The notes under the pieces are model-generated. The model saw nothing but the letters and a program-made list of their open reading frames with translations, was not told where the DNA came from and searched no databases. From Pseudo-nitzschia pungens (taxonomy: Eukaryota; Bacillariophyta; Bacillariophyceae; Bacillariales; Bacillariaceae): a stretch of DNA of 64,000 nt. Made by a program: the position numbers and the translations under genes. This document shows, one piece after another, positions 1 to 64,000 of this stretch. The stretch lies in the NCBI GenBank assembly GCA_037355855.1, contig CM074759.1, positions 6,510,001-6,574,000 on the forward strand, read 5' to 3'. How positions within the stretch are numbered: position 1 is the first letter of the stretch; each line of letters begins with the position of its first letter.

Positions 1-1124
1 TCAACAGCTCGCACACTCGAAAGTCGCACTGCGGACAGCGGAAATGCCTCCAAGAGGCCAGCAACAAGAAAGAGAAACGCGAAGCAATCGAGGCGAGAAT
101 CGAGAGGGAAGTGAACGACATTCTCCGATTCCCGGAGCGACGAAAATTCATCAAGAAGAGAAAGACCGATTCCACCACCAACGTGGACGAAAACGGAAAG
201 AAGAAACGATGGAAAAAGAAGAAAAAGCGCGAGTCGAGCGTTTATCCCGAAATCCTGATCGGGATGGGGTTCAAGCTCGTGGCAAAGCAAAAGATTGGTG
301 CTCCGGATAGGATAAAGAAGGAACCAGACAGCGCACCGGTGGCGTCCCTGTTGCGGGGAGACACCCACGAGATGGACCACATCCTGCAGAACCTCAAGGG
401 TGCGTTCAAAGTCCAGAAACGAAAGGCGGACGACCAAAAGCACGGAAGCATGTACGCCGAGGTCTACAAGAAACTGGGATTCAAGTTCCCGGGCAAGCGG
501 AAGGGGACCAATGTCGGGAACAACATTGGGCCGAAAAAGAGGCGAAAGCGCGCCGTCAAGCCCAAGCCACCCCCGCCACCCAAACCGCTCCCACCGGCCA
601 TTGATGTCGGGGCCCTGGTGGACGAAATCAAATCGGGGCGCTACCCCAGCATCAAGGTCTTTGACGGAGAACACGAGGATTATTGCCTCCTGTGCAAATC
701 GGGCGGCAGCCTCTATTGCTGCGAATTCTGCAACAAGGTGGAGCACTTTAAGTGCATCCGGACCAAGTACACGATCAAACGACCCGAGCCCGACGAAGAC
801 TTTATGTGCCACAGGTGCATCGGCATCATCCTCTCGCGACGGGCGCGTGCCGAGAAGCGGCGGCTCTTGAAGCAGGGAAAGAACAACGAGAAACAGAAAA
901 AAGAGGAGGAGGAAAAGGCCAGGATCGTCCAGAGCCCCACGGAGGGGAAGGAGTACCCCTACATGGCCGCGCAGGCGCAGGAAGTCAACGAGCTGGTGGA
1001 GCTCCTGAAGGACTCCCAGATCCGATTGCGCCGGAGCATCGAAACCACGAAAATGAACAACATACGGAGGCAGGTGATTTCCGGTGTCTATCCGGACGGG
1101 TATTCTCCGCCCTACTGGAACTAG
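1..1124 (+). CDS. PHD zinc-finger protein, 5' end missing
   Basis: The reading frame is open from the left edge (first full codon at 3) to a TAG at 1122-1124, so this is the 3' part of a larger gene, about 373 codons. A PHD finger lies near 680-830, with the full C4HC3 series: CLLC, CCEFC, an HFKC step and a final CHRC. PHD fingers usually read histone H3 tails, so a nuclear chromatin role is likely. Long basic stretches (KKKRWKKKKK, GPKKRRKR) look like nuclear localisation signals, and a Pro-rich linker precedes the finger. The charged tail could form a coiled coil. A His/Cys-bearing segment at the very edge may be the end of another zinc finger. I cannot say whether this is a SET, ISWI-associated or other PHD family member, because the N-terminal part lies outside the window. 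Confidence 0.8.
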   Translation, partial: NSSHTRKSHCGQRKCLQEASNKKEKREAIEARIEREVNDILRFPERRKFIKKRKTDSTTNVDENGKKKRWKKKKKRESSVYPEILIGMGFKLVAKQKIGAPDRIKKEPDSAPVASLLRGDTHEMDHILQNLKGAFKVQKRKADDQKHGSMYAEVYKKLGFKFPGKRKGTNVGNNIGPKKRRKRAVKPKPPPPPKPLPPAIDVGALVDEIKSGRYPSIKVFDGEHEDYCLLCKSGGSLYCCEFCNKVEHFKCIRTKYTIKRPEPDEDFMCHRCIGIILSRRARAEKRRLLKQGKNNEKQKKEEEEKARIVQSPTEGKEYPYMAAQAQEVNELVELLKDSQIRLRRSIETTKMNNIRRQVISGVYPDGYSPPYWN

Positions 1125-1135
1125 TAGGAATCTTG

Positions 1136-1188
1136 CGATTCGATTCCGTTCGATTCGATTCGATTCGATTCCATTCGATTTCATTCGT
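1136..1188. repeat. GATTC-type microsatellite
   Basis: Tandem, slightly degenerate GATTC/CGATT units sit just after the PHD gene stop codon, in the short 165-bp space between two convergent genes. Confidence 0.8.
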
Positions 1189-1289
1189 TTGATGAAAAAG
1201 CGAATCGGATTCGACGATTCATTCGAAACCGTACAGCTATAGATCGTTTCGGAATTTAATAAGCGATGCTTGTAACTATTCAACGAATA

Positions 1290-2491
1290 TCATGGTTGGA
1301 ACCGTCGCAGCGCGCGTTTTATCGGTCTCTGGACCCGCTCTTGCCACCGTTGCAGTCGTCGCGGATTCCCTCTGGAGATCTCGTGCTCGCTAGCCCCCAC
1401 GACAACCGTAGCGGCCAGCACTCCACCGGCCAAGTGATTGATTCGGGGCGTCAATCCGTGAAAGTGTGCGGTGGTTCCGCCCCCGGCTCCCTTCATGGTC
1501 GACGCCCAGGTGCTCTTGGGGAGGAGACCCAAACTCCTCCCGGTTTTCGACAGGATCGAACCCTGCACGTTGGAACACGACGCGCACTGCGGATAAAACC
1601 GAAACTTCACCCTGGGCCACAATCCCTTTCGCCGAAACCACCGGTTGTTCATGTGCTCGGCGACGCTCTTGGGCGGCATGTGGTCCCCCACGAAGCGATA
1701 CGTTTTGCCGGTGCTCGGGGATTTGGCGGACGAGAAGAACATTCTCGATCCGCACGTGTGGCAGCCCCATTTTCGTCCCATTTGTTCGATCATGATCCGT
1801 TCCTTGGCGTTCGCGTAGTTCTCGGTGCACGGAATGGACCACCGCGAGAACGATCCGAGGTGGGTGTAGGAAGAAGGCGAGATGGCCCAGAAACGACCAC
1901 CCAGGCCCTTGAAGGCCAGCAGGCCCAGGAGGCAACTGTCGGTGTGGTTTTTAGGAACGAAAGAAGCAAAGCACAGTTTGTTTGTTTGAGCAAAACCAGA
2001 GTCCGAGCCGGATGCAAACATCTATCCGTCCGATCAGCAACGATGCCGCCGGGGCTGCCACGATCCCAACAACAATATTCTTACACTCGAATCTCGTGCA
2101 TCGGTAGCCTGAACTGTCGGTCGTTTCCTCCTCGCAATTGCGACGACGATTCGACGACGTTGCCGGAGGTTTCCAGGAATTGCTTTCGCATCTTTTTCCG
2201 CACGTATCGGAAGCTTCGTTTCCGGGGGTCCTTCCTGAGCTCGTGCGACAGGATCGCGGCTTGCTCGCTGACCAGCGAGGCACCGCAGACGGTCGCAAAT
2301 CCCAAGACCGAGGGCAGGAAGTTGGTCCCGGTGGATACCCCAACGAACTTTTGCGCGGCGGTGGACACCGCCAGCGTTGATCCGAAGGCGACGCACCCAC
2401 CGATCAGCGGAAAGACGACATCGGGGATGCTCGAGCAGAGATCGGCAAACGAAAGATTCGAAGACCGGTGGTCGTTGTTGTCTCCTCCCAT
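1290..2491 (-). CDS. Two-exon hydrophobic protein with an HNH-like zinc site
   Basis: Two minus-strand frames join through a convincing intron: exon 1 is 2491-2085, the donor GTAAGAAT starts at 2084, the acceptor CAG ends at 1936, and exon 2 is 1935-1290. The split Val codon is rebuilt in frame, giving about 350 residues. Residues 25-90 are hydrophobic and glycine-rich with one or two possible membrane spans. The C-terminal half has CxxC at 194/197, the motif GDHMPP at 219-224 and a second CxxC at 253/256. Paired CxxC around an Asp-His is the layout of a treble-clef HNH nuclease, but that is inference from spacing only. The family could equally be an uncharacterised zinc-binding membrane protein. 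No organelle leader is obvious. Confidence 0.7.
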
Positions 2492-3266
2492 CGTGGTTCT
2501 TTCGGAAAGAAGGATTTGCTGTGCAGATTCGAGCAGCTACTGCGTCTCGGGGATGCACTTTTGCGGTGGGATAGCCACTACTATGTTGATGGATTTCGAA
2601 CTGCTCGGGCTTCACACAACACGAGACATTCCGGGTAATTGTGCGCCCGAGTAAGTGTTCGTAACAGTAACCTTACGTAATCTTACTCGTACCATCGGCA
2701 GTCGATTCCTTCCGACTCTCGGTCTCTCAGAGCTCCCAGTCGCGATCGCGATTCCGTCCCAAGTTCTCGTATCTCTCGTAGGAGTAAGGTAACCTTAATT
2801 AACCTTACCAGTAAAGTAAAAAAATTCAGAAAAGCTCTCGTTGTTTCAAATTTCAAAAAATCAATCACGATCGGTTTAGTCACACTTTCGATGAAGTAAC
2901 CTTATTTCTAAGAGGGTAAAAGAAGCTAACTAAGTCACGATTGATTCCTGCAAAAGCCTCATTATTTTGGAATTGCGAACACGAACATGTTGTCGGTGAT
3001 AATAACCATCTGACATCTGATGCTCGCTGTTCTCGTTTGACTTTGATGTTCTTTTTCTAACGACAAATTCTTGTTGGAGGTGTTCGGTGTAAGAATTGCT
3101 GATCGAGACAGTTGTGTCACCGTCGCGTCGCATTGAGAAAGCTTTCGTGTTGTTACAGTAAGTTATCTCAATTTTCTCACACGATACATTATTTGGAAAC
3201 AGTTCAAACAATAAGAAACACGCAAAAGTACCTTACCGCGTAGTCGTGTGCGGGAGAGACAATATC
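2492..3266. other. Intergenic region between divergent genes
   Basis: This stretch holds the 5' regions of the minus-strand gene ending at 2491 and the plus-strand AlgH-like gene. It contains clustered TAACCTTAC words at about 2668-2694, 2784-2817 and 2896, with inverted copies facing each other around 2788-2810. No convincing gene was seen. Confidence 0.6.
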
Positions 3267-5000
3267 ATGAAGTTGACGAGGATGATGAAACGAGCTGCAA
3301 TCGTCATTGCATTGACGATGGACACGTGCTTGTCGTTTCGGCATTTCGGTTCTGCCGTGTCGCCTCTTGGCTCGAGGGAGGAGAATCGACAAAGCCGGAG
3401 TCATTTGGTTTTGTCGGATCGAAGGGCGGATGACGCTACGGAAGACTGGCGAGATATCCGCGCCAGGCTGGTGATGCAATACGACAAGGGGGAGACCATT
3501 GCTTCCAGGGATGAGACCAATTCGACGAGCGCTTTCTCGGCAGCGACAATGAATCGCTGGGCATACGACTCGGGAGATGTCATCGAGGTCGGTTCCTTGA
3601 TCGTGAGTCACCCGTCTCAGGATTGGGGAGGACTCAAGAAACAACACTTTCACAAGTGCATCATCCTGGTGATTGAACATTCCCGGGAAGGCACCAAAGG
3701 GATCATTCTCAATCGAAAGTTGCGTGGCGAGGACGAGAACGACTGGAATTCTTACTTTGGAGGCAACACGCAAGGAATGGGTTCGGAAAATGAATCTCTC
3801 GGATGTTTGTATCGACTCAACGACTTGACGAGAGTAACGATTGGCATGGCGGTGCGGATTCTAAACGACATCGCAATCATGCCATTGGACATTGCGCAGT
3901 GTTTGGTGGACCAAAAAGAAGCAAAACAAGAGGATTTTCGTCTCTATCATGGTTATACGACGTGGGGTCCTGGTCAGCTCGAAAAAGAATTAAAACGGGG
4001 CGATTGGTTCATGGCGGCAACCGACACCGAATCCCTGTGGGATATAATTGTGCAAGAGCCTGCTTTTTCGACGGGGACCGACAAGTGGGTGCAAATCATG
4101 AAGCGCATCGGGAAAGAATCGCTGATTGCATCGGCACCGAACCAAAAATTCGAAGACGAAATGTTGAGGCAGTACATGAGAATGAGGCTCCTCGAGAAAA
4201 CAAACCAAAGGCTTCGAAGATCGCGCTCGAGTCGGCAGCAGAAAAACACGAGAGACGATCGCGTTGATAGGCTTGCGCCCGGAACCTTGGTTCGGTCGTC
4301 AACTCCGATTCTGCTGGACGAGCAAGTCTTCCACCAGTCACTGGTTCTCATATTACAAAACAACCCAGAGATGACCATCGGGGTGGTGCTCAATCGACCG
4401 CACTCTACCAGCGTCAGCATTGGTGGTACAGAACTACCCATACGATACGGGGGAAGATTCGAGTTGGACGACGAGGGCGTTCCGGAAATGTGGTTTCATT
4501 GCAATCACCTCGCACTTCAAGAAGCGAGGATTGGAGAACCGATTTCCGTAGGCGGGAACGCCCGCAGCATCTTTTGGAAATGTACCAGAAAGGATGCCGA
4601 AACCGCAATCAAGGTCGGTTTGGCCAACGCCGATGATTTTCTGGTTGTTTCGGGACTATCGGTGTGGAAGAAGGAAGATCTGTCGCAACAAGAAGGAGAG
4701 TCGTCTCGCATCGAACTAGATGATTGCTTCTCCAAAGTGGAAGAAAAATCTATCGACACCATTTGGAAACTTCTCATGGTCCAAGAACCCTTGAACAAAA
4801 AGAATGCAGCGGAAAATCTCGAGGCAGCGAATACCGCTTGGATGCTTTCGGGCGATGCAGGTTGGATGCTCTCTGGCGGTTCGAAGCAATTTCAGTCTCG
4901 GAGCAGAACCGACATGGACACGAAAGAGCAACAGGTTGTTCAGAGTTTGGCGTACAGTGCCCTGGATAGGTGGATTCGCATGTATTTGCTAAAACCTTGA
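3267..5000 (+). CDS. Tandem AlgH/DUF179 (UPF0301) protein, probably plastid-targeted
   Basis: The protein has about 577 residues. The first ATG is at 3267; an in-frame GTG at 3246 was not used. The N-terminus is a basic-hydrophobic signal peptide ending in CLSF, which resembles the ASAF cleavage site of diatom plastid proteins. Two DUF179/AlgH domains follow. The first is near residues 90-270 (LIVSHP, KGIILNR). The second is near residues 330-500 (GTLVRSS, IGVVLNRP, WKKEDL). The family has no agreed biochemical function: bacterial AlgH/YqgE are single-domain proteins, and plant homologues are plastid proteins. The duplication inside one chain is clear from the two repeated GxVLNR-type motifs. 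The region between the domains is charged and Arg-rich. I infer a soluble stromal protein. Confidence 0.8.
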   Translation: MKLTRMMKRAAIVIALTMDTCLSFRHFGSAVSPLGSREENRQSRSHLVLSDRRADDATEDWRDIRARLVMQYDKGETIASRDETNSTSAFSAATMNRWAYDSGDVIEVGSLIVSHPSQDWGGLKKQHFHKCIILVIEHSREGTKGIILNRKLRGEDENDWNSYFGGNTQGMGSENESLGCLYRLNDLTRVTIGMAVRILNDIAIMPLDIAQCLVDQKEAKQEDFRLYHGYTTWGPGQLEKELKRGDWFMAATDTESLWDIIVQEPAFSTGTDKWVQIMKRIGKESLIASAPNQKFEDEMLRQYMRMRLLEKTNQRLRRSRSSRQQKNTRDDRVDRLAPGTLVRSSTPILLDEQVFHQSLVLILQNNPEMTIGVVLNRPHSTSVSIGGTELPIRYGGRFELDDEGVPEMWFHCNHLALQEARIGEPISVGGNARSIFWKCTRKDAETAIKVGLANADDFLVVSGLSVWKKEDLSQQEGESSRIELDDCFSKVEEKSIDTIWKLLMVQEPLNKKNAAENLEAANTAWMLSGDAGWMLSGGSKQFQSRSRTDMDTKEQQVVQSLAYSALDRWIRMYLLKP

Positions 5001-5190
5001 CACAACCAATGACTGCGACTACTGCAACGACTGCAGTATGCACTTAATTTTGTTCTAGTTTTCAAATGTCTCGACTATCGATGAACCTTCTACGAATCAA
5101 TAATTGAAGTATTACTTCATAGTCAGATTAAGAAGTGCCGATTTGGTGTCTACTTCTATTTTTTACAGCAACTTGTTGGAGTGCTCCTCA

Positions 5191-6762
5191 TCAAACGACC
5201 TTGGCTTTCTTCTTCTTGCTGGAAAGGTCGTCATCTGCGGCTTCATCGGATCGGCTGTGTTTCTTCCATGCAACTTTCAGAACCGATACCACCTTTTGAA
5301 CACCGGTGTTCGAAAAATAATTCACATAATCTTCAATCTTGCTCAACCACTCTGCCCCGTATTTTTGTGATTTTTCGTCCCCGAGCGAGATTAGCATTCG
5401 GGCGGTCCCAATGGTGACGTCTCCCAACAAATGCCCGGGATCCATGTCGAGTTTCAACGAGTCAACAAATCTAGAGACTCGCTGTAGGCTATCAATCGCT
5501 TCGGCGATTTCGTCTTCCTCGGGGAGTTCCTGTGTGACTATCATGCGTTGGGACATGGCTTTCAGACGTCTGTCCAAGTGCAACAGCAGTGTCAGATTCG
5601 TTGTCCAATGTCTGTCGCCCATCATTGTAGACGCGAGACTAGCGTGATCGTCCAAAATGGCGTCTTTTTCTTCCTCGTCCTCGTCCTCGTCGCTAGTGTT
5701 TGTGCCGTTCTTTGTTTGGCCATCGTCGAATGCATCTAAGAACAGCTCGATTTTACCGCACACACCGCGAAGAATTTTTGCCAATTTCTCGTCGTCGGCC
5801 TCCTCCTTCGGTGCCGTCGAAACAAACGAGGTGTATTCGACGGTTCGATCGTCGTCGTATTGAACGTCCTCGTCGAGCGACATTTGTGGATCTCGCGGGT
5901 GGGAAGTCGGACACGGAATTTGCGCGGCTCCCTCCCCGCCCGTGGACGACGCGTCGGTGCACCTCGGACAGGCACAGCGGAAGAATTTTGCGCGTTCCAG
6001 TCTCTTGCGCCGCACGACCGTGTCCGCGCAAAGAAACAACCCGAGGTACGAGATGCAAATCTCGGATCCCGTTTCGATCTTTGTGGCTGCCAGCAATTTT
6101 TGTCCCTCCTCGTTCTTGCCGTCGTTGTCACCCTCCTTCCGCCCCGCATCCGATGTTTGAATCAAAGCGTTCGGATTGCAGCTGTGATTCACGCGAGATA
6201 TTTTGGGATACACACGCCCACCCTGAAAGGAATTGCATGCCCATATCAGAAGAATGTTGTGCAACTTGTCCCAGTCGTCGAAACCGGAAAATATTTTCCC
6301 CGCCGTTTTTGTTGTCGTAATGTGTTGCTTCAGGAAGAGAATCGCTTCGTCTGCCACGTTTACAATGCTTTTCTCCGCATCCGAGATTGAGTCTTTTGTT
6401 GGATAATAAAGTTCCAGGAGCGAGTCTAACTTCTTTTGCTCTATGCTGTCCTGGTAGGATTTTATAAACACGATGCCTGCCTGTACCATCCCCTTGAAAG
6501 TACCATGGAGGTGACTGGGTACCAAGTTCGAAGGTGGTGGTTTTATCCAACTCCACAAAGTTTTAGACTTTCCAGCAGTCTTCGGAACTTCCTTGGACGA
6601 TCCATTCTTCCACTCGGACAGAAGCTCTCGAGAGGCTTTATCATTTGGTGGAGCCAATCTCACGACAGGATTTTCTTCGAGAATGACATCCCCAACCGAG
6701 AAATCCCTTAGCGCAAACAGACCTAGATGGCCTCCCGACTTGGAGCATCGAACTTCTGTCAT
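5191..6762 (-). CDS. SET-domain (SMYD-like) protein methyltransferase
   Basis: The protein has 523 residues. The ATG at 6762 is chosen because the SET domain begins directly after it (GGHLGLFA, then GDVILEE); the frame upstream has only a TTG. The SET signature NHSCNPNA is present, followed by ISYLG and a post-SET cluster CACPRC. A long insert of about 150 residues separates the N-terminal SET strands from the NHSC motif, as in SMYD-type split SET proteins, although no MYND zinc finger is seen. The C-terminal half is acidic with a possible helical repeat. The chain ends in a Lys-rich tail (SSKKKKAKVV) that could be a nuclear signal. It probably transfers methyl groups from S-adenosylmethionine to lysine; histone and non-histone targets are equally possible. 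Confidence 0.85.
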   Translation of the reverse strand: MTEVRCSKSGGHLGLFALRDFSVGDVILEENPVVRLAPPNDKASRELLSEWKNGSSKEVPKTAGKSKTLWSWIKPPPSNLVPSHLHGTFKGMVQAGIVFIKSYQDSIEQKKLDSLLELYYPTKDSISDAEKSIVNVADEAILFLKQHITTTKTAGKIFSGFDDWDKLHNILLIWACNSFQGGRVYPKISRVNHSCNPNALIQTSDAGRKEGDNDGKNEEGQKLLAATKIETGSEICISYLGLFLCADTVVRRKRLERAKFFRCACPRCTDASSTGGEGAAQIPCPTSHPRDPQMSLDEDVQYDDDRTVEYTSFVSTAPKEEADDEKLAKILRGVCGKIELFLDAFDDGQTKNGTNTSDEDEDEEEKDAILDDHASLASTMMGDRHWTTNLTLLLHLDRRLKAMSQRMIVTQELPEEDEIAEAIDSLQRVSRFVDSLKLDMDPGHLLGDVTIGTARMLISLGDEKSQKYGAEWLSKIEDYVNYFSNTGVQKVVSVLKVAWKKHSRSDEAADDDLSSKKKKAKVV

Positions 6763-8493
6763 GATCAGCACCCTGCCGGTATGATGAACTCTCTTCGTCC
6801 GACTATTATTGTTCTGAACGCACGTGCCAGGTATTGCAGGTAGAAAAAGATTGAGTTCGGCAGTTCGGCACAATTCCTAGGTTTTGAATGAACGATCCTT
6901 TCGTCCCGATAGTAAGAGTAACGAAGAACACCCGCATGAATTCGAAGGAACCAAAAAAATAAGTGGTGTCAACAAAATAAGGGATGCATTGCGCAGTAAC
7001 GATACATACGGAAGACATCCAGACGTTGGTTTGGCAGAAGGAATGAATGAATGAATCAGTTCTCCAACGGCCAACTTCTTGTGCAACTTTTTTTGTGCAA
7101 ACCATCTTCTCCACTAGTAGTAGCGGCGTAGTTTGTAGTAGTGAACATTGCTCTTCACTGGGCCCTACCGGTACGGTAGTAGTAATGAATACAACATGCT
7201 GAGACAGGAATTGAGAATAAATAACAAACAAGTTCAAATCAACTCAGCTCCATGATATTCCACGAAAAATCCTGAAAGGGGTCATGCTGCTGGTCAAGAA
7301 AGTAGTACTATTATTTATTACTATTGCAATCAGCTTCTCGTCCTACAATGTTTACTAGAAGTACTATTATACTCATACTACTACTAGTAGTAGTACACTA
7401 TCATTCTAGAATGTTGTGTTCAATTTCGAACCTATGATTGGGCATCGTGGTATCAGCAATGCAGAAGTGTGTGTTTAAACAAAAGTTGGAGACTGTGATT
7501 GCAACAAAACTTCTACAATTGAGCCCAAACAAAATTCTGTTGTCCTACAGCACTAATTTATGATACATCTGTTGACATACTACTAGTACTACTAAACTTG
7601 CTTGGGCAGCATGGTATGGGATACTGACATGCATACTCATATCCCTGCTTAATTCCAAGGATGTTTTTGTCGAGATTCAAGTTTATCCAAAGAAAAACAT
7701 TGATGCATTTTATATGGACAATGAATGACCGTTTTTGGAATGTCAGAACTTGGACTGTTGAACACACCCTTCTTGTAGCAGTTTTCTGTTCTGTAGGACG
7801 AGGAGTGCTGTAAAGAACTTCTTGTTCCACGTCTACAAGAATTCATTCGTGGAATGAAGAAGCTAACATTTTTTCTCAGGAATACGCCGCCTCCTGTTAC
7901 ACTTCAGACGAAGCACTTGGGTGTTTTCGAGGGATTTTTATGTTCCTCAACTAGATGAGAGATGAATGTTCGTCTGAACATAACCATCAACATGGTGTAC
8001 CATGTATGTAACATCAGAACTCGCATAAAAAGTGCATCAGCGAAGAATTTGGAAATTTTCGCTCGCGTCGTGAAAAAAACGAAGTAAAATTGATTCTAAT
8101 AGAGGCACTTACTAGTGTAGTCAAAACAGTATCGTACAAAAATACAGGTAAATTAGGTAAGATCTTAGTGAATACGCGCCATTTTCGTGTACCTTCCACT
8201 TGTAGCAAAGATCTCCAAAATCTTGTTCCATCGGGAACAATCGTCAGTCACAATTTCTATGTTTCGTAAACTCAACCGATCGCGTACACTTACGACTAAG
8301 GCTACCATCCTTGCCAGAGCCTCAACAAGAGCCAGACAGATCACGACGAGAAACTTTGGTGAGTTGAGTTTCGTGATTGAAGTTTGTACCTGCACATTCT
8401 GCATTAAGACTTTGCTCTGTGAATCGTAGTACAAGTACTTCGTATTTGATTGTCATTCGACATTACGCAATACAATTGTTTATTAAAGACACC
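6763..8493. other. Intergenic region between divergent genes
   Basis: This 1.7-kb AT-rich stretch separates the SET and dehydrogenase-like genes. It has several runs of TACTAGTAGTA-type sequence (7101-7142, 7300-7395, 7580-7593), which are common in the other gene deserts of this window. Short open frames here show no recognisable protein features and were not called. Confidence 0.6.
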
Positions 8494-9483
8494 ATGATGT
8501 TCCTTCGACAGACATCCATTGTATTCGGATTCTTTGCAGCCACCTCCAATGTTGCTGCTTGGGTTTCCCAACCCCTTGCCGTTGTCAACTCTAATTCTGC
8601 CCTTGCTTCGTCAGCTGCACGCACTCCTACCTTGTTGAATATGGCAGAATACTCCACCGCCGACCAGGTACAACGATTCGCCACCGCACAGGCCGAGAAC
8701 AACGAACGCTTCCTAAACATCGATTCTGTCTACAACGGAGGCGAGATCATGGGAAAGCGAATCCTGGTCACCGGCGGAAACAGAGGTCTCGGTTACGAGA
8801 TTGTCAAGCAGGCCGTTGCCGACGGTGCCACCGTCATTGTCATGTGCCGACAGTCGAACGATGAGCTCGAAGAATTGGTAGGAAAGTGGAATGTCTACGC
8901 GGGAGTCGATGTCACCGACACCGATGCCGTTGGCGCTGCCATGAAACGAATCAAGTCGGACGGAGGAGCACTGGATTACGTGATCAACAACGCCGGATAT
9001 TTCTACGAACCCTGCGAGAAAATCTCGGACGATTCCCTCAACTTTGAAGAGCAACTCAAGCAGATCGACATTTGCGCCCTCGGACCGCTCCGCGTCAATG
9101 CCGCGGCCGTCACCACCAAGGCGCTTGCGGACGACGCCAAATTGATCATCATCACCAGTCAAGCGGGATCTGCGGAATGGAGAAAAGTCCAAAACAAGGA
9201 CGAGGGAGGTGACTACGGGCACCACATGAGCCGTGCCGCTTGCAACATTGCCGGGGTTTTGCAAGCCGAAGAGCTCCGAAGCAAGGGATACTCCGTTCTC
9301 ATGGTCCACCCTGGATTCAACCGAACAGAAATGACCGCCAAGTACAAGGAAATCTGGGACATCGAAGGTGCCGTCGAACCCTCCGTCGGTGCCAAGCGCG
9401 TTCTCTATGAAGCCATGCAATCGACCCTCGAAAACACCGGTACATTCGTGAATGCCGAAGACGGGCTACAAATTCCTTGGTAA
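8494..9483 (+). CDS. Short-chain dehydrogenase/reductase-like protein, probably plastid-targeted
   Basis: The 329-residue protein starts at the first of two adjacent ATGs (8494). The leader [14 protein letters not shown] continues to NVAAW, a signal peptide with an ASAF-like end, followed by a Ser/Ala-rich stretch like a transit peptide. The Rossmann motif TGGNRGLG lies at 93-100 and NNAG at 165-168, both typical of NAD(P)-binding SDRs. The active-site segment reads HHMSRAACN where classical SDRs of the C-factor group read YxxxK: His243 stands at the Tyr position and Arg247 at the Lys position. A Tyr two residues earlier (241) might substitute, but its spacing is wrong. The enzyme may therefore be catalytically altered or may only bind nucleotide. 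The substrate is unknown. Confidence 0.85.
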
Positions 9484-9919
9484 TTAGCAGTGGTGTCGTG
9501 AAATATTCCACGAACGATTTGGCAATAGATTAATCAGTTATTAGAAACCAGACTCGATTGAATAGCATGTATCGTAGTGGTTGGTTGTGTTGTCCGGAGC
9601 AAACGTCTCGAATTTTTTTTCGGGATCCCGTTCACTGCCCCAAGTGTGATTCTCAATGGGAGGATACGATTGTTGATTGTTGCCCGGTACCAGGTACAGT
9701 GACGAAAGTGGACAACGTTTTACAATTTGATTGAAAACCCAAACCGTGAGCCAAGAATTTCATTCGAGACGCAAGACATTCGTTTTACCTGTTGATTCTT
9801 CACACTTCGCTCGGCTAATTTCAAACTAGCAATTGTTGAGGACGCAATAAAAATTGATGGTTTCCCCTGATAAAGATGGCATCAGACGGTAGGTACTCTG
9901 TCCAATACGGAAAACAATT
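9484..9919. other. Intergenic region between convergent genes
   Basis: This holds the 3' ends of the dehydrogenase-like gene and the CRAL-TRIO/DUF6824 gene. Nothing else recognisable was seen. Confidence 0.6.
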
Positions 9920-11617
9920 CTAAGAAATGCAGTTGCAATTCCAATCCAAATTTTCATCGCACCTGATCCTTTTCTTCTTGCCGTGGATCTCTAAATCCGC
10001 TATAAACTCCACCGAGACAGGACTGCTGTTTCTTATTTCGATTGGCGGTTTTTGTTGCTTCCGTTTTCCTCTGGTATTCCTCTTGTGATCCCGAAAGTAG
10101 ACCGGAATCTTCGCGCGAACGCTATTTTTGTCTTTGTTTTCGACCCAAAACCCCCCAGCAGTATCCCAATCCAAGAAACGTCCATTCCCCCGTTCGATCT
10201 CGTTTATGATTCCCCATGAAATTCTGTCTTTTTCTTTTCGGTTGGCTGCGGCGTGCTCGTCGATATATCGGTCGAGCAATGCTTTGAACCGCACGTTCCC
10301 TGGGTGACACAAATACGATTTTCCAGGTCGCATTGCAACGTCATTGAAACTAGGACATTCAATGATATGCGTAGTGCCAGTTTCCTCGCGTTGCTTTTCT
10401 ATTCTTGCTCGGATATTGATCCATTGATGGATGTTTCCGGATTTTACCTTTCCACTGCTAGTAAGCGGGAGTTGGTCCTGAGGTATCCCATAGCCTAAAA
10501 GACGGTATCGGTTTTCCATCTCCGTTCCTTTTGAATTTGAATTCGTGGTTGGAAGGGCAAAGGTTTTGGTCCGGCGGCATTCTGTTAGTGTGTATCAACT
10601 GCTTTGGACAAAAAGCTCACAAAAGGAATTTTCTCTGCGCTGCCACGAAGGGATGTTTTCGAATTGGAAGAAACCTACCAGTATGAGCTATTAAGCGAAA
10701 TCGTGTAGACTCTAATGATTGTAATGCCAGTGCATACAGAGCATGAGCCAAGCGAAAGAATGTTGTGTCTGGATAACAACTATGAATGGCACAAAATCGT
10801 ACGGGAGCTGACGAAATATACCGATGAAGTTTGAGGCGGTCACTTCGTGACGGGAGCTTCGAAACCCTTCCAATATTTTCTCCCGGCATGGCCAGCGACA
10901 CGAGCCCTTTCCTTTGATTTTCGACATCCTCGCTCAACACAGTTTGAAAATAAACATATAGTTGCAGCTAAAGAGAGAGAAGGCAAGAAAAATCACATTG
11001 GAACCACACCTCCAATCGTGACATGATTTCTTCATGAAAACGTTATCAACAAATCAACGTGAACTTACTCTATCGAGTACTTCGCTTTCCGTTTTGAAGG
11101 CAGTGACTGCAAATACCCGCCTTCCAGAATTATCCCGAACAGGTAAGAGTTGTAAGCAACCGGACCGAAGCAGCTTCATCGATTTTGGTGGCAGATCCTC
11201 CAATCGAATGGGTCGCTGCAGTAATTCTTTCTTGTTGTCGAAAATTTCGAGCACAAAGTCGAGATATTTTGCCAATCGAATCGCAGCTTTTCGGGCATCA
11301 AACAATTCGCATCGAAGAAACATCAATCGAAAGCTCCGATCGTTAACGTATCCATTGCCCGGAAACAGTTTCTGGCTTTCGATATATGCTTTCTTCTCTG
11401 CGTTAGGAATGTCGTTCAGTCCCGATGAAAGTGCTTCCAGGGACTTCGACAAAAGTTCTGGTGTTTCGATCGGCGCCAAGCAACGAACTCCGTGAATTTC
11501 TTCAATTATACTTGTTCGATTCAGGAAAGAAAGTTTGTTCAATTCCTTTGCCAACAAAACGTCGACTTCCCGAGGGTCGACCTCCTCGTCGGTGTAAGTA
11601 AGCGGTTTTTCCGCCAT
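9920..11617 (-). CDS. CRAL-TRIO-like + DUF6824 protein, three exons
   Basis: Three minus-strand exons are joined. Exon 1 is 11617-11069 (donor GTAAGT); exon 2 is 10967-10679 (acceptor CTTTAG, donor GTAGGT); exon 3 is 10581-9920 (acceptor CTAACAG). The introns are 101 and 97 bp and all phases agree, giving 499 residues. The start is the ATG at 11617, inside a GTG-ATG pair. Residues 1-340 resemble the CRAL-TRIO-like proteins common in diatoms: an N-terminal LNKLSFLNR...EEIHGV segment, then APVRFCAIH and YGIPQDQLPL. CRAL-TRIO domains bind small lipids. Residues about 355-445 form a DUF6824 domain (NDVAMRPG, HPGNVRFKALLDR, GRFLDWD, GFWVE), a stramenopile-rich family of unknown function sometimes thought to bind DNA. 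The second acceptor is the least certain junction. Confidence 0.8.
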
Positions 11618-12703
11618 CACTCTTTTGCAGTGATTGACTCGTTCATGTGATTTCTGGAGAACTCACGACCGATTATGTCCTACCATTATTTGTTTGGTTT
11701 CATAATCGGCAGTGGGTAGTGGGTAGTGGGTGGTGGAGCTTGACACATTATTACTAGGAGTTATCATTTTGCCTGAGTGGGCGATAACATGCAAAAAATA
11801 CTTTATACGTAGTAATTAAATTGTCCCCGGGTTTCAGTAGAAATTGAAGTAGAACCGGGGGATAGCTGATAAGAATTTTGTACACGTAGTACGTATCAGC
11901 TCATCGAAATAAGCCTAATAGCCTTTCTTGTGATCTGCGTCTCTGAGTAACAAGAATCACAAAACGAGTAAGAGAACTTTTACGCTACCAGTATTGTACT
12001 GGTAACCTTAAACGTGAAAAGTCCATCCTTGACAATGAATTGACAGAACAAAATCGTAAGCGTACTTGTACTCGTACAGCTTTTCATGAAATCTGCAGAA
12101 CATCATTATTTTTTCTATTACTTCGTATTTTAATAAAATAAAAAACAGCTTCTCTCAATCAAGTCATCCAGGAGTGATCCACCACCATCATTCACTGAAA
12201 TGGCAACCAGTGAGGAGCATAAACGACTTTGGAACTTCTACTAGATGCCATCCACAGATTAAAATTCACCACAAACAAATGACTGATTCTACTAGATCCA
12301 TACCTAGCTCAATCGCACACAACAAATCACTGAATGAATCCATTCCTATTTCAACGCATCAGAGAAGAAGTCACTGAAATGACAACCACTGCCCATGAAG
12401 GATTTGAATCGTGCCACCCTAATCCCAATATCTGACTTACTGCTCTACTTACGAGTACTCGACCACAATTGAGAAAATACTACTAGTATTGAAACGCTAC
12501 CAATTTTGAAGAAAGAATTGCGAGGACGCTTCCAACAGCCAACATTTGGAAGGAATGCCACAGCTAGATTGATAGTGTCACGAACCAAGTCCTTCGCGTA
12601 TCAAAGTCAAGAATGATTCGAAATGGCATTTGCATTGTTATGATTGCTGTCTATTCTATGTGGTATGTGGATCATAACTGCGCTGACGGCCGTCGAGCAG
12701 TAT
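11618..12703. other. Intergenic region with MITE remnant and hairpin
   Basis: Apart from the degenerate foldback element at 11822-11883, this holds a perfect inverted repeat at 11986-12004 (arms TACCAGTA and TACTGGTA around TTG) next to a TAACCTTA word. No gene was seen. Confidence 0.6.
11822..11883. mobile_element. Foldback MITE-like element, copy A (left arm lost)
   Basis: The core GTTTCAGTAGAAATT and the right arm AGCTGATAAGAATTTTGTA match the intact copies at 23016 and 46695, while the left TACTACAGAATTCC arm is missing. Confidence 0.75.
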
Positions 12704-14436
12704 TTACATCATCATTCCGTGTGGCTGATCGCGCCCCTCGTCCTTTGTGACCCTATCCAGCAATGCTCCTACCCGTTTCTGAACGGTATCGATCTGTTTT
12801 TCCGTTCCCTGTATCAAGAGCACCCGGCGGACCTGATCCACGTACATCTTCGTTCCCGTTGCTCGCTGCATGCTGATGATGGTTGCTCCCCTCCTGCCAA
12901 TCACGATACCCACGTGGTTGCCGAGTTCGATCTCCGCGGTCTGCAGCTCCTCTTCCTTCTCGTCGATGGCATCTTGCAATCCCGCGGTGCTGCCCAGTCG
13001 GTTGCGAGCCCAAAATTTCGTTTGACGGTCGTTCGATCCGCTTGCGAGCATGTGTCCTGCCGGACTGCAAAAGGAGGGAACCACAATACGTAGTATATCA
13101 GTGTGTAAGAGATCACGTGACAAAAAAATTAAGCAAAACCATTCTCCTTTGAACGTCCGACCCGTGCCGTTTTCCATCCAATTGCAAAAGCAAAAGCAAA
13201 AGCAAAAGCAAAAGCAAACGCAAACACACAAACACAAACACAAACACAAACACAAACACAAACACAAGCACAAACACGACGACCACAAACTCACTGCCAC
13301 TGCAAGTCCCATATTGCCATGTCGTGCGCATACGGCACCCGGGCCGCCGGTTCTTCGCTGCCCTTGGCGCCCAGGTTCCAGAAGAGAAGGGTTCCATCCA
13401 TGGCACCGGACGCCAGTACGCTCTCGTGCAGCGGGTGCCATGCCACGCTGGTTACTTCCTTGTGGTGCCCCTTGAGACTGACGAGTTCCTTCATGGCACG
13501 AATGTCGTAGAGCTTGATGAGTTGATCACGACTCGCCGTTACCAGCCAGTTGCCGTTGTTGTTCCAAGCCACCTTGGTGACCGTGTTCTTGTGACCGTAC
13601 AGCGTCGAGAGACAGGTTCCCGCCCGCGGGTCCCAGAGTTTCACCAGGTTGTCCTTGCTGCCGCTGGCAATGACGCTCGACCGGGGATGCCACTGGGTCG
13701 TCTTGACGTCCCACCCGTGCCCCTCCAGGACGCGTTCCTCCGAGTGCGTCGCCCAGTCCCACACCCGAACCTTGGAATCGTCCCCGCACGACACAAACTT
13801 GGTGTCGCTCGGCGAAAAACTCAGGGCGTGAATGGCTTGGCCGTTGTGAGAATCGATCGATTGCACCGGTGCAATGGAGGGCGACCAGTATTTGATGTTT
13901 CCACCCGAGTCGCTGGTGAGCAGATAGTTCCTGTTGTGCGACCAGGCCATGCTTCGAAAGCTGACGTCGTGGGCGGACATGATGAGTTCGAACCCAAAGG
14001 TAATTCCGTCCCACAAGGTGAATTCTCCCTCTTGGTTGCCCGTCAGCAAACGCCGGCCTCCCGGTGTCCAGCTGAGGCACATGATGGGAGTGGAGTTCTT
14101 CGCGCGTGTCACGTGAGCCAGAAACGTAAGGTAGGCGGTGGAAGGATTGCAAGCGGAGACGGTAGAGATGGGCATGCCCATCAGTCGCAGGTACGCCGAG
14201 TGGGGTTGCAGGTGGTTGGAATGGTGGTTTCGGACGTGAGACGAACGGCACGCCTTGTGATAGAGGCGATTGCTGATGTCAACTACGGCGGGGGCATGGA
14301 AATCGACGCATCGTCGAATCAGATTTCGTTCGGCGGCCTTTTGCTCGGCGTCCTCGGGATCGTCGCCGCTGTTGTTGCTTCTGCTGCCACCTCCGCGATG
14401 GTGAGAACCACCGCCTCCGCCGTAGTGATTTGACAT
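12704..14436 (-). CDS. WDR33/Pfs2/FY-type polyadenylation factor with C-terminal KH domain
   Basis: Exon 1 (14436-13295) and exon 2 (13064-12704) join across a 230-bp intron (donor GTGAGT, acceptor TTGCAG), rebuilding the codon in WHPAGHMLASGSNDR, a hallmark of this family. The protein has 500 residues. A Gly/His-rich N-terminus leads to about seven WD40 repeats (RRLLTGNQEGEFTLWDG, VSCGDDSKVRVWD, ASGSKDNLVKLWD, TASRDQLIKLYD and others). WDR33 and yeast Pfs2 are nuclear subunits of the cleavage and polyadenylation factor and help recognise the AAUAAA signal. After the last WD repeat, residues about 410-490 form a KH-type RNA-binding domain (VGIVIGRRGATI, then VRRVLLIQG). I do not know this domain in animal or yeast homologues. 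The long Pro/Arg/Gly tail of animal WDR33 is absent. Confidence 0.9.
13185..13277. repeat. CAAAAG / CACAAA microsatellite in an intron
   Basis: About four CAAAAG units pass into about eight CACAAA units. The tract lies inside the single intron of the WDR33-like gene and, on the transcribed strand, is T/G-rich just after the donor. Confidence 0.9.
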
Positions 14437-15785
14437 GGCGGTGATTGGTGCGAATATTTGTTTATTGTTTACAAAGACGGATTACGTGTACACGTGCGTG
14501 TGCCGGACGAAAGCTTACTTGTCTACGGTAATCCAGTGTTCAGTGAAAGATGATTGTCTGGTTTGTCTTGCGGCGTTGCTCGACACTCTAATTTTTTTAT
14601 TACGAAGTATAAAACATTGTGCTGTTTGTGATATCATGTTGTGATTACGGTAAACCTTACAGTAACCTTAGCTCCAAACCTCGTTCCTCGGAAAACCATG
14701 GGTTCATTGCTTCTATCTTCACTCGTGACTGGTAAAAAAGCAATCTTACCTTCATCCGACTCTCGGTTTCGGTTCCTCTCACACCGTTAATCATCATGTA
14801 AACCTTAACTCTTACTATTATTATTATTTGCTGCTAGAGCTAGGTATCCTATGGGATACCCCGGTGCCGTCTCAGGTGTACGTCAACTTTGGAGTGCACG
14901 TACTCTGTGCTCGCATTTGGCTATGCTAGGTAGCCAGCAAGTGGACGCAAACTGGGTGCTGGCGTCGGATAGTGGCGTCGGCAGTGGGAAGGTCGTCATT
15001 GAGGAGGTGTGTGGAGGTGTGTGGCTGGGGAGAGAAATAAAGTTTTGTTGATCCGCTCCCACAGGGAACAGCACTCCTCATTGTCGTCGGCTTGGTGTTG
15101 GCCAAGAGACAATGAGGTGAGCAGATGGGGAAGGCATCGTCTTGCACCTCTGTGCCCGGCAGCAGCTGCGTACCTCGTGCAGGCACCGCATGGTGCCCGT
15201 CTGCGGTGCGCGCGCTCTCGTCCCTCTCGTGGCACTTACCTACCTACCATTGGGACCTTCCTCACATACATCGTAGTGCTCGTCACAGCACGTGCGGCAA
15301 GTTCACAGGTGGTGCGCATGGAGGTGCGGGCGTGTCCCCACCCGCATCCTACAGTTGCGGTGACCTGTGTCTTGCCCAACAATATCACTATGCTTCTTAT
15401 GCTCGTAGTATGGTGAGACTACATACTACAATCAAGAAAGATTACTTCTAGTACCGGTAACCTTACTCCTTCTTGTACTGAGAACAATAATATTATTATT
15501 ACGGAGAATTAAAATAATTATTGTTTTACAGTAAGATTACTTGTACTTGATTGAGGACATGGAACTGATAGTGCTGTAACATGCTAGTGTACGCTAGTAG
15601 GTTACGACTGAATAATTAACCGAATCCTATATGGGAATCGAACATAAAGATATCCATGCAGGTATATGTCATATGTACATGGGCCTGATTGACGGTCGAG
15701 TCCCAGATTAAGATATAGGCCTAATTGTACGACTCAACAATGGATCAACATTTATGGCAAGAGCATGCCTAATTTGGTAATGGTC
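14437..15785. other. Intergenic region upstream of the retrotransposon
   Basis: AT-rich flanks carry TAACCTTA words near 14649-14670 and 15459-15470. A more GC-rich island (about 14840-15400) includes a hairpin at 15076-15117 with 10-bp perfect outer arms (CCTCATTGTC / GACAATGAGG) and an inner CTTGG/CCAAG stem. The frames open across this island have no recognisable features. It may be a decayed insertion or a non-coding transcript. Confidence 0.5.
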
Positions 15786-15790
15786 ATGCG

Positions 15791-15979
15791 TGCCGTGCAC
15801 CGGAATACAGTCACGAGTCTACTCGGGACTGGATTAAGGATAAGGATAAAAACAATCGGCGAGTCGACAGAATCGCTGACTCGGAAGGCTCTTAGAACTG
15901 TAGCAGATAGACTAACCGATAGAGCTCACAATTTGCATATCACTACTATTCTAATCACTAGTAGACCCGGGGTATGGCA
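15791..15979 (+). repeat. 5' LTR of the gypsy element
   Basis: This 189-bp repeat begins TGCCGTGCACC, ends GGGGTATGGCA, and matches the 3' LTR base for base on reading. It should carry the promoter and polyadenylation signals, but no clear TATA box was identified. Confidence 0.97.
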
Positions 15980-16005
15980 TGATTTTAAAATCAAGCTGAG
16001 CGCTG

Positions 16006-16263
16006 ATGACCATGAGCAAGAGAAGGGACCGATCGGTCAGCAAACCGACGGGACCGAAGAAACTGCCGAAAAATGGAGGCGCAAAGAAGCAAACAGGGGA
16101 AAGAACATCCGGTGTCTGCAGCACTAAGGAAGAGCAACCCCAGCAACAGTTGGCTCCATTACAAGGAGCAACTGCAGCAACAGAGACACCTAAGGACCTA
16201 AACAGGACCATGGTCGACAACAGGAATAATCGAAAAATTCGAAAATACACAATGAAAAAGTGA
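16006..16263 (+). CDS. Small basic leader ORF in the gypsy element (85 aa)
   Basis: An ATG-started frame lies in the untranslated leader between the 5' LTR and gag. The predicted 85-residue protein is strongly basic (starting MTMSKRRDRSVSK and ending IRKYTMKK) with a Gln/Ala-rich centre and no recognisable domain. It could be an upstream ORF that limits ribosome access to gag, a small nucleic-acid-binding accessory protein, or chance. It is listed because its frame is full length within the leader of an otherwise intact element. Confidence 0.3.
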   Translation: MTMSKRRDRSVSKPTGPKKLPKNGGAKKQTGERTSGVCSTKEEQPQQQLAPLQGATAATETPKDLNRTMVDNRNNRKIRKYTMKK

Positions 16264-16727
16264 CACATAATCCAGTGAGTGGACTAATTGGACCAACACT
16301 GAGTGGACGGACAGACCAAAAAGGGTATGCCGACCAAAACCAGAACATATAAATATCCGGACAGGTATATGATAAATACCCGAACACCACTAATCCCACG
16401 GGAAACGGGAAGTGGGACCGGCCCGGTGACCGCTTAACAGAGAAGCAACGCCGGAGAACCACGGGAATCGAATCCCACAAAATAAAAACAGAAACAACTC
16501 CGGAGAACCACAGGATTCCCGGGAGCTAAAGAGAGAAACAACTCCCACCACCAAGATGGATGAGAGCAAAATCAGTTACAACACGAGTTATCGCGTGGAA
16601 ACCAAATTTAGTAGCAAAAACTGCAAAATCTGGAGCAACCACTTTTGCTCATTTCCACACTGAAATTAACAGATTAGCAGATAACAGACTAAAGTAACTA
16701 AATTAACTAAATAAAAACTGATTAACC

Positions 16728-18149
16728 ATGACGTCTAAAGGAACCAAACAGAAACCCTTTACCTTCACTCGCGAGGACTGGCCGGAAGACGCCAATGCTG
16801 TGAAGATGAGCATAGACTCCGAGAAAGGGGGAGTGGCCTTCAGTGACTATCTGAAGGTACTCACCGGCACTGAGAGACCGGAACTCTTCATCATCTGGAA
16901 GCGAGACTTTGACCAGAAGATTGTCAACAATGAGAAACTCCAAGGAGACCAGAAACTGGATGTCCTACAGAGAATCCTCTCCCTCGAGGCACTCTCTCTT
17001 GTCCAGATGGTTTTGGGCCGGACATATTATGCCGAACCAGGACATAAGGTACACAACAACCAACTGATCCAACAAAAACTCGAGAGGATTGCCATGCGGG
17101 AACCTAAGGAACCTCCTAAGGAACCCCCCACTGACAAATCCAAAGAGGCGGTGGAGGGCGCCAGCGCCCCAACCGAGAAGGACAACACGACTGCTACGGC
17201 GGCGTCCGAACAAGAACCGGAACCAACCGCACTTGACGGCCCGGTCCCAAAGAAAAGGGTCTCGAGTACCCTCATCCAGTACTACCAAACCCAGGAGTAC
17301 AGAAAGGATATCATTGAGGAGTGTATGCACGCCCTCAAGCTCAAAATCTTTGGCAATGACATGAATGGCAGACGGTCCTACATTCTGCTCCGGAGATTCA
17401 TCCGGAACACAAAAATCGATATGAAACACGGTATTCGCTCATGGGCAAACCGTATGGCCGAACTACAGAGCTATCTACCCGATTGCCTCTGGGAGAGTGG
17501 CGCTGCAAAAGGCACTGCACCATCCAGTTACTCGGAAGAGGACATGAAGGAAATCCTAGATGCCAACATGACCCACTCCCAACGCGAGAAGCTGGAGCAC
17601 ATTAGTTGGGACGTCTACAAACACCCCTTTAACACCACCATCGACAAGCTCGAAAACTTGGAAATCACCATCCGGAACGAGGATGAACTCCGCAAACGAA
17701 TCTCTGACCTCGAAAAACAAAATGGCGGAACCAAGAAGAATCCCAAGGCCGCATCTGGGGAAGGAACCCACCACGGGAAATCCCCTGGCAAAAAGAAGTG
17801 CCCTGTGGACAACAGCAACAAACAGCTATGCAAGACCTGTGGCAAGGTCCATGCCGGCAAATGCTGGAAACTAACCGGTGGTCCCTCCAAGAAGGGGAAG
17901 TTCGACCGGGAAACCATCAACCTGCTCAAGGAACACTTTGTGGCAAAAGAACAAGACTCGGACAACGAGCAACACTCCAAACCCCACTGGGGAAGGAATC
18001 TATCGAACCACGAGTACTCTTATGTACTGGCCACGGCCCAAGCTGACCATGAAGTCTCCGATGACGAGATCGACATCTCCGAACGGGAACTCAAAGAGTA
18101 CAGAAGAAAGTACCGGAAAACCTTCAAAAAGAAAGGATCCCACAACTGA
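16728..18149 (+). CDS. gag: Gag-like capsid/nucleocapsid protein of the gypsy element
   Basis: The 473-residue protein starts at an ATG in an A-rich context. The N-terminal 300 residues are helical in character and correspond in position to a capsid domain (WKRDFDQKI, RNTKIDMKHGIRSWANRM). The C-terminal part is Lys-rich and holds one zinc-knuckle-like motif CKTCGKVHAGKC, spaced C-x2-C-x3-H-x3-C rather than the classical C-x2-C-x4-H-x4-C. The protein should package element RNA. It ends in TGA at 18147-18149, directly followed in the same frame by the pol ATG, so Pol could be made by readthrough or by reinitiation. Confidence 0.9.
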   Translation: MTSKGTKQKPFTFTREDWPEDANAVKMSIDSEKGGVAFSDYLKVLTGTERPELFIIWKRDFDQKIVNNEKLQGDQKLDVLQRILSLEALSLVQMVLGRTYYAEPGHKVHNNQLIQQKLERIAMREPKEPPKEPPTDKSKEAVEGASAPTEKDNTTATAASEQEPEPTALDGPVPKKRVSSTLIQYYQTQEYRKDIIEECMHALKLKIFGNDMNGRRSYILLRRFIRNTKIDMKHGIRSWANRMAELQSYLPDCLWESGAAKGTAPSSYSEEDMKEILDANMTHSQREKLEHISWDVYKHPFNTTIDKLENLEITIRNEDELRKRISDLEKQNGGTKKNPKAASGEGTHHGKSPGKKKCPVDNSNKQLCKTCGKVHAGKCWKLTGGPSKKGKFDRETINLLKEHFVAKEQDSDNEQHSKPHWGRNLSNHEYSYVLATAQADHEVSDDEIDISERELKEYRRKYRKTFKKKGSHN

Positions 18150-21100
18150 ATGGCTTCTGATACCATCCACACCGGACCCCGCATCATCAACAGGTTTGCG
18201 GACGTCTGTGTGGAGGTATTGGACCACAAAGGAAGGGGGAGGATGCTCCGGGGCCTACTAGACTCCGGCTGCTCCAAATCCATCATACTAAGGCAATTTG
18301 TCGACCGAAGTCAACTAACGAACCGAGACCAAAGATCTGTCACCTACAACACGTACGGAGGCAAGTTCAGAACCAAGTCTGCGGCTTCAGTGGGACTAAG
18401 GCTGATAGAATTTTCAAACTCTAAGACCATCAAATGGACCTTCCAAGTGGATGAGTATCATCACCATGAGGAAGTGCCCTATGACATGATTATAGGATCC
18501 GATCTAATGGCACAACTGGGACTGGACATAAAATACAGCTCCCGAACAATAGAATGGCAGGGTGACTCTATTCCCATGAAGGGGATGGGGGAGCTCTCTG
18601 ACCCGGACAAATGTGAGGCAGTATTCTTTGCCAACACACAAAGTCCAATCCTCCAACAAGAGGAAGAAAGGCAAGCCAAAATCCTGGACGCCGACTACTC
18701 CAAAGTAGATATAGATGCTATGGTCAATGACCTGGAGATCACAGACGCGTCTAAGGAGGCCCTGAAGAAAACATTGAAGAAGTTCCCCACACTCTTTGGA
18801 GGAGGTCTGGGACTGCTCAAAAATATAGAACCGGTATCTATTGAACTCCAACCAGGGGTCAAACCGGTCCGGCAGAGGTACTATTCTGTACCCCATGCCT
18901 TTGAACAAGCACTCCGAAAGGAGATCACCAGGCTCTGTGATATTGGAGTCCTGGAAAAACTCCCCCACGATGACGACTCACCGTGGGCATCCCCTACCTT
19001 CTGTCAACCCAAAAAGACAGGGGACATTCGCGTTCTAACGGACTTCCGGAAGATGAATGCAGCCATCCAAAGGAAACCATTCCCACTACCACGAATAGGG
19101 GAAACGATCCAAAGACTACAGAAATTTAAGTCTGCTACGGCACTGGATTTATCCCAGGGATATTATACCATTCCCATCTGCAAAGAGAGTCAGAAAATCT
19201 GCTCTACCATCTTGCCGTGGGGAAAGTATGCCTACAAGAGACTAGCAATGGGGATTGCTTGTGCGCCGGATATCTTCCAATCGGTCATGATGAACCTACT
19301 AGGGGATCTGGACTACGTTCTTGTCTATATTGATGATATCCTGATCATTCAGCGGGAGGGAGAATCTGAACAGGATCACCTCAACAAAATCGATACAGTC
19401 CTACAGAGACTGGATGATGCTGGCTTCAGAGCCAACCTACGAAAATCCTTTTTCATGCAAAAAGAAGTGGAATACCTGGGATTTCTGTTAACAACAGAGG
19501 GCATTCAGCCCCAGCCAAAGAAGCTGGAGGCGATGAAGCGCCTGGAAGCCCCCAAGAACACCAAGCAACTCAAAATGTTCCTTGGAATGGTAAACTTTTA
19601 CAGGGACATGTGGAAGCGCCGCTCCCACATCCTAGCCCCTCTGAACAAACTAGCCGGGAAAAAGGGCAAAATGAATTGGTACTGGGGCCCAGCAGAGCAG
19701 AAAGCTTTCATGGAGGCGAAGAGGATGCTCGCAGATGAAGCGAAACTCGCATTCCCGGATTTTACGAAACCATTTCATCTCTACTCAGACGCCAGTGACC
19801 GGCAACTGGGAGCCACCGTGTGCCAAGATGGCAAACCACTTGGTTTCTATACGAGGAAACTGAATTCAGCACAGCTCAACTACACTGTAGGAGAGAAGGA
19901 ACTCCTCGGAATAGTGGAAGGCTTGAAAGCGTTTGAAGGAATCCTACGAGGACAAGATGTAACCATTCACACGGATCACCTGAACCTACTGTATCAGCAG
20001 ATGCCGACGCAGAGAATGGTCCGGTGGAGACTCCTCATGGAGGAGTTCCACCCGGTAGTCAAGCATGTGGCTGGCAAAGACAACGATGCAGCAGATGCAC
20101 TATCACGACTGGATATTACGGATGACCCAGCAGATACGGTGGAATGGCTACCACCAAATAAGCCCCTCACCTACGCGGATGAGGAAGAGCACCTCCGGCA
20201 ACTCCTATTCCCGCTTGGAGAAGCGCCGGAAGAATTCCAGGGCAATAGTGCATTCCCACTTGCCCCGGACATGATTCAGTTCTACCAGCAAAAGGACACA
20301 GGAATCATGAGTGCTCTGGAAAAAGACAACCGACTGACCACCAAAATGGTGGAAGGTTACAACCTAATCCATAAAGAAGGAAAGATTCTGATTCCCGATA
20401 AACTCAAGGACAGAGTCATGGAATGGTACCACAGCATGTTGGTCCATCCCGGAGAAAAGAGAATGGAACAGAGCATACGCTCAGTGTTCACCTGGAAAGG
20501 CCTACGAAAGGACGTTCAGGATCTCTGCAAACACTGCCACACGTGTCAAATGTTCAAAAAGAGTGGCCGGAAGAAGTATGGACTACTACCGGAGAAAGCA
20601 GCTGAGGTCACCAAATGGCAGAGGGTCAATGTGGACCTCTGGGGACCGGCGACTGTCCACAACAAAAATGGTAAAGACTACCACATCCATGTTCTCACCA
20701 TGGTGGACCCAGTAACCGGATGGTTTGAACTGGCTCACCTGAAGGACTCACCAAATGCAGCAGAAACTCAACGATTGTTGGACAGTACATGGCTAGCAAG
20801 GTATCCGCGCCCAAAGGAAATTGGCTTTGATGGCGGGAGCGAGTTCAAAGCAGAGTTCCAAGAGCTCTGTGATAACATGGGAATGAAAAGAAAGCCCAGT
20901 GGCGCTTGGAACCCACAATCCAACTCAGTGTTGGAAAGAATTCACCAGGTGCTGAAGGACTGTCTACTGTCCTTTAACCTGGAACAAAGGGACCTCCACG
21001 AGAAGGATCCTTTTGAGGAATTCACTACCAAGGCAGCATACGCTATTAGAAGTGCCATCCACACCACCCTGGGGTACTCCCCAGCGCAACTGGTGTTTGG

Positions 21101-21422
21101 TCGAGACATGTTCATGCCGGTGAACTTCCCAGTGGATTGGGAAGCAATCCAAGCAAGGAAGCAGAAAAGCATCCACAAGAGCAACATCAGGGAAAACCAG
21201 AAAAGGATCCCCCATGTTTATAAAGAAGGAGACTATGTCACCCTGGAAAGGAAGGGCATTATCCCAAAACTATCCTTCCCACGGCAAGGACCTTACAAGG
21301 TGCTCAAGGCCCATGATAATGGAACTGTAACTATTGAAACTGCTCCTTTTGTAACTGACCGGGTTAACATCAGGAGAGTCCATCCCTATTATTGCAGGGA
21401 TAGCCCTGAACCGGAGAAGTAA
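18150..21422 (+). CDS. pol: Pol polyprotein of the gypsy element (PR-RT-RH-IN)
   Basis: The 1090-residue polyprotein has an aspartic protease with catalytic DSG at 38-40 (in LLDSGCSKSII). Its reverse transcriptase carries VYIDDIL with Asp395 and Asp396. The RNase H has YSDAS with Asp547 and ends near AADALSRL. The integrase has an N-terminal His/Cys zinc region (LVHPGEKRM, CKHCHTC) and catalytic Asp829, Asp894 and Glu929. The last two are separated by 34 residues, one fewer than the usual 35, with NPQSNSVLE in place of the common HPQTNG.VE. The C-terminus (RVHPYYCRD) has no chromodomain. All catalytic residues are present and there is no internal stop, so the element may be active. Confidence 0.96.
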   Translation: MASDTIHTGPRIINRFADVCVEVLDHKGRGRMLRGLLDSGCSKSIILRQFVDRSQLTNRDQRSVTYNTYGGKFRTKSAASVGLRLIEFSNSKTIKWTFQVDEYHHHEEVPYDMIIGSDLMAQLGLDIKYSSRTIEWQGDSIPMKGMGELSDPDKCEAVFFANTQSPILQQEEERQAKILDADYSKVDIDAMVNDLEITDASKEALKKTLKKFPTLFGGGLGLLKNIEPVSIELQPGVKPVRQRYYSVPHAFEQALRKEITRLCDIGVLEKLPHDDDSPWASPTFCQPKKTGDIRVLTDFRKMNAAIQRKPFPLPRIGETIQRLQKFKSATALDLSQGYYTIPICKESQKICSTILPWGKYAYKRLAMGIACAPDIFQSVMMNLLGDLDYVLVYIDDILIIQREGESEQDHLNKIDTVLQRLDDAGFRANLRKSFFMQKEVEYLGFLLTTEGIQPQPKKLEAMKRLEAPKNTKQLKMFLGMVNFYRDMWKRRSHILAPLNKLAGKKGKMNWYWGPAEQKAFMEAKRMLADEAKLAFPDFTKPFHLYSDASDRQLGATVCQDGKPLGFYTRKLNSAQLNYTVGEKELLGIVEGLKAFEGILRGQDVTIHTDHLNLLYQQMPTQRMVRWRLLMEEFHPVVKHVAGKDNDAADALSRLDITDDPADTVEWLPPNKPLTYADEEEHLRQLLFPLGEAPEEFQGNSAFPLAPDMIQFYQQKDTGIMSALEKDNRLTTKMVEGYNLIHKEGKILIPDKLKDRVMEWYHSMLVHPGEKRMEQSIRSVFTWKGLRKDVQDLCKHCHTCQMFKKSGRKKYGLLPEKAAEVTKWQRVNVDLWGPATVHNKNGKDYHIHVLTMVDPVTGWFELAHLKDSPNAAETQRLLDSTWLARYPRPKEIGFDGGSEFKAEFQELCDNMGMKRKPSGAWNPQSNSVLERIHQVLKDCLLSFNLEQRDLHEKDPFEEFTTKAAYAIRSAIHTTLGYSPAQLVFGRDMFMPVNFPVDWEAIQARKQKSIHKSNIRENQKRIPHVYKEGDYVTLERKGIIPKLSFPRQGPYKVLKAHDNGTVTIETAPFVTDRVNIRRVHPYYCRDSPEPEK

Positions 21423-21446
21423 TTGTTACAGTACCATGGAGGAGCA

Positions 21447-21635
21447 TGCCGTGCACCGGAATACAGTCACGAGTCTACTCGGGACTGGATTAAGGATAAG
21501 GATAAAAACAATCGGCGAGTCGACAGAATCGCTGACTCGGAAGGCTCTTAGAACTGTAGCAGATAGACTAACCGATAGAGCTCACAATTTGCATATCACT
21601 ACTATTCTAATCACTAGTAGACCCGGGGTATGGCA
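21447..21635 (+). repeat. 3' LTR of the gypsy element
   Basis: This is the second 189-bp copy, identical on reading to the 5' LTR, followed at once by the ATGCG target-site duplication. A short purine stretch ending GGAGGAGCA lies just before it. Confidence 0.97.
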
Positions 21636-21969
21636 ATGCGCGTGCCAACATTGAAAATTTCATGTATTCCGATTGTTAATGTTTTTGTAAATTCTCTAAG
21701 CACACACAATTATTCATACTACTCCGAATTTCTACCTTAGAGTGTTACAAGTGCACTCTGCATATCATGTACTACCAGATCATTATTTTAGAAGACAAAA
21801 ACAATCAAGCCAACAAGAAATCAAATGACGGCAGCTGACTAGCACTACCTACTACTAGTAGTACCAAGAACCCACCCCATCCTCCTGTGTGGTGTCGTGT
21901 GATGTGGTGGTGGTGTTTGCAAGAAGTGGTGTGCTACTAACAACTACTACAACATGTCAGAATTTGCAC

Positions 21970-21972
21970 CTG

Positions 21973-22005
<33 letters not shown>
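21970..22005. repeat. CTG trinucleotide repeat
   Basis: About ten uninterrupted CTG units follow one CTC variant. No credible coding frame surrounds them. Confidence 0.85.
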
Positions 22006-22007
<2 letters not shown>

Positions 22008-23015
22008 GCCATCCTCCTCCATCTTGCCCCCAGTAGTCTTCCTGCTGCCTGATGAGAATATCCACTAATTGATGTTTGAGAAGGTCTGTGATGTCATTAA
22101 AAACTTTGGAGTGGATGACAATCCAACCCTGGGTGAAGCTGGAACCTTAGGTCAAGCATCTATAAGTCATTCTTGATCTAACATCATGCTGGAACAAGCA
22201 CTACTTTCCTGTTTCTTTTTCACAGAAGCTACTTGGGAGAATGAGGAGTAAGAAACTTCAAATACAACAAGAGAACCAAAGAAACTCCTCAGTGGCTTCT
22301 TATCCAATTGTTGTAGCCAAAGGAGTCTGAAATGAGGATGCAGTTGCATCCACATGATGCTGTGCTTACACAATACTAATAGGGGCATGCTGATAATTGA
22401 CGCATTCAGAGAGGTGGTACCGCACTTCATGACTCCCCCTGAGTATCCATGACGAGTTCAAGTGAGATGATCCCAAGAAATATAATCTTCTGGTGGTAGT
22501 AGGGGGATTCTCCAAAAAAAAAGTTGTGTGGTGTTATGAAACCCAAAAATATTAACAAAATCCTATCAGCCTCACACAGGCCTAAGCAGTAATTAGTGGA
22601 CTTCCTCTACCGGTCATACGGTACCGGTACAACTTTTCAGAATTTTGTAGTATTCGCACTCATGCAACGTCCGGTGCGTGTAGTACATTCATTAAAATTT
22701 CAAAAAAAAAGACTGTACCGTGCGGTATAAGCAGTAATTAAGGTTACGTAATGTTTTGTGAAATCACAATACACAAATCGGTTTTACTTTTGCCCAATTC
22801 AATGCAATTTTACCATAAGTGTTGTATTGCCTCTGTCGATGGGTCTTGAAGTGTCAATCAATCTCAAAATACTCTTTTTTTCTCGCGAAGTACGAGATAA
22901 GTTAACCTTACCGTACTTTACGGTAAGCTACTGTTCTTTTTCGAGTTCGTACTTCTTACGAAGTAACTTACGGTAATTACCTGTATTGATCCTATTCTTA
23001 TTGAAATCAACTAAT

Positions 23016-23110
23016 TACTACAGAATTCCTATCAGCTGTCCCCGGGTTTCAGTAGAAATTAGTAGTCGGGGACGTAGAACGGGGGGACAGCTGATAAGAA
23101 TTTTGTAGTA
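23016..23110. mobile_element. Foldback MITE-like element, copy B
   Basis: This 95-bp element starts TACTACAGAATTCCTATCAGC and ends GCTGATAAGAATTTTGTAGTA, with near-perfect terminal inverted repeats of about 25 bp. The centre holds CAGTAGAAATTAGTAG. It has no coding capacity. The ends read TA...TA, which would fit a TA target duplication. Confidence 0.85.
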
Positions 23111-23885
23111 AGGTTACGTAAGAAGCATCATTATGATTTTAACTAACAATCTACATCGAGAACTGGACACGTTTACTTTAAAGGTAGAAAGCCAAGATCA
23201 AAGTATATACAAGACACAGATCCTATACACTTATTAATAATACATGTTGTAAAGTTCTTTTTCTGTGTTGATAAAAGTGTTCCGCGTTGGTACTAGAAGT
23301 TGGAAAGGTGTTCTATATTGTTGATATTATTATTTATTTATATATTTTACGATATTAGTGGTTTTGACATATTTTAAGAAAAGAGTTCGTAGTTTCGTAA
23401 TTGGATGAGAGGGTTTTTGATGATTGATTGACCGGAGAAAGTCTGAGGCATCCGCGTTAAGGTCACGTACTGGTTCTTGTAACCACGTCTTCAGAAATAC
23501 TTCGTACGATATTCAATACGATGTAAGCCTTACTTGCGATTTGATGGCGATAAAAGGTATTTTTCTTGAACAATTCATTTGCGAATTACGTTTCAGGTAC
23601 CGTATCCTTCATCGAATCAATCAAGTTTCTGCTATCTTTCATTCTCTGTGACTTGTTGGTGTTCTATCGTTAGACTGGACACAACTTGCATGATCATTAT
23701 TTATTTTTGACAGTACGGTATGCCCAAATTCTTCAGTATTGTCAAAACACATTAAGCTTGCAACCATGAGAATGGTTGCTTGACGTGCTTATTTTGTGAA
23801 TGACCTACCACCAGATAACGATGCGAACGGTGGCCCAAGGAAAAACATTTGCTTTCCTCATGTGTAATCGATGCCGCTCTTCCAC

Positions 23886-25787
23886 TTAAATGACAATAGA
23901 GTCATCATCGTCGGTATCGTTGACATCTTCTGCTTCATCTTCGTCATCTGCTAGAACCACAACATTGTTGCCAGCTCTCTTTTCTTGTTCATTCCCCAGG
24001 TTTCCATCTTCTTTGTTGCCAATCGATTTTGCTACAACGGGATTCATCGGTTGAGGTCTTTCGTTGGTATGTGCATCAGGATTCTGCGTTTTAAGGGCTT
24101 CGTTCGCATCTATTTTTTTCTCTGTTTCGGTGCCCAACACCGTCCCCGTAGGCTGCTCCGGACCAGCATAAGAAACGTTTTGATTACTTATCATCCTTTG
24201 GCGAACATCTTCCATCGCTTGTTGCATCGCGGCTCGCCGCTTTATTGTTTCCTCCATGGCAATACGGTCTTTCATCTCCTGATCCGCGGCAATTTGTTCT
24301 TCCTTGTTTCGGTTCATTGCAATTTCCTTGTTTCGGTTCAATTCCATTTCAAGCGATCGTTGCTGATTCAGCAATCCTTGTTCGACCAGCATCCTCCTTA
24401 ACTCTCGATTCTTGGCAAGCTCGCTGGCCATAGAAGAGGGCATTTTTTGTTCTTCTAATGGACCTTGTGATATGAGATTTTCTTCTGTTTTCCCTTCGCG
24501 AAAACCACCCAAAATGCTGCGAATTACATCATCCCTTGACAAACTTTTCTCCAGCAAACTGTTATTTTGGTTTTCTAACAACGCCCGGTTTTCCAACAAT
24601 TTGCGCTTGTTTAATTCCAAATGAGCTCGAAGGCGGAGACAACGTTGCTTCTGGATTTCCATGAGTTCTTGATTTTCGAATATTTCCTCCTGACGAAGGA
24701 TTCGTTCGGTAAGCCATTGCTCCGATGGTAGATACATTTGGCGCTCCTGTAACAATCTGTATTCTCTCTGCAGTCGTCCCAAACGCTCCTGCCGCATTAC
24801 CAATATTTCTCCGTTTTCCACTAGCTCCTCCTCCAGCGCCTTCTTTTGTCTCAAATAATTTCGTAAATACAACGGTGGCTCCTTGATCTTTCGTTGTTCC
24901 TCCAGAGCTCTTTCCAAGGCAATGCGATCAAAATTCGCGGGTAAGATAGACTTCGAAGAGATCTCGTTGGGAGGCATAACGGGATTTAAATCTCTCCTAG
25001 GTTTCTTTCTTTGTGGTTCAGAAAGTATGTGACTGTTCACCAAAATCTTTTCTAGAATGTTGGGTTTCAACCCACAATCATGCACAAATTCGTTCAGCAG
25101 CGTTTCCCATGATTGGTCTGGTGCAATTTCATCCCTGCACGATGAATCAACCACCGTTATCCAAGGTCTATCGTCCCCTAGAATGGAAATTGTATATTCT
25201 AGTACATCCCACACAGCCATCTCGTGACACTCGCCGGTCGTCTCGTTGACTTCGAGGAATTTACCACCCCTTTTCAAAACACGTTCGGTCACCCATCTGC
25301 CAATCGTAGATTTTCCATGGATATCGCATTCCATAAAAGCAGGTCTGACCTTCTCGACGAGTTTCCGATACCACACGAATCCGTGGTGAAAATCTATCTT
25401 CGCTTGTTGGTTTCCATTGCGGTGCTTTTTGTCGCGGCAGACCACATCGATCTTTCGAACATCTTTCCACGGGACAACTTTTGCCATTCCATCGAGCGCA
25501 TTGTTGTCAGTAGCAGAGGTAACCACAAAATTTCTCCCGTTTGCCGCCTCATTTATTTCCTTGGATTGTTCGCTCTGGTTCACTTGGTTGGTGTAATTTT
25601 GTTGGAGACCGGGAGGTAGTTTCCTTGAGGCTAGTTCCTCTTGGATTCTCGCGGTGGCAGATCGACTCGTGCCAAGACCGTCGTCGATATGATTCTTTCC
25701 AGCAATGGGTTCGTTTGTCTGGATGGGCGCAAGGCCCAAAGAAGACGATACGATGGAAGCAGCTATTGTTTCGTGGACCCGATCCAT
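23886..25787 (-). CDS. DUF6824-like protein with long coiled coil
   Basis: The 633-residue protein starts at the ATG at 25787 (MDRVHETIAAS); the frame further upstream begins only with GTG. Residues about 110-200 resemble a divergent DUF6824 domain (DVVCRDKKHRNG, FHHGFVWYRKLVEK, STIGRWVTERV, GGKFLEV), matching the HPGN..FR.LV...GGRFL pattern of the clearer copy at 9920-10581 but with the HPGN motif changed to HHGF. Residues about 300-560 are a Glu/Arg/Leu/Gln-rich coiled coil with repeated EELVENGEIL- and MELNRNKEIA-like segments. The C-terminus is very acidic (DDEDEAEDVNDTDDDD). A basic patch RKKPRRD may direct it to the nucleus. I infer a diatom-type regulatory or scaffold protein; the exact role is unknown. 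Confidence 0.75.
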   Translation of the reverse strand: MDRVHETIAASIVSSSLGLAPIQTNEPIAGKNHIDDGLGTSRSATARIQEELASRKLPPGLQQNYTNQVNQSEQSKEINEAANGRNFVVTSATDNNALDGMAKVVPWKDVRKIDVVCRDKKHRNGNQQAKIDFHHGFVWYRKLVEKVRPAFMECDIHGKSTIGRWVTERVLKRGGKFLEVNETTGECHEMAVWDVLEYTISILGDDRPWITVVDSSCRDEIAPDQSWETLLNEFVHDCGLKPNILEKILVNSHILSEPQRKKPRRDLNPVMPPNEISSKSILPANFDRIALERALEEQRKIKEPPLYLRNYLRQKKALEEELVENGEILVMRQERLGRLQREYRLLQERQMYLPSEQWLTERILRQEEIFENQELMEIQKQRCLRLRAHLELNKRKLLENRALLENQNNSLLEKSLSRDDVIRSILGGFREGKTEENLISQGPLEEQKMPSSMASELAKNRELRRMLVEQGLLNQQRSLEMELNRNKEIAMNRNKEEQIAADQEMKDRIAMEETIKRRAAMQQAMEDVRQRMISNQNVSYAGPEQPTGTVLGTETEKKIDANEALKTQNPDAHTNERPQPMNPVVAKSIGNKEDGNLGNEQEKRAGNNVVVLADDEDEAEDVNDTDDDDSIVI

Positions 25788-28386
25788 TAGGAATCCAGTG
25801 TTCACCGACACGACAAGCACTAATTCTGTGGCCTGGCAAAAGCGTCACTAACGCAGTAACTTGAAGGTTGAAATAATAATCCCCGAGATAGGGGATTTCA
25901 GTCGTAAGAAGATTCTATGGAGTTGGGAGTTTCACAATGAGGGATGCTAACACTTGGCAGTGTGAAAAAAATAATACCGTATCAGGAATAACGCTGATTC
26001 GATTCGACTCGGTGTTTTCAGTGCTCTCGATGGTAGGACTTGCGATGGAATCTCGGGGCTACGGTACGTACAAGTACCTGCACGGCAGTATACGGCATTT
26101 TCTTATTGTTGAGAGAAGAGCGCGTTAAGATTTTACTACAGAATTCCTATCAGCTGTCCCCGGCTTTCAGTAGAAATTAGTAGTCGGGGACGTAGAACCG
26201 GGCGAGGGTGCATTCTACAATTGTCACGAATATTGTTTTCAATGTTTTCATTAATAGTTTTCATTCAAAACTTTTTGTCAATGTTCATACTTAATTAAAT
26301 TCCAAAGTTCTTAAGCATTGACAATTTTTACTTACACCTTCTCAGAGAACTATAATACGGTTCTAAAACAATGAGATAGAGCGAAAAGAAAAGAAGAAAG
26401 AATCAGGAAAAATAAATAATGTTTCAAAAATGACGATGTGTACCGGTAATGTACGACGAGCCTTACTTGTAATAGAAGAATCTTGAAATGGTAATACGGT
26501 AACTTACCTGGTACCGGTAAGATAGACCATGGTTGACTTCAAAAATCAGTTTTCTTTCTTCCATCAAGACACACCGTACTAGAGTAAGGTTACTGGCGAG
26601 CGAGACAAGGGTAAATCTTATGGTCATACCAACCAGGTACGGAGAATTCATATTCCATGTGTGGTCCAAATTAAAAAAATTTCCCTGTCAATTTTTTTCT
26701 TCTCATAATTTACTGCATATCACTCGTGAAAGTGTGCCTGATTAACCAACTTATCAAGTACACTTCCAATCACTCTCCAACTTTTAAATTTGATATGCAG
26801 TTCAGTATATAGTTTAGAGTCAAGTAGTAAGTACCTTTTTCAGTTTACATCCATCTGCTGTCTGATATTGCTGATTCAAACTACCAGTGATCTGTGCCTT
26901 CCACCTGGAATATAAAATACAAAATCGGATCGTCCGTACGTCATCTGTTTTATTTTTATTCAATTAAAAGCTTCCACTTGGAACCAAAATTTGGACCATC
27001 CATCCAAATAAATTACTTTTATCTTCCATCCATCTAGACTGAAAAGCAGTTACATATTCATAATCCTTGTAAAAAATTGGGCTAGATACAATATTCACAT
27101 ATGATTTTGTTACAATTTTTGATGGAGTTGTTATAGATTGAAGTGTAATAGTTTTTGTAAGTATTATGCAGTGAAAGTGGAAAAAAAAAAACTAAGGTTG
27201 AGGGAAATTTTTCTAAATTGGACCACACATGGAATATGGAGTGCCCTTTTTTTTTACTAGTATTTGTACGTTGAACACGGATGATGGACAGATGTCGTGG
27301 CACACCCCTTCTAATTATGACCCCTGTACTTAGCGTGATGTACACTTATGCGTCTTGGAAATATGATCACATTGCTTTTTCTATGTCAATCTCAAAAAGT
27401 GGTGTTCTTGCTCAACAGTCCATTTCATTGCATTTCTCTCCGTTGTGCAACTTGTGGGTTTCTATTAGTACTGCTGCTCCCGATTGTTGCTATGGTTGCA
27501 GTTTAGTTGCTAGTTCAGATTGCTGGAGAGATTTTTTCTATGTAACAATCTTTTCCTTTTCTATCATGTGACCATTTGTGGTGGGGCTCACCAGTAGTAG
27601 AAGTAGTACTAGCTACTACACTAAAACCCAAAATCTGCAACCATGTTCATGATACAACAGTTTGCCTTTCCAAAACTCAATGATTTGCAATTGACACTTT
27701 GAATTCCATTTTTATTACAATCATTCTTAGTCAATACAGTAATGTGTGGAGTACAGGAGTGAACAAAGGAAATACACCCACTGACTTTACTGTGTGGCTT
27801 CTCAAAGAATCCACCAAAATGTCTGCATATTGATCTTGGCATTGACGCTTTGTTGCTAAGATTTGATTCAACAAGAACAAGAAGAGAGACTCTGGTTCCA
27901 ATTTATCAAAGGTAACTTAACAAGTGATTTTGATTGTCGGACAAAATCTTTGCCAACCAAAGTTGTGACAATATACATGAACATCCCCTACTGCTAGCGC
28001 AAGAGCACTTTTTCCTACAATTTTGTGACTGGACCGGCTCTGGTAAGGGTACCGTACGTTCTGATGCCACGGAACAAAAGTGCCGAAATCAGTAAAATAA
28101 GGTTCGTTCAGTACGTTTATCACATGTTAACATTTATTGGATACAGTTGAGTAATTCTTGAAAAATATGTATGTTGTGCGGCGCCTCCATAACCGATGGG
28201 CAGCCTTTATCTCCCCTACCATTTGATGTTTCGATAAACTGAATCGGTTGGAAATCTAGTCGTGCAGCTTTCCTTGAGTCCATTAAGTTATTTCGATAAG
28301 CTTTAATCAGCAGAGCCTTGGATTCATGTTTTTGACATCCGATTGATGCCTTCATCCTTGTTTGATTGCAAGACCGAAATGTATCT
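25788..28386. other. Gene desert with a truncated MITE-like copy
   Basis: This 2.6-kb AT-rich stretch carries the truncated foldback element at 26134-26202 and CGGTAC/TAAGG words near 26450-26590. Several open frames of 60-100 codons run through it, but none has a recognisable motif or a splice partner I could identify. Confidence 0.55.
26134..26202. mobile_element. Foldback MITE-like element, copy C (right arm lost)
   Basis: The left arm TACTACAGAATTCCTATCAGC and the core TTTCAGTAGAAATTAGTAG are nearly identical to copy B, but the sequence diverges after GAACCGGG so the right terminal repeat is missing. Confidence 0.8.
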
Positions 28387-30006
28387 TTACACGACAAAAG
28401 TACATTTTTCGACTGCATCTGAATCGGTGCTAGCAATTAGGGGTGCCAGATGAATATTGTTGCATCCCTCGTCGAAAATACAAGTATCTCCAACAAAACA
28501 GTGTGCGTGGTTATCATCTACTGCGAAGATTTGATCTTGCACGTCACAAAACGAGGGGTGGTTGATAAGTGTGAATTGATCTGTGCCGTATTCTCCGCAA
28601 CCACGCGACAGCATGATACTTTGGATAATAGTACCTTGGGCATTGCATTCAACCTCTAAATGTTCGGACGGGATTTCCGCGGATAGGACCAATTGATTCT
28701 CACTTTCTCCAGTACATTTTACACGTATTTCAATATATTCTTCTTTCTCAGCGGAATATGGTGCAAAAGTCTGGCATTGAGCCATATTGCGCTCCGGTAC
28801 GTCGAAGCAGAAAGGATAGTTTTCCATAAATTCTAATTTTCCACCATCCTGGCATCGTAGCAAAAGAGGTGGCGACTTCCATAGACAACCTCGTTTCTGG
28901 CCTGAGATCCTCCAATCTACTTGAGTGATTGATGCGAGGGAACAGCCATGGCATGGGCTTTCTTGAATACCTTTAGTCGGAACCAAACGGGAACAGCTCG
29001 TATCTTTATTTGTGTTCGACATGGTAATTGACTCAAGCGGTAGGTCGGTACAAATTCCATACTGGCTACAAACTGCAGGACTCGCACAATACGCAACACC
29101 CTCCTGCATCCAGGGAATTCCTCCAGTACAAGTGGGATTGATTTCAATGTGATCCAGGCATCTCCGACTGAGAGTCAAAAATTTCACGGCCTTGCCACCG
29201 TTTTGGCACTGGGTTGCAACACTCGAGCCAACTGTAACCGTCGACATGAGGTGTTCGTTTGTTATTCCAGAACATTCGAATCCAATAGAAGAATCGGAAT
29301 GAAAGCCATTCTGTGTGCACTCAAGACGATCGTTACCGAGTTTGGCGCATTTGGCATTTTTTGACTCTGTCATTTCGATAGATCCGCCATCCATGCAAGC
29401 TAAAACAACGGTTGGTGCCACGTATTCGCAGTTATCAAGATTAGATCCCCAATCGGCTACGTATGATGTAACTCGGGTTTCAATCTTAGATTCGACAGGT
29501 ATTGTCGGAGGTGGAATAGGATGAGGATGAGGATACGACTCAATGGTTGGGGGGTGCTTGTGGTTGTTGTATGCAACAGGAGGAGTTGGACTTTCCACAT
29601 TTTGCTGTGGGAACCGCCCAGCTGGAATAGGGGCAGGGACAGAAGTAGGAGGATGTTTTACTTTTCCATCCGTTGCTGGATTGGCTGTGGGACTGGCGAT
29701 AGGATTTGCTGTGGGACTGGCGACAGGAGATGGGAATCTTCCGGCTGGGATCTTGGGCGTGGGTACCGGGAAAGAGGTTGGTTGCACCGTGGGTTCATGC
29801 GTTGGCTGTTCTGTTGGTTTGTGTGTTGGTGGAAGAGGGAGAGGAGCAAAGAATTCGAAGAGACCTCCCGGCATCATTAAATCTGGTGCCCCTAAACCGA
29901 CAGTTTCTTTATCGTCCTTTCCATCTCCAAAAAAGTTTGCGTGGTTCAAGGAGACAGTGCGTTCGAGTACAAGCGAAACTACGTATAATCTGAAGAGGGC
30001 CTTCAT
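28387..30006 (-). CDS. Secreted Pro-Thr-repeat, cysteine-rich protein
   Basis: The 539-residue protein starts at the ATG at 30006 because a clear signal peptide follows (MKALFRLYVVSLVL). Residues about 55-190 are a low-complexity Pro/Thr region with HKPTEQPT-, SPTANP- and two IPAGRFP-type repeats, the kind of linker common in diatom cell-surface and frustule-associated proteins. The remainder, about 340 residues, is Cys-rich and has repeated pieces such as LACMDGGSIEM, LLRCQDGGKLEF and ECNAQGTIIQS, each preceded or followed by paired cysteines, suggesting several copies of one disulphide-bonded domain. I do not recognise the domain. The protein is probably extracellular or in the cell wall. 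Confidence 0.75.
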   Translation of the reverse strand: MKALFRLYVVSLVLERTVSLNHANFFGDGKDDKETVGLGAPDLMMPGGLFEFFAPLPLPPTHKPTEQPTHEPTVQPTSFPVPTPKIPAGRFPSPVASPTANPIASPTANPATDGKVKHPPTSVPAPIPAGRFPQQNVESPTPPVAYNNHKHPPTIESYPHPHPIPPPTIPVESKIETRVTSYVADWGSNLDNCEYVAPTVVLACMDGGSIEMTESKNAKCAKLGNDRLECTQNGFHSDSSIGFECSGITNEHLMSTVTVGSSVATQCQNGGKAVKFLTLSRRCLDHIEINPTCTGGIPWMQEGVAYCASPAVCSQYGICTDLPLESITMSNTNKDTSCSRLVPTKGIQESPCHGCSLASITQVDWRISGQKRGCLWKSPPLLLRCQDGGKLEFMENYPFCFDVPERNMAQCQTFAPYSAEKEEYIEIRVKCTGESENQLVLSAEIPSEHLEVECNAQGTIIQSIMLSRGCGEYGTDQFTLINHPSFCDVQDQIFAVDDNHAHCFVGDTCIFDEGCNNIHLAPLIASTDSDAVEKCTFVV

Positions 30007-30687
30007 TTTGCTTTCGCACGTGTGCGTTGAAAACTTATTCTTTTCTCGAGATTTCCAGTATGAAGAGTGCAATGTGGTTTCCTTTTAGTTTGAAAAGAAG
30101 CCTTTCAATCAAAGTTCATCGCCGACATGCGCCTTCATTGCTTTACTTTTTCACTGTGATTGATTCGGTAATGATGAGGACATAGCATAACATCGTTCAT
30201 GAAATGAGTACTTGACAGAAGAGACCGCCCGGCGCATAACGGTAAAATATTGTAAATACCGTAAGTAATAAATACGTACAAGTACTACGTACGAACGACG
30301 TAATTCAATGTTTTGCAACGACATTCAGCGAACTTAGGTCGAAAGAGTCGCAAGCACTCGCAGTGAAGTTGAGAGTGAGTCGTGTTTTGTCTATTTTCTT
30401 GTGAATAAATTCAGTCATATCAGTCCATAATTGCGAAGTACAACCACATCCTGTAATTTTCTACTCGTAAGAGGTAAATTACTAGGAAGGTTATGAGTAA
30501 GGCTTAACCTTACGAGTACGAATCTCGAAGGTAAGATCAAAAAGATTTCCTTCTAATTTGAAGAGATGAACAACAAGGAAGGAGTTTATCTATTGCTATC
30601 TACAGTATTGAAATCCCAAGGCCCAACGACAAGCCGCAAGATTTAGATCAAATACGTTGATAGTAGAGATGACAACGAGAAAAGGCA
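30007..30687. other. Intergenic region between divergent genes
   Basis: This holds the 5' sides of the PT-repeat gene and the RBR fusion gene, with TACGTAC and AAGGCTTAACCTTACGAG words near 30260-30300 and 30490-30520. No gene was seen. Confidence 0.55.
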
Positions 30688-33600
30688 ATGGAATCTTCGG
30701 AAGATACAAGGAGGCGTCTCGTCGAGGACGTCGCTTCTCTGGCAAGAGTTCGGATTCGATTCTCGATTTCTTCAGATGAAAAACTTCATACCATCATACC
30801 AGCGCTAATTCCAAAGATCTTTCAACGTTTGGAGAATTACAGAACAGTAATTCTAGAACGCAACAGGATGGGAAAAAATAGCGATGGGACCTTTCTCAGC
30901 GCATCGACTCTGTCAGATCTAGAGAAAGCACAAAAGGATAGCAATGGAATAATATGCAGCGCAATGGAACGCTTGCGAGGAAACACAACGATACCCACAG
31001 AATCATTGGCGCGGTCAATGCTTCCCTTCCTTGACTCGGACAACCATGTAGTTGGCACGTGGGCATTGGCATTTCTACAAGTAAGCATTCAGAGGACTCC
31101 TACAATGAATTCCTCTTTAGTTTCTACTCTGATTCCTGCCTTGTTACAATCCGTCGGTCGGATGCACAAAAAAATTGTCCAGATGACCGAGAATTCGATA
31201 AACAAGAGTCCACTTGAAGCTCGATGGATTCGCATGAGTTGGCTTTTGCTTGACAGCATCGTTCTCCATTCTGGTCAAAAACCAATGGCTGATTGGGGTA
31301 TCGACACGTTTGATTACACGCTTACCAGAAGGGCAGAAACAGCTCATAGCGATTCTACACACAACAATGATCGACATCACTCTTTATTGTCACAACAACT
31401 AAGAGTGATGAATTCCAACAACCAAAGTACATTCGACGGATTCCTTTCCCTGATGCTAGATCTAATGTTGTTTTGGCCGGTGAAACGGCCAGCTACTAGC
31501 GATAATTCGATGCTATCTCGACTAGGTTTGCGTCGAATGGAACACAGAAACGATGTCATCCCGCCTCCCATTGACGAAATGGAAGAAGACGATATGTTCG
31601 CACCCTTAGCTGTAGAACGTGGATTGCCATTCCGATTGCAACGTCTCCGACCGAGTAGACGAAAGGCAGAATGGTCCGAATCCAGCAAAGCATATCTTCG
31701 ATACATGAAACTAGTTTGTTTAGAGCTGGTCATTGGGCCTCGGTTAAAGGGTTTGTTTCAGGGGAGAGATAATGACTGTGCCTTGCTATTGAGTATTTTG
31801 GTCGCGAATTACGAATCTATGCACGGAAGAATGGCCTTTTCATATCTTCGGGAATGGAAGGTGAAAAGCAACTTGGTGCCATTGCCCGTTGTATCTTGTA
31901 TTCTTATCTTGTTTGTAGGGGAAGCGGAGGCAAAAGAAGTACTTGACACTCTCGAGAGGAAGTACAGAATCAGGTTTTCGGAACTTTTGTTGCACATGGG
32001 TTCAAGAAGCAAAGACGAAAACACCGATCGACCGTCAATTTCATGGGAAATTACTTCGAGGGCAGCAGATTTTCTCATGGAACAACCATTTCAATGGAGA
32101 TGCACCAGGGCCACGCCAGTAACNNNNNNNNNNNNNNNNNNNNNNNNNNNNNNNNNNNNNNNNNNNNNNNNNNNNNNNNNNNNNNNNNNNNNNNNNNNNN
32201 NNNNNNNNNNNNNNNNNNNNNNNNNNNNNNNNNNNNNNNNNNNNNNNNNNNNNNNNNNNNNNNNNNNNNNNNNNNNNNNNNNNNNNNNNNNNNNNNNNNN
32301 NNNNNNNNNNNNNNNNNNNNNNNNNNNNNNNNNNNNNNNNNNNNNNNNNNNNNNNNNNNNNNNNNNNNNNNNNNNNNNNNNNNNNNNNNNNNNNNNNNNN
32401 NNNNNNNNNNNNNNNNNNNNNNNNNNNNNNNNNNNNNNNNNNNNNNNNNNNNNNNNNNNNNNNNNNNNNNNNNNNNNNNNNNNNNNNNNNNNNNNNNNNN
32501 NNNNNNNNNNNNNNNNNNNNNNNNNNNNNNNNNNNNNNNNNNNNNNNNNNNNNNNNNNNNNNNNNNNNNNNNNNNNNNNNNNNNNNNNNNNNNNNNNNNN
32601 NNNNNNNNNNNNNNNNNNNNNNNAGGAGATTGCATCGACGATGAGATGTATGCGATATTGTTCATCGAATTGTCACTCAGATTGGCAGAAGCAGAGGAAG
32701 ATAGATACGTTTTTTTAGCAATGCGCCTCGTTTCATTCTTTTACAGTCATCTTCAACTGATTGGACCAGTTCTGGCTGCGAAGGTGTATGGTGCAGTCAC
32801 CAAAGTGCTCAAAACCTTGGTGGATTTTGGGGTGGAAGATGAATTGAGAACAATACCTAACCATACCGAACAAAATCCGTTGGGAGTTCCTACTCCGTTC
32901 CATAATCGCAATGATCTAAACCAATTACTCCTGAACCATCGACAAACACTCAAGCGAAACCAAATGAAACGGAATGACCCCCTTAAAGCTCGACATGAAG
33001 CGTACAAGTTGATTCCTTCGATATTATCTCACATCTTTGAACGTAAAGACACTTCGCCCTTTCACCTCCCCAATCTTTTGATTCAATGCGCTGTCTATGA
33101 AGACCGCTTTCTCGAGCATCATGTGGTAAAAGCCTTGGATTCTACACTTGAAGAATACAAGAGAAAACTTGTCGAAGACCAATCACTTTACCACAAAGAT
33201 AACAAAAACTACAGAATGCCTTTGCAACAGCAGGCAACATCTATCTTGCCAGCACTTCTTGAGGCAGTATGTTCCGGAGCTGAATATGTGAGAACCAGCG
33301 CAATTCAGTGGATACGGAATTTGCTGATAGACATGGATGCCGAGGCTGCATCTTATCTCGCTAGTCACCTTGTTCATGATGAAAACCATATAATTGCTCG
33401 GTTAGCACATGAAGTACTTGAAATCACTGCGAGCAAAATGTTACCCACCGCTTTCAACGAAAAAATAAATGTGTCGTTTTTTGATTTGACTGAAAGTGAG
33501 GGATTCATGAACGTGCAGAAGGACCTCGAGATGAGAAGCAGAGAATTAGCTCAGCGGCTACAAATGTTCTCACGTGAACACTGCTTAGTGCTTCTCCTCC

Positions 33601-34910
33601 ACCACGAATTCTCGGTATCGAAAGCAGCGCTAGAATACATTAATCACCGGGAGATGTGCTTAGAGCGTTGTGGATTGGTTTTTGATGTCAAAGTTGCTTC
33701 AGAAGATAATGGAGAAAATGCTTTTGAGTGTGATATTTGTTACGACGAAGTTGAGACGGCAAGTACATACTCATTATCCTGCAATCACAAATTTTGCAAA
33801 TCTTGTTGGGTTTCCTATGCGAGAGATAGCTCAGACGAAGCGTCGTCGATGACTTTCTTGAATCTACGATGCCCTCACCACGATTGTGGTGTTCGTATCA
33901 TGCTCGATGATCTGCAACGAATTGATCCATACCTCATTCAAAAATGGAAGGATGTCCTATTGCGAAAGTTTATCGAGAACGACCCTTCGTATCGATACTG
34001 CACCGGACCGGATTGTGGATGTGTTGTCAGGAAAATGAATCAAGAAACAAAATCCGCACAAACTCGACCTTCTCAAACCGTTACTTGCAATAAGTGCAGG
34101 ACAAGGTTTTGCTTCGATTGCGGTGAGAATGATCACACCCCCGCTTCGTGCGAAGACATAGCGCGATGGATTTTAATCAAGGGATCTTCTCGGTTCTGGA
34201 TCAAGCACAACGCAAAACCGTGAGTTAATTGAGAAAATATTTGTTGGAATGGTATACAAACTGCAATTCATACTCATTATGACTCGTCTCTCTTTCAACG
34301 CATCGATTCTTGCAGCTGTCCGGGCTGCAATATACCTATAGAAAAAAACACAGGGTGTAATCACATGAAGTGCACCAAATGTAATGCAGACTTTTGTTGG
34401 CTGTGCCTAAGCTTGTTAAATAGTCACTTAGAACCCCACACTTGCAATCACTACGACGCTGCAGATTCCGCAGAAGATGGTTTTGAGCGGCAGGCATTGT
34501 TTACTGTCACTCGGTACGAAGCGCATGATGCTGCAGCCGCGTTCACTGCCAATCAATACAAGACTTTTGAACCAGAGAAATTTGTCGAAACCTACTGGTT
34601 CTTAGATCCAGAGGAAGCCCCAGAAACGATGATTCGAGCTCTGGAAACTCTCTTGGTGGGGAGGGACTTCTTGAAACATTCGTACGTCAAAATATTATAT
34701 TTGACAGATCCAAAATCCATAAAACTCTATGAGGACCACCATGCATGCCTAGAGATGTTTACAGAAAGACTGAGTCAGCTTACTGAGGTCAACTTGCACC
34801 GACATTACACGTTACTAGGGCAAGTTGAAATCGATCTCCACTTTCGACGACTCGCCTTCTACACGGCATCTGTAACTAAATACATGGAAAGAATTGTACG
34901 CCTGGACTAG
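30688..34910 (+). CDS. Ecm29-like HEAT region + Ariadne-type RBR E3 ubiquitin ligase (spans gap)
   Basis: The left part (30688-32123, 478 codons) is open into the N gap and resembles the N-terminal HEAT region of the proteasome scaffold Ecm29 (SSDEKLHTIIPALIPKIF, then SMLPFLDSDNHVVGTWALAFL, then LSLMLDLMLFWP). The right part is open from the gap edge: more helical repeats, then a UBA-like segment near 33560-33680, RING1 (CDICYDE...CNHKFCKSCW, 33730-33890), IBR (33985-34160) and, after a 96-bp intron (34220-34315, donor GTGAGT, acceptor TTGCAG), RING2 with the catalytic Cys in TGCNHM (codon 34356-34358), then a short Ariadne-like helical tail. RBR ligases pass ubiquitin through that Cys. The frames on the two sides differ across the 500-N placeholder, so a single gene is likely but not proven. 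Confidence 0.75.
32124..32623. other. Assembly gap (500 N)
   Basis: Exactly 500 consecutive N bases, which suggests a placeholder of unknown true length. It interrupts the Ecm29-like/RBR reading frame. Confidence 1.
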
Positions 34911-34929
34911 ATTTCTCATTTCATTGGTA

Positions 34930-36737
34930 TTAAACAACGCTCCTTAATCGTAGATACGAAGCCAATGTGTCACAAAAGTTGTAAATTTCATTTTCTGTTG
35001 TAGTGTATGAAATAGACGCCCGTACCAAATCCGGAACATTTGTAGTCGACGAGTCTAATGGTGTAGAGGTTGCGGGAACAAAACTCAGTTCAAAGCCTCG
35101 CACCCACATCTCCGCTTGAACAGTCCTCGCATCTACGTCGTGACAATAGAAGGTGACGATCCCGCACGTCGTGCTATCGGTATGGTGGATCTCTATGTTC
35201 GGTATTTTTTCTTCCAGAGTGTCCCGAAGAAGCGAGGACAACTGTTGAATATCGCGTGCTATATCTGCCAAACCCTTTTCCATTGCGACGCAAACTGCTT
35301 CTCCAAGGCCTAGTCGACTGGATATATTGGATTCCCAGAATTCGAAACGTTTTGCGCCTTCTCGAGGAGCGAATTGAATAACCTCATTGTCCTGTAGCTG
35401 AGCACCCGATTGATACGATGCCGTCGAAGGGACTGAAGAAACAGGGCAGCCGTAGTGATCAATATGAGAAGGCATGATGTCTTGCGCCAAAATGTCATTC
35501 GAAACGTATAAGAATCCTGTCCCTCTCGGACCCCGTAAATATTTCCTCCTTTCGATTTGCAGCGCGCATAATGAAAGAAAGAAAAATCGAACACAACGAT
35601 ACATAAGCAAGATCGCAACAAGCAATTGTGCACTATTTCATTGAGGATGGAAAAAATGATGAGTTTTGAAACATTTCCTTACCCTGTAGCAACTAATGCA
35701 TCGCATTTTATTCGTTGCACGTTAACCTCCATCTGACCCACACTTTGACAGGCATCGACTAGGTACTTGATAGAACCATAGTACGTCCATTCTTCCCGCC
35801 GTTGCTTTGCCTTTTCTTGCTGTCGTTGATTGTAGCTTGCGATTCTTTGCCCAATTTCTTCCACTGGATTGACTATTCCACTGTTGGTTGGTACGTGCGT
35901 TATGCAGACCACCGAAATGGAGGACGGATCCAAAGGCACTTCTTCGCCCAGCTTATTTTCGTATCGAAAACTCCCTTCCAACATTTTGTGAAATGCTTTC
36001 AAGTCGACAATTCCAGTGCTATCATTACTTGGTGTCACCGATGACGGAATTGCTAAAACCATCCATTGATCGTCGTGGTCTCGGGCCCATTGGCACGCTG
36101 CCACGACATTTGCAGCATATTCCGCTTCACTTATCAAAATCACCCTGCTACCCGACGAGGAGAGGTTGGAATCAGTCTTTGCTCTTGCACGCCGTTCTTC
36201 TTCGTCGCGCTGCACCATGGCATAAAAGGCACGAGTCCATCCCACTGTGGCAGATTCGACAAGAGCGATCTCTGGTGCAACCGTATCGGGTGACGAATCC
36301 CGATCATTGAGTGTTTCTTTTGCGTGGATCAATCTAGCAACATTGTTGTAAACCTTGTCCAAATCGCCAGACTCTTGCACGGAATTCTGGGCTGCGTAGC
36401 CTCCAGATTGCTGTTCGAGCTGGAGGTGTGAAAACACCCTGTCCAAAACGCGTTGTGGAGACGGCGATGCCCCAGCATGATTCAGATGGATGCTTTTTTG
36501 TTGATGTTCGCTTTCTCGTCGGGAAGAAGAAAGAGACATGGCTGTTGCCGAGTTTGGGAATCTCATCACCGCAAGATACGATTCTCTTGCTATATTCGTT
36601 TGCCGATAATTCGAATGACGGGGAGAAAGGGCAGCGCAACAAAGAGGACGTATCAAAAATTGATGGAATCCAAAACGAATCATCATAGCTAGCGTAATGC
36701 AGGAAAGAAGCAGGCAACTATTCTTTCCCACGAACAT
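34930..36737 (-). CDS. Class-V PLP-dependent aminotransferase-fold enzyme, two exons
   Basis: Exon 1 (36737-35683) and exon 2 (35548-34930) join across a 134-bp intron (donor GTAAGG, acceptor CGAAAG), rebuilding the family core DACQSVGQM...ATGRKYLRGPRGTGFLYV, where the Lys in GRKYLRGP should hold pyridoxal phosphate. The protein has about 557 residues. The N-terminus (KNSCLLLSCITLAMM) is hydrophobic and may be a signal for secretion or plastid import. The layout is close to cysteine-desulfurase-like and EgtE/isopenicillin-epimerase-like enzymes; no catalytic cysteine loop typical of NifS was picked out, so a lyase or epimerase role is as likely as desulfurase. The stop lies only 19 bp from the stop of the convergent RBR gene, so the 3' ends of the two transcripts must overlap. 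Confidence 0.85.
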
Positions 36738-37521
36738 TCTGGATGCTCTCTTCTAATGGTAGATATGATGCTGCATGATCTCCCTCGTGGATCGAGACTG
36801 GAGCTTGCGACTTCGTATCTCCGACGATTATTGATTTTAAGATTACCCACGTGACATGATGCCATGCTTTTCTGAAGATTTTCCATGAGTCGAATAAGAT
36901 TTTAATCAACAATCTTTGACCGTTAGTATCAGGTGAAGTCCATGTCGTCCTCGTACTTTGTTATAGGTATGTATATACCTTTAGTAATCAATCGTTATGC
37001 AATCGAGATCCGTCCGACATCTACGGAGGGCTTACCAGTAACCTTACTACCGGTAATTTTTAGTAAGGTTACGGCATCTAGTAGAAGCAACCTTAGCTGG
37101 TACAGAATTGGATTCTTTTGAATTTTGTCATCGTTCTCGTCGATTGCTAAATTTACTACGATACACTAATGTACTATTGCCTGTCCATCGCACGAAAATG
37201 GTTCGTTTTTTCACCAAGGAATATTGTTCTATTTTTACGAATTTTTTTGACGCGTTTTTCGACTGATCTTGGGAAGACTGGATGGAGCAATAAGTAACTT
37301 AACCTTAAGCAAGCCAAGATGTGATGTGTGATGTGTTCCATGTCGTTGGTTCCTCGGCTCCCAGCTCCTCACCGATGTTTTTTCGTCGCATTTGAAGACA
37401 GACTCTGCCCGACCATACATTGTCCAGTACGGGTGTCAGCGCAAAAGCAAGGCAACATTGATATCTTCCCCGTTCTTGACCCCAAGACAGGAGAGAACGT
37501 TTCACGCATCAAGGCGACAAA
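36738..37521. other. Intergenic region between divergent genes
   Basis: This holds promoter-side sequence for the aminotransferase and the rRNA dimethylase. TAACCTTACTACCGGTAA and GTAAGGTTACGG words face each other at 37034-37072. No gene was seen. Confidence 0.55.
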
Positions 37522-38787
37522 ATGGCACCAGCATTTCTTTTCAGTTCTTGGTTGGTTTTGATCCTCGTTGCTGCAGGAGTGTCATTCCAATGTGTTGTTT
37601 CATTTCCGCTCGCGCGTCAAAGCTTTGTGAAAAAGTCGACAACAGCTAGAAATGGTTGGGTTCAGCTTCCCGACGGAGAATGGGAATGGGAGGAAGACGA
37701 TCCAGATTTTGTCCCTCCGCCGGCCGTCGAGATTCCGGCAGCAGCAGCATCCGTAGAAGCCACTGCCACTCCGCAACTTCCGTCGGGAAAACTCAGACCG
37801 AAACAGTCACTGGGGCAAAATTTTCTCAGAGATGGAAACACGGTCGCTAAAATGATAAAAGCATTCCACGAGGATGCGACAAAACGTGGAGATCGACCCG
37901 GTAGACCATTGACATCAATTGTTGAGTTGGGCCCGGGTGCAGGTGCCCTGACAGACCGCTTGGTTGAGAAATACGGGACGGACGTCCTACAATGCATCGA
38001 GGTTGATCCTCGTGCGATTGAGATTCTGGCAGAGAGATATCCGTCGCTACTCGTTCACCACCAGGATGTTCTGCAAGTAAGTTACCCAGATATGGCTGAC
38101 GAGCAAGGGGAACCACTCGTCATCATCGGCAATCTGCCCTATTACATCACGAGTCAAATTCTATTTGCCTTGGCCGATGCAAGCCATTACGGTGCCGTGG
38201 ATTGCGCCACCGTCACCATGCAATGGGAAGTTGGTCAGCGAATGGTTGCTCCCACCTCGTGCAAAGATTACGGAATCCTGTCGGTTGTCTTTCAAACATA
38301 CGCGGACGTTCGGTGCCATTTCAAGATTCCACCAACTGTATTCTATCCCCAACCCAAGGTCGACAGTGCCTTGCTAGGATTACACTTTTTGGGACCAGCG
38401 AAATTGCGCCAGCGATTGGCAGGAGTACGCCCCAGAGATTTTAGAACCGTCGTTACAACCGCATTTCGACAGCGGCGGAAGACAATTCGCAATTCTCTGA
38501 AAAAATTGCCGGGTATCGACAAGGAAATCTTGTTGGAAAAGATCGATGCCGCACCCCTTCCACTTCCGGACTCCGTGATTTCTGCGCGTGAGCGAGGAGA
38601 TGCCTTTGCTTTGTCACAAGAATTACCTGCGGATTGGATGCGAAAACGTCCGGAACAATTGACACCGGGACAATTTGTGGAAGTGACACGGCTTATGTTT
38701 GGCGACACAAACGCCGAAGGTGGCGACGATCCATCCGAAGTTGAATTGGGAAGAAAAGTGTGGCGAAAGCTGAAGCATGGAGTGTAA
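37522..38787 (+). CDS. ksgA: KsgA/Dim1-type rRNA adenine dimethyltransferase, probably plastid
   Basis: The 421-residue protein starts at an ATG in an AAAATGG context. Residues 1-30 are a signal peptide ending FQCVVSFPL, an ASAF-like site, so plastid import is likely. The enzyme core starts near residue 90: LGQNFL, the SAM-binding motif VELGPGAGALT, EVDPRAIEIL and the catalytic motif GNLPYYITS. It uses S-adenosylmethionine to dimethylate two adjacent adenines in the 3' hairpin of small-subunit rRNA during ribosome assembly. Plant plastids use the KsgA homologue PFC1 for this. An acidic stretch (EWEWEEDDPDF) between leader and core is unusual. The core has the length of the bacterial enzyme. 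Confidence 0.93.
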   Translation: MAPAFLFSSWLVLILVAAGVSFQCVVSFPLARQSFVKKSTTARNGWVQLPDGEWEWEEDDPDFVPPPAVEIPAAAASVEATATPQLPSGKLRPKQSLGQNFLRDGNTVAKMIKAFHEDATKRGDRPGRPLTSIVELGPGAGALTDRLVEKYGTDVLQCIEVDPRAIEILAERYPSLLVHHQDVLQVSYPDMADEQGEPLVIIGNLPYYITSQILFALADASHYGAVDCATVTMQWEVGQRMVAPTSCKDYGILSVVFQTYADVRCHFKIPPTVFYPQPKVDSALLGLHFLGPAKLRQRLAGVRPRDFRTVVTTAFRQRRKTIRNSLKKLPGIDKEILLEKIDAAPLPLPDSVISARERGDAFALSQELPADWMRKRPEQLTPGQFVEVTRLMFGDTNAEGGDDPSEVELGRKVWRKLKHGV

Positions 38788-39018
38788 AAAACCAGGATTG
38801 TTCCCAATGCACGACCGACGATTCTAATGAATTCATTAATTTTGCAATTGGAAGTGACTCCGAAAATATCCTTTCCTTATCGTTATGAAATGCTCGAAGC
38901 TCAGCGAGAACCCTCAAAACTTGAAAAGGCAATCAATACGACTCGCAGCGTCTCGAAGTCGAAAGTTTGCCTCAGACTTGTCGCTGAGCCTAGAACCCTC
39001 GAGAGGACTCGTGAACGG

Positions 39019-39480
39019 TTAACCCCGCTTGGAATTTTCCTCTGCCTCCAAGCGGCGTTGTCTGCGCAGTTCCATCTCCTCCCTTTGGACACGCGCAATC
39101 TCAATTCGGATCAGGTCAGATTGACCCATACCATTGTAGTCGCCGTCGACGTTCCCGCTAGGGTTGTATTTGCGCTTGCCATACCATTGTTCTCCGTTCC
39201 CCATTCGCTTGTATACAAAATCGTCCACGACCGCATCAAAATTTTCCATCATGCCCTTCATGTCGCCGAAGAAACCCTTTTTCTTGGGTTCCTCTTCGGC
39301 TTGAACTTCCACCGGGTCTTTCTCTTTCTTGTTACCAAAGAAGTAAACGCGAGTGACGCCAGTTCTTGGAATCGAACTCAGATGCAATGATTGTTGGAAC
39401 CCTTCGACATGGAATGCTGCAGCAATCAAACCAGTGAGGCAAAGGAGTTTACGTATCGCGGTCATCTTTATCGGACTCAT
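39019..39480 (-). CDS. Small plastid-targeted protein of unknown function
   Basis: The 153-residue protein has an N-terminal signal peptide (LLCLTGLIAAAFHVEGF, with an ASAF-like Phe) and then a short hydroxylated transit stretch, a typical diatom plastid leader; Met6 is an alternative start. The mature part is small and charged (FFGNKKEKDP, EEPKKKGFFGDM), with NGEQWYGKRKYNPSG in the centre and a C-terminal Glu/Arg helix. I do not recognise a family with known function. It lies 231 bp from, and convergent with, the dimethylase gene. Confidence 0.7.
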   Translation of the reverse strand: MSPIKMTAIRKLLCLTGLIAAAFHVEGFQQSLHLSSIPRTGVTRVYFFGNKKEKDPVEVQAEEEPKKKGFFGDMKGMMENFDAVVDDFVYKRMGNGEQWYGKRKYNPSGNVDGDYNGMGQSDLIRIEIARVQREEMELRRQRRLEAEENSKRG

Positions 39481-40228
39481 TAAAAATATGCGGAACAGGT
39501 ACTAGTAGTTTTATTCTTTCTACTATCGTATGTGTCTGTTGGAGCTAACAGTTCGGATTGCCGAAAGGTTCCATACCGGTACGCCTCACGTTTGCCGATT
39601 TCTTGCATGATAAGATTTTGCTGTCTGATGAGGTGGTTCTGATAACGGCAGCATTTACGAAGTATTTCGATACCAGTAAGATTAGTTAATTACCCTTACT
39701 ACGGCATGGCCACTCTCGTCCGGGGACACAATGGGCAGTTACCGGTACGTATCCATTATTCACTTCGAAGTACGAATCAAGTCGTGCACGTCTCGCTCGT
39801 ACACGTTTGAAATAAAGCATTTAGCCGTGTACGTGAAATAATCTTACTTCGTGATGAACTGGATGTTGTTCGAGACCCGAATTTGTTGACACGAGATGAA
39901 CCAGATGAACTTCATTCTTTGGAATATTGAATGTACCAAAGCTTTGAAAACAAGAGGATATCAAATTGTAATTGATTGTAAGTGGATGTGGTGCCATAAG
40001 GTGTGAAGACTCCTCTCGACAGCACCATACACAGTGGTAGGCTTTGATTTGTTGGTTTCATCATTTGAGATAAGAGTTAGTACTAGGAGCGCAGCAATGC
40101 GAGGAGCGTTATCTTATCCACTATTTTCTCAAACCAAATTCTTTCTTTTATTCTACTGAAGTACTACGTGTACGTGATATTCGACAGTTTGACACTGTTC
40201 AATGTCTTCAGGGTAAGAACTCATCATT
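39481..40228. other. Intergenic region
   Basis: AT-rich sequence with CCATACCGGTACG, GTAAGATTAGTTAATTACCC and TACCGGTACG words (39570-39750). No gene was seen. Confidence 0.55.
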
Positions 40229-41605
40229 TCAGGGCCAGACAGTGTCGAGTAACTTTCCCTCGAAACATTTTCCGATGTTTTCTCTTTCTTCGCCCCATAT
40301 GACCTGCTTTGCTAGAACCTGGACACCTGCTTCTTTCGCCTCTCGAATGTACCTCGCAAACGATGGACACGCGTCAATGTTTGGCTTGAACGCCTTGGCA
40401 TCGTGACGAATAACGACAAACAAAACAGTGCAATCAAAGTGTTTTGACTCGTCTTTGACCATTCGAGTGAGTTCACGAACGTGTTTAATAGCACGTGCCG
40501 ACACAACGGCTTCTCCGTCGGGTCCTTTTTGGTTCGAGTTTCCCCACGGAAAAATTGCAGTCCTTCGATAGGGTTGTTCGTCGCTGGTGAAAACACACTT
40601 TGCTCGATCGGGAACCGATGCCGTCGAGTAGTCTGTATCGACAACGGTTTTCACCTCTAATATGCGCGGTGGTAGGCTAGAATCTTCGTGTTCGATCAGA
40701 AAGTCTGCTCTCATATCAGTTCCACCAACATTGCGAACTTCTCGTTTAAAGCTCTTGACCTTCGGAAAGGTAGGGCCCAGCAAATTACGTCCAACCAATT
40801 GCTCCGCAATTTTTTCTCCCAGAGAAGGATGTGCACCGACCCAAGCTGGTTCGTACCCGAGATCGGACTCATCGTATCGTAATAATTGTGCAATGAATTC
40901 ACATTTCGGTGTTCCGTATTTCGGGTTGACAGCGTCTTTCCCGACCAAGTTTCCCTTTCTATCTCGAGCTGGTTTGAGCAAAAGTTTAGCTCCTGGTACG
41001 CACTTTCCTCCCATGTCAAGGTTGGGAAGATGTACTATTGCTTCCCGTTGTTCGGACTCCAACCATACATCTCCGACGTATGGAGATCGATTACGTCTTG
41101 ACGGCCTTTTCCTTAGTTCCGCCACTATTACATCTTCTGGAAGCGACAGGAGCAAGTTCGACGTATTGCTATTCAATGTCATATCGTGCTTTGTCGTCGT
41201 CCTTCCTTTTGTTTTAGAAACTTTAGGCCTGTGTATATCCTGACCTTTTGTGACGGATGTATCAGTGTCAGCTGTGACAGGGCTTTCTTCGTGGGATTCC
41301 GCTGCACCGTTCTTCGTCGTCTTTCTCCCTCTTCCTCTAGACACTTTGCGCTTGGGCACGTCTTCATCCTTCCTGACGGAGGCTTTGCGCTTCATTCTCA
41401 CCGATTCTTTACTCGCAATAGATAATTTCACTCCATTGTTCTCCGAGCAGTTGGCCATCTCTTTGGCTTCCATTTGACGGGTCGTCCGACGAGCAGACGT
41501 AGTGAAGGCGGTAACGGAAGCGTGCCCACTACGCTTTTGTGAACGAGTGACAGCCATTGCAGCAACAAGTACGAGGGATTTGTTCCTGACAAGCGCTAGG
41601 TTCAT
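40229..41605 (-). CDS. SfsA family protein (sugar fermentation stimulation A-like)
   Basis: The 458-residue protein has a basic N-terminal extension of about 150 residues, rich in Lys/Arg/Ser/Thr (KRKVSRGRGRKTTKNG), followed by an SfsA-like domain. In order, this shows RNRSPYVGDVWL, HLPNLDMGGKCVPGAKLLL, a DFLIEHED...ILEVKTVVD segment that matches the RxDFL...EVK active-site core of this nuclease-like fold, AIKHVRELTRM, VLFVVIRHDAKAFKPNIDACPSFARYI and GVQVLA. Bacterial SfsA binds DNA, and its fold is related to restriction endonucleases; its cellular role is not settled. The basic extension might be a nuclear or chromatin-binding region. An initial hydrophobic stretch (LVLVAAMAV) is too weak to call a leader; Met17 is an alternative start. 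Confidence 0.85.
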   Translation of the reverse strand: MNLALVRNKSLVLVAAMAVTRSQKRSGHASVTAFTTSARRTTRQMEAKEMANCSENNGVKLSIASKESVRMKRKASVRKDEDVPKRKVSRGRGRKTTKNGAAESHEESPVTADTDTSVTKGQDIHRPKVSKTKGRTTTKHDMTLNSNTSNLLLSLPEDVIVAELRKRPSRRNRSPYVGDVWLESEQREAIVHLPNLDMGGKCVPGAKLLLKPARDRKGNLVGKDAVNPKYGTPKCEFIAQLLRYDESDLGYEPAWVGAHPSLGEKIAEQLVGRNLLGPTFPKVKSFKREVRNVGGTDMRADFLIEHEDSSLPPRILEVKTVVDTDYSTASVPDRAKCVFTSDEQPYRRTAIFPWGNSNQKGPDGEAVVSARAIKHVRELTRMVKDESKHFDCTVLFVVIRHDAKAFKPNIDACPSFARYIREAKEAGVQVLAKQVIWGEERENIGKCFEGKLLDTVWP

Positions 41606-42528
41606 GAAAAATTATTCTGTCTTTCGGTCAACGGATTGGAATGTGTCGCCCTTCAATAATGCTATCACCGGGATGAGATGTAGAAGTAGAAAACGAGTCG
41701 ACGAACGAATTCGGTTCATGGTGTAGGTGTTTCCAATTAGATTTTCTGTGAATCAGCAGGACAACTAAGGTTTACTGATCGCCGAAAGCTGATGATGTGA
41801 AACACAGTGGGTGTACGCGTTAGAGAACTTACTGGTCGTACGAGCACTTAGTACAGTGCACGATACACGTAATTTTTATCCCCTCACCTATCCAGATGAA
41901 ATCTGACTCATCATTCCCGTTTGGGACTAGAAATTTGCGCGCCTCGTTCAACTTCATCTTAGTTTTCCAACAAAGTTACCCATTTTTTTTGTATCGATAC
42001 CAATTTCTGACATCCGATAGCGATATTGCAAGGGCCCTTGGTTTGGATTGGTTCATTCTCTCTCAGATCTGAAACTGGGAGTTGAACGCTTAGGGGACGT
42101 CAAACAGAACTAAGTGAAATCTTTTCTTCGTGAAAATGATGTCAAAATGATTGTTGGTTCAAAGGCTTGGTGGGTGGAAACTCTGAACCATTTTTTTCGC
42201 ATTCCAATATAAAGTTACAGATTAACAATGCTTTGGATCACGACCAAGTCGTTTGTGGGACGAAGCAGCTTCACTGATTTTACAAATTGTTTCCGGCTTG
42301 AACTCCTTCCGAATAGTCGTTCAATGACTATGGACTCCGAAACACACATATGCGATAGTGTGCTATTATTATTTTTTACAAGCAACATACGTGTAGGTAT
42401 TTTTTGAGGAGTAACGAAACTTCATTCATTCAACAGATTACACGCAGAAAAGTTTTTATGAAAGTGATCACTGTCGCTGAAAGTTGGAAAGTTTAAGTCA
42501 CTAATGCAGGCAAAACAGTAACTGAAAT
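41606..42528. other. Intergenic region
   Basis: This is upstream of the SfsA-like gene and downstream of the formyltransferase gene, both on the minus strand. AT-rich, with no recognisable gene, repeat or RNA. Confidence 0.55.
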
Positions 42529-43761
42529 CTACGCATCTTCTGGTGTCTTGACATATCGCACAGTTCTCCCCTGCAGACCGTTGAGGAAAGAAAGAGCGTC
42601 AATAGGTTTCTTTGTTGCAGGTTGTAGTCTATTGATTTCCAAGATTGACCCATCGAAACAAATGAGTCGCAGACCATCCTTCTTTGTAGGGCCACGTTCT
42701 ATGAGGTCTGTTGGGCCACCTTCGGCGGTCCCATCTATTAACCGGGTGTCGAGGATCTTGTATTTGACCGGAGCACTTCCTTCCCCTACCTCGAGATACA
42801 TGAAGGCTCCTGGCCACATCGAAAACCCCCTGAGACGATTGTGCAAAGTTGCAGCGGTTTCTTCCCATGGCTTCATTTCGGCTTCGGAAGAATCAATCAT
42901 TGCTGCTTGCGTCACTTGCTCTTCGTCCTGTGGTTGCGCTGTATCAAAAGTGATTTCACCGGACAAGATATCTGGCATTTTTTCTATGAGAAGATCTGTT
43001 CCTTTCTCAAAAAGCCACGGGAGAACTTTTGTGGCTGTGGCGTCCTCGCTGTTTTCGTCCTCGATCGTTTCCTCTTTTTGGGCAATGATTGGTCCGGCAT
43101 CCATTTTCGAAACGGTGTACAAAACGGTAACACCGATGGGATTGTCACCAGCCTCGAGGGATCGTTGGACAGGGCTGGCACCCCTCCACTTTGGAAGCAG
43201 ACTAGGATGGATGTTAACGGTCCCAAGAGAAGGAGTCGCCAAGAATCGTTTGGGAAGGTATTGTCCGTACGCTGCAGTGATGAACAGGTCGGGTTTGATT
43301 TCGTGTTCGAGGCTGTCCAAGAATTCTTTGTTGTTGGCCTTTTCGGGACAGAGTACGGGCAGACCGAGCTCTTCCGCTACTGCTCCGACCGGACTGGGTT
43401 CGGCTTTGCCCTTTCGTTTTCTGCGCCTGGGGGGTTGGGTAATAACGCAAACAATATCGTATTTCCCAGCACTATCGTCGTGCAGTTTTCGCAACGTTGT
43501 GGCGGCCACTTCGGGCGTTCCTAGAAACACGACGCGCTTCTTTTCTTGATTTTCATCGTCGTCAATCGTTGAAAATAACCTGGAAGAAAACGAAGGCACC
43601 AAACGAAACTCTCGACGGTTTTCGTCTTGGAATCGGATCAACGAAGGCGGACCTCTAATTCCGGTGAAAGCACGAGAGCTGGCGGTTCGTACTTGGAAGG
43701 AGCGCACATAGCGAGCAGCCATGATGATTGGAAGAATACGTTCCACTGAGAGGATCTTCAT
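42529..43761 (-). CDS. fmt: Methionyl-tRNA formyltransferase, mitochondrial
   Basis: The protein has 410 residues from the ATG at 43761; the ATG at 43722 (MAARYVRSFQVRTASSRAF) also gives a typical Arg-rich mitochondrial presequence and may be the true start. The formyltransferase core begins VVFLGTPEVAATTL. The folate-binding and catalytic signature is intact: NIHPSLLPKWRGASPVQ with Asn and His, then the Asp in KMDAGPI. The C-terminal tRNA-contacting domain follows (RGFSMWPGAF). The enzyme transfers a formyl group from 10-formyl-tetrahydrofolate to Met-tRNA to start organelle translation. It would draw on the folate pool that FolD enzymes feed, such as the FolD-like fusion further along, though that link is inference. 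Confidence 0.95.
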   Translation of the reverse strand: MKILSVERILPIIMAARYVRSFQVRTASSRAFTGIRGPPSLIRFQDENRREFRLVPSFSSRLFSTIDDDENQEKKRVVFLGTPEVAATTLRKLHDDSAGKYDIVCVITQPPRRRKRKGKAEPSPVGAVAEELGLPVLCPEKANNKEFLDSLEHEIKPDLFITAAYGQYLPKRFLATPSLGTVNIHPSLLPKWRGASPVQRSLEAGDNPIGVTVLYTVSKMDAGPIIAQKEETIEDENSEDATATKVLPWLFEKGTDLLIEKMPDILSGEITFDTAQPQDEEQVTQAAMIDSSEAEMKPWEETAATLHNRLRGFSMWPGAFMYLEVGEGSAPVKYKILDTRLIDGTAEGGPTDLIERGPTKKDGLRLICFDGSILEINRLQPATKKPIDALSFLNGLQGRTVRYVKTPEDA

Positions 43762-44772
43762 CTGTGTTTCGTTCTTAAATTCTGGCTGCCTCCTCGATGC
43801 CCTCAACAAGTCAAGTACTTTCAACAAGTAGTTTCGTTGTAGTTTGCGTAGATGAGAAGGCACACATTGGCCATCGGCTTTCTAACATCACAGAAATTGG
43901 GAATCCAAACGAGTGATGCTCCTCCGCACAAAGAAGGATCCCATGACGTTTTCCTTACGCGGTCAGATACGTACATACGTCAGGTTCGTACCGATCGTAC
44001 ATACGACGATTCAAGTTTTCCATTTCCATCAATACAGTACGGTAATTTACAGGAGGACACATAGAGTACGAACCCGTGCCGGTACGTACCGGTACCTGGT
44101 ACCGGAATCCCAAGTTTTTAATTTTTAAAAAAAGATACTGTATTTCATTTGTTGTAAGTAGTACTACTAACCTAAATATAATATAACTGCTTCTGGACCC
44201 CGTGGTGAGGATGGAAGTATTGACAGGAGGGTTGAATTGGCACGTGCGAATACGAATTCAGCTTTATAGGTCCAGGGTTACGATTGCTGTAATCAGCAGC
44301 AACCCGCAAGCTTAGCATGGTAGCTAGTAGTAGTAGTAGTACTAGTCCGCCTTTTCGTCCCTTATGTTCTTGCACCTTCGAAGAATTGTGAAACAGTCTG
44401 AACTAAAATTCATACGGATAGGATAATAAGTACGCATCTGCTTGCTTTCCCTTCAATACCATTGTGGTTCATAGTCAGAGACACAATCTACTTTCCAAAA
44501 ATAATTATTGGCAGTATTTACTGTGATAACAGAGTACGAAGCAAAAAAGTTCTAATTCGATCAATGGCCTCAAAATTTGAAATACTTCAACCGTTCCCAA
44601 CGGGCATTTATCAGTTTACTCGGTCGAAGACATATATCCGACTTCAACAACACGAAATTGTTGACATTTCCATTCGGCATCCCATGTTTCAGAGCGCCAG
44701 CCCATCAAGAGCAGTGCTGCTGTTGGAGAAACACGCATTCCTTCGCCCGAGACAGCACGTTCGAGCTCTCGT
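43762..44772. other. Intergenic region rich in GGTACC palindromes
   Basis: This contains the nested palindromic run GGTACGTACCGGTACC near 44080-44103 and a TAGTAGTAGTAGTACTAGT tract at 44321-44346. No gene was seen. Confidence 0.55.
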
Positions 44773-46129
44773 CTATTGTCTCATGTTGGCACCACCGTCC
44801 GTGGGGCGGTAGGTGTCGGCATCCGCGCTCTGGACCTCGCTGAGTTCCAGTGTTCTCAGTCCCAGGATGCCCTTCCCGGCCCTTGTTTTGCGATCCAATT
44901 GGTATCGCAGCTTGCCGGGGGTCCAGTCGAGAGTTTTCACCCATCCCATTCCATCGTGAGCGTCCGGATCTTGATCCATGAGGTAGGGCAGCAAGACGGT
45001 CGCGCGGCCCTCCAGATCGAGCATCATGTATTGGCTGGCCTGTTCCTCGCCTCCGACCGGTGGCGGATCGTAGAGACCACCGTCCGCGCCGCGGGGTCCG
45101 AACAGGGCACCTTCCGTGATTGCTTCGATGGCCGACTTGTAGTTCTTGGCACGGGGCCACATTTCGAGCGTCTCCCGACAAATGGTAAAGGACTTTAGGT
45201 GGAGGGGAGGATGCTCGCTCGCCTTGCCCTCCTCGGTGACGGCGTAGTCCAGCTTGATGCGGAATCGCACGTTCTCGTCCGAGGTGATGCCGAGTTCCGC
45301 TCGGTAGCTTGCGTAGGGCCCCTCGTTCGGTGCTTGGCCATCGGTCAGGGACGTGCCGGTGCAAATCGAGTACGCGTTTCCGACGCACATGTTTCCCTGC
45401 TGGCCCCGGAAATCAAAGGCGGACATCTGGTCGGGCCAGAAGGTCGTCTGCATGCTGACTTCCATCTGCTGGACCATTTCCGCTGTTTGTTCTTCGTCGT
45501 CTTCGGGGTCGTTGAAGATTTTCTCGTGGTGCAGGATGCGTTCGTACTCCAATCGGTTGCTGGAGGGTTTGTCGCTTTCCGTGGCAATGTTGACGCGTTC
45601 TCCCCGGCTGATGACCTTGAAGGGACCTACCGCTCTGGAAAGACGGGGACGGCCACCCTCGTCGGTCTCGCCATCGATGAAGGTCGACGTTCGGAACACG
45701 GTCCATTCTCCCTTGAATTCCTGTCCTTCCTTGAGGACTTCCTTGTAGTAGGTTTCGAACTGGAACTCGTCGTTTCGCATCCGCCGTTCCTCGCGCATCG
45801 CCTCTACCTGGGCTTCCGTGTCGAAGAATTCGTCTCCGGCTCCCTGGTCCACCGAGTATTCCGGATCGGAATAGTCCACGAATTCGAGCTCGGGGTAGTT
45901 GGGATCCTGGTAGGGATTTTCTTTCTTCTCTTCGTCAGTCGGAGGACTGCGCCGCCAGGCAGGTGGGAGCACGGGCAACAATTGGCTCCGGAACGATCGA
46001 TGCTGGAGCGGTGGCGATTCCGTGATGCCGCCGATGCACCGGAGTGACGAAAGCATTGGTTGTCGCCACAGAGGCGACCAACATACCCGTCGCCAAGATG
46101 CGGGGGTCCGTGAAACCAAGAACCATCAT
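44773..46129 (-). CDS. Conserved plastid-targeted protein of unknown function, frame change at 45937
   Basis: The leader and the body of this gene lie in two overlapping minus-strand frames. The ATG at 46129 begins a signal peptide (MMVLGFTDPRILATG) ending ATTNAFVTP, a classical ASAF-type plastid leader, and this frame runs to a TGA at 45935-45937. The body, about 390 residues, lies in the +1 frame. Ignoring the T of that TGA (window base 45937) joins the two smoothly at an acidic SSD/DEEKK boundary. The body has NPYQDPNYPELEFVDY, KGEWTVFRTSTF, QGNMCVGNAYSICTG and LRTLELSEVQ; its beta-rich look suggests a calycin-like barrel, but I cannot name a function. The frame change may be an assembly error, a mutation or genuine recoding. 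Confidence 0.65.
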
Positions 46130-47457
46130 TCTGTGAAATCGAGTCAATCGAGCTTTCAATGCAATGAAACTATCCGTATCGGCAACAAATTCGTCTGTTG
46201 TTGATTGAAGGATATACCGTGATGTTCTGCGAATTCAATTCGACAAACTTCTCTTTCGTACGGTATGATTGTATCTATTCGGAGGTTTGTCTTCGATGAA
46301 ATTCTTACCCTACCGGTAAGGTTACCGGTACCGTAGAACGGTGGGAGATGATGATGATGTTTGTGGTAAAAACTAAAGGTGGAACTGTGTCTGTGACTTG
46401 GCAGTTGTTGGCATCACACACTTCACGCATGGTCGTGTTATCTTTGTGGCTACGGTAGTATCCGATCTTCTTTCGGATTTCGGATTTCTTTCTGAGAATT
46501 ACAGCTGGCCACGCACAGCTGGGGGCCCTGTGTGAATTGTGAGTGGTTTCTTTCTACGTATCTTTCTAATGTGTATATATTAATAAGCAAGAGTATGTAC
46601 GTATGTTGCGCATTGGTTTTCCGTTGTGACGTAACAACGCCTTACTTCCGGAGTTTTGATTGGTCTTCGTTGGTTCCATCTATGGTACGCACTTGTACTA
46701 CAGAATTCCTATCAGCTGTCCCTCGGTTTCAGTAGAAATTACTACGTCTGGGACGTAGAACCGGGGGACAGCTGATAGGAATTTTGTAGTACACGTGGAG
46801 AGAAAGGTGTGAAATCGATTATGACTTTCGCCTTGGCGGGAAACCTTGCCGGCGGCATCCGACCGTCCCACTTGAATCAACCGAAACTGAAAGATGTGGT
46901 GGTTGAAGGAGGGGCTTGCTCCGAGCAGCTTCCAAGTCGAAAACTTTGGGAAAACAATAATAATTGGAAAAGTGACACCGAACAATCCGCTTGGGATACC
47001 TACAGAGGTTTTACGGGGTCCCTGTACTGGACATAGTCGTACGAGTGCTTGTACTTTATTTATCGTTAGCACAGAAGGCATCAACAACAGGATACCCGTA
47101 TCGGTGAATATTAGTGAATACGTACCGGTAATCTTACCGATACCTTTCCGCTTTCTACACTCAATCTCATTGCTGTTGCCACACCGTATGTCACTTGGCT
47201 GGTTCCTAACACGAGACCCATCCTTTTGGAACGAATTGCCTGCCTGGAACAGGTCGATTCCGAGCATCACACAGCAGGAAACCTTTCGCATTCCGGATTG
47301 GACGTTTCGAATTCCGAGCCATCGAGTTGCGTTACGACTTTGGACTGTACCTACTAGTGTATCGATCAACCGATTGATCCACAACGATTCGAACGGCCCA
47401 GACAAAGTTCGTTGCCGCATCGAGCCTCCAGCGCACAAAACCTACACCACCGCAATC
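46130..47457. other. Intergenic region with a MITE-like element
   Basis: This holds the intact foldback element at 46695-46792 and CTACCGGTAAGGTTACCGGTACCG near 46312-46335. The plus-strand frame of the next gene is open back to 46894, but that part looks non-coding and is not included in the gene. Confidence 0.55.
46695..46792. mobile_element. Foldback MITE-like element, copy D
   Basis: This 98-bp copy has the most perfect arms in the window. GTACTACAGAATTCCTATCAG on the left pairs with CTGATAGGAATTTTGTAGTAC on the right, and pairing continues through CTGTCCC/GGGACAG. The core again reads GTTTCAGTAGAAATTA. Confidence 0.88.
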
Positions 47458-50020
47458 ATGGTTTCGGGGAGGCGCTCGTTTTCGGCCGGTGCCGGAGCCG
47501 CTGACCTCGGTCCATTGCCCCCGGTTTCGTCCAAGGCCAAGGACTACACGGAGCGACCGGAAGAAGTCGTGGACGAACTCGATGATCTGCGCGTTCGAGG
47601 AATCGCCAAGGTCCTCAACAAGCATTTTACGACCACCACAAAGCAACTCGCCATTGAAAAGGCCGAAGCCGACGCGGCCCTGGCGGATCTGGAGCGTCGA
47701 AGGGCGCAAACCAAAGCCTTTGTCCCCAGCAAGGGCGGAGAACTCAATCCGTACGACCAACTCTACCTCCAGCTCCAGCAAAAACGCGCCGAGTGCCGGC
47801 GCAAGGAGAGGGAAACAATGTTGCTCTACCAGCGGTATGTCATGAAGTACGCCAAGTCCGCAAAGGCAGATCCCCTGGTGTCCGCGGCCCCCTCGTCGGA
47901 TGCGGGGCAGACCCAAGAACTCTTTCGACCCGACTCGCCACACAAGGGGGATCCTCCGGGAAAGTCGGCATTGGGGACGCTCGACGAAAACTCGGAAATA
48001 ACCTTTACCAAGTTTTACGAAAAGCAGCGATTGGAACAAGAACGAATCAACCGAGAAAAAAGCGAAAAGAGCGCCAAACACTTTGAATCGGCCCTCAGCA
48101 AATTCATGACGGTGCAAGAGGAAGACGACGAAACCCAGCAAGGCAACGGAGTCCCCGAACTCGTTCCCAGCAAGGACAGCAGCCATCCGTCACCGGTATC
48201 GAGCAACTCTAAACTGGACCCGTTCATGTCCGCGGTTTCCAAATTTACCGCCCAGGCGGAACCAGACGAGGTTGTAGAAGAGGCACCTCCCGCAGCATTG
48301 GAGGAACAGGTCCAAGCCGAATTGGAGGAGGTGGCAGAATCGGTGAAATCTTCTCCTGTTTTCGAGGCGGAGGAGGACGACAATGACGACGCAACACAGG
48401 GCAACACCGCCCCTGCTTCGAATCACGCCGAGGAAGACGATGTGCTCGCAATCAAACGAACGCTATCGGAAGATCCGCCCGAAAGAGATCGTGCAGACTG
48501 CTCCGCCGAAGACGAGTCCATGGTGTCCCAGCTGAAAGAATCGACTGCCGAGAAGGTGCTTGTGTCTCCCGAAAAACCGGTACAAAACGGGCACGTCTCT
48601 GCTACTACCCGAGAGGAAACAAAGATCCCTCCCGCGACTCCCGAGGTAGTGCCGGAAGCTGCAGCGATCACCCTCTCTCCCTCGTCCCACCACTCGACGC
48701 CCAAAAGCAGCAAGTTTGACGTCAACTGAGGCCCAGCTCGACTTTGACGATCGTTCCATCATCTCGGAACTGACGCTCGCGAATTCAGCCGTCACGCGCC
48801 AGCTGATGGACGAGGTGGAGACGGAAATGGAAGACTTTATCAAGTGCGAGATGCAAGCGATTCGAAAGATGCTCGATTCGGAAGAAGACGCGTCCACCAT
48901 CGATCCCTCGTTCACCGAGGATCAATCGGAAGCGTCTTCCGTCCAGCTCGCTGACCAATCCGTTCAGGTTGCGATGAAAGCGGAAGCCATGGCCCGAGAA
49001 ATGCAAAAGATACTTGATGATTTTGCCAAGGAAGATGCCGCGTCGACGGCTTCCACACCGGTACTCGACGAGTCGCTGCAATCACCGGAAAAGAAGGCCC
49101 AGAGCCCCGCCCCTCCACCAACGAGTGTGTATCCGTACAAGTTTGAACCCGCCATTCCCGGTGAGGACTGGTACGTGCACTTTGATGACAACTATCAGAA
49201 GGAATTCTACGTGGAACGGATTTCGAACAAAACCCAATGGGACTACCCACAAAAAATGCCGACTCCACGCCGACAGGAACAGCACATATCCTCGGACGAC
49301 TTTCTTTCGGACATGCATTCCGTCGCCAGCAGTCGCCGATCCCTTTCGCGAAGATCCTCTCGTCGCAGTGTGTATCGCAAACAAATGAGAAAACGTCGTG
49401 CCCGAAGACTGATGATATCCTTCGTGGCTCTTCTCTGCGTACTTGTTTGCGTCTTTTACTGGCGCATCAATCATCCCGGTGAATCAATCACAGCGGCTCT
49501 TGCCGGATTTGCGGTAAGTGTGAAGAATATGAATCTGGAAGATTTCGTCCATTTGGTTATAGATCAGTACGAATATTCTTTTACCGATAGAAGAGCCAGA
49601 GAGGAAGAAGAGTTCAATCTCAAAAAACTCGAACTCGAGAGAAAGGAAAAAGAACTCGCTGCCCAACTTGCAGCTCAGCGTGCAAGAGAAGACACCCGGC
49701 GAGCGAAAGAAGAAGCCGAGAGAATAGCAAAGGAGGAGGCCGAAAGACTTGCCCGGGAGCAAGAAGCTGCTCGTGAACTTGCTGCCCAGCAAGCAAAGGA
49801 GGAGGCGGAACGAGCAAACGAAGAAGAGGCAGCTCAAATTGCCCAAATCGAACCCGAAGAGGTGAAAGAAAAACCTATCGAAATGAAAATGAGCAAATCC
49901 CGTCGGAACGTTGGGTGCAATATTCCTTTTGCTTACGTTGTACCACACTGCTGGCGTTTGGCAAAATCGGATCCCATTTTTGGTCTCAAGAGCGAAAACG
50001 ACTTGGTTTTCTTGCAGTGA
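47458..50020 (+). CDS. WW-domain, single-span membrane coiled-coil protein with a frame change near 48727
   Basis: The first frame starts at the ATG at 47458 and runs 423 codons to TGA at 48727-48729. The second (to 50020) overlaps it by 14 bases and has no ATG near its start, so the two are probably one gene of about 853 residues needing a +1 change at that TGA. The first part is acidic with coiled-coil pieces (KQLAIEKAEADAAL, EKQRLEQERINREK). The second has a WW domain (DWYVHFDDNYQKEFY...TQWDYP), a Ser/Arg-rich basic patch, one membrane span (LMISFVALLCVLVCVFYW) and a Glu/Ala/Arg-rich coiled coil. WW domains bind Pro-rich peptides. I infer a membrane-anchored adaptor; the membrane is unknown. 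Confidence 0.65.
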
Positions 50021-50563
50021 GGATACTTGAGATCGAGAAAAGAAGCGACACACAGAGCCTATAGCACGGGAGTTGAATTTCTGGGTCGACCTTTCGATTT
50101 ACACATTCCAGTGGGGTAGACGAATCACCATAGAATAAAATATTATTGCAAAATACCGCAATTGGAAGAAGTGTAGCACACACACGCAGGGCACGGATAC
50201 AAGGACAAGGACAACGCCAAGAAAGTACTGTGTCACATCATCCAGTAAATCAAGCCAGTCATGTGATGAATGTGTTCGGAAACATTGCTTCCACAGGGGA
50301 ATGAATTCTTAAACAAATTAATTTACTTTTCGATTATTCATATCATTCATTTGGTACATACGTTATCAATTGCGTACTTACTTCAGTATCAACAAAAAAT
50401 GATGTTGATTTTTGAAGTTATGAATTGTATGCACTACTGGATCGAATTCTACGTGTACTCTTACTGAAACAAATTCTATTTCGTCTTGTTTTTCTATTCA
50501 TTTTTATTGTTTTGTGATCTACGATTTGTTGTTTTTGCCCATTTTGATGTACTCTATGATATT
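50021..50563. other. Intergenic region between convergent genes
   Basis: AT-rich 3' flanks; nothing recognisable. Confidence 0.55.
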
Positions 50564-51697
50564 CTAATGCTGTCCTTCCCCATGTAATGCCGTGAAGCCC
50601 GATGCTTTAGGCTTTCTCCCAGACCAAGAGAAATTGATTTCGGTCAGTTTTTTCATTCGCTGTGGTGTCATCGTGCTCTGTTTACCTTCGGTTAGAAATT
50701 TGTACTGGCGTCTCTGTCGTTTGACCCAAATCGCAAGTTGTGGGTTGTCTTCGTACTTGCTAGGGACGTTGGTGTTGCCATACACGTTTTTGTACTGTTT
50801 CAGCTCCTTGAGGCGCTCTTCCCAAACGGCATCGTGGGAGTTCCACACGAAGCCGAGTTTCGCTAGGGCGAGCACGCGGTCTTCTGTCATGCTGGAATGC
50901 TTTCCCAATCCCTTGAGCTTGTATTGATATCTCTGGCGTTTGACCCACTCTGCCAAGGAAGGATTCTGTGGAAATTGGTTCGGGACCAAGCAATGGCCAT
51001 TGGAGAGTCGAAAGTCCAATAACTCTTCGTATTTTTCCATCCAACTTTCTGCTTGATGAGATCGGAAGCGCACCTTCGAGGGCGGGTTGGGGACTGGGCT
51101 ATCTTTCCTTTTTCTGTTCTCATTTTCCATTGGTACTGACTGCGTTGAATATTGGTTGTATGACTGCCGCTGTTGCTGTTGTGGTTGCTGTTGCTGCTGT
51201 TGTCCGATGGACGATGATGCTGTGAGGGGAGGAGCAAAGTTGTTGAAAAAAGTTTGTGATGACATCGCCATTCCCGCGGGCTTTGATTCGTCCACGCATT
51301 CATTCATTGCCACTCTGATTCGGTTGGATTTCTTTTTTTCATTGGGATATTCAACAGTGATTGGAGATAGGTCTGCTGTGGCTGAGTTCGATGTTTCCTG
51401 GTTGAGAAAACTTCGAAAGTTTTGACTATTGTTCAAACCCACAACGTTCTCCGGTCGGAATATTTCGTTGGTATCGAAGCACAAATCAGCCTTTAGTTGC
51501 GTTTCATCTGCGAAAAAAGCGATCGATGACCTGCGAAATTGCTCTGCGTTGACATTGTCTGGATTTTGGGTTTGGCATGCTCTGATGTCATTGTTTTGAT
51601 TTACAACGCTAGCGTCCAAGAAAGTCCGATTCAACATATTTGGATCATGCTGACGATCGCTATCGAACGAGAAGCCATTCATGGGGTGTGTATACAT
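50564..51697 (-). CDS. Helicase-associated (HA) domain protein, two repeats
   Basis: The 377-residue protein starts at an ATG. The N-terminal 215 residues are low-complexity with a Gln run (GQQQQQQPQQQQRQ) and a basic patch NRKRKDSP that could be a nuclear signal. Two helicase-associated repeats follow, near residues 217-290 (WMEKYEELLDF, NGHCLVPNQF, LAEWVKRQRYQY, KLGFVW) and 291-365 (WEERLKELKQY, GNTNVPSKY, LAIWVKRQRRQY, INFSW). HA repeats are very abundant in diatoms, often without a helicase, as here, and are thought to bind nucleic acid. A regulatory DNA-binding role is inference. Confidence 0.85.
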   Translation of the reverse strand: MYTHPMNGFSFDSDRQHDPNMLNRTFLDASVVNQNNDIRACQTQNPDNVNAEQFRRSSIAFFADETQLKADLCFDTNEIFRPENVVGLNNSQNFRSFLNQETSNSATADLSPITVEYPNEKKKSNRIRVAMNECVDESKPAGMAMSSQTFFNNFAPPLTASSSIGQQQQQQPQQQQRQSYNQYSTQSVPMENENRKRKDSPVPNPPSKVRFRSHQAESWMEKYEELLDFRLSNGHCLVPNQFPQNPSLAEWVKRQRYQYKLKGLGKHSSMTEDRVLALAKLGFVWNSHDAVWEERLKELKQYKNVYGNTNVPSKYEDNPQLAIWVKRQRRQYKFLTEGKQSTMTPQRMKKLTEINFSWSGRKPKASGFTALHGEGQH

Positions 51698-53028
51698 TTG
51701 AAAATCTAAACCAAGTTTGTTTCAGATGGTGTCGTGTGACGGGGATTGGATGCGGTATGGAGTGTTACGTTGGTGATTGCGAAGTATTTTATGAGGAAGT
51801 CCTGGTGGAATTGTCCCAAAGTTGGTCGTAGACATCTCACTCGTTTGAAATCGCCGAGCAATTGAATTTTCGGTCATCCTGCGAACTCATTAGAACGAAA
51901 ACTACATAGGTTCCCACTATCAATCGTTAAAATTTAGGGTGAAATTTTGAAAGCGGGTTTCTCAAGCAATTTTTCCTGTTTTCAGAGCGACAAAATGACC
52001 GTCGAATGTTGAAGTTAGAGTCTATAAGCAATTTCAAGTAATATGCCTCACGCCACGAACCCACATACATTTCTTGCCTAGTCTTAAAATTTCACGACCT
52101 TCGTCGTTTCGATTGCGAGATCAATTTCGTAGCAGGTGAGAAACTACGAATACGCACCAGGGGTCAGATACGCACCAGGTACACGTAACTTACTCGTAAG
52201 TTACGACGGAACTAGTGCGAATACAATTCCCCAGCCCCGACAAAAAAGCCGTGTTCAACACGAGGAAGCGAAATAAATCAATTTTGAAACTGCTGGATTC
52301 CCGTTATGTATCATGGAGCCTTTTCAGGATGCAAACCACACGACGGCAAATTGCTATGCGCAATCAATGTCCATACTGAATTCCACATGGTATGGGGATT
52401 ATTATTATGTTACTGAGGCTATTACGGTACACATACTCATTTCATCAACTTGAGATGAGACCAGTCATCGAAGATCAGAAACATCTCACATCCTTTACAA
52501 TCACAAAAAATTACTTCTAATAATTTACATATCGGTGCCACTCAGTGTGATTCAATCTTTGAATAGGCCTGGTGCGTTTTGATAGCAGAAATCTTTTCGT
52601 GTCACTTTTTTTATCAGCAATATCGAGATCTGACAAAATATTTATGGCAGGATCGCACACATGTTTTCCGTCCTCGTCTTGAAGTGTGATTGTACCATTT
52701 TTGCAATGTACCAGGTATTGGGCAATGCAAGGATACACAGACGTCGTGAGATTGACAAATACTTCGTGATTTTAGGAATGAGTAATACTTCGTACCGTAC
52801 GATATTGAAAGTGAAGTACGAAAATACTTGGTTTTACCGTGAGAAAAAAAGATAGCGCCTAATTTTTAAAAAGCAATGTTCTTTTCAAAGCTCCTGTTTC
52901 GTGATTACAAGTCAACAGTTGATGTGAAGAGCCAATAGCTTGGGAACTAAGTTAGGAATTCTACTCTTATGGTACGAAGCGAAGGTTGTTCGTTGTGGAA
53001 TGTTTCGTAGTATTCAAAATTCTGCAGG
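51698..53028. other. Intergenic region with a 22-bp palindrome
   Basis: Beside two direct ATACGCACCAGG copies (52150-52180), a perfect inverted repeat lies at 52185-52206 (arms CGTAACTTAC and GTAAGTTACG around TC). No gene was seen. Confidence 0.55.
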
Positions 53029-53985
53029 TTACCAGTTGTTCAAACCAAAGTCAACGCCTGCTTCCTTTTCGTTTTTCCTCCTATCTTTGTATACCTCCAA
53101 AGCTTTCTTGCGTTCTGTTCTATCCGATCCAGCTGCTGCAATGTCTTGGGCCTGAGCAAAGAATTCATCTACAACATCCTGGGATTCTTCTTGGGCGTCC
53201 TCAATTGGGTCCGAAAAGTATCGATTACCCAATCCGGCACGGTCTCCCCCGATTTCAATCTTGGGAATTCCATTTGCTCTGCGCCAATCGTTTGAGTCTC
53301 GTAGGGAATAAGAACAACCACAGTATTCTTGCTTGTAAAATTTATTTTCTGCTGAAATCTGGTATTTTCGTAAAGTCATAACGTCCGTTTGCCAATCACG
53401 GTACCAATACTTGAGACCATCGTACCGGGCTGCTGCGCGTATTCCCGATCCATCCACTTGCTTTGCGTCTTTCCATCGAGAGGTAGCGTTCGTCGTGGCA
53501 ATCGCATCAAATCCATTTTCGTGCGCGTAAAGGGCGGTCCGTTCCATTCGCATATCAAAACATTCCGTGCAGCGTTTCCCCCGTTCTGGATCAAATTCCA
53601 TTCCCTTCATACGTTTGTACCACTTGTCCGAATCGTAGTCGCAATCGATAAATTCAATGCCGAGACTTTTCGCAAACCGTTTATTTTCTTCCTTCCGGAT
53701 CATGTACTCTCGCTTTGGGTGAATATTTGGGTTGTAAAAAAAGATCACGACCTCCAATCCGTAGTGCTCTGTATAACTAAGCATCTCCTCTACCATTGCA
53801 CCACTACAGGGTGCACAACAACTGTGCAGTAGGATTCTGGAAATGCCTTCTGGAGGTGGATTGTCGTATAGACCGGCCTTTCCTTTTTCCGCCATCCGCT
53901 CCTTGATGCGTTGGCTGGCAGCTACTGCCCACTCGGGTGCGTTGGAGGGAAGAGCTGCGCCCTCGCTGTACTTCAATTCTGGCAT
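53029..53985 (-). CDS. queH: Epoxyqueuosine reductase QueH
   Basis: The 318-residue protein has all the QueH (formerly DUF208) marks: HSCCAPC with Cys56, Cys57 and Cys60; FFYNPNIHPKREY; CTECF with Cys139 and Cys142; a YWYRDWQT segment; and KFYKQEYCGCSYSLRD with Cys222 and Cys224. QueH reduces epoxyqueuosine in tRNA to queuosine, the last step of de novo synthesis, and is an iron-sulphur enzyme in bacteria. It is unrelated to the cobalamin-dependent QueG. The N-terminal 48 residues extend beyond the conserved core but do not look like a strong organelle leader. QueA, the preceding enzyme of the pathway, is encoded 665 bp upstream on the same strand. A C-terminal tail of about 60 charged residues is extra. 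Transfer from a bacterium is likely. Confidence 0.93.
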   Translation of the reverse strand: MPELKYSEGAALPSNAPEWAVAASQRIKERMAEKGKAGLYDNPPPEGISRILLHSCCAPCSGAMVEEMLSYTEHYGLEVVIFFYNPNIHPKREYMIRKEENKRFAKSLGIEFIDCDYDSDKWYKRMKGMEFDPERGKRCTECFDMRMERTALYAHENGFDAIATTNATSRWKDAKQVDGSGIRAAARYDGLKYWYRDWQTDVMTLRKYQISAENKFYKQEYCGCSYSLRDSNDWRRANGIPKIEIGGDRAGLGNRYFSDPIEDAQEESQDVVDEFFAQAQDIAAAGSDRTERKKALEVYKDRRKNEKEAGVDFGLNNW

Positions 53986-54650
53986 AGTGAATACTTATTT
54001 TTCTGGTGAACACAGCGATCGAATAGATGCGGCAGATCAAACGACGTCGGAGGGCACTACATAATCGGTGCTCAGAAACCCTCTCGTGTCGGTAGTCGGT
54101 AGCCGGGAGTCGGTAGTCGGTAGCTTGATTGGATGACGATGCGTGATTGATTTTACTTTGAGGAATGGAGATAACTTTTTTATGATTGATGGAGTGTGTG
54201 AGTTTTGGTGATGAATGAATCATGAGTAATGATTCAGTCATGAGTTCAAATGGCTTTGCAATAGGACCTAAGGTTACGGTAGTAACCTTAATGAATATCA
54301 TGCTCCTTGTTGATATTGCCCTTCCCCTTTGGACAGCCCATACCGGTACTGGAATACGAAGTAAAGAATACAAAGGGTAATACGATTAGATTGATTAACC
54401 GTCCCAGACCTGCCAATCTAAACACACGTACAAGAAAAAATACGATTAACCTTTCCAGACCTGCCAATCTGAACACGCGTACAAGAAATACGATTACATT
54501 CCGACTAGAACGATGATCAACGAACTTCTCAAACTCCCACATTCGATACACAGTGAAACAATGAAACCACTAACGCTCCATGTTAACAAATCTATTGTCA
54601 CAAACAAAGTGATTTAGTAATTTTGGATTGGGGTAAACAGTATGGGATTC
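53986..54650. other. Spacer between queA and queH
   Basis: This contains GTCGGTAG-type short repeats (54088-54125), the inverted repeat TAAGGTTAC/GTAACCTTA at 54269-54290, and a tandem pair of about 51-bp units (54394-54444 and 54445-54493) with the shared core CCAGACCTGCCAATCT. The TAACCTTA word is the same one scattered over all gene deserts in this window. Confidence 0.7.
54394..54493. repeat. Two-copy 51-bp direct repeat
   Basis: Both units contain CCAGACCTGCCAATCT, then AACACRCGTACAAGAAA and ATACGATTA, with a few mismatches and a 3-base difference in the A run. Confidence 0.85.
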
Positions 54651-56027
54651 TCATCTTCTAGGACGGCAGAAAAAGCATGAGTCGCCGTAACTGAGAAATT
54701 TGTATCCACGGTCTTGGGCGGCTTCGTATACCTTACGTACTTTCTTGCCGTCGCCAAGGAAAGCTGATACCAAAAGCATCAGAGTGGAATCCGGAGCGTG
54801 GAAGTTTGTAATCAAATTTTCAACAACCTTGAAGTCGTATCCGGGAGCAATCATGAGACTGGTTCTCCCCGTAACTGTTTGTTCCGCAGATTTATTCTCG
54901 ATCATAGCACTCAAGGCATTGACAGTTGAAATGTCGAGTCCCTTTCTTTTCGCAATTGACTCCAACTGACTCCATTCGTATTGGCCAAGAACCCTCGCCT
55001 CGTCATCATCCAGCTTCTTTTCTTTCATTTTTCTTAGGACCTCGACTTCAGTGTCGGTCACGTTATTTAGACTCAACACTTTCAACTCCTCCTCAATATT
55101 TTTTTTCATCAATATTCTCTTTACACCGCACCAGTAAAGGCTTTCCAAAGTTCGGGAGCTCGTCGTTCCAACGACAACGAGGCGTCGTTTGGATTCCAGT
55201 GACTCTATTATTCGTTGAAGTTCGCCAACTGATACTACAAAGCTTTCACCATGCATCTCGTGATCACGGGCGTCTTCAGTGGAGACAGGCTTGAAAGTTC
55301 CCGCTCCAACGTGTAAAGAAAGATAGCTTATGTTATGTAGACCGATCTTTGCAAGTATGGGGTCGGTGAAGTGTAGCCCTGCTGTAGGAGCAGCTACAGA
55401 ACCTTCACCCGCTGCGTACACAGTATTATACCCGCTTTCGTCCGACAAGTCTGCTTCTCGGTCAAAATATGGAGGAATTGGAACAGATCCCAGTGATCGA
55501 AAGAGGTCCGACATATTTGCAATACTCATATCCTCAACGGCGCACTTAACGATACACTCGGTACCATTTCCTTGACTCTTTTCGTCTTCGATCCATGGTC
55601 CAATCACCTTCGCGACACGGAACGAAACGGAGCCTTTTCCATGAACCTGAAACGAGTCTCCGACTCGAACAGCCTCCGTGCGAAGCATGACGTTTAATTC
55701 TGCACCTTGGCATGATTGTTGAAGGACGCCATCCAGATCCAGAACCATCATCTCCAGCGGCGTGCCATCGGGTTCATTTATGGCATTAACACTTAACCGA
55801 GCGTTTACAACTTTACTTTCGTTCAGTACCAGATGTGAGTCTCCCAGCAGGGGCAAAATGGAATCAGAAAAATTATTAAAGTAGTGCACATCACCATTCG
55901 CATCCACATTCAGAAGACGTGAGCTCCCCCTGGGATCAGCAGGGTACTTGGCGATAGTGTCGTCTCGTAAGTCATATGTGAAATCACTCATGCTGATCTT
56001 ATTGTAGGTGGAATGCTCGTAAGCCAT
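54651..56027 (-). CDS. queA: QueA, tRNA S-adenosylmethionine ribosyltransferase-isomerase
   Basis: The 458-residue protein matches QueA along its length: YDLRDDTIAKYPADPRGSSRLL, LVLNESKVVNARL, YNTVYA...GSVAAPTAGLHFT (about residues 200-221), LSLHVGAGTFKPV, HEMHGESF, VVGTTSSRTLES, then MIAPGYDFKVVENLITNFHAP and FLSYGDSCFF. QueA uses the ribosyl group of S-adenosylmethionine to convert preQ1 at tRNA position 34 to epoxyqueuosine. About 80 extra residues lie between LESLYW and APGYDF, as I recall for QueA of the Bacteroidota. Met13 is an alternative start, and no organelle leader is evident. Its start codon lies only 86 bp after the stop of the fusion gene upstream, very tight for a eukaryote, and QueH follows on the same strand. 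Confidence 0.95.
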   Translation of the reverse strand: MAYEHSTYNKISMSDFTYDLRDDTIAKYPADPRGSSRLLNVDANGDVHYFNNFSDSILPLLGDSHLVLNESKVVNARLSVNAINEPDGTPLEMMVLDLDGVLQQSCQGAELNVMLRTEAVRVGDSFQVHGKGSVSFRVAKVIGPWIEDEKSQGNGTECIVKCAVEDMSIANMSDLFRSLGSVPIPPYFDREADLSDESGYNTVYAAGEGSVAAPTAGLHFTDPILAKIGLHNISYLSLHVGAGTFKPVSTEDARDHEMHGESFVVSVGELQRIIESLESKRRLVVVGTTSSRTLESLYWCGVKRILMKKNIEEELKVLSLNNVTDTEVEVLRKMKEKKLDDDEARVLGQYEWSQLESIAKRKGLDISTVNALSAMIENKSAEQTVTGRTSLMIAPGYDFKVVENLITNFHAPDSTLMLLVSAFLGDGKKVRKVYEAAQDRGYKFLSYGDSCFFCRPRR

Positions 56028-56113
56028 CTATAGAGTATTGAATTTTGGTTGAAATGATGTTTTTGAATACATATTGAGGTTATTCAAAGTTAACAATAAA
56101 TTTATCCCACATT

Positions 56114-58336
56114 CTAATTTTCTCCAACGCTTACCTGTCCCGACAAGATACCATTCACTCTACGGGCAGCCTCGTAATCTTTCTCGGTCAGATCATTTGC
56201 TTCGAAAGAAAAATATTCCATGCTGACGTCAACTCCATCAACGCATTTATGGGTGAACGAAATATTAGCGTGATGATCTATTTCGGAACTCATGACATTG
56301 ACCTTATTGACAAACTTCAGAGCCGAATCATAATCCTTGAAATGAATCGACCTGTGAAGAGATCCACTTTTCTTCTGCCAATCCGCATCCACGTCTCCCG
56401 TCTTTGCCGCTCGGTCCCATGCAGCACGGGCAACATTCTTGTATAGCTCAGAGACTGGGATCGGGCCGATTCCTCCCGGAACGGGACTGAAGCGGTTTGC
56501 ACGGAGGAACAGATCTCCGGAGAAATCAGAAAGGAGACGATCCTGTTCCTCGCTGAAAGTGGTGCCTACGTTAATTACATCCACTCCCTCTTTCAGCCAA
56601 CTAGCTTCAAAGATGCCTGGATCGCCGACGCAAGATATGACAATGTCCGCTTTTCCTACCAAGGGCTTGAGATCTTCTCGTGAGACGCCAGAGTGGGCCA
56701 CCGTGACAATGGCATCTCGAGCTCGAAGCATGTGTGCAATAGGAGATCCAACAATGCGACTTCGGCCTATTACGAGAACGTTTTTCCCCTTTGGATCGAT
56801 TTCGTATCTATCCATCAAATCCAAAGTCGCGGCGGGTGTGACCGGGGGTAGAGGAGAGGAAGTGGGGTCCATTTCAAGCTGGCCGATGTAGTGCGCTCCA
56901 TCGACATCTTGGTCGAGCCTTATGGCACTGTACGCTTTACCCGAATCGATGTGATCAGGGAGGGGCCACATCAATTGAATTCCATCGAAATCCTGGCTGT
57001 TGTAGATTTGGCTCAATAATTCGTCGGTTGTGGTGTTCTCTGGAAGGTTCACTTCTTTCACATCGAAACCATGATTTTCTCCTGTCGAAGTCTTGCTGAA
57101 CCAACTGTTCCTGTTGTTGCTATAGATCTTGATGCGTCGGTCGCCGTGGGCATATCTGGGAAGTTCGCCCACCGTAATGACAGCCAATGATGGTTTGCGA
57201 CCATGTTCTTTGTGAAAGGCAATCGCGGATTCTTTTGCTTCCTCGAGATTGGTCCTTGCCAACTCATTACCTGCCAGAAGCTTGGGTGATGGTTGCCAGA
57301 TGGTAGGATCCAAACCGAAATTCGGCTCAACATCTCTTTCAAGGAGCCATTTGGTGGCTTCGTTCCATCTCTTGGGACTGATAACACCATATCGATCTCC
57401 TTGGAAGGTCTCCTTTGCATAATCACCGCACAATCCGACGTTTTGAACGGTGTATTCGAAAGAGGAATCCCAGTGGTCATTGTTCTCGTCATCCAAACCT
57501 AGCATAGCCCTGGCTTCATCTACGCTTCTCGCTGCCTGTTCAATGTCTCGGACAGCCGATCCCCATCCCGAAAATGTGGCATCGAGGAAGGCTTGTAAAA
57601 TCTCCCGTTTGTCGTTGTTTTTTTCGGACGTGAGATCCTCGTTTGGTGTAAACAATACCTGCGAGTATCCCAATCTTGTGCCATTCCATCCTTCGAGTGA
57701 TGTACAGCTAACGGTACCGGCACCACCCAGATGACGTTCCAGAGTAGGTACCTCGGTCGTAGCGTAGGCCTGAATCGAATCCAAACGACCCTCCAAAAGG
57801 TCCGTGATTTTGCTCGCACGGGGGCTTGCAATAACGGATGATTGCATCCCATCGTTTTTCAAAATTCGCTCCAGCAAAGCGACTGTGTCTTCATGTGCCC
57901 CGACTACCAGCGGATTTTCGTTCTTGCTTTCACGATTGATTGAAGCCAAGCATAAGGGTGAAGTCCGAAACATGGCAGCGATGGCTTTAACGTCAAGCTC
58001 AGGGTTTTGGTGAAGAAGAGGAACGAAAATGTTCTGCTCCACGCTGCCCACTACGACATGATCACCTGCGTTGCCATTTCGATGCTCTCGGACTCGTTCC
58101 ATTTCCAACCCGACCGGACAAATGGGTAGAAATCGGAGATCGATCCCAGCCTTGTCGTACAAACCGTCGACCATTGCGCAGGCAATGCCTGCAAACTGCG
58201 GCGACATGTAGTAATCCAATTGGAGAGAAACGGTCGATTTCAAACGACGAGCGCCCCCAAGACCACGACCGAGAGCGGTATGGCGTCCGGCGTTTCGAGC
58301 ATGGCAAGCATGCTTTGCGAGGATTTTGGAAATCAT
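56114..58336 (-). CDS. Triple fusion: THI5/NMT1-like, FolD-like, pterin-4a-carbinolamine dehydratase-like
   Basis: The 740-residue protein has an Arg-rich mitochondrial-type presequence (residues 1-36). Residues about 38-300 form an NMT1/THI5-like domain (YYMSPQFAGIACAMVDGLY) without the Cys-rich motif of the fungal HMP-phosphate synthase. Residues about 345-645 are FolD-like, normally 5,10-methylene-tetrahydrofolate dehydrogenase/cyclohydrolase (QLMWPLP, DQDVDGAH, VIGRSRIVGSP 522-532, PVPGGIGP 618-625). By my alignment the catalytic YxxxK reads Tyr405...Arg409. Residues about 660-735 are a pterin-4a-carbinolamine dehydratase-like domain (EIDHHANI with His688-689), but the later catalytic His (usually in a TH pair) is Phe. 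The domains link pyrimidine, folate and pterin chemistry, yet each lacks a signature residue, so a sensor or altered enzyme is possible. Confidence 0.88.
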   Translation of the reverse strand: MISKILAKHACHARNAGRHTALGRGLGGARRLKSTVSLQLDYYMSPQFAGIACAMVDGLYDKAGIDLRFLPICPVGLEMERVREHRNGNAGDHVVVGSVEQNIFVPLLHQNPELDVKAIAAMFRTSPLCLASINRESKNENPLVVGAHEDTVALLERILKNDGMQSSVIASPRASKITDLLEGRLDSIQAYATTEVPTLERHLGGAGTVSCTSLEGWNGTRLGYSQVLFTPNEDLTSEKNNDKREILQAFLDATFSGWGSAVRDIEQAARSVDEARAMLGLDDENNDHWDSSFEYTVQNVGLCGDYAKETFQGDRYGVISPKRWNEATKWLLERDVEPNFGLDPTIWQPSPKLLAGNELARTNLEEAKESAIAFHKEHGRKPSLAVITVGELPRYAHGDRRIKIYSNNRNSWFSKTSTGENHGFDVKEVNLPENTTTDELLSQIYNSQDFDGIQLMWPLPDHIDSGKAYSAIRLDQDVDGAHYIGQLEMDPTSSPLPPVTPAATLDLMDRYEIDPKGKNVLVIGRSRIVGSPIAHMLRARDAIVTVAHSGVSREDLKPLVGKADIVISCVGDPGIFEASWLKEGVDVINVGTTFSEEQDRLLSDFSGDLFLRANRFSPVPGGIGPIPVSELYKNVARAAWDRAAKTGDVDADWQKKSGSLHRSIHFKDYDSALKFVNKVNVMSSEIDHHANISFTHKCVDGVDVSMEYFSFEANDLTEKDYEAARRVNGILSGQVSVGEN

Positions 58337-59019
58337 GGTTAGCTATTTTTGCGCGTTTTGATTTGAAATGATTGTTGTTGTTGTTTGTTGTATGATTGAC
58401 ACCTGGTGTTCTCCGCTCGATGATTCCTGCTGGAAAAATCGAAAGTAATTCCGGCGCGTTTGAAAGAACCCAGGTTAAGGAAGGAAACGCGCAATGCTAT
58501 ATCTTGGAAAAGAAAGTAATTGTGCCGATACGATACGATACGATTACAAGTTGTGTTCCTCGGATCAATATCGATGATGTGGGCTTGGCGTTGAATCAAA
58601 ATAGAGTCGATCCTTCAACTTCGTGTTTTATTGATGAGATCAAAAAATAATAATGAAGTAATACACTTGAGCAGATTGTGAGAACTGATGGACGACGTAA
58701 CGAGGAAAAAACTGTCTGTGCCTGAACCACAAATAAAAACAGCGTTCTTTCGAATGTGCGGTGATGGTTGATTGTTGATTGTTGATGCCGATACAAGTAA
58801 GCCTTACTTGTAACTTTTAGGGGCAATTTTTTCCACCATTAAATTCCTTCCAAAAATGTACTGTACTTACGAGAGTTCAATTCAATGCACGTTGAACATC
58901 AAATACGGTAAGATATGGACAACACATTCCCGCTGGATGAGAGATGGCATGACCTTAAAAATAGAGAATGAAATTCACGCGATGTTTGTGAAAAAAATCC
59001 TTTAATCTCTGCTTACGAG

Positions 59020-59114
59020 TACTACAAAATTCCTAACAGCTGTCCTCAAGTCCACGTAGAAATTAGTACAGAGGCGCGTAGAACCAACGGACAGCTGTTA
59101 GGAATTTTGTAGTA
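59020..59114. mobile_element. Foldback MITE-like element, copy E
   Basis: This 95-bp copy has left arm TACTACAAAATTCCTAACAGC and right arm GCTGTTAGGAATTTTGTAGTA. Relative to copy D, a T in the left arm is A and the partner A in the right arm is T, so pairing is preserved. The core CACGTAGAAATTAGTA is diverged. Confidence 0.88.
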
Positions 59115-59254
59115 GATTTGTGATAAGATTAGCGCCATTATTTCCTCGTCATTTGTTGTAATCAACGGCAAGAAGGCATTGATTTCTTTATTCCTGGAGC
59201 AACTAGTCAAAGAACATTTTTTTATGTCATGAAATCAAAATGCAACTGACTTCA

Positions 59255-59279
59255 TCTCTCTCTCTCTCTCTCTCTCTCC
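59255..59279. repeat. CT dinucleotide repeat
   Basis: About twelve TC units in a row, in intergenic DNA. Confidence 0.9.
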
Positions 59280-59921
59280 CTCTTGTCTCTCTCCAGATCA
59301 CCATTGTAAATCATAGAATGGTAGAGGACAAACAATCTTTTGTGTTTCCATGGTCAAGATGATACTAGTAGTAGTACTAGAATAATTGAGTTCATAAAAA
59401 AAATTCTGCCAGCTAGCACCACCATTGAGTAGCATGCTTTTGGGGTTTCATTTACTACCATCAAAGCAAGGTTTGATGCCACTGAGCTTTCACTTTTTTC
59501 TGATTTGTCTGCAGGTGCTAGTACTAGTACTAGTAGTACTAGTGCCAGCAAGAAGAACACAATTCCATCCAGATAAGAACCACTAGTAGTGGAAAGAAGC
59601 ACCTACTACTAGAATAATTACGCTAATACGGCAGCACGATGAAACATACAAGGATTTTGCGCAAAAAACCCTGACATGACGATTTCAAATCCAGCCACGA
59701 GCATGGAGACGTGTGTATGGCATGCTCTATGTGCGAGTGAGATCATGCACCAGAGGAGAAAGTTGCATGTTTGCGCCCCTCAAGTCAATTATTTCAAAAT
59801 ATTCAAAATATGCATCAAAAACGGGTGATGTTCGAAATAAATATACATAAAAAACGGATGATGAACAGACTGCGTAACGCACCTAAAAAAATACAAATAG
59901 TAGTAGTACTTACTCGTTCAT

Positions 59922-59948
59922 GTACGTACGTACGTACGTACGTACGTA
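59922..59948. repeat. TACG tetranucleotide repeat
   Basis: Six to seven GTAC/TACG units in a row, a self-complementary tract that can form a hairpin or cruciform. Confidence 0.9.
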
Positions 59949-60175
59949 GGGAATGAACGATCGAACTGAATGCAACAGTAAATACGTTTCCCAGTAAGAT
60001 TAATTACGGTAATCCTATGACTTCTTGTACTGGTACGGTAAGTTACTCAATCGAGTTCCCTCATTCGAGATTGTTGAATAATGACTTATGACCCATGCCC
60101 CGGTACCTGTAGTCAAAGGTCAGTCAACTCCATCCGTCAAAGGTCAGTCAACTCTTTTTTAAGTGTTTTCCTCAT

Positions 60176-60285
60176 TACTACAGAGTTCCTGACAGCTGTC
60201 CGTTTTTCTACGATAAGCTTACGTACCGTACCAATGTACTAATTTGTATGTGGACCGGAGGACAGCTGTTACGAATTTCATAGTA
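60176..60285. mobile_element. Foldback MITE-like element, copy F (diverged)
   Basis: The 110-bp copy starts TACTACAGAGTTCCTGACAGC and ends GCTGTTACGAATTTCATAGTA. The arms still pair through CAGCTGTCC/GGACAGCTG, but the centre is longer and unlike the other copies. Confidence 0.75.
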
Positions 60286-60749
60286 ATTTTTGAGGCTCAT
60301 GTTGATCCTTGGGTCTGCTTCTTATGCAAGACTGCTCCAAAGTTCCGTAATGTTGTGAGTCTTTTCCGATAGTGGAAAATTATTTTGCTCCAAATTTGGG
60401 AAACCCGAGGCGGCAACGCTGTTTGCTCTGCTTCAGCGTTAATGGTCTTTTCCCTCCAAGAACCGTGTTCGAAACACCGATCTACCGGTAATACCGTAAG
60501 ATTACGAGTCGGATGCGAGTAATGTTTACCGTAGGGATAAAAACGAAACAACTGTCGGTTCGTACTTGTACTTCTCCAACCCCCGTATCACCGTAAGACC
60601 TACGGTAGTACGTGTAGAATTTGTGGCGGTGGGAAAAACTAGTTTTGATACATCCACCCAGAACAAATGCTGCTTGTTGGGTGTTGGGTCAAAACTCAAA
60701 ACGCAACGACGAACAAACAAATCGACCAACTTGTGATCGCATCTATTTC

Positions 60750-60778
60750 CACAGCACAGCACAGCACAGCACAGCACA
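60750..60778. repeat. CACAG pentanucleotide repeat
   Basis: Five CACAG units about 80 bp before the start codon of the glycosyltransferase-like gene, possibly in its 5' untranslated region. Confidence 0.85.
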
Positions 60779-60855
60779 CCTGATACACAACCATCTCTTC
60801 ACTTTGAATTTAGACTTGTCAGCAGGACGTTCGACCCGATCCCAAAGGCGCAACA

Positions 60856-62100
60856 ATGTTTCCAGTCTTGCAGCCTTCGATGTGCATCGCCTCACTCAGA
60901 GCCGACAATGACAGCAATTGCAAGATAAGCAAGAGCTGCGAAGACCTACAATCCAATGGAATCGACCATCACAAGAACGAGACGTCGATAGCAAGCGAAC
61001 CGCCACTATTGCACCACATGCAATCACGAATACGCTCCTATTTGATGAGTTATCGGCGGCATCGACATTTTCGTCGATCTCTCATTGTTTTGTGGGTCAT
61101 GGCGGTCCTTTCGTCGATTAGTGCCAATTGGTTGGCCTGGACAGGAGATACGATCATGGAATCCTTTGCTATTGCTACGACGCCTCCTGTCGATATTTGC
61201 TTCATCACCGCCCAGTACGCGAGTTCCACGGAACAACTTGACAATCTTGTCAATTTGCGAGAAGAAGCCCCGAGGTTCTTTTCCGACCGAAACAGCGATA
61301 ACTACCACTTCTTTGCGTTTACGAATCGACGAGATTGGATCGAAAAGACATCACAGCCCGCAGCAACGTCGAAAAAGAAAGCAAAGGAAGAAAAACCGAA
61401 CGACAACGGTTGGACAATTCTGGTGCAAGAATTCCCTCCGGAGAGATTCCAACGATTCATCACACAATCTCGATGGCCGAAATTCCAAGGTTTTCGGCAC
61501 CAACAAATAGTGCGAAAGTGCGATGTGGTATTTTACATGGACGGTACCGTCTTACCCATTGGTTCGCCTTGGAAATTCCAAACCGAGGCCCGACGGATCC
61601 TGGCCAGTGATGTCCAGCTGTCCCAGGAACTCCACCCCCATTCCGACGAAGACGGTGGCGGGATCGCCGGAGAAATGGAGCGCTGCCGTCGAAAAAACAA
61701 GGACATCGAATCAAACCTCAAGGCGACACTGGACTGGTTCCATGCCCAGCCCGACTTTACGAACGATTGCCAAATGTACCAAAACACATTTTTTGGGTAT
61801 GCCGTGAAATCGCCTTCCTTCCAGATGGCCGCCGACTTTGCATGGGAGCGCTTTTCACAGGAGAAAGACTCTTGGAGAGACCAGCCTCTCTGGTGCTATA
61901 CGCTGCATCATTTTGGAATAACTCCCCTGGTAATACCTGGGAATCTCTTTCAATATCAAGGGGAACGAAAAGGGGGCAATGATCACAAGTACGACGAATC
62001 CGCTAACAACAATGCACAGCGATTTTATCAGGACAACATCGACAAAACAACAACAGCAGAAGTGGCAACCACAACAAAAAATACAACCTTGGCAAAATAA
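60856..62100 (+). CDS. Type-II membrane glycosyltransferase-like protein
   Basis: The 414-residue protein starts at an ATG. A basic cytosolic stretch (YRRHRHFRRS) precedes one membrane span at about residues 75-95 (LIVLWVMAVLSSISANWLAW), the layout of Golgi type-II enzymes. The luminal part has YHFFAFTNRRDW, WTILVQEFPPERFQRF and CDVVFYMDGTVLP, which resemble the DUF616/TOD1-type glycosyltransferase pattern, where a short DxD-like motif binds a sugar nucleotide; here the motif is YMDG, so the assignment is tentative. The C-terminus is Thr/Asn-rich. It probably works on cell-surface glycans in the secretory pathway. Confidence 0.65.
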   Translation: MFPVLQPSMCIASLRADNDSNCKISKSCEDLQSNGIDHHKNETSIASEPPLLHHMQSRIRSYLMSYRRHRHFRRSLIVLWVMAVLSSISANWLAWTGDTIMESFAIATTPPVDICFITAQYASSTEQLDNLVNLREEAPRFFSDRNSDNYHFFAFTNRRDWIEKTSQPAATSKKKAKEEKPNDNGWTILVQEFPPERFQRFITQSRWPKFQGFRHQQIVRKCDVVFYMDGTVLPIGSPWKFQTEARRILASDVQLSQELHPHSDEDGGGIAGEMERCRRKNKDIESNLKATLDWFHAQPDFTNDCQMYQNTFFGYAVKSPSFQMAADFAWERFSQEKDSWRDQPLWCYTLHHFGITPLVIPGNLFQYQGERKGGNDHKYDESANNNAQRFYQDNIDKTTTAEVATTTKNTTLAK

Positions 62101-62704
62101 ATAGAAGCACTTCTTACAAGGGTTTCACTTGGAGAGTGCTCGTGATTTGCACAATCGCCTTCAACGAAAGAAGCTTCGTCAATGAATCGTCGCTGAAATT
62201 TCGTCATGAGACGAAGGATGATGGGTTTTTAGCTCGGAAAAAAGCTTCGATCTCCGTTAAAAGTTGAGGTCAACGCTTTCTTTGTGTAGATTAGTAACCA
62301 ATCCTATTTACGACTTAGATTTGGAGCACGATTTCGATCAATGATAGGTTGATAGGTTTTTTGCTTTTCGATTATGAAAATTAAATTTAAAACATTTATA
62401 CGAGTAGTGATGAAATGAAAGTAGCGCGCTTCTCTCGACAGTCGGGAGATGCTGCTTAGACGTTGAATGGATGATTTGAATTATGTAACGGTTCATCGGA
62501 GAGAAGATCAGTTCACTCTCCTAAATGTGATCGAAGAGCAGTTCTAGATTCCGACGCTGCTCCTCTGTTAACTGTTTTCCGACGATTCAGAATAACATTG
62601 CCTCCCATAGTCCGCGTTTAACTTCCGGTCACTGTTACAGATTCCTGTTGGTGTGTATTTGTTGTTCGCCGCATGCCTTTGGCGTGTGGAATTGCTTTGT
62701 TTGA
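62101..62704. other. Intergenic region between convergent genes
   Basis: AT-rich 3' flanks of the two genes; no repeat or RNA recognised. Confidence 0.55.
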
Positions 62705-64000
62705 CTAATTGTTGAAACCTTCGAAGACGAAGTCAGATGTAGGTGATGGTGGAGAAGGCTTTGTCCCTGTAGGTTGAGGAGCCTCGGCGGAAAATTCCAA
62801 CGAAGAGACAACCGATGAAGCCGAAGAAGGTTCCAGAGTTGGCTTCCAGGTTGGCTTCGCAGTTGGCTTGGCGGTTGGCTTGGCGGTTGGCTTGGCGGTT
62901 GGCTTGGCGGTTGGCTTTGCGGTTGGTTTGCGGGTTGGTTTGGAGTTTGGAACCGGGTCAAAGACAAACAGACGAGTCGGAGAAGAAGTGGGACTACGTG
63001 TTGGTTTCTTTGTGTAATGACAGTAACCACATGACTTGCGGCATTTGTTCTTGCCGATGTGAATGCCCTCATCGTAGCTATTACAGAGGTTGTTCCTTGC
63101 TACCCATCGACAATCCTTTCGTGGTAGGTCACACATTACAAATAGGCGTTGTAAGTATAACATAAAAATAGTGAAAGAACAGTGACGAGTTTCATTTCGA
63201 TTCCGTTTGAACTTACTTTCCAGAAGGTCCCAGCGTAGCCGTAGTCATCGTCATCAAAGCAATCGGGGTCAACTGTTGGGTGGTTTGTGGGGTATCTTGT
63301 TGGTTTGCGTGTTGGCCGCAGTGTAGGCTTAGGTGTAGTTGGACTTGAATCGGATGGATAAACAGCTGTAGAACACAGATTGACAGATCCCGTCACGAAG
63401 TACACTTGTAACTCGTAATGACCCTTCTTTAAATACACATCCTCCCAGATGACATCATTGAATGTGCTCCAGCCAAAGTTGGGAACAGTAATGACATTCC
63501 CGAAAGGCCCTCCATCATCGGGTGTGACAACGAACTTGATCTTTCTATCGTGGGCATTCGTAGCAACTCTTGCACGAATGTCGTGACGACCATCTCGATC
63601 CGCGTAAAATTGGTATAGAAGCCATTCTTGAGAGGCAACGAGGAAGAATCCGTAATGCAGTAGAGAGAAAATGATGTTAGTAGTCAACCCGGAGGCAGGT
63701 GATCAAAAAGTTGTTTGATTCCAACATTTGTTTTTCCTTACCACCCGATCGAGTCCATCCAACGTAGCACTTGCTGTCATCTCGATTTTTGCAGATGTGG
63801 TCACTGGTGTATGCTCCATCAACACCGTCATCACGGTCGACATCGTGGCAGTTTCCCTGATAACTGTATGGCGTGGTGTCGTATGCTTCGTCGAAGTCAA
63901 ACGCAGACCACGTCTTCGGTACTGTGGTGATTGGAACAGGATCTTGGCTTTTGATTCGAACATCAATCGAGCACAAGTTGGTGCTTCCTTGGACAAAGAA
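62705..64000 (-). CDS. Secreted lectin-like / CBM-like PT-repeat protein, 5' end beyond window
   Basis: Three exons are visible: 64000-63742, 63626-63217 and 63115-62705, with introns of 115 bp (donor GTAAGG, acceptor CTCAAG) and 101 bp (donor GTAAGT, acceptor CGAAAG), all phases consistent. The second exon holds a beta-rich domain starting at a rebuilt [16 protein letters not shown] and including [28 protein letters not shown] and VTGSVNLCS, similar to CBM6/malectin-type sugar-binding modules. The first visible codons ([11 protein letters not shown]) are the end of an earlier copy of the same module, so the gene is a tandem array. A short PT linker, a ShK-like Cys motif (KCRKSCGYC) and a long KPTA repeat end the protein. 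It is probably a cell-wall or adhesive protein. Confidence 0.8.
62837..62942 (-). repeat. 12-bp tandem repeat encoding KPTA units
   Basis: On the coding (minus) strand, about eight near-identical GCCAAGCCAACC units encode Lys-Pro-Thr-Ala tetrapeptides in the tail of the lectin-like gene. The near identity at DNA level implies recent expansion. Confidence 0.9.

Follow-up and report, generated by a model that had tools for sequence, protein, structure and literature searches.

Eukaryotes are mostly thought to lack the queuosine-finishing step and to rely on queuine from bacteria. Whether this holds for diatoms is the question raised by a locus of Pseudo-nitzschia pungens, where reading frames of the QueA and QueH families lie side by side in a window of 64,000 nucleotides, the whole stretch of DNA analysed here.

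Gene structure and nuclear origin of the locus

A first-pass annotation had described two intact minus-strand frames 665 bp apart. The coordinates confirm the spacing and both frames are open (53029-53985 and 54651-56027); however, on sequence evidence the QueA frame forms the final exon of a fusion gene and is no stand-alone gene. Exon 2 opens with its ATG, and the homologue P0241, 96% identical, has Thr at that site. The features, all on the minus strand, are as follows.

53029-53985, minus: queH, one exon encoding 318 aa, of the epoxyqueuosine reductase family (PF02677, 197.5 bits)
53986-54650, minus: spacer between queH and the fusion gene, 665 bp
54651-56027, minus: exon 2 of the fusion gene, encoding a long-type QueA-family domain in 458 codons before the stop (PF02547, trees)
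56028-56134, minus: predicted spliceosomal intron, 107 nt, phase 0, GTAAGC...CTATAG, 27% GC
56135-58336, minus: exon 1 of the fusion gene, 734 codons, with leader, ThiY/THI5-like, FolD-like and PCD-like parts (Pfam NMT1, THF_DHG_CYH, THF_DHG_CYH_C, Pterin_4a); runs on into QueA in homologues
56135-56401, minus: PCD-like (pterin-4a-carbinolamine-dehydratase-like) domain, residues 646-734 (PF01329, PDB alignment, column counts)
56402-57289, minus: FolD-like domain, residues 350-645
57290-58243, minus: NMT1 (ThiY/THI5-like) domain, residues 32-349
58244-58336, minus: N-terminal leader, residues 1-31, Arg/Lys-rich without Asp or Glu, mitochondrial-presequence-like (by eye, including the leaders of homologues)

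In the raw DNA, the exon 1 frame is the open reading frame 56114-58336, and a stop lies between it and the QueA frame. The apparent stop and start vanish because the 107-nt intron, poorer in GC than the exons (46-50%), is predicted to be spliced out; the gene (58336-54651) would then encode one protein of 1192 aa, with ThiY/THI5-like, FolD-like, PCD-like and QueA domains, in this order, behind a mitochondrial-type leader. The predicted junction agrees with the uninterrupted protein of P0241.

The homologue searches each scored about 8000 capped candidates, and two of them listed 120. Other diatoms carry the same fusion: FolD, PCD and QueA motifs occur in one chain in 48 of the 93 fusion homologues listed, among them the transcript-derived entries P0016, P0252, P0257, P0268 and P0274 from MMETSP/EukProt. 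Two further architectures link these domains directly to QueH: P0327 (1811 aa) carries QueH as a fifth domain in addition to the fusion set, and P0331 (738 aa) consists of QueA fused to QueH alone. The stop in the raw DNA might suggest two independent neighbouring genes without fusion, or a misassembled bacterial insert; this reading is already contradicted by the canonical GT-AG, phase-0 intron and by the continuous, partly transcript-derived homologues, and we regard it as extremely improbable. Bacterial contamination or misassembly, which the first-pass annotation had named as the outcome that would overturn it, is indeed ruled out by the predicted intron, by the 8.79 Mb contig on which both genes sit (the genome comprises 28 contigs) and by close homologues from named diatoms. 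The QueA family and QueH each have a single location in the genome of 66.9 Mb. As judged from gene structure and assembly, both frames are real nuclear diatom genes of bacterial type.

A long-type QueA domain beside an ordinary QueH

The QueA domain matches PF02547 above the gathering score (273.5 bits, E 3e-81) and the superfamily fold is recognised as well, but it falls below all three curated QueA cut-offs matched: NF001140 (283.2 vs 324), TIGR00113 (251.4 vs 267.45) and NF002398 (173.8 vs 588). In phylogenetic trees, a 100/100 branch parts the canonical QueA rows from the long (Bacteroidota) and eukaryotic rows. Each tree drew on a subset of rows chosen at random or by hand (55 of 142 after trimming in one, 42 in the other); P0295 and P0309 had been dropped because their span was not usable, and so had 9 of the 30 canonical loci, in which the motif was not found. 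The canonical rows served as the root by choice, and unrooted the trees show three separate groups; similarity and shared motifs also tie the eukaryotic group to the long type. By these comparisons the domain is a non-canonical QueA, and the "full QueA signature" seen at first pass does not hold.

The core is nevertheless common to the family. Forty-five columns are at least 90% identical within each of the groups (27 canonical, 92 long and 28 eukaryotic rows), so the core chemistry looks kept; what sets the diatom domain apart from canonical bacterial QueA (TIGR00113/NF001140), besides branch and scores, is its insertions. A Tyr-Trp pair is invariant in the ten rows of one comparison and lacking in the four canonical rows viewed. 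The canonical structures 1vky, 1wdi and 1yy3 match the domain in sequence; in the structure model, which was barely tested outside 319-614, they match at an rmsd of 8.4-9.5.

Among the matches listed, the closest non-eukaryotic relatives are a long paralogue of Bacteroidota, named "S-adenosylmethionine:tRNA ribosyltransferase-isomerase", with 32-42% identity and motifs in common. They were found by scanning contigs with two peptide patterns, and since both are typical of the long type, the scan leaves canonical QueA unsampled. Unlike the diatom fusion, the Bacteroidota gene stands separate in the loci examined and shares its genome with another QueA-family gene: a second PF02547 gene was present in all 32 genomes considered (32 of 80 bacterial loci), QueH in only 2 of these 32. 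Neighbours conserved around the long gene were uninformative, the commonest neighbour cluster appearing in 18 of 80 loci.

Because this nearest paralogue coexists with another PF02547 gene, the substrate of the diatom domain may differ from preQ1-tRNA. The long-type domain would then ribosylate something else, within a so far undescribed pathway in which a QueH-family reductase also takes part; the separate branch, the scores under the equivalog cut-offs and the Tyr-Trp pair would suit such a role. We consider this unlikely: QueA adjoins QueH here and is fused to it in P0327 and P0331, the core columns are shared with canonical QueA, and no second PF02547 gene was matched in the P. pungens genome. 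The known substrate of QueH is epoxyqueuosine-tRNA.

QueH itself is ordinary, as far as its domain and cysteines tell. It matches PF02677 at 197.5 bits (gathering score 23.5, E 2.5e-58) and aligns with the QueH of PDB 7lc5 (E 1.8e-21), including the cysteine motifs CCxP(C), CxxC and CxC, present as HSCCAPC, RCTECF and EYCGC. All three exact patterns occur in 93 of the 120 listed homologues, some of the others being short pieces. Compared with 7lc5, the diatom proteins have an additional N-terminal segment (YxEG in 15 of 18 rows) and a C-terminal tail.

The two genes had been proposed to come together by transfer from bacteria. A joint transfer from one bacterium is unsupported, because within the records searched the nearest bacterial relatives differ: the Bacteroidota long paralogue for QueA, and for QueH, among the genes compared, Klebsiella (55%) and Acinetobacter (53%), two Bacteroidota QueH reaching 42-44%. 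The QueH comparison is a small sample, drawn from plasmid records (20 of 188 matches) plus the two genes of Bacteroidota, and QueH genes nearer to the diatom one may exist in bacteria.

The N-terminal module

The three domains preceding QueA appear to descend from folds that bind aminopyrimidine or pterin, two of them with altered active sites. The NMT1 domain has a THI5/NMT1 or ThiY fold, and ThiY, whose ligand is by entry name an aminomethyl-pyrimidine, was among the structure matches. In the FolD-like domain, the bifunctional catalytic set Tyr, Lys, Gln and Asp is incomplete: among ungapped rows of the homologue alignment, the Gln is replaced by Met in 92 of 92 and the Tyr by Ser in 90 of 91, while the Lys is kept in 91 of 91 and the Asp is also kept (catalytic roles as given in the accessible text of PMC3368264). 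With the predicted fusion model, Foldseek returned FolD chains alone among its best 50 matches. A further structure comparison matched other domains of this model, itself barely tested outside 319-614, with no PCD chain among its best 50 rows. The PCD-like domain has the His-His pair in 84 of 84 ungapped rows and the third active-site His in none, so that the active-site set of a PCD is incomplete. With these consistent changes, the FolD-like and PCD-like domains look repurposed for a small heterocycle.

QueA consumes SAM, and the module could instead serve one-carbon metabolism or pterin recycling in the mitochondrion, with no bearing on queuosine; its union with QueA would then be accidental or a means of supplying methionine/SAM. 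Its FolD and PCD parts are of folate and pterin families, the catalytic Lys is invariant, and some homologues of about 750 aa lack QueA. The replacement of the FolD Gln and Tyr and of the third PCD His argues against such a role, as do the presence of another, canonical FolD gene (L008), which retains Tyr, Lys and Gln, and the QueH part of the five-part P0327; we find it rather improbable. Bolder, and in our view improbable too, is a reading in which the module, as a new kind of enzyme handling 7-deazaguanines or pterins, produces or converts the base on which its own QueA-QueH acts, and might even stand in for QueC/QueF in a de novo route; such a self-contained mitochondrial queuine/queuosine factory would be the first in eukaryotes.

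In Phaeodactylum tricornutum, diatom NMT1-domain proteins were dispensable for thiamine synthesis (Llavero-Pasquina et al. 2022, PMC9544697). They share the ThiY/THI5-like domain with the fusion, but are reported with signal peptides, and the accessible text of that paper mentions no FolD, PCD or QueA.

Queuosine genes and a proposed salvage-and-finish module

The P. pungens genome holds one QueA-family gene, one QueH, three TGT genes, one Qng1 and two PTPS. The search for TGT and QueC/QueF homologues had been proposed at first pass; homology searches of the genome gave no match to QueC, QueF, QueG or YhhQ, and with QueC and QueF as its markers de novo preQ1 synthesis is not found there. With TGTs and Qng1 present, preQ1 would need to be salvaged. 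The earlier suggestion that queuosine is finished from imported preQ1 is thus plausible, QueH being present and QueG absent.

We therefore propose, as the likeliest reading and at somewhat better than even confidence, a two-protein queuosine-finishing module made of the spliced fusion and QueH. The alga would take up preQ1 made by bacteria, and a TGT, bacterial-like or QTRT1/2, would insert it into tRNAs with GUN anticodons. The QueA domain would transfer the ribosyl group of SAM onto preQ1-tRNA, yielding epoxyqueuosine, which QueH would reduce to queuosine. Together the three N-terminal domains probably hold a related small heterocycle, or make it ready, for use by QueA; preQ1 or a pterin would be examples.

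In favour of this proposal, human QTRT is reported to accept preQ1 in vitro (PMC8136771, accessible text). The bacterial-like TGT and the compartments complicate it. Two pocket positions of the bacterial-like TGT are occupied by Gly and Leu, a pair that the accessible part of PMC12301720 associates with queuine use, so that QueA and QueH would be dispensable there. By eye, the leader of the fusion is of mitochondrial type and that of the bacterial-like TGT of plastid type, with none on QueH, and the predicted compartments of the three do not yet fit together. In a free-base route, preQ1 would sit in the N-terminal module, QueA and QueH would work on it without tRNA and QTRT1/2 would insert the finished queuine. 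This would explain why no TGT visibly shares the compartment of the fusion, and also the Gly at the queuine-pocket position of both full-length TGTs (L003; L002 by eye); the ligand of ThiY is in keeping with it. QueA and QueH as known act on tRNA, however, and we hold this route very improbable. No report of a queuosine measurement in diatoms was found in the literature searched.

The closest parallel to the preferred salvage-and-finish module is the mitochondrial BL-TGT-QueA-QueG route of Chloropicon and Galdieria (Turmel et al. 2025, PMC12301720), which likewise has algal nuclear bacterial-type finishing enzymes, predicted to be mitochondrial, with preQ1 salvage, QTRT1/2 and QNG1. It differs in having QueG instead of QueH and YhhQ in some strains, and the accessible text describes no fusion. 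The first-pass remark that no described eukaryotic queA-queH pair was known stands for QueA with QueH, of which, as of the present fusion, we found no earlier report in the literature searched, although eukaryotic QueA with QueG is known. A text match to "queh" in a diatom paper (PMC7096440) was the author name Quehenberger.

All together, a QueA-family fusion beside its partner queH suggests that diatoms finish queuosine themselves. The arrangement, QueA joined to three apparently repurposed vitamin-binding domains beside queH in a diatom nuclear genome, links queuosine finishing in a concrete way to pterin- or pyrimidine-binding folds, and because these domains are fused to QueA, their function is directly testable. 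The Bacteroidota long QueA paralogue also gains a functional clue from QueH, the partner of its eukaryotic relative. If the fused QueA, joined to QueH in some relatives, does finish queuosine, major primary producers of the ocean would be able to use the earlier precursor preQ1, which would change the view of queuosine exchange between algae and bacteria.

A fused gene upstream of queH

The first-pass annotation described two intact genes, queA and queH, lying side by side. Both frames are indeed open on the minus strand, 665 bp apart, but the QueA frame is an exon of a larger gene, and its domain scores under all three QueA equivalog cut-offs.

Features of the locus
53029-53985 (-): queH frame, 318 aa; Pfam QueH 197.5 bits (cut-off 23.5)
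54651-56027 (-): QueA-family frame, 458 aa; Pfam Queuosine_synth/QueA 273.5 bits (cut-off 25)
56114-58336 (-): upstream frame, 740 codons; Pfam NMT1, THF_DHG_CYH, THF_DHG_CYH_C and Pterin_4a
56028-56134 (-): predicted intron, 107 nt, GT-AG, phase 0 (GGACAG/GTAAGC ... CTATAG/ATG, slashes marking splice sites)

The predicted intron takes in the final 21 bases of the 740-codon frame, with its stop codon, plus the 86 bp that precede the QueA ATG; its GC content is 27%, against 46-50% in the flanking exons, and the predicted spliced product has 1192 aa. The homologue P0241 (96% identity) is continuous across the junction (..GILSGQ/TAYEHSTYKKISM..) and carries Thr at the position of the window's QueA-frame ATG. 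Given the predicted intron and this continuity, the ATG is very probably not a start codon. The parent contig measures 8.79 Mb, and the QueH and QueA families were found at one place each in the 66.9 Mb genome (28 contigs).

With the 1192-aa protein as query, at least 93 of the 7993 candidates scored matched at E <= 0.001. By motif, 40 of the 93 matches listed contain NMT1, FolD, PCD and QueA, 7 further proteins contain FolD, PCD and QueA, and P0327 (1811 aa) carries all four plus QueH in one chain, giving 48 of 93 with FolD, PCD and QueA together; besides those, P0331 (738 aa) joins QueA to QueH.

Named or transcript-derived fusion members
P0243: Pseudo-nitzschia multistriata
P0252: P. heimii, taxid 476441
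P0266: Amphora coffeaeformis
P0284: Seminavis robusta, partial
P0016, P0257, P0268, P0274: MMETSP entries

Database entries from other diatoms include unfused NMT1-FolD-PCD proteins of ~750 aa (e.g. P0304, Odontella) as well as stand-alone QueA proteins that have leaders of their own (e.g. P0009, Thalassionema nitzschioides). Some of these may look unfused because a gene model was split at an intron, since the entries P0273 and P0003 share a parent-sequence length (4841), as do P0322 and P0047 (12777). The fusion is real and widespread in diatoms, undescribed as far as the literature searched shows, and we regard its architecture as close to certain. Among the titles listed from the open-access full-text literature, no report was found of a diatom QueA-QueH pair or of an NMT1-FolD-PCD-QueA fusion. 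Passages of Llavero-Pasquina et al. 2022 (PMC9544697) record that 9 of 19 diatom genomes have NMT1-domain genes and that a knock-out in P. tricornutum showed no thiamine phenotype; the genes concerned may or may not correspond to the fusion.

Other features of the window, mostly read by eye
3246-5000: 584-aa frame, two tandem AlgH/UPF0301-like domains
16728-21422 (+): adjacent frames of 473 and 1090 aa, resembling gag and pol of a Ty3/gypsy-type retrotransposon
32124-32623: exactly 500 N, causing a 22% GC dip, inside a frame resembling a RING/RBR-type ubiquitin ligase
37522-38787: KsgA/Dim1 rRNA dimethylase-like frame with N-terminal extension
42529-43863: methionyl-tRNA formyltransferase-like frame with N-terminal extension
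50564-51697 (-): protein bearing HA domains (helicase-associated, PF03457), encoded downstream of queH

Relatives of the QueA domain and of QueH

Among the matches listed, the nearest bacterial relatives of the QueA domain are Bacteroidota proteins of roughly 400-450 aa ("long" QueA), sampled as 80 loci kept of at least 590 confirmed. All 32 Bacteroidota long-QueA genomes searched contain at least two PF02547 genes; the higher-scoring copy reaches 349-471 bits, and those copies placed in trees (12 in a 55-row tree, 6 in a 42-row tree) fell with canonical QueA. In both trees, rooted by choice on canonical rows, the eukaryotic rows formed one group (100/98), and a 100/100 branch put canonical QueA on one side and the long and eukaryotic rows on the other; adding QueA of E. 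coli, Acetoanaerobium, Magnetococcus, Collinsella and Sinorhizobium left this split in place. Judged from its sequence, the fusion's QueA domain is not canonical QueA. Its catalytic core looks preserved, because at 45 columns the canonical, long and eukaryotic groups each show 90% identity or more, and its substrate may differ from that of canonical QueA.

The queH product aligns with Thermotoga-type QueH structures (7lc5 at E 1.8e-21), cysteine motifs included. In comparisons with 20 of 188 plasmid records, identity was 51-55% to QueH of Klebsiella, Escherichia, Acinetobacter and Neisseria and about 30-34% to Gram-positive QueH. QueH is present in 2 of the 32 Bacteroidota genomes with long QueA, and two Bacteroidota QueH are 42-44% identical to the diatom protein. 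The queH-queA pairing is already known in bacteria, since the two are annotated as neighbours in Collinsella, whose QueA, unlike the diatom domain, falls with canonical QueA in the tree. An Acinetobacter lwoffii plasmid (L131:1586-8021) carries queH close to genes annotated as methionine synthase, MesX oxygenase and methylenetetrahydrofolate reductase C-terminal domain.

Altered FolD-like and PCD-like active sites

Active-site columns were counted over 96 aligned rows. The substrate Tyr of FolD is replaced by Ser in 90 (Cys 1, gap 5) and the Gln by Met in 92 (gap 4), while the catalytic Lys is retained in 91 (gap 5) and the Asp in 91 (Gly 1, gap 4); the canonical FolD of the same genome (L008) has all four residues. 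In the human enzyme, according to passages of PMC3368264 and PMC6443876, Tyr stacks on the p-aminobenzoate, Lys and Gln serve catalysis and Asp binds the pterin head group. Loss of Tyr with retention of Asp might be the pattern that a smaller pterin-like ligand would favour, though a Trp/Phe beside the Ser could substitute for the lost Tyr. In the PCD domain, all 84 ungapped rows retain His-His and none of them has the third His (12 gaps). Two more FolD-family genes of the genome (L010, L011) resemble yeast-type monofunctional MTD1 by eye.

A possible route to queuosine

The genome contains one match to Qng1, two to PTPS and three to TGT.

TGT matches
L002: QTRT1-like by eye
L003:300-2350: bacterial-like, two exons
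L004: one short stretch, probably QTRT2

The best PDB match of L003 was to Zymomonas Tgt variants (202.7 bits, versus 168.5 for QTRT1), and the TGA inside the reported match is the gene's own terminator. QueC, YhhQ, QueF and QueG gave no match in an exon-by-exon search of the genome, a design that a much-split gene could escape; each of these searches matched 7 to 12 of 14 control genomes.

Passages of Turmel et al. 2025 (PMC12301720) describe BL-TGT, QueA and QueG in both Chloropicon and Galdieria, some Chloropicon strains having YhhQ as well, with a predicted mitochondrial location; the main text contains no mention of queH. In the diatom, leaders read by eye point to mitochondria for the fusion, to a location outside organelles for QueH and, unlike the Chloropicon BL-TGT, to the plastid for L003, whose bipartite-type leader has a hydrophobic signal-like stretch followed by AAVAA/FSS. 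These predicted compartments do not match; speculatively, QueH might dock to the fusion through its N-terminal segment.

In our most likely reading, salvaged preQ1 would be inserted by a TGT and ribosylated by the fusion protein, and QueH would carry out the final reduction. Against the preQ1 route, the bacterial-like TGT aligns Gly with V233 and Leu with C158, replacements argued in passages of PMC12301720 to permit queuine. In Zymomonas TGT, PMC3660597 reports, V233G retains preQ1 affinity while turnover falls about tenfold, and C158V reduces the affinity; PMC8136771 reports that human QTRT accepts preQ1 in vitro. On balance we lean slightly towards queuosine finishing, the activity first proposed for this alga, as the role of the fusion.
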